Of a stretch of DNA of 32,607 nt, positions 1-32,607 are shown piece after piece. The notes under the pieces are model-generated. The model ran no database searches. It was not told the DNA's origin and saw only the letters and a program-made list of their open reading frames with translations. Positions within the stretch are counted from its first letter, which is position 1. The number at the start of each line of letters is the position of its first letter. Made by a program: the position numbers and the translations under genes. This DNA is from a virus, in the IMG/VR virus record IMGVR_UViG_3300035204_001742, positions 1 to 32,607 of that record. The stretch is one strand, 5' to 3'.

Positions 1-21
1 TCCTGTTTCTCTGAAATACAT
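1..21 (-). CDS. Start of a further gene, cut by the window edge
   Basis: An ATG at 19-21 on the minus strand opens a frame of seven codons (MYFRETG) that runs off the left edge. It begins two bases after the stop codon of the preceding gene (24-26), which matches the tight spacing across this block. Nothing can be said about its product. The call rests on position and spacing only. Confidence 0.45.
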
Positions 22-23
22 AC

Positions 24-872
24 TTAGTCCTTTTTCTCAAGTTGATCTGGGGTTTTATCTAAGACATCTCCTTCGTTCCAGTTTTTTCCAGCATTGGTGC
101 ATTTATAGGCAATGGTCACCCCTTTATCACCGGGGATGTCATTGAACTTTTTAATAACTCCTTCGCTTCCGTAATGAGTGCATTTTTTGTTAATGTTTTT
201 TACGTTGTCCCCCACCTTGAGAGGGCCACCGTATTCAGCGTCAGCGACTTTGCGGTAAAGCTCGGAGTAATCTTTTGATTTGCTCTTTTTTTTGTTTAGC
301 CACGGCGGAAGCTTTTTGCCATCTTTACCCTTTTCCTTTTTATCCCCCTTCTTGTCATCTTTTTTGTCATCTTTTTTGTCTTTATTCATCCACGGTGGGA
401 GCTTCTTTTTAGAAGTTGCAGTTTTGTCGTCTGAAGCGTGGGTTCGATCGTCATATCCGATCGGGTGATCTACTTCTCTAAGTTCAACGGCTAAATGAGG
501 CATATCTTCCATTTTTCTAGAAGAGTCATGCTTGGTTACCGTTTCTTCGGGTGATTTATCTGGATCCCATTGTGGGTCAGCTGCAACGCTTTCTGCTCCC
601 GACAGCTCAGGCATAACTTTGAGGAGGCGATGCTCGCAGTCAAAATTTCTATATTCGTCTTTTCCTTCGTTGCCCCAATCATACCCTAAATCATTCAAAT
701 AATTTTTAATATGTTCTTGGCTAGAAAAGAGAATTTTAATAAAGTTACCCTCTTCATTCTTAGAAAAGAGAGCATAACCGTTTCCCGTTGGGAAAGGCTT
801 GTGCAAGACATCTTTTTCTTTCCAGCTTGCAATTTGTTTTGTAAAATCAATATCCATAATATTTAATCCCAT
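24..872 (-). CDS. Unknown protein with Lys/Asp-rich spacer and twin KKLPPW motifs
   Basis: This 282-residue protein has no family I recognise. Three parts are visible: an acidic, mixed N-terminal part (about 1-150), a very lysine- and aspartate-rich spacer (about 154-200), and a compact C-terminal part (about 217-275) with alternating hydrophobic residues that could be a small beta-barrel. The spacer is bounded by two near-identical motifs, KKLPPWMNK at about 157-164 and KKLPPWLNK at about 187-194. The ATG at 872 overlaps the previous stop codon. A second ATG at 857 (MDIDF) is an equally possible start, and neither has a clear Shine-Dalgarno. The gene closes the late block after the GTPase and lipoprotein genes, so a virion or virion-assembly role is plausible but only inferred. 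Confidence 0.75.
   Translation of the reverse strand: MGLNIMDIDFTKQIASWKEKDVLHKPFPTGNGYALFSKNEEGNFIKILFSSQEHIKNYLNDLGYDWGNEGKDEYRNFDCEHRLLKVMPELSGAESVAADPQWDPDKSPEETVTKHDSSRKMEDMPHLAVELREVDHPIGYDDRTHASDDKTATSKKKLPPWMNKDKKDDKKDDKKGDKKEKGKDGKKLPPWLNKKKSKSKDYSELYRKVADAEYGGPLKVGDNVKNINKKCTHYGSEGVIKKFNDIPGDKGVTIAYKCTNAGKNWNEGDVLDKTPDQLEKKD
352..380. repeat. 12-base tandem repeat inside the Lys/Asp-rich spacer
   Basis: The phrase gtcatctttttt recurs with a period of 12 bases (gtc at 354, 366 and 378). On the minus strand it encodes the repeated KKDD units. It is an in-frame microsatellite whose copy number could vary without breaking the gene. Confidence 0.7.
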
Positions 873-1381
873 TTTGGTTCTATCGGTTGATACTCTAAGT
901 ATAAATCATTTATATCTTCATATTTATGATTTAGGTCGTTTTCGTCCATTTCTTTTTGCGCTTTTTCGAAGTCTTCTTCGGCGGGGGCCCAAGATTCAGA
1001 AATGTCAATAAAGCTTGAAAGCTTTATAAGTTTTTGGGTTTCTTCCATTTCTAGCTTTGTGGCTTTGACTTGCTCGGGAGCATCCGACTTGAGCGTCATT
1101 TTGCCTCCCGATTTTAACCTTATAAACATGAGCACTCTAGCCAAAGAATACAAATTAAGATTATCGCACCCTTGATCCTTACCTTCCCTTGCTCCATGAC
1201 AATAAACTTTCTTAAGTTGATTGGTTGTCAGGGTATCTTTGTGGTCTTCTTTGAAGGCTTTCACCTGTGAAGAGAAGTAGTCAACAAGCTTTGTGGAAAA
1301 CTTAATGTCTTCCTCCTGCTTGTCTCTATTGCTCTCGTTTGGAGCATCATTGTTAAGTCCTTCGATGTCTAGTTTTTTCAT
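863..1381 (-). CDS. Unknown acidic, probably helical protein
   Basis: This 172-residue protein is not recognised. It is rich in Glu, Lys and Asp, has no signal peptide or membrane segment, and looks helical, with a hydrophobic stretch near the middle (LNLYSLARVLMFIRL). I start it at the ATG at 1381 (MKKLDIEGLN). The frame also has a GTG at 1399, but a strong Shine-Dalgarno (GGGGAAG) lies directly between the two, at the right distance for 1381. The stop overlaps the first ATG of the next gene. Upstream is an AGTGTATT element resembling the one before several other genes here. A late-block function is inferred only from neighbours. Confidence 0.75.
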   Translation of the reverse strand: MKKLDIEGLNNDAPNESNRDKQEEDIKFSTKLVDYFSSQVKAFKEDHKDTLTTNQLKKVYCHGAREGKDQGCDNLNLYSLARVLMFIRLKSGGKMTLKSDAPEQVKATKLEMEETQKLIKLSSFIDISESWAPAEEDFEKAQKEMDENDLNHKYEDINDLYLEYQPIEPKWD

Positions 1382-1458
1382 GAAAAAAATCTTCCCCACA
1401 TATAAGAATACACTTTTTTTACTGAAAACGATTCAATAAAAATTAATAATTATTAGCT

Positions 1459-1962
1459 TTACTTTTTGATAAGGTATATTTCTTTAATAATCGTATCTTT
1501 TCCAAAAAATGTTTTGATATTTTTGTCCACGGGGAAGCACATCCAATGATAATTTAGGTTGTTTTTTCGTTTAACTAAAACCAAAGCGGTATCCTCATTT
1601 TCGTTAAGTTCTTCCAAGTCACTTACATTGACGATCCTAAACCCATGTTTCTTTAAAATACTTTTTAATTCTGTTGGGAATGTTATTTCCCTGCCTTCCA
1701 TGCTAAATACGCAGGCTATTTCCCGAAGGAGGTTGGCGCAGGAAGGACTACTTTGCATTGAGTGACTCAAGTCTTCTACGCTAATATAAATCCCAAACCG
1801 AAGGAATACCTTATGAAGCGCTTTCGGACCGCAGCTATATACGTGGTAAGGGTCTAAATTTTTAGCTCTTTGTTCTTTAACGTGGTTCGAGGTCCTTAAG
1901 CTTTGGAATACCCCACAACCCGACATAATGAAAGTTAAAAAAAGAGCTATAGTAAATCTCAT
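1459..1962 (-). CDS. Putative lipoprotein with a C39-like cysteine-peptidase fold
   Basis: This 167-residue protein begins with a short hydrophobic signal ending in a lipobox-like M-S-G-C, placing the lipidated Cys at residue 16. That suggests export to the periplasm and membrane anchoring. The rest resembles the papain-like C39 peptidase superfamily. Cys44 sits in a CGPKAL motif (the family usually has CGPxAL), about 95 residues later there is a His in YHWMCFPVD (His139), and Asp146 follows. The helix after the Cys and the stretch LKSILKKHGFRIVNV also fit. Family members cleave peptide leaders or act as non-catalytic modules. In a phage it could act in lysis, envelope defence or exclusion of other phages, which is inference. 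The RGTGTAAT element lies 8 bases before the ATG. Confidence 0.65.
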   Translation of the reverse strand: MRFTIALFLTFIMSGCGVFQSLRTSNHVKEQRAKNLDPYHVYSCGPKALHKVFLRFGIYISVEDLSHSMQSSPSCANLLREIACVFSMEGREITFPTELKSILKKHGFRIVNVSDLEELNENEDTALVLVKRKNNLNYHWMCFPVDKNIKTFFGKDTIIKEIYLIKK

Positions 1963-1970
1963 ACATAATG

Positions 1971-1978
1971 ATTACACC
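1971..1978 (-). promoter_or_regulatory. GGTGTAAT element, 8 bases before the lipoprotein ATG
   Basis: On the minus strand GGTGTAAT is followed by eight bases and then the start codon. The same core precedes the FtsZ-like gene, the PhoH gene, the 78-codon gene and the rightward ORF. It could be a -10-type promoter element giving a nearly leaderless message, or a variant ribosome-binding site (GGTG is part of the consensus). Confidence 0.35.
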
Positions 1979-1991
1979 TTTTTTTAATTAA

Positions 1992-2993
1992 TTATTTATT
2001 TTGATTTTCTAAAACTTTTAAAAGCTCCGTTTCTTTTTGCATGATTTCAAATTGAGCTAGTTTTAAGTTTCTTAGTTCTCTTATGATGGTTTTGGTTTTG
2101 TCAGAGTCTTCTTCTGGCTCGCTATGATTCGAGGTCAAGCCCAAGTTGTCGGGGGTATAGATTTTCCCTTCTTCTGTCACTCCTGACCGCAGGTAGTTCA
2201 TGAATACCTTGGGGTATTTGAGGTCATGAACATTTTTAATTTTAATTATGTTATGAATTCCTTCTGTAGTTATGTTTCTTTCTAAGTCTATGTATTTAAG
2301 CAGTAGGGATTTTTGTGTTCTCCCTTTTAGAGATTCGGGCATTAACATATTTTGATTGGATATAAATTTTTCAATATCCGCCTCCAAAATTGTATAGTCG
2401 CCCTGAAAGTACTCGAATGACTTTTTTCTATAAGAAAGAATTTTAAAGTAAATTTCTAAATTTATGTTTCTATACAAGTCCAGAAATTCTTCCTCTCCCT
2501 TCAATAAATCTTCTTTAGTGGCAGACAAGTAAGATATGTAATCCCCCATTCCACAAAAATCAACATCAAATAAACCCACTGATTGAAAAAAATCTCTATG
2601 AGCGGCCATACCTCCCCAAGACATGGATTCGCCGATTTTAACTAGTTTATGATCGTCTAACAACTTGGAGACGTTGTTAGCCCAATCATCTTCTTTTACG
2701 GTCATGTCGCAGTCCATCCATATTAACTTCGTGTATTTAGATGGAACCTTTGAAGATAGTATATTAATTGCATTTTCCCTTACCCAAATAGGAAAAAATA
2801 CGGTCTCATAAAAATAGTTATCCTTGTTACAAAGGTTGTTTATTTTTGGAGAGTCTCCTTCGGAAAAAATTTCAATTATATAGAAGGGTACGCCCTGTTG
2901 CTCTAGCCCTTTTTTGAATTCCATAAAACCCTTAACCCTTAAGGGGTTGTTATCAAAATCTAGAAAAGGAGCTATTACAGCAATATCGTTCAT
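1992..2993 (-). CDS. GT-A type glycosyltransferase
   Basis: This 333-residue protein probably transfers a sugar from an activated nucleotide donor. A GT-A-like N-terminal half is visible: the opening strand (IAVIAPFLDFDNN), then WMDCDM with a DxD-type pair (Asp94, Asp96) expected to hold the divalent metal and nucleotide sugar. The segment WGGMAAHRDFFQSVGLFD is typical of GT2/GT7-type enzymes. The C-terminal 40 residues are a charged helix, perhaps a coiled coil. It shares an ATGA overlap with the FtsZ-like gene and lies far from the main glycan module, among late genes. That makes glycosylation of a virion protein a reasonable guess. Donor and acceptor cannot be read from the sequence. Confidence 0.75.
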   Translation of the reverse strand: MNDIAVIAPFLDFDNNPLRVKGFMEFKKGLEQQGVPFYIIEIFSEGDSPKINNLCNKDNYFYETVFFPIWVRENAINILSSKVPSKYTKLIWMDCDMTVKEDDWANNVSKLLDDHKLVKIGESMSWGGMAAHRDFFQSVGLFDVDFCGMGDYISYLSATKEDLLKGEEEFLDLYRNINLEIYFKILSYRKKSFEYFQGDYTILEADIEKFISNQNMLMPESLKGRTQKSLLLKYIDLERNITTEGIHNIIKIKNVHDLKYPKVFMNYLRSGVTEEGKIYTPDNLGLTSNHSEPEEDSDKTKTIIRELRNLKLAQFEIMQKETELLKVLENQNK

Positions 2994-4132
2994 CTTGTTA
3001 TTGGTGGATTCGCTAATCCTCCTATGGCAGTAAAGATTGTCAAAGCTGGCCTATCTCCACTGTAAATGCCCCTATGGACAACGCCTCCGCCCCTTAGCAT
3101 TTTGTTGAGCTGATCAAGCGCTTTGTCTATGTAGCTCTGAGGAAGTTCACCAAGTATTTCTTCGCTCGCTATGATAATAACCCCAGCCCTATCGGCTGTT
3201 GAGATATCTGCCATTCCGGACAATAGGCTATTTTTAACATTATCTCTAACCACTCTAGAGAAAGCAACGGGGTCATCCCACTTCTTAACCGTAGAAACAC
3301 CAAAAGCAACCGTCCCGGAATCTAATATCGTTTTATAGTCGTTCTTGTCAAAGGACGAATAACTACTATCTTTGTTTGAGGTTAAGTTAAACAGGTGAAA
3401 TAATCCTGCCACATTAGAATTTGCCGTATCCCAAAATTTAGTTACGGAAAGATTTGGGTATAGTTGACCTATTTTTTCATTATCAAGAATAATTAACGGC
3501 GATATTATACCTTTGTTTTTTAAATTGACCGCATCATGAAGTGCTTTCGCTGCGTTAGACAATACCTTTTGTCCTTCGGATTTCTTAGGAAGCGTCAAGA
3601 TTACTCCCACTTTATTCTTTAAAGCGCCGTTTAGACTGTTTTGAAGCTCAAAGGCGGTTTCTACCAAGGGACCCACCATTCCACTTCCTGATCCTCCACC
3701 TCCTCCGGCGCATACAAAAATTCTATCGAATGATTCGCCGAATGAATAACGCATGAAATCCAATACGTCTTCTTTTTTGCCTTGAAAAATTTCCTTAGCT
3801 AACTCTGGCTGCTTGCCCGCGCCTCCATCACCGATGCAAAGCTTATTCTCTAGGGAAATTGTATTTAAATCTTGTTGAGCCATATTAATTGCCGCGACCC
3901 TATTATATCCTAGCCCTTTAAAGGTTTGAGCTATTCTTCCGCCGCCTTGCCCTGCGCCGATAAAAGCAAACTTAAATGGAACATCTACATCATCTTGTAT
4001 TTCGTTTTTGTAAATTTTTTCGTCTTCAATTTCCTCTACGCTAGGCACTAATATATCTTCAGGCAGAGAGATGTCTACGCCCTCGTTATAAAGAGATTTG
4101 ATTTTGTCTTCGTTGTTTTCGTTGTTTTCCAT
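2990..4132 (-). CDS. FtsZ/tubulin-like GTPase
   Basis: This 380-residue protein is a phage member of the tubulin/FtsZ superfamily, GTPases that polymerise into filaments. The nucleotide-binding half shows the T1 loop (GAGQGGGR, about 59-66), a T3-like GDGGAGKQPE (about 101-110) and the tubulin signature loop T4 (GGGGGSGSG, about 143-151). The T7 loop reads FDKNDYKTIL (about 261-270). Both aspartates matching the FtsZ catalytic pair (NxDFxxD) are present at 262 and 265. A C-terminal activation domain follows (about 315-380). About 50 acidic residues precede the core. I start at the ATG at 4132 because the 29 earlier codons of the open frame lie inside the previous gene. Phage relatives position DNA, form a nucleus-like compartment or segregate plasmids. 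This one looks more FtsZ-like than PhuZ-like, so interference with host division is also possible. Confidence 0.88.
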   Translation of the reverse strand: MENNENNEDKIKSLYNEGVDISLPEDILVPSVEEIEDEKIYKNEIQDDVDVPFKFAFIGAGQGGGRIAQTFKGLGYNRVAAINMAQQDLNTISLENKLCIGDGGAGKQPELAKEIFQGKKEDVLDFMRYSFGESFDRIFVCAGGGGGSGSGMVGPLVETAFELQNSLNGALKNKVGVILTLPKKSEGQKVLSNAAKALHDAVNLKNKGIISPLIILDNEKIGQLYPNLSVTKFWDTANSNVAGLFHLFNLTSNKDSSYSSFDKNDYKTILDSGTVAFGVSTVKKWDDPVAFSRVVRDNVKNSLLSGMADISTADRAGVIIIASEEILGELPQSYIDKALDQLNKMLRGGGVVHRGIYSGDRPALTIFTAIGGLANPPITR

Positions 4133-4139
4133 AATAGTT

Positions 4140-4147
4140 ATTACACT
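4140..4147 (-). promoter_or_regulatory. AGTGTAAT element, 7 bases before the FtsZ-like ATG
   Basis: The minus strand reads AGTGTAATAACTATT and then ATG. It lies at the end of the preceding structural gene and has the same core and nearly the same spacing as the element before the lipoprotein gene. No ordinary Shine-Dalgarno is present, so this element may set transcription or translation start. Confidence 0.35.
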
Positions 4148-4149
4148 TT

Positions 4150-7100
4150 TTACGAACAATCTCCCGAGCCAATGCTTGCCCCTATGCTGTCCAACTCTGA
4201 AGTCCAATCTGCGCTCCAAGGGTTAGCTGCATCATCATCACTAGAGGCCCAGTAATTCTGCGTGTTGTCGCCCCATTGGTCAGAGGTTATAATCCAACCT
4301 TGGGTTGATATATCGTGTTGGTGCCACATAAATAAAGCAGCGCCATTGGCGTACTGATTCCACCACACCGGATAAGTCGATTGATTTGTTAATGTATGAT
4401 ACGGAACCCAAGTAGTATCAATCGAGGGATACCCCGGCGCATCTATACAGAAATTTGCCGTACCTTCTGGATAACAATGCTTTCCGTTGGGTAATTCTGT
4501 TACGGTAAAACCAGCGTTAGTCCAAGCTTCTCCCCAAGGATTTGAGTTATCGCCAGTACCATCACTGACTGCAACTACGTCATTAAGAACATCATCACAA
4601 GAAGACGTAGAGATTGCCCACCAGTCGTACCAGTCGCTATTAGATAAGTACAAAGTGGTTCCGTCTGGAGCATTATTGGTATACTCGATTGCGTTCATCC
4701 AATGACACGTGGTGCCGTTAGGTGTCCAAGTGGTATTTAATACCCAGTCAGGAATTGGGTGAAAATCATCACCGTACGGGTATCCGTTCATGCTCTGAAC
4801 GATACAAACATTTGACGGAACGCAAGCGCCGGAGTCTACATAGATTCCCTCAGTAGTCCATGCGGTCGTCCAAGGATTACCAGCGGTGCCGACAAAATCG
4901 CTTACATATTCCGCAATATATCCTCCCCCCAAACATGGTACATCCGCAATTATCCAAGTCCCGCCAGAGGAATCCCACGACATATAATAAGTATATCCCC
5001 CGCGATGATTTTGAAAATATTCAAGTTGAGAATTACACCCGCCGCCAGCCGTATAAAGCCACCAGTCTCCATCTATGTCGCTATTGCCAGTGCCTGTTAC
5101 GCACATTACGGCGGGCGCAGCTGTCGTAGTGGTTGTACAAAGCGTATCATTTATAAGGGGGTCAGATGGAGTTAGCCAACCAGAGCTACCAGCGGTTACC
5201 GCAGTCCAGTTGGCGTGGGCTACGTCGTATGGTAACGCAACATCCTCGCTGGAAGTGTATGCCCATGACCAACTTGTCGGGTTAGCATCAGTGTTGTGTG
5301 CTATTACCCATTGACCCCCGCCGTAAGTCGTCCAGAATATCCATCCTGAGCCTCCCGGCGGGACGGGATTTGGGTCTACCTTTTTATATTGAACTTTTCC
5401 AGCCTCTAAGCTTGGTTCGCGATCATATTGACCATTTACGCGATCTTCATCTATCGATCCAGAATTTACAGCCCCAACCACACAGATTGTCGATTCTCCA
5501 CCAAAATCGTCATTTGTAATTTGCACTTCATGCACTGCTGACCCAACGATTTTCGCCGTTACCCCGGATACATTAATGCTTGGGTTTGACAGAGTAACGT
5601 TGAAATACTCATTATTTTCAAATGTTCCATCGCCGTTTATATTTACAGCAATTACCTGATTAGCAACCCCAGAAGCAAAAGTCAAAGTGCTACTAACAAG
5701 GTCGTAGTCTCCGTTCGCCGTGGTAGCAGTTCCATCGCTTGTCGTATAGTCAACGGTTAACGTGCCTCCAGAAATAACACCAGTGGGGTCTGAGTCTCTT
5801 TCAACATTGATGGAGTGCGCAACCGAACCAGAATTTCCCTCTGTCGTAACTATTGAAGACGAAAGCGTAAAGCCTACGGTAACCTCATAAGCTTCGATCA
5901 TGGTTATGACGTTTTCTGCTGCGGTTGGCATATTGGGGCAAGAATTACCGCCTGTACAGCTTCCACCTTCGTCTGCAGGCCATATGATAGAAGCAGGACC
6001 GCCTACTTGAGTTGGACTACTTAACACTACCTTAAATGTTTCGTCGCCATTTATTGAAGTGTCACCTTTAGCGTCAACTGTAATAGTTTTACTTGTTTCA
6101 CCGGCGGCAAAACTGAGTGTCCCACTCGCGGGAATATAGTCTGCCCACGCTACAGCAGTAATGTCAGCCGTTGCATAACTTACTGTTGCTGCCGTGGAGG
6201 TATTGCCTGATCGTGTAACCGTCAAAACAACATCAGCTCCAGCCACTTCATTAAGTGTTTGGGCAACTATGGTGCTCCAAGCAAAATACGTCTCCGCTGC
6301 TGGCGCGGCAGTGGTAGTTGTCTGGCAGGTTATGTTTGTATCGTTAATCGACGATAATTCAAAAATATTTCCATCATGAACCCACCTGTTGTCAGCCAAG
6401 CCAGTATACGGACAATCTCCACCGGGAGCGTTCTTGTGAAGATTTGTTTTCCCTGTGTAAGCTGAAGTGCCGGCGTCCCATGAATCGTAAAAAATATTCC
6501 ACCCATAACCACCGGGGAAATTTTGCGAGTTCCAATTTAGTAAACCAAATTGATTTGAATCGTTTGGATCTTCTATACGGTAAACAGGATGACTGTCAAT
6601 TCCGGTCGAAAACCAAACCCATTCTCCATTCATCCAGTCATACGGCATGCCGCAAGCATAGACCGAACAAACACAGTTATATCCTACCCCACACTCCTGA
6701 GCCGACGAGGTTGTTGTCGTTGTCGCGGCGGGTAAATTAACAATAGTTACTGTATGAGTTGGGCTTGGCAAACTAACCGTGCCAAGTGACCAAGTTGCGT
6801 TAGAAAGAGTAACTGTAAATAACTCATCCGCTTCATCCCAGCCTCCATAAATTGCCGCTGTTATTTCTATAGCTATGGTTTTAGATGACTCTCCCGCTTG
6901 AAAAGATATAGACGCATTACTCGAAGGAGGAACATAATCTCGCTCTGGACCAGACCCGGTAGCAGTTCCGTCAGTCGTACTATAAGCTACGGTAGCAGTG
7001 CCAGTTGAATCGCTTCTATTAACAGTAATATATAAAACTTGGTTATTGATTGCTTCTGTAATGGAAGAGGTTGCGGCAGCCCACGCCATTGTCATTGAGC

Positions 7101-7527
7101 CGGGTGCATCAGTTGTTGTGGTTGTCGTTGTCGTAGCTGCTGGAGTGGTAGTAGTAGTTGTTGCGCCGACTTGACTTCCTGAGCCTGCTCCGGTTGTGTC
7201 AGAGAAATGAGGCCCAATAGCGTAGGTAACCGTTACTTCTCCCCCCTGCATATCTGTATAAACAGCTTGACCGTTAGGAACGGGAATAGGAGCTCTGAGA
7301 TGATTGTTTCCTTGGTTTACGTTACAAAGATGTACGCCTCCCCCGTTGGGCCCAGTGCCTAATTTTCCTGAAGCAGAACAACCGCATTCAATAACATCCA
7401 TTATAACGATATTTTGGTGAGCCATTGGCGCGGGAATAAGCAAACCATTATTGCTCGTTAAAAAAGCGGAGTTCCTGCTTATATTTAACTGAGTACTACG
7501 TAAACCTGTGTGTCTAAATCTACTCAT
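4150..7527 (-). CDS. Large modular virion protein with Calx-beta domains and Thr-rich linkers (fibre or adhesin)
   Basis: This 1125-residue protein is probably a surface fibre or adhesin that binds host or carbohydrate. After an N-terminal region of about 110 residues come Thr runs (about 122-139) and a Calx-beta-type domain (about 144-265). It shows the usual DGTA...DY and ITFAxGE...I landmarks; here the segment reads ISFQAGESSKTIAIEI. Further Calx-beta domains lie at about 412-545 and 548-675. Between and after them are five Cys- and Trp-rich modules (about 280-401, 680-797, 807-905, 906-1027, 1027-1125). These share patterns such as GWxIxxD and NPWxxxWT. Thr-rich linkers ending in AAPA separate the blocks at about 267-275, 402-411 and 798-807. 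No signal peptide is seen, as expected for a phage structural protein. The start overlaps the portal gene by 8 bases, which suggests coupled expression. Thr linkers could be glycosylated by the phage's own transferases (inference). Confidence 0.8.
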   Translation of the reverse strand: MSRFRHTGLRSTQLNISRNSAFLTSNNGLLIPAPMAHQNIVIMDVIECGCSASGKLGTGPNGGGVHLCNVNQGNNHLRAPIPVPNGQAVYTDMQGGEVTVTYAIGPHFSDTTGAGSGSQVGATTTTTTPAATTTTTTTTDAPGSMTMAWAAATSSITEAINNQVLYITVNRSDSTGTATVAYSTTDGTATGSGPERDYVPPSSNASISFQAGESSKTIAIEITAAIYGGWDEADELFTVTLSNATWSLGTVSLPSPTHTVTIVNLPAATTTTTSSAQECGVGYNCVCSVYACGMPYDWMNGEWVWFSTGIDSHPVYRIEDPNDSNQFGLLNWNSQNFPGGYGWNIFYDSWDAGTSAYTGKTNLHKNAPGGDCPYTGLADNRWVHDGNIFELSSINDTNITCQTTTTAAPAAETYFAWSTIVAQTLNEVAGADVVLTVTRSGNTSTAATVSYATADITAVAWADYIPASGTLSFAAGETSKTITVDAKGDTSINGDETFKVVLSSPTQVGGPASIIWPADEGGSCTGGNSCPNMPTAAENVITMIEAYEVTVGFTLSSSIVTTEGNSGSVAHSINVERDSDPTGVISGGTLTVDYTTSDGTATTANGDYDLVSSTLTFASGVANQVIAVNINGDGTFENNEYFNVTLSNPSINVSGVTAKIVGSAVHEVQITNDDFGGESTICVVGAVNSGSIDEDRVNGQYDREPSLEAGKVQYKKVDPNPVPPGGSGWIFWTTYGGGQWVIAHNTDANPTSWSWAYTSSEDVALPYDVAHANWTAVTAGSSGWLTPSDPLINDTLCTTTTTAAPAVMCVTGTGNSDIDGDWWLYTAGGGCNSQLEYFQNHRGGYTYYMSWDSSGGTWIIADVPCLGGGYIAEYVSDFVGTAGNPWTTAWTTEGIYVDSGACVPSNVCIVQSMNGYPYGDDFHPIPDWVLNTTWTPNGTTCHWMNAIEYTNNAPDGTTLYLSNSDWYDWWAISTSSCDDVLNDVVAVSDGTGDNSNPWGEAWTNAGFTVTELPNGKHCYPEGTANFCIDAPGYPSIDTTWVPYHTLTNQSTYPVWWNQYANGAALFMWHQHDISTQGWIITSDQWGDNTQNYWASSDDDAANPWSADWTSELDSIGASIGSGDCS

Positions 7528-9601
7528 TTTCTTCGTTCTTTATTGTGCTGTGAAATAGTATGCTTGCCATAAAAGTATCTAATTGATGTTTTATGGCGAT
7601 ATCCTCTACTCGTCTAACTTGTTCTGCGTTTTGATCTACTGGTTTTTCACAATATTTTGCTACGCACTCGCTCCACTTGTCGGGGGTTTCGTTGGAAATA
7701 ATTATGTGACTAATTGTTTCGGCCACCTCTTTTTGGTTTTTGGTAAGCCTTGTTTTCTTGTGTTTTTTTCTAAGCTCTTTTTGAACTAGTTTTTCTAAAT
7801 CTTGAGATTTTACGATATTTTGTTTTACGCCTTCAAAGCTAAAGTTTACTTCTGCCGTAGTTTTTTCTTTTTGAGGGATTCCCTTGGTTCCGGAAGGTCT
7901 TCCTACGTTGGGGGAAGTTGTTTGGCTTTTTTTGGGGGTAGTAGTTTTTGGTGCAGTTTTTTTGCTTGGGGGGGTTGTGTTCGTTTTTTGTAATTCTGGG
8001 TGAGCAACTTCTTGAGGTACCCACCCCTCCATGGCTGGGTTCTCTACGGGTGATCCACCAACTAGCGGAAAGTAAAGTCCTTCATCTCTGTCGTTTATAT
8101 ATTTCCTTTGCGAATCCATTGAGGTTTCTTTGTTCGGTAATTTGTTTGTATCGAGCGCCTCAAAAAGCTCTTCTGGCGTCAACAGTCCTAGTTCGGCCAT
8201 GCGAGTGTAGACCCTGTATTTTTCTGTATTGTCCCTTAAGAGAACTTCGTTTAATTTTGGAGTGGGATAATTTTTAAAACCGAGAGACTTAGAGATCCTT
8301 TTTATTTCAGGCGTAAGGAAGTCGTTCAGGAAAGCTAATCTAGCTTGCCTTAACCTTGCTATAAAAACTTCAACCTTTGAAGATATATTGGCAAATTTTT
8401 CTCCCCCAGTATCAACTCCCGTGAGCATATTGTTTAATCCAGAATTAATGTCGGCGTTGACAACGTCGTATTTTTTAGGATCTAAAATATCTCCAATTTG
8501 CGGTATTACAAATTTAGCATCAGTGGTATAATCCGCTATAAGAACTCTTCCTACGGATTGGTTCTCAAAAAGGTTTTGCATTTTTAGCAGATTTTCTTGA
8601 TTTATTCCACCCTTGTCTGGCTCTGTCCCCATGGTGACAAGAAGGATGGCCTGCTGAACGGTTCTCGTTATCGCCATGTCCATTCTTTTTAGTTCAGCCT
8701 TGTGATTTATATCTTCAAGAACTGGATACCCCATGGGAACACTAAAGGGTTCGTAGTCTTGTTTTTTGTAGAATACCGCATGAAATCTATCTGCGTCTAG
8801 AAGCATAAGGACCGCGTTAGAAAGAGGACTGCCTTTAATTTTCTTTTTTGTAGCAGGATCAAGCGCGTCGTATATTTCCCTATCTTCTTCTGTCTTAGGA
8901 TTTCTTACTCTCTCTAGCTCGTAGTCAGTAAGTACTTTATGATATTTTCTTGCTTGGCTAAAATTTAACGAACCTGAAATTTGTATATCTGCTGGGTTTA
9001 AAATCACATACCTAAATGGAATCTTTACGGTTTTAGCTTTTGCGCCAAATGTTTGGCTTATTTTTTTAATGTCAGCAGGCTTTAGCTTCGCATCAAACCT
9101 ATAGAAAAAAACATTTCCCGACCTGTAATACTCTCTAAAAAATCTATCTTGCAAGTCAAAAACATTTATCTTTTTAAAAAGAGATTCAAAAAACTTTTGA
9201 GATTTTTTACTTCCTCCTTCAAAGTAAATATCACTCGAAGAGAACTCTGTCATCAAGTCAATTGTATTCCTAAATACAGAAAAATTGTAATACGCTTTTT
9301 GACATAAAATTATGGCGTCCCTTATGGAGATTCCACTTTGCCCTGAGCCAGTATAAGTCTTGAACGGAATAAGACCCTTTTCAATGTTCGTAAATTTGTC
9401 GGTTCTTTCTATATTGCCTGACTTGTTCCTTCTGTAAGTTGAGGTGCTTGAGTCAGAATGAGAAACGGACTCAAGCGTATATCCTGCCGTTGATGTCATC
9501 AACGGTCCAATGGAAGCTTTCTCTTTCTTTGCTGTAGACGCCCTTGGCTTTCTTGGCTTTTTGGGAGCAGCGCTTTTTGGAGTTTCTTTCTTTTCCTTCA
9601 T
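7520..9601 (-). CDS. Portal protein
   Basis: This 693-residue protein most likely forms the ring at the capsid vertex through which DNA is packaged. Support comes from position right after the large terminase, size, and a portal-like core. The core includes FREYYRSGNVFFYRF followed by YVILNPADIQISG (about 155-210), a long middle segment with RTVQQAILLVTMG, then the DINSGLNNMLTGVD region preceding a helical stem. The N-terminus (about 1-30) and a stretch after residue 545 are Lys/Pro/Thr-rich and look disordered. The last 120 residues form a separate charged helical part, longer than in many portals, which could be a fused scaffold or tail-binding region. The gene starts 46 bases after the terminase stop and overlaps the adhesin gene by 8 bases. 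Confidence 0.82.
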   Translation of the reverse strand: MKEKKETPKSAAPKKPRKPRASTAKKEKASIGPLMTSTAGYTLESVSHSDSSTSTYRRNKSGNIERTDKFTNIEKGLIPFKTYTGSGQSGISIRDAIILCQKAYYNFSVFRNTIDLMTEFSSSDIYFEGGSKKSQKFFESLFKKINVFDLQDRFFREYYRSGNVFFYRFDAKLKPADIKKISQTFGAKAKTVKIPFRYVILNPADIQISGSLNFSQARKYHKVLTDYELERVRNPKTEEDREIYDALDPATKKKIKGSPLSNAVLMLLDADRFHAVFYKKQDYEPFSVPMGYPVLEDINHKAELKRMDMAITRTVQQAILLVTMGTEPDKGGINQENLLKMQNLFENQSVGRVLIADYTTDAKFVIPQIGDILDPKKYDVVNADINSGLNNMLTGVDTGGEKFANISSKVEVFIARLRQARLAFLNDFLTPEIKRISKSLGFKNYPTPKLNEVLLRDNTEKYRVYTRMAELGLLTPEELFEALDTNKLPNKETSMDSQRKYINDRDEGLYFPLVGGSPVENPAMEGWVPQEVAHPELQKTNTTPPSKKTAPKTTTPKKSQTTSPNVGRPSGTKGIPQKEKTTAEVNFSFEGVKQNIVKSQDLEKLVQKELRKKHKKTRLTKNQKEVAETISHIIISNETPDKWSECVAKYCEKPVDQNAEQVRRVEDIAIKHQLDTFMASILFHSTIKNEENE

Positions 9602-9647
9602 TTTAGTTTTTTTTGGCGTATTTTTTAAAATTAAATCTTATTTTACA

Positions 9648-11474
9648 TTACACCATTCTGGGGGTAAATGTCGCACTTCCTTCGTTTAACTTATAATTTT
9701 GCATATCAAAGTAACATTTCGTTGCCCAGTTCACAAGTAATAATGCGGTATAATTGTCCTTTCTTGCTCTGTTCGCGCTAGTATTCCGCTTTAAGTGTTG
9801 CGGTAAGTCAAATGTCTGCGTTCCTCTCGCCGTGGTTTTTACCTCAACTAAGGCGCATTGTCTTTTAACTTGGTATACTAGATCATCTTGAGTTTCTATG
9901 AACATTCCCAAATTATCTTCATTAACTTGCTTTAAATTAATCTTGTAAGTGCTTTGTTTATCGAATTCGGAGCCATTAGCCGTGGTTTTAGAGCCAAACC
10001 ATATTTTCTTGTAGTCAATGTTGGCCTGTAAAAGTTCGTTAGCTTTCCTTATCCAATCGCTTGAAAAGACTTGATTGAACACTATTTGTCTATTTTCTTT
10101 GTTATACGCTCTTTTAAAATCTCTTACTTGTTTAATATAATCTGTGCCTTCCTTGTTGGAATCAAACTCAATTGTTTTTAAGCTAATCCTGTTGTCCAGA
10201 AAAAGCTTAGAATTGTTGGAAGCATCAAGAAACATGTCCGACCCAGCATTGTCAACAGAAATTAAAACTGGATCAAAATTCTCTAATATATAATAAAGAT
10301 ATTGTACGTGTTTATTTAGGTTGCCTAATCCAGCATAATTATGTACCAACGTAGAGGTTTCTTTCTCTTCGTCAATTTCCATTATTGCTATACCAAAGTA
10401 GTCCGCGCTTGGGCTATCGCTCATGTTGGGGTCAATGCCTACTATGTATTTTTTGTCTTGTCTTCCTTTTATAAGAGTTGTTGGTTCTTCTCCGTCTGGG
10501 ATAGTGCATGCGTGCATTTTGATGGCGCTAAAATAACTATCACTTCCATCCGTAAACATAGCACAATACTCACGTTGAAAAGAAGCGTTAGATGTCCCCC
10601 CATCTTGGGCCGCTTCAATGATGGTTTGATCAATCATGTGTTCTGGTAAGGCCTCGTACCCCATTTGAGAAATAAAATACGAAGAGTCTGATTTTTTATC
10701 ATCATAAACATGATTCGCCCAATCTTTATAAGTTTTATATAGATTTTCGAACGTATAAGAAGCAGAGGATAGAGCTATCATTTTAGAGTCATTTTCGAAA
10801 ACCATTCTATCTTCTTCTTTCATATGTTTTGACTCAATTAATTTATCCTCCATTTCCCTGATCTCTATGCGCTCCTTCATGTTTTGCGGAGCTACCAAGA
10901 ACGGCATGAGAACTGTGTTGATCAAATCTTCAGGCAATAAAAGATACTCGTCTAGCAAAAGTACGTTTGCGCGAAAACCACGAATCTTTTCTCCGTTAAG
11001 CGGAATTGCAGTAATTGTCCCTCCATTAATAGACCATTCAAACTGGTCATTACGCTTTACTTTCGCTCCAAAACATTGAGCTAACAATTCTGCGCCTTTA
11101 GACTCTACTAATTTTTCCAAATTACTAAATATAAATCTTGCCGTACGAAAAGTTGGTCCAGCCACAAGAATTTTAGTTCCCGGATTAAAAATACATTGCA
11201 AAAAACAAAACACTGAAGCTATAAAAGTTTTGCCACAGCCACGACCCCAGACGCACATGCTAAAATTTCTGTTCATCATTCCCCTGAGAGTCACTTCCTG
11301 AAAAGGAGCAAGCTTAATACCTGAAATCAATTCTGTCGTAAAACCTAGGTTGGCGTGCAAAAATTTTGCCAATGTCATCTTGGCTTCTCTGTCCGACAAA
11401 AAGCCTTCTATTGACATCATTTTTTCGTTGATGTTTTCCGGCTCGATTTCGTATTTTTCAGGGCAATACCACAT
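9648..11474 (-). CDS. terL: Large terminase subunit (packaging ATPase and nuclease)
   Basis: This 608-residue motor protein cuts and pumps phage DNA into the capsid. The ATPase half has a terminase-type Walker A (WGRGCGKT, about 76-83), Walker B plus catalytic acid (VLLLDE, about 171-176) and a coupling motif (ALSSAS, about 234-239). The RNase H-like nuclease half shows its acidic residues in VGIDPN (Asp348), ISVDNAG (Asp408) and near the end in RARKDNYTA. Length is in the normal T4-type range. The ATG overlaps the TAA of the preceding nuclease gene by one base (TAATG), so the two are probably translated together. The identity is secure, and this is the best single gene for placing the phage by phylogeny. 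Confidence 0.96.
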   Translation of the reverse strand: MWYCPEKYEIEPENINEKMMSIEGFLSDREAKMTLAKFLHANLGFTTELISGIKLAPFQEVTLRGMMNRNFSMCVWGRGCGKTFIASVFCFLQCIFNPGTKILVAGPTFRTARFIFSNLEKLVESKGAELLAQCFGAKVKRNDQFEWSINGGTITAIPLNGEKIRGFRANVLLLDEYLLLPEDLINTVLMPFLVAPQNMKERIEIREMEDKLIESKHMKEEDRMVFENDSKMIALSSASYTFENLYKTYKDWANHVYDDKKSDSSYFISQMGYEALPEHMIDQTIIEAAQDGGTSNASFQREYCAMFTDGSDSYFSAIKMHACTIPDGEEPTTLIKGRQDKKYIVGIDPNMSDSPSADYFGIAIMEIDEEKETSTLVHNYAGLGNLNKHVQYLYYILENFDPVLISVDNAGSDMFLDASNNSKLFLDNRISLKTIEFDSNKEGTDYIKQVRDFKRAYNKENRQIVFNQVFSSDWIRKANELLQANIDYKKIWFGSKTTANGSEFDKQSTYKINLKQVNEDNLGMFIETQDDLVYQVKRQCALVEVKTTARGTQTFDLPQHLKRNTSANRARKDNYTALLLVNWATKCYFDMQNYKLNEGSATFTPRMV

Positions 11475-12433
11475 TATAAAACTTTCGTATCGTACGCGTA
11501 CTGGAGATCTATTTTTTTATAAAAACACCCACTAAAAAATATTTTTTTAATTACTCTTTCCGCCTCTTTCCTGCCACCCACAAACAGGAACTGAATGTGT
11601 GGGTATTTTTGTATTAGCTCTCTTACGTTATGAAATATGTATTCTGGCGTTGCTTTTATTTTCTTTGATATATGGGGCAAATATTTAAAACTAACGGCGT
11701 GAGCCAAGGTGTCTTCTACTAAAATGATTAAGTTAATTTTTTCGTCTTCCGCTCTTATTATTTCTTTTTCAAATCTATCTAAGTTTTTGACGCTCATGGT
11801 AGAAATAAAGTCAGCCAAAGATTTTCTTTCTATATAGCAGTTACAGGTTAGCTTGGGCTCGCTAAAAGTGTAGTCCCCCACGGATAACGTCGTGGACCTA
11901 GTGCGGTAATCATCAAACTTTAAGGGGAGTTGCTCTCTTGTATCTATATGTATAGAATATTGCGGCTTCGCGTACTCTTTTCCTTCAACTATTTCTGAGG
12001 GTAATTGATATTTATTTTTAAACCCCATTTCTTCACAGACCTTGTAGTATCCATCTAGAATTTCTCGCAGATATTGAATGGGTGGCGAAAGTATTGTCCT
12101 AAGTTCTACTTGGGTTGGAGTATAAATAAGACCCTTGTCGTTTTTTCTTTTCAATAAAGTATTTTTACAATAAGTCGCCGCTTCATCCTTCTCAACAGAT
12201 TTAAGCCAAAGTCGAAGATTAGTTCTAGAATTAAAGTCTGTCGAAAAATATTGTTCTAAGGTTTTATATTTAATAATGTCATTATTGTGAAGATCATACC
12301 TTGGGAAATACTTTTGATAATACCCTACAACCCTTAAATCGTGAGCTTTAAGATGAGCGTGTAATTGTCTATGCGTTTCAAATTCTTTTTGACAGGCCTG
12401 ACAAGTCGGAGCTGGAACAATGACACTACTCAT
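11474..12433 (-). CDS. C2H2 zinc finger fused to an ERCC4-type nuclease domain
   Basis: This 319-residue protein joins two recognisable modules. A classical C2H2 finger occupies residues 11-31 (Cys11, Cys14, Phe18, Leu24, His27, His31, with exact canonical spacing). An ERCC4/XPF-type nuclease domain lies at about 158-300. It shows HIDTREQ (Asp164, Glu167), VGDY (Asp187) and the diagnostic IERKSLADF (Glu202, Arg203, Lys204, Asp208). XPF relatives cut branched or bubble DNA 5' of the duplex junction. No tandem HhH is evident after the nuclease. It ends exactly at the large terminase start (TAATG). A role in preparing or resolving concatemer DNA for packaging is therefore plausible, but this is inference from position. 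DNA repair or recombination is the alternative. Confidence 0.87.
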   Translation of the reverse strand: MSSVIVPAPTCQACQKEFETHRQLHAHLKAHDLRVVGYYQKYFPRYDLHNNDIIKYKTLEQYFSTDFNSRTNLRLWLKSVEKDEAATYCKNTLLKRKNDKGLIYTPTQVELRTILSPPIQYLREILDGYYKVCEEMGFKNKYQLPSEIVEGKEYAKPQYSIHIDTREQLPLKFDDYRTRSTTLSVGDYTFSEPKLTCNCYIERKSLADFISTMSVKNLDRFEKEIIRAEDEKINLIILVEDTLAHAVSFKYLPHISKKIKATPEYIFHNVRELIQKYPHIQFLFVGGRKEAERVIKKIFFSGCFYKKIDLQYAYDTKVL

Positions 12434-13523
12434 CCAAAACCTCTCCCTTGCTTAGTCCTAAAATTCTGCACTTAATTTCATCCATGCCAGTCAAGTTTTC
12501 TACCTCGTCTGACACAGCTTTTTTTCTTATGTTCGCTAGCTGTATTAGTTTCTTTCTGCTTTCCTCTTCCTTCCAAAGCTGAACAAGGTTTAGAACGCTA
12601 GCGTTTTCTTTAATTTTGTTTTTAAGTACATCGCTTCTTTTTTGCTTTAGGGAGTCCAGTAGTTTTTGCTGTCTATTGATGCATTGGTTGTATTCTGTCT
12701 GCGCGGAACTGATAGCGTCTACAAGGGCCATGGCAATACGCCTTCCCTCTGTGTCTTCGGCCGCGGTATCAAGCAGCTCCTGAAGTCTTTCCGTTCTTCT
12801 TTGAATGCTGGCCGCAATAATGACTTCGGTAGAGAGGACTATGTATTGATCCACCTCTTCTTGAGACAAATCTGGCTTGTCGTGGGTATATCTTATAAAG
12901 CTGCTCTCAAACAGCTCTCTGTCTGTTTGTGATGAGTAGGTATTAATTTGATGGCTAAACCTATAAGTACTTAAATAGTTTATCAAAGAATCGATATTCT
13001 TTTTGATAGAGCTTGTGATTTTGTTTTTATCGATTTCGTTATTAACATATCTATTTACTGTATTAACGGTTTTGTCAAACGTTTTTGGCGGCTTATATTC
13101 CGAGTTGGGAACCTCATTGGGGTTTTCGTACGGTTCTAAATCTAAAGATTTTATGTGGTCATTTACAGATCGAACTTCTTGATGGAGATTTGTAAGCTCA
13201 TTGTCAGCAAATATAATGCAAGCTATCTCTCTTCCGTTCATCATAGAAGCATTGCTTTCTACGAATTGTTTTTGTTCTTCTGTAAGGTTTATTTTTTCTT
13301 TAGCTTGGTATTCGTGAGCGCCGTGAGCTTTTATTTTTCTTGTCGCAAGAAACGCTTTAATTTCTCTACCCTCTTTGCTCCTGCCGTCTAGATCTGGTCT
13401 GTCGGGGTAAGCTATTCTTATTAACTCTAATAAAGCAGGAGGATTTTCTAACCTAGAGTTCCACTCGTTGAGAATTTTTTCTTTCTGCTCCGAGCTTAAG
13501 GAATTATGTTGAGACGAGCTCAT
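12426..13523 (-). CDS. HTH-like N-terminal protein, candidate small terminase or DNA-binding factor
   Basis: I do not recognise this 365-residue protein with certainty. The N-terminal 110 residues look like two helical DNA-binding units. One includes SSEQKEKILNEWNSR followed by DGRSKEGREIKAFLATRKI, and the second is LTEEQKQFVESNASMMNGREIACIIFAD, each with a helix-turn-helix-like pattern. The middle is a linker of about 50 polar residues. The C-terminal half is long amphipathic helices rich in Arg/Lys/Glu that could form coiled coils. It lies two genes before the large terminase, and no other small-terminase candidate is visible, so it may fill that role. It overlaps its neighbours by 8 and 20 bases. 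Confidence 0.7.
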   Translation of the reverse strand: MSSSQHNSLSSEQKEKILNEWNSRLENPPALLELIRIAYPDRPDLDGRSKEGREIKAFLATRKIKAHGAHEYQAKEKINLTEEQKQFVESNASMMNGREIACIIFADNELTNLHQEVRSVNDHIKSLDLEPYENPNEVPNSEYKPPKTFDKTVNTVNRYVNNEIDKNKITSSIKKNIDSLINYLSTYRFSHQINTYSSQTDRELFESSFIRYTHDKPDLSQEEVDQYIVLSTEVIIAASIQRRTERLQELLDTAAEDTEGRRIAMALVDAISSAQTEYNQCINRQQKLLDSLKQKRSDVLKNKIKENASVLNLVQLWKEEESRKKLIQLANIRKKAVSDEVENLTGMDEIKCRILGLSKGEVLDE

Positions 13524-14121
13524 TTTCTTTTTCTTTTTCTAGGTTTTCTTTTTCGCTTTTTTGTTCTGTTTTTTCCCGTTCTTCTTGGCTTTTTTTTTGC
13601 GCTTGCTCCGCCTCAATAAAAGGCTCCCAGTACTTATCTCCATAATTTACGAGCAACTCTTCTCCGGGCTCTATGTTCCTTATTGCTGTTAAATAAATAA
13701 TAGGCTCATTTGGGACTATGAAATAAGTACAATTGTACCCCGCTTCTATTGACATGTTTAGTTTCTTCTCCGGATCTTGCTCCTCTTCAATAGCTTTTTC
13801 TCTGTTCGTATGATTTCTTGCGTCATTCACAAAACAGCCTAACCCCATTTCTGCTTTACAAAGAGCAGGGTGCGATTCTATGTATAATCCTGACGGCGGA
13901 TGGGCTTGCGTATATATAAGGGGCGGCGTTGAGAACCCGCTCTGCCGTGTATATTCGTATCGTTGACGAGGAACATCTAAGCTGTCAAATGTTTCTCCTT
14001 TGTATTCGCACGAGGGTGTTCCTGCTCCGATTGGCACTCCCGTGAATACCCCTACTCCAGCGCCCGGAATTGCTGAAGCTCCAAGATATATTCCATTGGC
14101 TAATTTGTCGTGTATTTTCAT
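13504..14121 (-). CDS. SET-domain protein, putative protein lysine methyltransferase
   Basis: This 205-residue protein carries a compact SET domain over about residues 10-170. SET enzymes move a methyl group from S-adenosylmethionine to lysine. Visible landmarks are GAGVGVF and CEYKGE (about 20-42), a FVNDARNHTN segment (about 97-106) standing where canonical SET domains have NHxxxPN, and the closing GEELLVNYGDKYW (about 153-165) with the expected catalytic-type Tyr160. An insert of about 20 acidic residues follows the third motif. The last 35 residues are a Glu/Lys coiled-coil-like tail. It overlaps the sigma-like gene (ATGA) and the HTH-like gene. The target is unknown: ribosomal, nucleoid, polymerase or virion proteins are options. 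The altered third motif means activity should not be taken for granted. Confidence 0.8.
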   Translation of the reverse strand: MKIHDKLANGIYLGASAIPGAGVGVFTGVPIGAGTPSCEYKGETFDSLDVPRQRYEYTRQSGFSTPPLIYTQAHPPSGLYIESHPALCKAEMGLGCFVNDARNHTNREKAIEEEQDPEKKLNMSIEAGYNCTYFIVPNEPIIYLTAIRNIEPGEELLVNYGDKYWEPFIEAEQAQKKSQEEREKTEQKSEKENLEKEKENELVST

Positions 14122-14825
14122 AAGTAGTCTACCTCATCCTTTTTTAGGCATTTTTTAACCTTTTCTATAATTTTTTTTCTTAAATTTTTAATTTGTTTAT
14201 AACCGGGGGTTCTGTTCTTTTCGTTTGATTTGAACCCCATTTCTTTCGCCACTTCCTCCTCTGTATTGTTGTTAATAAACAATCCTTCGTAAACAAGCCA
14301 TTCGTTCGGCTTTAGTTTAGTCTTCATTTCTTCATGTAAATTTGCGGCAAACTTACCTAAGTTTATGTTGTCTTCAAAGCAAACCGGGCTTACTTCATGA
14401 GAGTGATCTTCCAAGGCTAGCGGAATTTTAATCTCATATGCTGATTTTTTAGTTTTTTCCCACTTAGCGTATAGCGGGCATTCAGCGCATTGAGAGTTAT
14501 ATATATCGCATCCATTGTTTGGCCTAGCTGCTTCACATTTTAAACATGGTCTACTAAAGTTTCCATAATTATTTCTTATAAGATTTTTTATCTGATTAGA
14601 AATTATTCTATTTACCCAAGGGCCTAACGGCTTGCTTGCGTCATATAAGTGCCATTTTTCATGTATATGAATTCTTATAATTTGCGAAACATCATCGTAA
14701 TCCATCCAGTGAAGCGATGTTAAGTTCCATTTGCCTCTTCTTTTGGTAATTTCTTGATCAATAAAACCAATGCTTTCTTCGAATGTGGGCTTTTTAGTTG
14801 TGTCTTTCTTTTCATTCTTGCTCAT
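14118..14825 (-). CDS. Phage sigma-like factor with a Cys cluster
   Basis: This 235-residue protein is probably an RNA polymerase sigma factor that redirects host polymerase to phage promoters. A region-2-like helix set (about 40-85) includes MDYDDVSQIIRIHI and LGPWVNRIISNQIKNLIR, close to the -10-binding helices of sigma-70 proteins. It is followed by an unusual cluster C94-x2-C97, C106 and C113-x2-C116 that could bind zinc. A region-4-like HTH is suggested near the end (about 185-230: TEEEVAKEMGFKS followed by a basic helix). Overlaps of 14 bases with the zinc-ribbon gene and 4 with the SET gene place it in one operon with packaging genes, as expected for a late regulator. The recurring RGTGTAAT element is a candidate target, though this link is untested. 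Confidence 0.72.
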   Translation of the reverse strand: MSKNEKKDTTKKPTFEESIGFIDQEITKRRGKWNLTSLHWMDYDDVSQIIRIHIHEKWHLYDASKPLGPWVNRIISNQIKNLIRNNYGNFSRPCLKCEAARPNNGCDIYNSQCAECPLYAKWEKTKKSAYEIKIPLALEDHSHEVSPVCFEDNINLGKFAANLHEEMKTKLKPNEWLVYEGLFINNNTEEEVAKEMGFKSNEKNRTPGYKQIKNLRKKIIEKVKKCLKKDEVDYL

Positions 14826-15201
14826 TTTCTGTAGAACGCCTACTGTCCCTTAACGTTCCGGCCTCTTTTCTGTATTGTTCTAGAACCTCTTTCTTCGAGG
14901 GGGTCGGAAAATTTACGGGAGACTGATTTGTGTGGCTTGGCTCATCTAACGTACCCATGAGAGACTGAAGGTTCTCTTTTTTTACCTTCAGATCCTCGGT
15001 GTCTAAATCGAAATCTAAGCCTTGCATGTTACCTCCTACGTTAACCACCGTAGCGTCATCGAAGTCATCTTCAATTACGCCTCCTTCGTTGCCAGCGGCA
15101 AGCGAAGACTCCAGCGGTTTTCCACATTGTGCGCAAAATTTTGGCCTTTCTTTAATTAAGAATTCCATTTTTGCCCCACAATTAAAACAATACTTTTTCA
15201 T
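14812..15201 (-). CDS. Small zinc-ribbon protein
   Basis: This 129-residue protein has an N-terminal zinc ribbon with two CxxC knuckles (Cys5, Cys8, Cys23, Cys26: YCFNCGAK and FCAQCGKP). An acidic and Ser/Thr-rich remainder follows, probably disordered, with a helical stretch near the end. Similar ribbons occur in nucleic-acid and ribosome-associated proteins and give no specific function. It is the first gene of the late operon that continues through the sigma-like factor to the terminase, so it may be regulatory. It starts at the ATG at 15201, shortly after a -10-like element. Confidence 0.72.
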   Translation of the reverse strand: MKKYCFNCGAKMEFLIKERPKFCAQCGKPLESSLAAGNEGGVIEDDFDDATVVNVGGNMQGLDFDLDTEDLKVKKENLQSLMGTLDEPSHTNQSPVNFPTPSKKEVLEQYRKEAGTLRDSRRSTENEQE

Positions 15202-15209
15202 ATACGATT

Positions 15210-15218
15210 ATTATATCA
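15210..15218 (-). promoter_or_regulatory. Extended -10-like promoter before the late operon
   Basis: The minus strand reads TGATATAAT, a perfect extended -10 (TGnTATAAT), eight bases before the ATG of the zinc-ribbon gene. No good -35 is evident. Transcription from here would be almost leaderless. It lies at the only clear break in leftward gene order in this part of the window, which supports a promoter. Confidence 0.4.
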
Positions 15219-15254
15219 CTTTTTTGTTTTTTTTAAAATAAATATATTTTTCAT

Positions 15255-15262
15255 AGTGTAAT
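15255..15262 (+). promoter_or_regulatory. AGTGTAAT element before the rightward ORF
   Basis: This is the same 8-base core found before several leftward genes, but here on the plus strand, 17 bases before the ATG of the 63-codon rightward ORF. An AAGG between it and the ATG could serve as a Shine-Dalgarno. Its orientation supports the reality of that ORF. Confidence 0.35.
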
Positions 15263-15279
15263 TAAAATTAAGGCAAAAA

Positions 15280-15471
15280 ATGAAAAAAGAACTAAAAGAA
15301 ATCATGTCGTTAAGCTTTCCTTTTTGCAAGAATCCCGATAAGCAAATTGCTCTATTTTTTCAAAAAATAAACTCATTGGCGCACGAAACGGAAGTCTATA
15401 TAGAAAGAAACGGTTTAAACAAAAAGAACCACTGGACCAATCAACATAACAAAAATTATCACGGATCTTAA
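15280..15471 (+). CDS. Small unknown protein, the only plausible rightward gene
   Basis: This 63-residue ORF fills the only sizeable gap between leftward genes and does not lie opposite any other gene. The protein (MKKELKEIMSLSFPFCKN...) is helical in its first two thirds and ends in a His/Asn-rich tail (NQHNKNYHGS). It resembles nothing I know. Support comes from its exclusive use of the gap, an AAGG ten bases before the ATG and the AGTGTAAT element upstream. It converges on the stop of the next leftward gene with only four bases between. Phages often keep small host-interaction genes in such places, but no function can be assigned. Confidence 0.5.
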   Translation: MKKELKEIMSLSFPFCKNPDKQIALFFQKINSLAHETEVYIERNGLNKKNHWTNQHNKNYHGS

Positions 15472-15475
15472 CGGG

Positions 15476-15793
15476 TTACAAAAGGCCCAGATAACTTAAA
15501 TATTCGTCCGGAGTGTTAAGCTTAATTAAAATTTCCTCGCTTAATGAGTCAGGTATTCCTTCTTCTAGGTTAAACCCTTCTGCTTCCGCCCACTCCCATT
15601 TTTTAAGATTCACTCGAAAGCAATTTAGCATATTGTGAATTTTTCCTTCTTGTATAGCTAGGCAAACTAACTTTTTCCCAGAAGAAACAAAAATGACATG
15701 CTCTACCATGGTTTCCATGAGAGAAATAGATACGCCCTTTTCCTTGGATAATGATTTTAGATTTTCGAATTCTTTTCTTAATGCGGCGTGCAT
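15476..15793 (-). CDS. Unknown small protein after PhoH
   Basis: This 105-residue protein is not recognised. It is mostly helical, with a central hydrophobic strand pair (VEHVIFVSSGKKLVCLAIQEG) and an acidic C-terminal half. There is no signal peptide or membrane segment. The start is well supported: a strong Shine-Dalgarno (GAGGAGG) precedes the ATG, which directly follows the PhoH stop with no gap, so the two are probably translated together. Confidence 0.78.
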   Translation of the reverse strand: MHAALRKEFENLKSLSKEKGVSISLMETMVEHVIFVSSGKKLVCLAIQEGKIHNMLNCFRVNLKKWEWAEAEGFNLEEGIPDSLSEEILIKLNTPDEYLSYLGLL

Positions 15794-16588
15794 TTATTCC
15801 TCCTCAGCAAATTCGTGAATTTTTTTAACTAAAAACTTAACCAACTCTGATCTCATGATGTCTTCCTCAGAAAATTCAAACGAGTATATGCCCATTTTAA
15901 TACTTTCTTCGTCAGAAAAAATATGAGACAGTCCTTCGAACCCGCCGTGAGAGCTTTCATTCTTCAGGTCTGTCTGCATTGGGTCAGCCAAGATAAAACA
16001 CCTACACCCCTCCCCCATTCTGGTAAGTACAGTTATAATTTCCTTTATTGAGCTATTTTGGGCCTCGTCAAGAATGACACATTTATATTTCCAGTTCATA
16101 CCTCTGGCAAAATTAACGGGAAACATGGAAACTCTTTTTTGTTCTTCTAGCTTTTGAGCATTACTTTCCGTTAGTAGTTCTTCCAGCTTATCAAGAAAGG
16201 GCAGGTTGTAAAACCTTAGCTTTTCGTTTGCGTCCCCGGGCAAATATCCTAAGCTTTTGTCTGAGCTTTCCACCGCAGACCGTAAGTACATTATGTCGTT
16301 GGCAGCCTTCATGTTTAGAAGCTGAAGGCCACAGTATACAGAAAGCAGGGTCTTCGCTGTTCCCGCTGGACCATTGACAAAAACTATGTTAGTAGAAGGG
16401 TCTAGGGCTACTCTAAAAAATTCTTTTTGTTTTTTGGTCCAAGGAAATTGATTTATTTTAATTTGCCTTTTTATTGGATTTGGAGCCGTTTTTAGTTTTC
16501 TGCTTGTTTCTGTTAAGTTTTCTGCGGTTTTTCTATCTCCACGAATTTTTACTTTACTCTTCTGGCTCGAGTCATTGCGATCTTTCAT
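15794..16588 (-). CDS. phoH: PhoH-like ATPase
   Basis: This 264-residue protein belongs to the PhoH family of P-loop ATPases, common in marine phages and related to helicase-type NTPases. Walker A is GPAGTAKT (about 73-80) and Walker B is VILDEAQN (about 171-178). The family blocks PFLDKLEELL and RGMNWKYKCVILDEAQN are also present, and ILADPMQTDL lies further on. About 45 basic residues precede the ATPase core. The cellular role is not settled: RNA metabolism and phosphate-stress functions have both been proposed. The start overlaps the WbqC-like gene by 17 bases, and an AGTGTAAT element lies 10 bases before the ATG, inside the end of that gene. Confidence 0.93.
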   Translation of the reverse strand: MKDRNDSSQKSKVKIRGDRKTAENLTETSRKLKTAPNPIKRQIKINQFPWTKKQKEFFRVALDPSTNIVFVNGPAGTAKTLLSVYCGLQLLNMKAANDIMYLRSAVESSDKSLGYLPGDANEKLRFYNLPFLDKLEELLTESNAQKLEEQKRVSMFPVNFARGMNWKYKCVILDEAQNSSIKEIITVLTRMGEGCRCFILADPMQTDLKNESSHGGFEGLSHIFSDEESIKMGIYSFEFSEEDIMRSELVKFLVKKIHEFAEEE

Positions 16589-17240
16589 GTTGCTGAAGAT
16601 TACACTCTTTTTTAAGGAAATGGTTGTAAGAATGGTTTGTCATCAGGTCGTCCATGATCGAACACTTTCCGTTGTAAGATATGAAGTTACTTACTTTAAT
16701 GCCGTTTCTGAGGAATTTTTCCGAATTACTTGGGGTTTTATCCAGAGAGTAATAGATTGAAGCCTTTTCCTTTCTGCAAATAGTTAAAATTTTATTTTCT
16801 ATAGAACCCTTTACATTCGGGTATTCAATAGAAGAAAAAGAAAACTTTGTATTGTCCTTGAAGAGGCTGGATATTTTAAAAACACTATAAGCAGAAAGAT
16901 GAGAAATGCTGTCTGTTGGTAAACTTATCGCCTCTTCTATAATAGGAAACACTAATGAAAAATTAGAGCAATATTTATACTCAAGATTAATCATTTTTAA
17001 AAAGTTCTTTTTCCATTTTTCATTTTTAACTTTGACATCTTTTATGTTTAACTGTTTGTAGTTGTTTATGGGTATCCTGAAATAAAAATCCTTTGATCTT
17101 ACTTTTAGCAGGGTTTTGTTTACCCAGCTTTTATTATTGTAATATACATCATCAAGGAAAATAACTTTATCAACCCTTTTTACTAAATCATAATAAGATT
17201 TATACGGAAAAAAATTAGGTTGAAGAATTGCCAATTTCAT
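16572..17240 (-). CDS. WbqC-like protein (copy 1)
   Basis: This 222-residue protein matches the WbqC family, found in polysaccharide and sugar-modification clusters. The family opening is clear (MKLAILQPNFFPYKSYYDL, then VDKVIFLDDVYYNNKSWVNK), as is the later block with SIENKILTICR and a short conserved end. Biochemistry of the family is poorly defined. It is often next to DegT aminotransferases and acyltransferases and is thought to help add an acyl or amino-acid group to an aminosugar. A very good Shine-Dalgarno (GGAGGAG) precedes the ATG, which overlaps the stop of the oxygenase gene (TAATG). A second, divergent WbqC gene lies at 25922-26623. Confidence 0.85.
   Translation of the reverse strand: MKLAILQPNFFPYKSYYDLVKRVDKVIFLDDVYYNNKSWVNKTLLKVRSKDFYFRIPINNYKQLNIKDVKVKNEKWKKNFLKMINLEYKYCSNFSLVFPIIEEAISLPTDSISHLSAYSVFKISSLFKDNTKFSFSSIEYPNVKGSIENKILTICRKEKASIYYSLDKTPSNSEKFLRNGIKVSNFISYNGKCSIMDDLMTNHSYNHFLKKECNLQQHERSQ
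16599..16606 (-). promoter_or_regulatory. AGTGTAAT element before phoH
   Basis: This is the minus-strand AGTGTAAT core 10 bases before the phoH ATG, inside the last codons of the WbqC-like gene. It could allow phoH to be transcribed separately from the glycan module. It shares core and spacing class with the other elements in this window. Confidence 0.3.
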
Positions 17241-18214
17241 TACTCCTCCGTATCGAAGAAAAACAGGTGAAAAAGCCTAGAGTCTTTCATATCAGAACCA
17301 AAGTACTCTGAAGCAGCATGGATTAATCTCGCATCCCAGACGACAAGCCTATTGAAGACGTTCCCGATAACATCTACTGTCTCGAATTTAGTTTTGTCAT
17401 AGAACCCAGCGCTAAAAATTTCAGCGTTTAAATGTTCTTTTGTTTTGCCTAATTGTTCTGCTATTTCTTCTGTTGGAGCTTCTCTTAAGCCATTAACCCT
17501 GCTTCTGTAAAGAGTGGTACCACACTCTGGTGGTGCATCAGGAGTTAAGTAAACCACAGCAGCATAAGATTGCGGATCTACATGGTAAACTATAGGGTCT
17601 TCAGAAGTGCAATATTGAAAAACGCCATTGGCTCCATGAGACTCCCAACCTGTAATCTTTTTTTGCAAAAGTTTTTCTAGCGATTGTTTGACTTCCTCTG
17701 GTCTCCAGACTTCCTCTGTTCTCTGGCCTTTGTGGTATTCTAAGTGGGGATTAAATGAACCTCTCCGTAGTGCGAATTCCCTTACCTCCTCTGGATTCTC
17801 GTAGAAGTTGTCTACGACAATTGCGTTTATATCAAACTTGCTATTAATTTTAAAATTTATTGATTCTGGCTCGTAGATTTTATAAACGCTTGTTCCCTCA
17901 AGTCTCTGGGCATTTTTCCATTCTTTTTCGTGTAAAACTTGTAAAAATATATCTTCTTTATCCTTTAGCTTCTTGGTGACATTTATAGAGAAACCGGAAT
18001 TTAGGTACTTGTCATTGTTTCCGTAATACTCGTAGACGTCTTTTCTCTCTTGCGAAACATCCCCAGAAAAAGAAAACTTTTTACCAGCAGTTAATCTCAC
18101 AGATTTTATTTCAGCTGAATCTGACGCACACCACCCCTTGATAAGAGTTTCGTCTTCGTTCGGGGAGATTTCGTCAACATGTAGCCTTACATCATCTATC
18201 AATGATTCGTGCAT
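17240..18214 (-). CDS. 2-oxoglutarate/Fe(II)-dependent oxygenase with an N-terminal beta domain
   Basis: This 324-residue two-domain protein is likely an iron enzyme that hydroxylates a small molecule or glycan. The C-terminal domain (about 125-324) has the iron triad His211-x-Asp213 (YHVDPQS) and His299 (ARLIHAAS), plus Arg313 (DSRLFHLFFF) suited to binding 2-oxoglutarate. The pattern fits the DUF6445-type branch. The N-terminal 110 residues form a separate probable beta-sandwich (IKGWCASDSAEIKSVRL, then RKDVYEYYGN and LNSGFSINV) of the kind sometimes attached to glycosyltransferases. It sits between rmlB and a WbqC gene, so its substrate is probably a sugar or sugar-linked group made in this module (inference). 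It overlaps rmlB by 23 bases. Confidence 0.78.
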   Translation of the reverse strand: MHESLIDDVRLHVDEISPNEDETLIKGWCASDSAEIKSVRLTAGKKFSFSGDVSQERKDVYEYYGNNDKYLNSGFSINVTKKLKDKEDIFLQVLHEKEWKNAQRLEGTSVYKIYEPESINFKINSKFDINAIVVDNFYENPEEVREFALRRGSFNPHLEYHKGQRTEEVWRPEEVKQSLEKLLQKKITGWESHGANGVFQYCTSEDPIVYHVDPQSYAAVVYLTPDAPPECGTTLYRSRVNGLREAPTEEIAEQLGKTKEHLNAEIFSAGFYDKTKFETVDVIGNVFNRLVVWDARLIHAASEYFGSDMKDSRLFHLFFFDTEE

Positions 18215-19148
18215 AATGATCTATTGTCTTTTTAATTCCATGTTTTAATTTGACCTTAGGTTTCCATTTTAATTCTTGAAATATTTTACAATTATTAATG
18301 GCGTATCTAAAATCATGCCCTAAACGATCTTCTACAAACTTTATGTAATCGTCAGGACTCTTATTTAACATTTTACAAATCTCGTGAATTATTTCTAAAT
18401 TAGTTTTTTCACATTCTGCTCCGACTAGGTATGTTTCACCCAGCTTTCCTTTTGTTAAAATCTTCCATAGAGCATTGCAATGATCGCTTACGTAAATCCA
18501 GTCTCTAACGTTATCTCCTTTCCCGTATACGGGAATAGGGTCTCCTTCTAGTAAGGAGTTTATTACGGTAGGTATGAATTTTTCTTTGTGTTGGTTTGGC
18601 CCATAGTTATTACTACAGTTCGAAATAGTAACCGGTAATCCATGAGTATGAAAATAAGATCTTACCAAGAAGTCAGAGGCAGCCTTAGAGGCAGAATACG
18701 GGTTTCTTGGGTCGTAAGGGGTGTTCTCTGAAAACTTTTTGTCCCCCTTGTTCAGATGACCATATACTTCGTCTGTCGATACATGATGAAATCGCTTTAT
18801 TTTGAATTTTAAGGCCGCCTTAAGGAGGTTGTGTGTTCCGAGTACATTTGATGATAAAAACGCGTCAGCGTCTAATATAGAGTTATCTACGTGTGTTTCT
18901 GCGGCTAGGTGGACTACATGTGTTATGTCGTGTTTGTAAAAGGTATCGTATGCTTTTCCATAGTTTGATAAGTCGTATTTTTCTAAAAGATATTTAGGGT
19001 GTTTATAAACTTTTTTTGTATTATCTAGTGAGCCCGCGTAAGAGAGACAGTCGACATTGACAAGCTTATGAACTCGTTTTTTTTCTATAACATGCTCTAT
19101 AAAGTTAGAGCCAATAAACCCGCATCCACCTGTTACTAGTAAGTTCAT
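18192..19148 (-). CDS. rmlB: dTDP-glucose 4,6-dehydratase
   Basis: This 318-residue enzyme turns dTDP-glucose into dTDP-4-keto-6-deoxyglucose using bound NAD. It is an extended short-chain dehydrogenase with a Rossmann GGCGFIG (residues 7-13), the dehydratase signature STDEVYG with the catalytic Asp-Glu (about 124-130), and the Tyr-x3-Lys pair YSASK (Tyr151, Lys155). The blocks NNYGPNQ and KGDNVRDWIYVSDHC are also typical. It is slightly shorter than cellular RmlB. It works after RmlA (30653-31507) and before the RmlD-like reductase (29796-30656), both about 11 kb upstream in the same operon. It shares an ATGA overlap with the previous gene. Confidence 0.93.
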   Translation of the reverse strand: MNLLVTGGCGFIGSNFIEHVIEKKRVHKLVNVDCLSYAGSLDNTKKVYKHPKYLLEKYDLSNYGKAYDTFYKHDITHVVHLAAETHVDNSILDADAFLSSNVLGTHNLLKAALKFKIKRFHHVSTDEVYGHLNKGDKKFSENTPYDPRNPYSASKAASDFLVRSYFHTHGLPVTISNCSNNYGPNQHKEKFIPTVINSLLEGDPIPVYGKGDNVRDWIYVSDHCNALWKILTKGKLGETYLVGAECEKTNLEIIHEICKMLNKSPDDYIKFVEDRLGHDFRYAINNCKIFQELKWKPKVKLKHGIKKTIDHYARIIDR

Positions 19149-19912
19149 TTTATAATATTGTATTTTTTAAAGACGGGAAAACTTGTCTCCTCGGTCATAG
19201 TTGGTTCAACTTTTCCTACGATCCAGTTTCTCTTAAGGAAGGCGTCACGCTCTTCTCTCAGGTGTTTTATAAACATTTTTGGCGTAGTCCAAATTTTTAT
19301 TCCGTCTTCGGTGATCCTTCGAGAAAATTCGTGATCAGCGCAGCATCCACGGGGTTGAGCGCGAGGCGTTCTCTCAAACAGAAAACCGGGAGTTTTATAA
19401 GTAGCGAGCGGGTATCCAATCAAAGTTTCTCTAGGCACGCAAGACAGAGCAAAAGAAGATAGGTATGTTCGAATCAAACCCTTTCTAGACAAAATGCTCT
19501 GTATTGAAGAAAATTCGTAATCACTCTTTAACGGCCAAACCCCATTTTTCAAGGTTATCTCTTTTTCTGCTATGTTGCTGTCGCGCTTTAAGCTACCGTC
19601 TATATGATCAATATCTAAGTTACACCACCCAGTAACTATATCTCGTGATGTTTCATGGTCAAGAGAAAATATATTAACATATTTATCCATTTCTTCGAGA
19701 ACCAGTTCGTTAACAATAACGTCATCCGCGCATATAATATAATGACTGTAATTAGTATTTCTTACGTATCTATTTATTTCTTCAGTAACTTCGGGCTCAG
19801 TATATCCTTTGAACCATACCTTGGGGTATTTTATATATTTTTTCATAGAGTCTATCACTTCGGTGATTTCTCTAGGCTGAGTAATTAAAACTACTGGATT
19901 AAATTTTGACAT
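19145..19912 (-). CDS. Probable GT-A glycosyltransferase-like protein
   Basis: This 255-residue protein has a GT-A look. After a beta-alpha N-terminus, YIICADDVIV (about 58-67) gives an acidic pair in the position of a DxD motif. The later segments RGCCADHEFSRRI and KIWTTPKMFIKHLREER resemble the acceptor side of GT2-type enzymes. No family can be named. It lies between rmlB and the hexapeptide acyltransferase with small overlaps, so it should act in the same glycan. A non-catalytic role cannot be excluded. Confidence 0.6.
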   Translation of the reverse strand: MSKFNPVVLITQPREITEVIDSMKKYIKYPKVWFKGYTEPEVTEEINRYVRNTNYSHYIICADDVIVNELVLEEMDKYVNIFSLDHETSRDIVTGWCNLDIDHIDGSLKRDSNIAEKEITLKNGVWPLKSDYEFSSIQSILSRKGLIRTYLSSFALSCVPRETLIGYPLATYKTPGFLFERTPRAQPRGCCADHEFSRRITEDGIKIWTTPKMFIKHLREERDAFLKRNWIVGKVEPTMTEETSFPVFKKYNIIK

Positions 19913-20549
19913 TTTCTTCCGAGCAGGTAGGGTTTACAAATACAATTTTTGTATCTTTAGTTACAGGGTTAGGATCAGCAGTGCAGACTGTGTCTTTACC
20001 ACTAGAGTCATGTGGATTATCGTTCCTAAAGCTTCCGTGAAAAGGGCTATTCTTTATATCAGACATAAATCTTGTATGTCTTGCGGGGTTACCCTTTACC
20101 AAGGATTGATTCATAACATCATCCACCACAACAGAGCCCGCACCTACCATGCAAAATTCACCCAAAGTAGTTCCGCAAACTATTGTGCTATTCGCCCCAA
20201 CCCCTGCTCCTCTTTTGATTAATGTTTTGGCGAAGCGCTCGGTCCATTCGCCAAACGCTCTAGGATATAAATCGTTTGTGGTAATTACGTTCGGCCCAAT
20301 AAAAACATCATCTTCTAGGATAACACCTTCGTAAATTAAAGAGTGATTTTGTATTTTGCAGTTGTTTCCTATTTTTACGTTGTTTCCTATATGAACCCCT
20401 TCTCCAATCATGCAGTTCTTGCCTATAGAAACGCCTTTAGAAACATGGGAAAACGCCCATATTACTGTTCCATCTCCTATGTCGGTTGATTCTACAATGC
20501 TGGAGGAATGCATTTTGAATCCATTCTGTTTGATTAACTTATTTTGCAT
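19899..20549 (-). CDS. Left-handed beta-helix sugar N-acyltransferase (WbpD/FdtC-like)
   Basis: This 216-residue protein is built mostly of hexapeptide repeats (IGDGTVIWAFSHV, IGKNCMIGEGVHIGNNVKIGN, then VFIGPNVITTNDLYPR), the signature of acyl-CoA or acetyl-CoA dependent sugar N-acetyltransferases. The order resembles WbpD and FdtC/QdtC, which acetylate a 3-amino group on UDP- or dTDP-sugars. The repeats end at about residue 165. A further 50 residues (HGSFRNDNPH onward) look disordered and are extra to the family. I start at the ATG at 20549, but the ATG at 20513 (MHSSSIVES) is also possible. A 3-aminosugar also needs a ketoisomerase and an aminotransferase. Only a partial DegT-like gene is present here. 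Confidence 0.82.
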   Translation of the reverse strand: MQNKLIKQNGFKMHSSSIVESTDIGDGTVIWAFSHVSKGVSIGKNCMIGEGVHIGNNVKIGNNCKIQNHSLIYEGVILEDDVFIGPNVITTNDLYPRAFGEWTERFAKTLIKRGAGVGANSTIVCGTTLGEFCMVGAGSVVVDDVMNQSLVKGNPARHTRFMSDIKNSPFHGSFRNDNPHDSSGKDTVCTADPNPVTKDTKIVFVNPTCSEENVKI

Positions 20550-20558
20550 AATTTTATT

Positions 20559-21335
20559 CTAGCAAAGTTTACGCCTTTTTTCTAGCTCTTCTACCCATGA
20601 ATGAAAAACCTTTTTTCTTCCTTCTTTGTTTAATTTATGAACAGACCACATATAGGCTTCTTTATCTTGATTTGCGTTAATAAGCTCCATGTGAGGAAGT
20701 TCTTTTATTGTTAGTTTATTATTGATAACCATATCTTCTGCCGCACAGTTTAGGGTTACTTGATCCCAAAACCAATAACCTTTCAGATATCCCCTGATAC
20801 TTTGTTTATTCTCTGAATAATCTACCCATAAATCAACTAACTCCTTACATGGTTGCCTGTTCTTTAAACATACAACACCCGTAGCAATATTACTAGGAGG
20901 TGAGCCTGTATTTCCTGTTAAAAGACCCGCGTCGTGTGATTCAATAAAATCTTTAAAAGGAAACTTCTTGTTAACAAACGTATCTGCCCCAGTTAAAACA
21001 AACAGATTTTCGTTCGTAAATCTTTCGAAGGCCCTTTTAAAAACTTCTGGAATTCTAGAAGCCATAAACTCTGGCATACGGTTGCTCAGTGGGCCGTATC
21101 TATCTGTTTTGTTGTGTTCTGTTATGCGCTCCGCCACTACAGGGACGTCCTTAGGGTCAACAGCTTCATTTTCTATGATTAAATTTTCGCTAATAATATG
21201 GAGGTTTTCTATATCTTCGTCAGTTAAATTGACTGTAGAAAGATATATTTTTTCATCTGGGTTGACTAGTAAATTAGACTCAACAAATAATTTAGCCCAC
21301 TCCAAGTATTTTTTATCAAAATTTACAATATGCAT
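20559..21335 (-). CDS. Probable GT-A sugar transferase
   Basis: This 258-residue protein resembles GT-A nucleotide-sugar transferases. The strand NLFVLTGADTFVNKKFPFKD (about 109-128) carries a G-A-D-x-F variant of the DxD region. Downstream, LLTGNTGSPPSNIATGVVCL and the segment YWFWDQVTLNCAAED look like the acceptor loop and catalytic acid region. No close family can be named. It lies between the hexapeptide acyltransferase and the TOD1/MUCI70-like gene with a one-base gap to the latter. Confidence 0.6.
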   Translation of the reverse strand: MHIVNFDKKYLEWAKLFVESNLLVNPDEKIYLSTVNLTDEDIENLHIISENLIIENEAVDPKDVPVVAERITEHNKTDRYGPLSNRMPEFMASRIPEVFKRAFERFTNENLFVLTGADTFVNKKFPFKDFIESHDAGLLTGNTGSPPSNIATGVVCLKNRQPCKELVDLWVDYSENKQSIRGYLKGYWFWDQVTLNCAAEDMVINNKLTIKELPHMELINANQDKEAYMWSVHKLNKEGRKKVFHSWVEELEKRRKLC

Positions 21336-21336
21336 T

Positions 21337-22050
21337 TTAAGAAATTTTATTACGCCAGTCTTCTATTAATGATCTATGAATTTCGTTGTATTGAAAATAA
21401 TCATTAGCCCCATGATGATTAACAAAACCGGGTAAAATAGAAATTTTTATTTTATCTTTCAATTTCCACAGAACATATGGAAAAGAAATTTGATCTCTAG
21501 AAGAAAACCGACATATCATTTCCCACCACATTAGCCCCATTTGGTTTGTTGCCTCATTGTTTCTTCTAACAAAGCAGGCTAATTCATATAAGCCGTTATT
21601 TTCGGGAAAATTTTTTAATTTTAAATACTCCGTTTGTCTATCGACTGATTTTGGCGTATCTACTTTTAATTCGTTTACTTTTTGAGCTTCGTTATATACA
21701 CAGTTTCTATCAGAATGCTTAAATAGGGCTATGTCACTATCCTTTAGAATCTCTTCGCAAATTATGTGGGGGTCTTTAATAACAGTTTGACAGGAGTCTA
21801 TCCAAATATGAATATCATAATCAGGTAAAAATAAATTTGGTAATATTTTATATATTTTTGCATTTCGTCTATGTGACCACTCGGTGTGGGTTGTAAATTC
21901 GGGGCACATGATCTGGTTCCACCCCAAGGAGTCTTTATGCTCTCTATCTAAGAAAGCGTAGTAATCAACGTTATACTCTCTTTCCCAAACGTTTAATGAA
22001 CGAAGATCGTTTTGACTTCCGAAAAGACTTGTTAAAACCGCGATTTTCAT
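21337..22050 (-). CDS. TOD1/MUCI70-like glycosyltransferase-related protein
   Basis: This 237-residue protein fits the family once called DUF616, now TOD1/MUCI70, whose members are glycosyltransferase-like and best known from plants. Visible blocks are the opening MKIAVLTSLFGSQNDL, then WSHRRNAKIYKILPN and YDIHIWIDSCQTV (about 58-90), and HSDRNCVYNEAQKV. A later stretch (about 165-190) covers the ELACFVRRNN segment. In bacteria the family appears in surface-glycan clusters. It overlaps the GT8-like gene by an ATGA and lies in the middle of the sugar operon. Donor and acceptor are unknown. Confidence 0.72.
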   Translation of the reverse strand: MKIAVLTSLFGSQNDLRSLNVWEREYNVDYYAFLDREHKDSLGWNQIMCPEFTTHTEWSHRRNAKIYKILPNLFLPDYDIHIWIDSCQTVIKDPHIICEEILKDSDIALFKHSDRNCVYNEAQKVNELKVDTPKSVDRQTEYLKLKNFPENNGLYELACFVRRNNEATNQMGLMWWEMICRFSSRDQISFPYVLWKLKDKIKISILPGFVNHHGANDYFQYNEIHRSLIEDWRNKIS

Positions 22051-22889
22051 TCCATGGGTAAAATTAAATTTTCTTTATCAGCTTTATAGTATAATCGCCT
22101 TATTTCATTTGGTAGATTTTTTGTTTCGTTTATTCTGTCTAGATAAAAGCTGTCATTAACGGAAACGTTAGTAAACTCTTCCTCTCCTGTTTTAGAAATG
22201 TTTATGCATTTAGGGTTACTTCTAAAATGCAATATTTTTGGTTTGTCCCACTCTTTCCCTGCTGGGTTATAATCTAAAGCGCAAATATCATTTTCGTGAT
22301 TTTCTTTTACGGTAAAATGGGTATTCTGTGAATTCTTAAGCTGATCCATTAGGCTGCATAGGCCCGGGGTTTCTCTGTGGACCCACTGACTTCCGCTTAT
22401 CTTGTGCATCCATCTATAAATAAATTCCTTTGCCTTGTCATTATGAGCTACAAACCAACACCCTATGTAGTCTATAGTTTGACCGTAGGCTGTTTTGACG
22501 GGTTTTTGCTGACATACTTGAACATCGCATCCGTAAAATATTTCGTCAGAAAAATCTCTTAAGATAAAAGTATCAGCATCAATCATTAATATGGGGTAAT
22601 TATCTTCATTGCATATAGAAAATAGGCCTTCTGTTTTATTAGATATAGCAAGCCTCCATCCCTCTCCCCATACTTGGTCCGCATTAACTTTAGTTTTCGT
22701 GGTAGAAATAAATTCTACTAGTGGGTGAAGCTTTTTGAGCTCAATCCTTTGTTCAAAAGAAAATCCCAAATCGTTTATAATTATTTTTTTTAATTTTTCT
22801 TGAGGAAAGTTTTCTCCGACAGAATAAAGAAACACTTTCACGAAATCAATGTATTCTTCATTGGCGGTTAGATAAATAGTAAGTTTCAT
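22047..22889 (-). CDS. GT8-like glycosyltransferase (intact copy)
   Basis: This 280-residue protein looks like a GT-A enzyme of the GT8/GT-like group. ILMIDADTFILRD holds a clean DxD (Asp104, Asp106), and KPILHFRSNP near residue 225 resembles the C-terminal metal/phosphate His segment. I start at the ATG at 22889 (MKLTIYLTAN), one base after the asnB-fragment stop. An upstream GTG or other start would sit inside that fragment. It matters because a deleted version of the same gene lies at 28134-28448. There residues from about 171 on are closely similar, but the catalytic part is gone. Confidence 0.75.
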   Translation of the reverse strand: MKLTIYLTANEEYIDFVKVFLYSVGENFPQEKLKKIIINDLGFSFEQRIELKKLHPLVEFISTTKTKVNADQVWGEGWRLAISNKTEGLFSICNEDNYPILMIDADTFILRDFSDEIFYGCDVQVCQQKPVKTAYGQTIDYIGCWFVAHNDKAKEFIYRWMHKISGSQWVHRETPGLCSLMDQLKNSQNTHFTVKENHENDICALDYNPAGKEWDKPKILHFRSNPKCINISKTGEEEFTNVSVNDSFYLDRINETKNLPNEIRRLYYKADKENLILPME

Positions 22890-22890
22890 T

Positions 22891-23436
22891 TTAAAATCCC
22901 ATTTTTGTGTAGGGTGCAAAAGGTACGTGCTCTCTAGTCAGGTATTCGTGCAGAACAGATTTGTAATCTTTATTTTTTAGGTCTTTTTCTAAATTTAAAA
23001 ATTCTTGAACCAAATTTTTGTCTAAAAATGGATACCTTGTCTCTATTCCGTATGCGCCACCAACATATTCTTCTTTTATCATATACGACTCCATGCTGCT
23101 CCCAAAGAAACATCCCCAAGGAAATATCTCTTTCAAATTGTCGGGAAACAATCCTCCAAAATTGCTATGCATAAAATATCTATTTCCACCAAATCCATAA
23201 TCAGAAATTACTTCGTCCGCGCCCATTCCAGAAAGGCAAACCTTATATCCGTCTTGCCGAGCGTAAGCGCACACCCAAGAAAGCCAATTAGACCCGCTGT
23301 CATCTACTAGTTTAGTATTTTCACTGTAATCCCCGTAATCAGACTTTATGACATAATTATATGGCTCAGTGTTCTCCACTATATAAGTGTGAGCTTTTCT
23401 GTAAGCATCTTCAGTTTTAAACAGGGTTTTATGATG
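22891..23436 (-). pseudogene. 3' fragment of a second asparagine-synthetase gene
   Basis: This reading frame is the C-terminal part of an asparagine synthetase. It is closely similar to the last 180 residues of the full gene at 28454-29794 (shared blocks SGSNWLSWVC, LSGMGADE, NFGGLFP, GGAYGIETRYPFLDK). Similarity starts at about 23436 (HHKTLF), where the upstream sequence becomes a LicD-like gene in another frame, with a TAA just before the join in this frame. The glutaminase domain and the ATP-binding PP-loop are missing, so it cannot be a working synthetase. It might still be translated from an internal GTG at 23379. It precedes an intact GT8-like gene. Confidence 0.82.
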
Positions 23437-23807
23437 CTCCTTACTTTAAAAAAACAATGACACCAGCTTTCGGTTGCCATGTTAATAACCATCTTCATAA
23501 ATCCATGATCTCTGGTTAAACTACGTACTTGATCACAGTGTTTCACGGGCACATAAATATCTACATCCGTATCCCCTTCAATTAGTTTGCCGTCTCTTAC
23601 AAGACCAAGGAGAGTACCGTAAGCAACTTGATAGTCTATCTGGTGTTTGTCAAAAAGCTTTGTAATTTCACAAAGGCTTTCAAAATTTATTTCTGGAGGA
23701 ATTACGTTTCTTCCATGGGGTAGAACTACATTAGCGTAGTGATCCCATTCTTCTTGTGAGCCTCCTAGATTCCAGCTTTTAACAATTTCTGCGTTAACCT
23801 GTCTCAT
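23379..23807 (-). pseudogene. Truncated LicD-like nucleotidyltransferase joined to asnB remnant
   Basis: The first 115 residues resemble the LicD family, which transfers phosphorylcholine or related groups onto sugars. The diagnostic block is VAYGTLLGLVRDGKL followed by EGDTDVDIYVP, with the paired Asp residues. LicD proteins usually run to about 270 residues. Here the gene stops at 142 because it runs out of frame into the asnB fragment near 23450, so the last 20 or so residues are read from the wrong frame of that fragment. The product is probably inactive, though an intact active-site segment remains. It overlaps the methyltransferase gene by 14 bases. Confidence 0.75.
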
Positions 23808-24546
23808 TTTTATTTCCTTTTTTGCATACTAAAAAAATGCTTGAACAAAGGTCTGGGTAATTCTGACCAAGTTTAAAACATCCCTCCAAGTATTCTTCTG
23901 AAATTATATCTGTTTTCAATAATTTATCCCATTGAAAATTAGCCAAGGCTTTAAAAAAAATTCCCGACCTATATATAACGCTCAACCCCGAGCTTACCGC
24001 ATCTCTTTCTAGCGTGTCTAGAGCATAAGTCGCTCTATGTCCATGAGCTTTTTCTGAAGGTGTGACTGCAGAATTGTGAGATATAAGCCCCATCTTAACT
24101 GCTATTTGTCTAGAGGGAGCGTTTGCGTTTGGGCAGGCTAGAAAAAAAATGCCGTCATCGCTAAGCCATTCATCATTTATTCTTTTTAACACTTTTACGG
24201 GGTCATCCAAATGCTCGAGTACGTGGGTTAAAATTATATTATCATATTTTTTGTCTAACGAAGCCTCTTCAAATGTTCCGTGTATAAATTTAACTTTTCC
24301 CTCGAACTTCTTGGTCGCAACCTGCACAGCTTCGCCTGACGCTTCTACACCAACAATATCCCTAGAGAATGGAAGAAGCCTTTCTGTAAAGTCCCCCAAA
24401 GAACTTCCCAGCTCTAAGATGCTGCCCTCCATAAAGAATGGCCTAAAAGACTCAATCATGTATTTATGCATAACATCGAAATCAAAATTGTATGCATATT
24501 TATGATCAGAAGTATCTTTAAGCTCTTTGTTATAGTTTCTTTTCAT
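23794..24546 (-). CDS. SAM-dependent methyltransferase (class I)
   Basis: This 250-residue protein is a Methyltransf_11/23-type enzyme. Motif I is ILELGSSLGDFTERL (about 43-57), IVGVEASGEAV follows as motif II, and the post-I block YDNIILTHVLEHLDDP ends with the conserved His-Leu. I start at the ATG at 24546 (MKRNYNKEL), with GGGGAAGAG about 12 bases upstream. The longer frame overlaps the GNAT gene further. Such enzymes methylate sugar hydroxyls in O-antigen and other glycan clusters, which fits the context. The exact substrate is unknown. Confidence 0.87.
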   Translation of the reverse strand: MKRNYNKELKDTSDHKYAYNFDFDVMHKYMIESFRPFFMEGSILELGSSLGDFTERLLPFSRDIVGVEASGEAVQVATKKFEGKVKFIHGTFEEASLDKKYDNIILTHVLEHLDDPVKVLKRINDEWLSDDGIFFLACPNANAPSRQIAVKMGLISHNSAVTPSEKAHGHRATYALDTLERDAVSSGLSVIYRSGIFFKALANFQWDKLLKTDIISEEYLEGCFKLGQNYPDLCSSIFLVCKKGNKNETG

Positions 24547-24970
24547 ATATGATTTCTCTTCCCCAACCACCCGTGCCAATATTTTTTATTTCGAATCCTC
24601 TTTTTTCGTAGAATAAGATGGCTTTTTGATTTTGAGGCTTTACTTCTAACTGTATATATTTTAAATTATTTAATCCGCAAAATTCTTCGCTCATTTTCAT
24701 CAAAGCGTTCCCTATCCCTTTGTTTAGGTAACGAGGATCAGTGCTGACATTTGTTACGTACAACTTTGCTTCTCCTTCGTAAGCAGCCACTAACCCAACA
24801 AGTGTCTCGCCATCAAAACACTCAAACTTGACAGCCTTGTTAAATAACTTCTCAGAGTATTCCTTAATATCTACATAAGTGCTTAATTCGGGTACGAAAA
24901 TTTTTTCACATTTAAACAAATGATTTTCTACCTGTTCCAAGGTTGCCATATTTTTTGAGTAACTAATCAT
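24530..24970 (-). CDS. GNAT N-acetyltransferase
   Basis: This 146-residue protein has the GNAT fold: VSTDPRYLNKGIGNALM carries the acetyl-CoA binding Q/RxxGxG/A-type loop (N-K-G-I-G-N), and KAILFYEKRGFEI is the conserved end. It probably acetylates an amino group on a sugar or small substrate of this module. The ATG at 24970 overlaps the preceding gene's TAG and has GAGG upstream. The ATG at 24949 lacks a ribosome site. Confidence 0.88.
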   Translation of the reverse strand: MISYSKNMATLEQVENHLFKCEKIFVPELSTYVDIKEYSEKLFNKAVKFECFDGETLVGLVAAYEGEAKLYVTNVSTDPRYLNKGIGNALMKMSEEFCGLNNLKYIQLEVKPQNQKAILFYEKRGFEIKNIGTGGWGREIIYEKKL

Positions 24971-25925
24971 TTTCTAACCTCGCTAGCCCAAGGCCGTATT
25001 TACCGAATTCATTTCCATTATAAAGCATATAAAATATATTGTCTAGCCTAAAGATATGTGGGTAATGAAGCATTTGACTATCCCATCCTTCTTTCGAGAA
25101 AGTTATACCTACGTTATCATCATCTCTGGTCCAATTAAATAAATCCTTAGAAAATGCATAACCAATTCTATAAGCATTGTTTTTGTTGTTTCTGAAATTT
25201 AGCGCAGATCTATATACAAAATACATATGATATTTTCCGTCATAAAAAAACACGTCTGGGCCTGCTTGGCATTCTGTATCTTCTAAAAGGTTGTTGATTA
25301 AATTTTTATTTTCTTTTTCCCAGTTAATGCCGTCTATAGAGGTAGCCATTCTAATTTTGTAAACAATCTCTGCTTTCTCCTTGTTAGCGATCCACTTGTT
25401 TCCTGCTAAATAGTACATATACCATTTTTTGTTAAATTTTCTTACTTTTGGCCCGCTTACCACAAACGGCTCATCGACACTATGGGAAAGAATTGGTCCC
25501 AGCCCTAGCCTTTTAAAGCTTTCTCCATCATTGCTGGTTGCTAAACCAATAGAAGTGTTGAAGGGTACGGATTTACATCTAGACCACCCAGCATAATATA
25601 AAAGCGTCTTACCTTCATGCCTTATCGTTGACGTAGGATATACGGCGTGTTCATCGAACGTTCCTAATTCTCCGAGGGGTAAAACTGGAGATTTAGACAC
25701 TCTAAGTACTTTACTTAAGTCTTTCTTATCTATATCTAAAAAAGCTGTGTATGATGTAGCCTGACCCTCTTCGTCATTTTTTGGTCGACACGAAAAATAC
25801 ACCCTAATAAAGTTATCAAAGACTAAAGCGCTAGCACACTGGGAATGACTAAACATCCAATCTCTCTCAACCCCATCGTTCCAAGACTGAGGGTTAAAAA
25901 TTTGACCTAGCTTTTTCCATTTCAT
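24963..25925 (-). CDS. Five-bladed beta-propeller glycosidase-like protein (GH43/GH32/GH130 type)
   Basis: This 320-residue protein has repeated beta-blade motifs typical of five-bladed glycosidases: VRVYFSC-like strands, FDEHAVYPTSTIRH, KTLLYYAG, KKWYMYYLAG, KYHMYFVYRS and NIFYMLYNGN. Recurring acidic residues follow W or Y, as in GH43, GH32 and GH130 relatives. It could trim or phosphorolyse a glycan. No signal peptide is present, so it acts in the cytoplasm or is a virion component. In a biosynthetic module a cytoplasmic processing role is more likely (inference). Catalytic residues cannot be assigned without alignment. Confidence 0.78.
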   Translation of the reverse strand: MKWKKLGQIFNPQSWNDGVERDWMFSHSQCASALVFDNFIRVYFSCRPKNDEEGQATSYTAFLDIDKKDLSKVLRVSKSPVLPLGELGTFDEHAVYPTSTIRHEGKTLLYYAGWSRCKSVPFNTSIGLATSNDGESFKRLGLGPILSHSVDEPFVVSGPKVRKFNKKWYMYYLAGNKWIANKEKAEIVYKIRMATSIDGINWEKENKNLINNLLEDTECQAGPDVFFYDGKYHMYFVYRSALNFRNNKNNAYRIGYAFSKDLFNWTRDDDNVGITFSKEGWDSQMLHYPHIFRLDNIFYMLYNGNEFGKYGLGLARLEND

Positions 25926-26623
25926 ATCAGAGAGTATGAATTTAAATATTTGTCTATGGTTTCTTCCGAATTAAACATCATTACGTCAATGATAGAAAGC
26001 CAAGGTAAGTGATCCTCTTCGAACTGTTTATAAGAAATAGGGCTACTTTTAATAAAAGATAGGGCAATGTTTTTATTTTTAAAATCTTTTTCGCTATAAA
26101 GGTTTATCCCTCCTATCGCGTTGATGTAAATTGTTGTAGATCTGTTTTCACAAATAGATAAAACTTTGTCTTGACCTTTTAGGCTGTGGTCTACGTCTAG
26201 ATCAGAAGAAATAATTATAGGTGTTTCAATATTTAAATGTTCTTTAACTCTTTTAATGCTATTTAACAAAAAATTAAACAAATTATCATCACCATACATT
26301 AGGCATTCTTCTACGAGGTTATAGGTCTTTTTAAAAAACGGTGCCCTTAAGTATAGAGAGCGTATTTGGTTTAGTAATTTCTTTCTATCTTTACGCCAAG
26401 AATCTGCTAGCGACCTATCGAATATATGTAAATAATCTGAGGCTTTTTTTATTGGCAATGTTATTTTTTTACTTTCGCCTTTAGATAGGACTTGATTTCT
26501 GTTTACCCACCCCCTTTTTGTATATTCGATATTGTCATATATAATAAATTCATCTACCGAGTTTATTAGTTGAAAGTATCCTATATAAGGGAAAAAATAG
26601 GGTTGCATGATTGCCGTTTTCAT
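25922..26623 (-). CDS. WbqC-like protein (copy 2)
   Basis: This 233-residue protein is a second WbqC-family member with the canonical opening (MKTAIMQPYFFPYIGYFQLI, then VDEFIIYDNIEYTKRGWVNRN). It is clearly related to, but well diverged from, copy 1 at 16572-17240. That suggests separate acquisition or an old duplication rather than a recent one. It directly follows the short DegT-like gene (overlap ATGA type), the classic pairing for this family, so the two probably act on the same aminosugar. Confidence 0.87.
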   Translation of the reverse strand: MKTAIMQPYFFPYIGYFQLINSVDEFIIYDNIEYTKRGWVNRNQVLSKGESKKITLPIKKASDYLHIFDRSLADSWRKDRKKLLNQIRSLYLRAPFFKKTYNLVEECLMYGDDNLFNFLLNSIKRVKEHLNIETPIIISSDLDVDHSLKGQDKVLSICENRSTTIYINAIGGINLYSEKDFKNKNIALSFIKSSPISYKQFEEDHLPWLSIIDVMMFNSEETIDKYLNSYSLI

Positions 26624-27219
26624 GTTTTATAAATGTCAAATTTTGATAAATCTTGATATTCTTGAGATACGTCTTTGTTGGTTTTCATACCCGCCATCAA
26701 TAATAGTCCTCGAGCAGCAGTATCTGGTGGCATATACATATTCCAACCAAGCATATCAAACTTATCTGTCAAGTGTGACACTGGGCCTCGTCCATGATAT
26801 CTAGCCTTTTTTAACCATTCGTATGCTAGCTCATTGTCGGTTAATATAGCTCCCCCTTTGCCAAGTTTAAGAATTTTCTTAGGCCCCGAAAAAGATAGAC
26901 ACATAAACTGCCCCTTTTTGTACATGTTTTTGGTAAACCTCAAAGCGCTATCCCAAACTGGCGTGGGAGACAATTTGTAGGAGCCTGTTAAAAGTTTGGA
27001 GCTTTTTTTAAATTTAACTTTTCCCCCTGCATGGATGATTTGACATGGGACAGACATATAGGTGTTACTTGGTATAGATATTTCTTTATCTTTAACGCCA
27101 AGATACTTCAAGCAAAGAAAAAGAGCGTTAGAACAGCTATCAACAGCGACGGAGTAGGGGGCTCCCGTATAACTGCCTAAAGCTTCTTCGAAATCAGAAG
27201 TTACTCTATGAGGGTTCAT
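26620..27219 (-). CDS. DegT/DnrJ/EryC1-like aminotransferase lacking the usual C-terminal half
   Basis: This 199-residue protein belongs to the PLP-dependent sugar aminotransferase family, whose members usually have about 370 residues. Visible landmarks are SCSNALFLCL (about 28-37), the Asn-Thr-Tyr of SNTYMS (about 51-56), VWDSALRF with the PLP-ring Asp90, and the Lys-bearing loop SFSGPKKILKLGKGG (about 109-123). So the cofactor-binding part is kept, but the smaller C-terminal domain is missing or very short. There is no sign of frame disruption within the gene, and both ends overlap neighbours normally. It may be a compact functional version, a partner of another protein, or a decayed gene kept in frame. 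Confidence 0.75.
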   Translation of the reverse strand: MNPHRVTSDFEEALGSYTGAPYSVAVDSCSNALFLCLKYLGVKDKEISIPSNTYMSVPCQIIHAGGKVKFKKSSKLLTGSYKLSPTPVWDSALRFTKNMYKKGQFMCLSFSGPKKILKLGKGGAILTDNELAYEWLKKARYHGRGPVSHLTDKFDMLGWNMYMPPDTAARGLLLMAGMKTNKDVSQEYQDLSKFDIYKT

Positions 27220-28124
27220 AATATCACATTATATTTTAAATCTTTATCGCCCTCATAATACTTAGAATGACAGTATTGAGCGAAATTTCCATCGTTCGCA
27301 TATCTTCTCCATAAGTCAGCGTAGCTATTTTTATATGTAGAAGCGTTGCCGGTGGAAAATTTTTCTTTTAAATATTCGCTGTTTGGTCGAACGTGGGGGT
27401 TTCTCCATGGAGTACCTCCCACGTTATATTCTTCCGAGGTTAACTCATAGCATAGTTCTTTCGTATATTTTACGACTCTTTTTTTCAAAACATTTTTAAC
27501 ATACCTAGACATATCTAAATCCATCCAAATAGGTGGCCTATATTGTGGCGCTTCAGAAAAGGGTTCTTCTGTGGAATACTTAATGTCTCTATTAAAAACG
27601 TTGTTCCTAAACCTAGTTAATTCCTTTGTCCTCATCATTATAGCACATCCGCCGGAGTTTGTTACTTCCTTAAAGTTTTCGAACTCATTTTCAGTTGTGT
27701 AATTGAAATAATTTTGCATGGCTTTTCGGTCGGCAGATTGATAACCAAGCAGCATATTCTCTTGAGAAACTAGCCCTATGTTATGCTCTTCTTCGAAAAT
27801 TTTTATCTGATTCATGATCGAAGTAGAAGATATTATAAGATCGCCGTCCGTAACAACCATATACTCTTCGTCAAAGTTTTCCTGAAAATGATCAAAAGCC
27901 AGCAAAGAAGCTCCCGCTAAATAATTGTCTCTAAATTGTATATAACCTTTTACATTTGGATTTGCGCAGATAACTGGTTTGATTTTGTTTGAATTAATGC
28001 TTCCGCTTTCATGAAAGTAAATTCTAGGCATCACGCCTTCTATAGCGCTAAAAGAATTTAAACACCTTTCTATAATAGAAGGACTAAACCATCCGGTCAT
28101 CAAAATTGGCATAGTTTTTTGCAT
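27216..28124 (-). CDS. GT-A glycosyltransferase-like protein
   Basis: This 302-residue protein has a GT2-like N-terminal half: ILMTGWFSPSIIERCLNSF, then EEYMVVTDGDLII with a DGD metal-binding motif (about 87-99). It also has NSGGCAIMMRTKEL, a GG segment typical of the acceptor region. The C-terminal part is unusual (WMDLDMSRYVKNVLKK and an aromatic-rich end). No specific family is assigned. It sits between the deleted GT8 gene and the DegT-like gene. No clear Shine-Dalgarno precedes the ATG. Confidence 0.65.
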   Translation of the reverse strand: MQKTMPILMTGWFSPSIIERCLNSFSAIEGVMPRIYFHESGSINSNKIKPVICANPNVKGYIQFRDNYLAGASLLAFDHFQENFDEEYMVVTDGDLIISSTSIMNQIKIFEEEHNIGLVSQENMLLGYQSADRKAMQNYFNYTTENEFENFKEVTNSGGCAIMMRTKELTRFRNNVFNRDIKYSTEEPFSEAPQYRPPIWMDLDMSRYVKNVLKKRVVKYTKELCYELTSEEYNVGGTPWRNPHVRPNSEYLKEKFSTGNASTYKNSYADLWRRYANDGNFAQYCHSKYYEGDKDLKYNVIL

Positions 28125-28133
28125 ATCGAATTA

Positions 28134-28448
28134 TTATAAAGACAAAGAGTCGGTTTTATAAAATAGCGCTTTTATTTCGTCAGGCAAATCAGGAATATAG
28201 TTAGTACGGTTAAGTGTCCGCGCAAATTGATCTCCTTGCCCCTCTGGAACATCGGCTGTAGTGGGGTTACTTCTAAAGTGCAGTATTTTTGGTTTGTTAT
28301 AATTTTCTTTAGGTATATAGTTTACGGAGCAAATATCCTCCTCGTGGTTTTCCCTTATTGTAAAGTGGGTATTGTCCGTGCCGTTAATGAGACTCATAAC
28401 TTCACATAAAGCAGGGGTCTCTTTAAACTCTCTGTTAACCAACTTCAT
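28134..28448 (-). pseudogene. Internally deleted GT8-like glycosyltransferase
   Basis: This 104-residue frame keeps the start (MKL) and the last 100 residues of the GT8-like gene at 22047-22889 (shared blocks ETPxLCxxM, NTHFT, ENHE, KPKILHFRSNP). About 165 residues between them are missing, including the DxD. The deletion is in frame, and the gene still follows asnB at a normal distance. Catalysis is not expected. A small folded remnant or regulatory role is possible but unlikely. Confidence 0.82.
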
Positions 28449-28453
28449 TCTTG

Positions 28454-29794
28454 CTAAAATCCTAATTTAGTGTTGGGGCTAAATGGTACGTTATTTTTTT
28501 GTAGGTACTCATGTATAGCTGATTTATAGTTTTTGTTTTTAAGATCTTGGCTTAAGTTTAAAAATTCTTGAACAACTTCTTTGTCTAGGAATGGATATCT
28601 AGTTTCTATTCCATAGGCTCCACCCACGTATTCTTCTTTTATGATATAAGATTCCATGCTGCTACCATAGAAACTGGCCCAAGGAAATATGTCCTCTAGA
28701 TTACTTGGAAATAATCCTCCAAAATTACTATGCATAAAATATCTACTTCCGTTAAATCCATAGTCAGAGATTATTTCGTCCGCACCCATGCCAGAAAGAC
28801 ATACTTTGTATCCATCTTTCTTAGCGTGCTCACACACCCAAGAAAGCCAATTGGACCCACTATCGCTAACTAGGTTTCTCCAAAACTCATTATAGTCTCC
28901 ATAGTCAGACTCAATCACGTAATTATATGGTTCAGTATTTTTTACTATGTAAGCATGAGCCTTGTTGTAGGCGTCTTCTCTTTTAAATAAGGTCTTATGG
29001 TAACAATCTGTTTCAAATTCAATTATACTTTTTCTTTCGTCTATTATTGCGTCATTCTCGTCACCTTTAACAGAATAAGCCTTGAATGCAATTTTTTGTT
29101 TTATAAGCTCGTTATATATAGCTCCGCTGTCATGCCCGCTACTTAAGCCAATAAAAATTTTCTTTTTACAATTTTGAGTTCTTTTTTCGATAGATTTTTC
29201 GAAAGCGGTAATCCATCCATCAAAGGAGTTATTTTTTTGTTCTAGGTTAAAAGTAGTAACTGGGTGGTCTATATGTACAACATGGTCAGAGTGAAGCATA
29301 TTAATTACCCTGATAGTATTCGGTGGCAATTTTTTTATGTTATTATGACCTGCTTCTTCTAGTGGTCTTTTGTAAGAGCTACATCCGAAAGTTTTGCCTT
29401 CTAAAGAATAGTAAACAGGCTTTGTGCTAAATGTATCAGTGGAAATGATCAATAAGCTTTTTGAAAAATCAATCAACGCTATAGCAAATTCTCCGTCAAG
29501 ATTTTGAGGGAATAGGGTTCCGTCACGTAAATAAGCATCAATTAAAGCCTCACCGTCGCTATTATAATTTCCATATTTTTTGTGGTTATAAATTTCCCCA
29601 TTATATAAACACGCGATATCGTTTTTTATAAAAGGCTGGGGGGTTATATCACCAGTAATGCTAAGTAAAGAATGAGCTATAAAAAAATCTTCAATTTTTA
29701 TTTCAGAAAGATGATCGGGGCCACGTAAATCAAGTAGGGTTTTCCCGTATCCTTCTTTTAATTGAGATAAATTTGAGCAATATATTCCGCACAT
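28454..29794 (-). CDS. asnB: Asparagine synthetase, glutamine-hydrolysing type
   Basis: This 446-residue enzyme pairs a class II glutamine amidotransferase domain with an ATP-dependent amide-forming domain. The true start is the ATG at 29794, since it exposes the nucleophile Cys2 (MCGIYC); the open frame runs upstream into the reductase gene. CLYNGEIYNH (about 62-71) is the glutaminase loop. The PP-loop is LSSGHDSGAIY (about 217-227; the family has SGGxDS), and SGMGADE lies further on. It is shorter than cellular AsnB, lacking part of the C-terminal domain, as many cluster-associated homologues do. In polysaccharide clusters such enzymes amidate a uronic acid or amino-acid side group. A truncated duplicate lies at 22891-23436. 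Confidence 0.88.
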   Translation of the reverse strand: MCGIYCSNLSQLKEGYGKTLLDLRGPDHLSEIKIEDFFIAHSLLSITGDITPQPFIKNDIACLYNGEIYNHKKYGNYNSDGEALIDAYLRDGTLFPQNLDGEFAIALIDFSKSLLIISTDTFSTKPVYYSLEGKTFGCSSYKRPLEEAGHNNIKKLPPNTIRVINMLHSDHVVHIDHPVTTFNLEQKNNSFDGWITAFEKSIEKRTQNCKKKIFIGLSSGHDSGAIYNELIKQKIAFKAYSVKGDENDAIIDERKSIIEFETDCYHKTLFKREDAYNKAHAYIVKNTEPYNYVIESDYGDYNEFWRNLVSDSGSNWLSWVCEHAKKDGYKVCLSGMGADEIISDYGFNGSRYFMHSNFGGLFPSNLEDIFPWASFYGSSMESYIIKEEYVGGAYGIETRYPFLDKEVVQEFLNLSQDLKNKNYKSAIHEYLQKNNVPFSPNTKLGF

Positions 29795-29795
29795 A

Positions 29796-30656
29796 CTATA
29801 CCCATCTTTGTAAGGACTCTCCCAAAGCTTCATTGACATCTCTCATCCTAACTCCAGTTGAAAGCAGTTTTGAATTGTCGAGCAAACAATTAGATCTTGG
29901 AGCTTTCGCTCCAAATTTGTAAAAATCTTCTTCGCTGTCAAAAAAGCTAAAATTATTTTTAATATTATATTTAGTCATGAGTCGCGCAACCTGTTCGGTT
30001 GACGCGGATCCAGAATTAACTATATTATAAATACCTTTAGGACAATCATTCTCAAATAAATCCAAACAAGCTTTAACAAAATCACCTCTATGAGAGATTG
30101 AATTTTCGGCATTTAATAGTTTGTCATAATTTTTTAATTTGCTTATGTAGTTCCTCGGATTGTCAAACTGGTCAAAGGGAATCCTTAGTCTACAAATATA
30201 AGAATTATCTTTATCAATTAAATCTTCGGCTAGCGCCTTGCATCCAGAATAAAAGGAACCATTATTAGTTTTAAAACAAAAATCGGGTGGGTCTTCCTCG
30301 GTATACGTTTTATCATATCCATTATAAATACATCCAGAAGATATATGTATGAGTGGAATACCTACGTCTGAACAGATATCCGATATCATTTTTGGTAATA
30401 CAACATTTCCCTCTATCGTTTCTGCCTTATGATCTTCGCAGGCATCTACGTTAGGTCTACCTATGTACCCTGAGCAATTAATAACTAATTCAAAATTATT
30501 CCTAGCTATATCAGTTGTTAAATAAGAATAAAGCACAGAATAATTAGTATAATCTATATTACCGCGCGATATCCCTCTATATGACAAACTCCTATATTCT
30601 AACTCATTTATGAATTGGCTTCCTATGTAGCCTGTCTGTCCTAATACTAATATCAT
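29796..30656 (-). CDS. RmlD-like dTDP-4-keto-6-deoxyhexose reductase
   Basis: This 286-residue short-chain dehydrogenase has a Rossmann GQTGYIG (residues 6-12), an NCSGYIGRPNVDACE segment, ISSGCIYNG, and Tyr-x3-Lys in FYSGCKALAED. It resembles RmlD and the reductase half of plant nucleotide-rhamnose synthases more than RmlB. It would reduce the 4-keto group of the RmlB product. As there is no RmlC (3,5-epimerase) in the window, the product may be dTDP-6-deoxyglucose, dTDP-fucose or 6-deoxytalose rather than rhamnose. It overlaps rmlA by four bases. Confidence 0.8.
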   Translation of the reverse strand: MILVLGQTGYIGSQFINELEYRSLSYRGISRGNIDYTNYSVLYSYLTTDIARNNFELVINCSGYIGRPNVDACEDHKAETIEGNVVLPKMISDICSDVGIPLIHISSGCIYNGYDKTYTEEDPPDFCFKTNNGSFYSGCKALAEDLIDKDNSYICRLRIPFDQFDNPRNYISKLKNYDKLLNAENSISHRGDFVKACLDLFENDCPKGIYNIVNSGSASTEQVARLMTKYNIKNNFSFFDSEEDFYKFGAKAPRSNCLLDNSKLLSTGVRMRDVNEALGESLQRWV

Positions 30657-31507
30657 AATAATCCTTCTAAATATAATTTATAATCGCTGTCTGGCATTTT
30701 GGCCGCTATTTCTATTAATTGTTTTTTATTTATGAATTTTCTCCGAAAAGAAGCTTCTTCGATACAACCTATTTTAATTCCTTGTCTATCTTCTATGACT
30801 TTAATGTACTGTGCTGACTCATGTAATGATTTAGGAGTCCCTGCGTCAAGCCAAGCACAACCTCTATTAATTTTTACTAGTTTTACAGATTTTCTTGCAA
30901 TATATTGATTAATTACAGAAGTTATTTCAAGCTCTCCTCTCTCAGAGGGTGAAACATATTTTTTAGTAATTTCTACAACATCTTTATCAAATAAGTATAG
31001 CCCCGGAACTGCATAATTGCTAGTTGGTTCCTCAGGCTTTTCTATAACGCTACCGAGTTTTCCTTCTACAAAATTAACTACCCCATATCTTGTGGGGTCT
31101 TTTACTTCATACCCAAATATAGTACCCCCTGTTCTAAAGGTTCTAAAAGCTTGGCCAAATACGCGACTTCCATAGAAAATATTGTCGCCAAGTATTAGCG
31201 CAACTTTATCATCTTTAATAAAAGTTTTAGCAATCAGAAAAGCCTGCGCTATCCCTTCGGGCTTCTTTTGAATCTTATAACAAATTTTAACACCAAATCT
31301 ACTTCCATTTCCTAATAACTTTCTATAATTGTTAATTTGATCAGGAGAAGAAATTAAACAAATATCTTTAATACCATTTTCAATTAATGTACAAAGAGGA
31401 TAATATACCATTGGTTTGTCATATATAGGCAGTAGCCCCTTATTGTTTACCAACGCAGTAGGATATAGTCTTGAGCTTGATCCACCTGTCAGAATTATTC
31501 CTTTCAC
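30653..31507 (-). CDS. rmlA: Glucose-1-phosphate thymidylyltransferase
   Basis: This 284-residue enzyme makes dTDP-glucose from dTTP and glucose-1-phosphate. The nucleotidyltransferase signature is close to the start (VKGIILTGGSSSRLYP, then NKGLLPIYDKPMVYYPL), with ILGDNIFYG and CAWLDAGTP further on. I start at the GTG at 31507, which puts the family's first residues in register and has AGGA just upstream. A second GTG at 31555 would add 16 unrelated residues. It is the first gene of the sugar module and probably its entry step. Confidence 0.93.
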   Translation of the reverse strand: MKGIILTGGSSSRLYPTALVNNKGLLPIYDKPMVYYPLCTLIENGIKDICLISSPDQINNYRKLLGNGSRFGVKICYKIQKKPEGIAQAFLIAKTFIKDDKVALILGDNIFYGSRVFGQAFRTFRTGGTIFGYEVKDPTRYGVVNFVEGKLGSVIEKPEEPTSNYAVPGLYLFDKDVVEITKKYVSPSERGELEITSVINQYIARKSVKLVKINRGCAWLDAGTPKSLHESAQYIKVIEDRQGIKIGCIEEASFRRKFINKKQLIEIAAKMPDSDYKLYLEGLL

Positions 31508-31514
31508 AATTCCT

Positions 31515-31542
31515 ATAATAGCAGGATAAAGCACAAAATCAA
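31515..31542 (-). promoter_or_regulatory. Possible sigma-70-type promoter for the glycan module
   Basis: On the minus strand TTGATT (31537-31542) and TATTAT (31515-31520) are 16 bases apart, with the rmlA GTG seven bases after the -10. Both hexamers are near consensus. This would give a leaderless message, so confidence is modest. Confidence 0.3.
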
Positions 31543-31555
31543 TTAAATACCGCAC

Positions 31556-31709
31556 GAATAAATTTAAATAATTATTAATATATATTCACTAGGGGGTTTT
31601 TTTTGTCGGGCAGATAAATTTTCACCCCCGCCCTGCGATTCTGTTAATAACTTGTTAATATGTTTTCTTAAAAAGGGGGGGGGTAGTAATCTATTAGCTC
31701 ATTTTCATA
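31556..31709. other. Intergenic region before the glycan module
   Basis: This stretch of about 150 bases has no gene. It is AT-rich at its left half and carries two G/C runs: a GGGGGT at about 31592-31597 can pair with ACCCCC at about 31632-31637, and a GGGC/GCCC pair lies inside. A run of eight G lies near 31675. It may form a hairpin in the leader of the module or in the tail of the 78-codon gene, but no U-run makes it a standard terminator. Confidence 0.4.
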
Positions 31710-31946
31710 CTAGAGTTCAGCATCACCATCGCCAGAAGGTGGCGGTAGTGACATGATGTGGTTGATGGTGTGCGTTGGGTCAGAAGACTTGCGCAGCATG
31801 GTAGCTATCAAGAGAATAGCAGGATATTCTTCCTTGTTGCATTGATGCCAATGGCCTAGCTCTTTCGTCCAGATCGCAGACTCCAGAGTTCTGCTGTTTT
31901 GAAAAACTGCGAAGTCTGGCGCGGGAGGTAAGGGGTCGTTTTCCAT
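31710..31946 (-). CDS. Small unknown protein
   Basis: This 78-residue protein begins MENDPLPPAPDFAVF and ends in a Pro/Gly/Asp-rich tail (PPPSGDGDAEL). It has a central ALLLIATMLRK-like helix (here YPAILLIATMLRK) and no signal peptide. No family is recognised. The ATG is one base after the stop of a 25-codon ORF, and GAGGTG lies 12 bases before it, so a short linked set of three small genes is likely. Confidence 0.65.
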   Translation of the reverse strand: MENDPLPPAPDFAVFQNSRTLESAIWTKELGHWHQCNKEEYPAILLIATMLRKSSDPTHTINHIMSLPPPSGDGDAEL

Positions 31947-31947
31947 T

Positions 31948-32025
31948 TTAATAATTACACCTCTGTTTTACTTGGTGCACGATTGAGAAAATACTAACAG
32001 TAAAGACTATGCTTGCGATAATCAT
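31948..32025 (-). CDS. Tiny hydrophobic ORF, possible membrane peptide
   Basis: This 25-codon frame (MIIASIVFTVSIFSIVHQVK, then QRCNY) is a single hydrophobic segment followed by a basic end, as in small membrane peptides. It begins one base after the stop of the 37-codon ORF and ends one base before the ATG of the 78-codon gene. Gene-like spacing on both sides supports it. Its small size means chance cannot be excluded. Confidence 0.4.
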   Translation of the reverse strand: MIIASIVFTVSIFSIVHQVKQRCNY

Positions 32026-32026
32026 T

Positions 32027-32140
32027 TTAGTTGTCTTGCAGTTCTGCGGTTGTTTGTTCTTCTTCCTCGGAAGGAAGGTTGATGCCCTCGCAAATAGCGT
32101 CAAGGAGTCTTTGTGTTTGTTCGTCGTCGTTGTTATTCAT
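32027..32140 (-). CDS. Small acidic protein at the start of a short operon
   Basis: This 37-codon frame begins MNNNDDEQTQRLLDAICEG and ends in a Glu/Gln-rich tail. It is strongly acidic and mostly helical. Its ATG lies six bases after the -10 of an excellent sigma-70 promoter, so its message would be leaderless or nearly so. No Shine-Dalgarno is present. It is followed by two more small ORFs with one-base gaps. Function unknown; small acidic phage proteins are often inhibitors of host enzymes. Confidence 0.5.
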   Translation of the reverse strand: MNNNDDEQTQRLLDAICEGINLPSEEEEQTTAELQDN

Positions 32141-32146
32141 TGGTAC

Positions 32147-32175
32147 AATATAGCACAGGAACACCCTCTTGTCAA
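32147..32175 (-). promoter_or_regulatory. Strong sigma-70-like promoter A
   Basis: On the minus strand a perfect -35 TTGACA (32170-32175), a 17-base spacer and TATATT (32147-32152) form a near-consensus host promoter. The spacer shares AGA at its start and CCTGTG near its end with promoter B. The ATG of the 37-codon ORF lies six bases after the -10. Probably an early or constitutive phage promoter. Confidence 0.72.
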
Positions 32176-32197
32176 GCATTGTTAATAACTTTCTTCA

Positions 32198-32243
32198 AGT
32201 AAGTTGGCATCCGGCGTGCTGGCCGCTCGCTCACAAGTTACTA
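32198..32243. repeat. 46-base imperfect inverted repeat, copy A
   Basis: It starts with a 24-base block (32198-32221; begins AGTAAGTTGGCATCC) and ends with AAGTTACTA (32235-32243), both identical to copy B. The 13 bases between differ. The ends AGTAAGTTG and CAAGTTACT can pair with one mismatch. It lies 22 bases before the -35 of promoter A, after the structured region. Confidence 0.85.
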
Positions 32244-32354
32244 AAGAGCCCGAGCGATTTCCCGCTCGGGAGGCCTTGATGCCGGGATTTTTCGCCCGGG
32301 AAGTACCCGCTCTTAGTCCGTGAGCCGAGGGGAAGTCGGAATACCCTCACGAAC
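32244..32354 (-). ncRNA. Candidate structured RNA transcribed from promoter B
   Basis: This GC-rich leftward stretch begins about where promoter B would start transcription and has no open frame worth calling. It can fold into a 9-bp helix at its 5' end (32346-32354 with 32316-32324, one wobble) enclosing a small hairpin (32336-32339 with 32325-32328). A second hairpin follows (32295-32299 with 32282-32286, 8-base loop), then an 8-bp perfect hairpin (32263-32270 with 32249-32256, 6-base loop). GGCATC at about 32276-32281 could also pair with GATGCC in copy A. Density and position of helices suggest a functional RNA or a long leader. It matches no RNA family I know, and its 3' end is unclear. 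Confidence 0.5.
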
Positions 32355-32360
32355 TACTAT

Positions 32361-32388
32361 AATATACCACAGGAGGGGGTCTTGTCAA
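32361..32388 (-). promoter_or_regulatory. Sigma-70-like promoter B
   Basis: On the minus strand TTGACA (32383-32388), a 16-base spacer and TATATT (32361-32366). It shares TTGACAAGA, CCTGTG and TATATT with promoter A. Transcription would start near 32354, exactly where the first helix of the structured stretch begins. Confidence 0.65.
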
Positions 32389-32422
32389 GGGGTAGAGTGC
32401 ATTTTTTTTCATTTTTTTTCGC

Positions 32423-32468
32423 AGTAAGTTGGCATCCGGCGTGCTGCAGCTCCCGTGCCAAGTTACTA
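32423..32468. repeat. 46-base imperfect inverted repeat, copy B
   Basis: Same length and ends as copy A, 225 bases away. Here the arms pair further: read leftward, AGTAACTTGGCA pairs with TGCCAACTTACT over 11 bp with one C-C mismatch. It lies between the stop of the edge gene (32526) and promoter B. No U-run follows it on either strand, so a standard terminator is unlikely. Confidence 0.85.
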
Positions 32469-32525
32469 GCTTGGGGCTGATATGTTAATAGGTTGTTTAC
32501 ATAGTGCTTGTGTCCTTGCTTGTTA

Positions 32526-32607
32526 CTATGATTCGTCTTCCCAGTGATAGCCTTGCGGTGGCATAATCTCGTCAAGGTCTGCGCCCTTGGCTGTGCTGAT
32601 GATGTAG
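32526..32607 (-). CDS. C-terminal end of a gene cut by the right edge
   Basis: Twenty-seven codons enter from the right edge and end at TAG (32526-32528). The visible end reads YIISTAKGADLDEIMPPQGY followed by HWEDES. Its composition (acidic, with Trp and Pro, ordinary codons) looks like a real protein end. Too short to assign. Beyond it lies the 46-base repeat and promoter B. Confidence 0.55.
   Translation of the reverse strand, partial: YIISTAKGADLDEIMPPQGYHWEDES

Follow-up and report, generated by a model that had tools for sequence, protein, structure and literature searches.

A tubulin-superfamily GTPase of an uncultured large phage belongs to a separate clade of phage tubulins and may form filaments

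Do large phages outside the nucleus-forming group build cytoskeletons of their own? This question is raised by one gene in a 32,607-nucleotide stretch of viral DNA (IMG/VR record IMGVR_UViG_3300035204_001742, positions 1 to 32,607; hereafter, the window), which belongs to an uncultured large virus of bacteria. To our knowledge, nearly all phage cytoskeletons described so far belong to nucleus-forming phages (PhuZ) or to one plasmid-like prophage (TubZ). An earlier note had read the gene as an FtsZ/tubulin-like GTPase with an intact T7 catalytic pair; its coordinates were right, and the open reading frame runs on the minus strand from an ATG at 4132 to a stop at 2990, encoding 380 residues.

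Positions 2990–4132, minus strand: tubulin-superfamily GTPase, 380 aa (profile, structure-sequence and fold matches).

Sequence profiles and a predicted structure identify the gene product as a phage-encoded GTPase of the tubulin/FtsZ superfamily. The protein exceeded the gathering cut-off of the Pfam Tubulin family (PF00091; E = 5e-9, 37.1 bits, cut-off 33), and its best sequence match among solved structures was TubZ (4ei7; E = 1e-14), followed by FtsZ and CetZ. An AlphaFold model built from a 43-sequence alignment, used instead of one with only seven close homologues (pLDDT of 52), presented a two-domain tubulin fold with a mean pLDDT of 87.5. Structural comparison, as proposed in the earlier note, gave the best matches with B. 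cereus TubZ, CetZ2, and FtsZ (VIA-align Z of 35.1, 34.3, and approximately 31, respectively, over approximately 300 residues); across TubZ, CetZ, and FtsZ structures, Z ranged from 29 to 35. The fold and the T7 pair are thus held in common with bacterial FtsZ, but the FtsZ-like identity suggested for the protein did not hold up: although TIGR00065 (FtsZ) matched with an E value of 2e-15, the score of 56.8 bits falls far short of the equivalog cut-off of 295.2, the linker and C-terminal peptide of FtsZ are missing, and the protein groups away from FtsZ in the tree described below.

The loops that bear on GTP binding and hydrolysis map as follows.

Positions 3935–3958, minus strand: T1 loop, residues 59–66, GAGQGGGR (G59AGQGG64xR66; alignment of 90 homologues).
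Positions 3797–3832, minus strand: T3 loop, residues 101–112, GDGGAGKQPELA (G101-GGAGKQPELA; motif alignment).
Positions 3680–3706, minus strand: T4 glycine-rich loop, residues 143–151, GGGGGSGSG (CAG-GGGGSGSG; alignment of 90 homologues).
Positions 3335–3355, minus strand: T7 loop, residues 260–266, SFDKNDY, with the predicted catalytic pair D262/D265 (invariant in 90/90).

The T1, T3, and T4 loops that had been read from the sequence are all present, as is a T6 motif (D217-N218-E-K). Among 90 non-redundant homologues (effective number approximately 46), both aspartates of the T7 pair were identical in every protein, as were D217 and N218 of T6, the glycines tested in T1 (G61, G63, and G64), T3 (G106), and T4 (G146, G147, G149, and G151), and K107 and D47. 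The tubulin gene is under strong purifying selection, with dN/dS between 0.016 and 0.061 for the 25 closest pairs of homologues. A viral filament system, one of two roles offered in the earlier note, is well supported by a superfamily GTPase with an intact T7 pair, from which we infer polymerisation. Taken together, the predicted fold, the sites, and their constraint make it very probable that GTP drives the protein to assemble head to tail into filaments and is hydrolysed at the subunit interface; bound GTP would lie between the T1–T6 loops, and on stacking the T7 aspartates of one subunit would supply the missing part of the following subunit's GTPase site, yielding dynamic filaments.

The view that PhuZ looks different from this protein stood for the T1 and T4 loops, the arms, and the clade, but not for the T7 pair: in the alignment, the PhuZ proteins of phiKZ, Phabio, RAY, and Aphrodite1 also carry D-x-x-D in T7, so that the pair cannot separate the window tubulin from PhuZ, in which catalysis is known to depend on D190 or D198 (PMC4244570, PMC10299810). 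PhuZ of phiKZ, 201phi2-1, RAY, and other Chimalliviridae is also alike in its phage-encoded tubulin fold and its accessory status. In contrast to PhuZ, the family to which the window tubulin belongs has a full GGGxGxG in T4 and DN[ED]K in T6, and its arm is N-terminal, whereas PhuZ has a C-terminal acidic knuckle that is absent from the window tubulin; in the model, the window tubulin ends 7 residues past the last strand, with no tail. In the PHROG search its sole match was phrog_17961, and phrog_4733 (“tubulin PhuZ”) gave no match at an E value of 0.1. Judged from sequence, the distinguishing features are GxGQGG in T1, GGGxGxG in T4, DNE[KR] in T6, a tail-less C-terminus, and an acidic N-terminal arm.

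Pattern scans of IMG/VR for relatives yielded 69 and then 371 viral stretches. In a maximum-likelihood tree, a 96/98 branch set off the viral family, and PhuZ (100/100) and FtsZ (100/100) formed groups separate from it, while the deep branches did not resolve the position of TubZ; given the long branches deep in the tree, we rely on it for two points alone, that the viral family is monophyletic and that it is distinct from PhuZ and FtsZ. The tree of the tubulin superfamily proposed earlier therefore recovered a viral clade, but one that joins neither FtsZ nor PhuZ, and sequence comparison sets the relatives apart as a clade of their own, distant from both. The nearest outsiders seen were plasmid TubZ and gp138 of Bacillus phage G. 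While the window tubulin had zero matches among 50,697 cultured phage records, a divergent member of the family matched gp138 (“putative FtsZ-like cell division protein”), the only cultured-phage relative found with an annotation of its own. This protein has the T1, T3, T4, and T7 loops, with FDKND in T7; however, it is 26.7% identical to the closest member tested, begins at the first strand without the arm and its motif, falls outside the viral clade, and is encoded near nucleotide-metabolism genes. The closest predicted viral structure, BFVD A0A6J5RW92 (“FtsZ Cell division GTPase” of an uncultured Caudovirales phage; E = 4.6e-30), is 24% identical and annotated by similarity only. A 37%-identical relative was found on a 3.3-kb high-GC contig (L077) of an Anaerolineae MAG (Chloroflexota bin), which represents either a host link or a mis-binned virus; this contig and a second MAG contig, L076, may be mis-binned virus.

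Our preferred reading, to which we give an even chance, is that the window tubulin is a member of a distinct phage tubulin clade forming dynamic filaments that place capsids or DNA without a phage nucleus. The filaments could instead segregate or hold phage DNA in the manner of TubZ partition systems, for example in a plasmid-like or pseudolysogenic state, with the help of a DNA-binding adaptor. TubZ/RepX (Bacilli plasmids and C. botulinum phage c-st) has the top structural Z, though tied with CetZ2, DN[ED]K/R in T6 is common to plasmid TubZ and the viral family, and among bacterial plasmids no closer matches were seen than TubZ-like proteins of Bacilli, which are about as distant as gp138. 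The loci differ, however: a small gene (approximately 100–115 aa) is located just upstream, in the position of TubR, in 4/4 plasmid TubZ loci but not in the viral loci, where the tubulin follows a portal, a fibre, or an unrelated gene. Scans for iterons found none near three viral genes, whereas repeats were present upstream of the small gene in one plasmid control (L197); the model has no C-terminal helix or tail for TubR binding. Partition of this kind is, in our judgement, rather unlikely. A gene encoding 173–178 aa was found directly upstream of the tubulin in several loci of the 200–230 kb phage type (L122, positions 5450–5986, and relatives); it had no Pfam or PHROG matches and is a possible partner.

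The N-terminal part of the protein has the following features.

Positions 3977–4132, minus strand: acidic N-terminal arm, residues 1–52, low confidence in the model (17 D/E and 4 K/R).
Positions 4043–4075, minus strand: arm motif, residues 20–30, DISLPEDILVP (conserved in an otherwise variable arm).

The acidic character that had been pointed out for this N-terminus is borne out by its composition. The arm motif has the family consensus D-[IV]-x-[LVM]-P-[DE]-I-P-x-P, with weighted conservation of 0.93 for D20, 0.92 for P24, 0.79 for I27, and 0.98 for P30; P[DE]IP is present in 55 of the 90 homologues. The pattern occurred once per genome, in the tubulin only, in five contigs of relatives (G001, G002, G003, the first 80 kb of G007, and G036). 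We rejected a general function in targeting proteins to capsids, as the pattern is confined to the tubulin among all proteins of G001, G002, G003, and the G007 part.

The core of the FtsZ C-terminal peptide is [DE]-I-P, and the P-[DE]-I-P of the arm, as a lead, recalls it. Under the other role offered in the earlier note, a decoy of host division, the protein might poison or hijack the host Z-ring directly or by competing for FtsZ partners through the arm motif. Small phage proteins often inhibit FtsZ, as do lambda Kil, T7 gp0.4, and T5 Hdi (PMC3961180, PMC4944311, PMC10714956). Mimicry of the FtsZ peptide was nevertheless rejected as the main reading of the motif, given that [DE]-I-P alone fits, the FLR part of the peptide is missing, and P[DE]IP is confined to the fraction of homologues given above. 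Similarity to FtsZ is approximately 20%, which makes co-polymerisation unlikely, and a passive decoy would not need GTPase sites of its own, so that their strong constraint and invariance would be left unexplained. With no positive evidence found for it, we consider a decoy unlikely.

For the preferred reading, a role of the arm in filament assembly is the most economical hypothesis, since the acidic C-terminal tail of phiKZ PhuZ docks on the next subunit (PMC3678025) and the N-terminal arm could do the same job. The conserved arm would then do for the filament what the C-terminal tail does in TubZ and PhuZ, binding either the adjacent subunit or a partner that many hosts share. Because the motif is kept in phages without a detectable homologue of the window portal or MCP, the portal is a less likely partner than a host factor or the filament itself; the binding partner of the motif is a testable question raised by these data.

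The genes around the tubulin in the window are the following.

Positions 1992–2993, minus strand: next gene, whose ATG overlaps the tubulin stop (ATGA); read as a glycosyltransferase in the earlier note.
Positions 4150–7527, minus strand: Calx-beta repeat protein, 1125 aa, probable fibre or adhesin, upstream of the tubulin (PF03160, E = 2e-43).
Positions 7520–9601, minus strand: portal protein (weak Pfam and PHROG portal matches; tblastn match to the protein annotated as portal in Bacillus phages Staley and Slash).
Positions 9648–11474, minus strand: terminase large subunit (profile matches).

The gene had been described as lying after a virion protein and next to a glycosyltransferase. The former description agrees with the Calx-beta gene, which is a variable insert between portal and tubulin; the latter found no backing, as the gene at 1992–2993 had no glycosyltransferase match in Pfam or among PDB sequences and this neighbour is not conserved next to the tubulin. 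In the window lineage, the order is terminase, portal, tubulin, variable cargo genes, a protease/scaffold-like gene, cement, and an MCP-like gene; cement alone has a profile match, and the protease/scaffold and MCP labels come from a reading of sequences and gene order. Of the 99 non-redundant loci, 53 have a tubulin whose immediate upstream neighbour is the portal, with −23 to +10 bp separating the two; in 15 further loci, including the window, one or more genes intervene and the portal is at most four genes away. Because these 99 loci had been collected via the tubulin, a control scan was begun from the portal. Its 80 loci included 13 in which the tubulin came directly after the portal, 6 in which it followed within three genes, and 4 in which it had another position, while 25 loci had >4 kb downstream of the portal without a tubulin there; 14 of these contigs, all of them fragments (15.8–97 kb), were searched whole and had no tubulin match. 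The portal-based scan rules out the tubulin as a core gene of the portal lineage; the tubulin is common there and mostly keeps one position, yet it is accessory. Two loci, L256 and L276, present the same head-module order with no tubulin between the portal and the protease/scaffold-like gene, a natural absence.

Relatives in other phages presented a different setting. Three groups of large contigs were compared: G001/G002 (158–162 kb), in which very long tape-measure-like proteins were found and a sheath was not noticed, suggesting that they are probably siphoviruses; G003/G037 (211–230 kb, GC 52–54%), with a tail sheath in G003; and G036 (230 kb, GC 36%). Cross-lineage pairs have only 4–16 of approximately 180–320 proteins in common, and the tubulin was the top shared match in every such pair (384–464 bits, with the next best at 51–270 bits). 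The tubulin is approximately 50% identical in phages without a detectable homologue of the window portal or terminase, and in the unrelated 200–230 kb phages it is located elsewhere than after terminase and portal. Horizontal transfer combined with strong constraint is the simplest reading of this sharing. Since the tubulin is not adjacent to head genes in the other lineages, head adjacency may be a mere place of residence. In G001, both the gene for the terminase large subunit and the MCP-like gene are broken into two frames (25465–27305 and 45115–46271; L079 and L080), which may reflect a frameshift, an intron, or an assembly error; the tape-measure-like protein of G002 (11595–25973) has 4792 aa, which would suggest a very long tail.

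The portal adjacency, with gaps of a few bases, could also be explained by a structural or enzymatic head protein that makes no dynamic filaments, i.e., a GTPase acting with the portal or scaffold in procapsid assembly, or one that is packaged. The identity kept in phages in which no homologue of the window portal or terminase was detected argues against such a role, as does the arm motif, which is not common to any head protein; we regard this explanation as improbable.

Filaments that place or move their cargo remain the preferred reading, and PhuZ filaments are known to carry capsid traffic (PMC10299810). By analogy with PhuZ, and from the late-operon position in one lineage, the case for filaments that place or move capsids or DNA appears evenly balanced. 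In the window phage, the tubulin would be expressed late, from a head-assembly operon in which it follows terminase and portal either immediately or after one intervening gene. The most likely task of the filaments would be to place procapsids or replicated DNA or to move them, as in PhuZ systems but without a phage nucleus; a phmmer search with the phiKZ protein found no chimallin in six contigs (80 of 82.9 kb for G007), a weak negative as chimallins diverge strongly. A broader proposal, which we hold tentatively and at somewhat less than an even chance, is that phage tubulins include a third, widespread clade that does not depend on a phage nucleus and passes between unrelated phages; in ordinary large siphophages and myophages, it would supply the cytoskeletons by which capsids or genomes are placed, with the N-terminal arm motif as a universal assembly or host-docking element. 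The constrained clade occurs in hundreds of environmental phage contigs from at least three otherwise unrelated lineages, being portal-adjacent in one of them, suggesting that cytoskeletons may be far commoner in phages than the nucleus-forming ones suggest; if the proposal is true, filament-based spatial organisation would be widespread among large phages and not the speciality of one family. Phage tubulins as such are already known; what is new here is the separate clade, the other arm architecture, the wide spread, and the portal-adjacent home in one lineage. No description of the clade was found in the literature searched, which left preprints and most subscription papers outside; a chimallin/PhuZ survey (Sun et al. 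2025, BMC Genomics) might cover part of it.

Several other genes of the window were also noted. A small lipobox protein (1459–1962, minus strand) has an SCGP..AL motif similar to that of C39 peptidases, with a Pfam E value of just 0.047; a gene of this type lies downstream of the tubulin in 32 loci of the first set and is a candidate envelope or superinfection protein. A SET-domain protein (13504–14121, minus strand; PF00856, E = 5e-10), a possible protein methyltransferase, is encoded near the phage head and packaging genes. A large island of sugar-nucleotide and surface-modification genes (16572–31555, minus strand) contains duplicated segments, which pair 16572–17240 with 25922–26623, 22891–23379 with 28454–29839, and 22047–22919 with 28134–28448.
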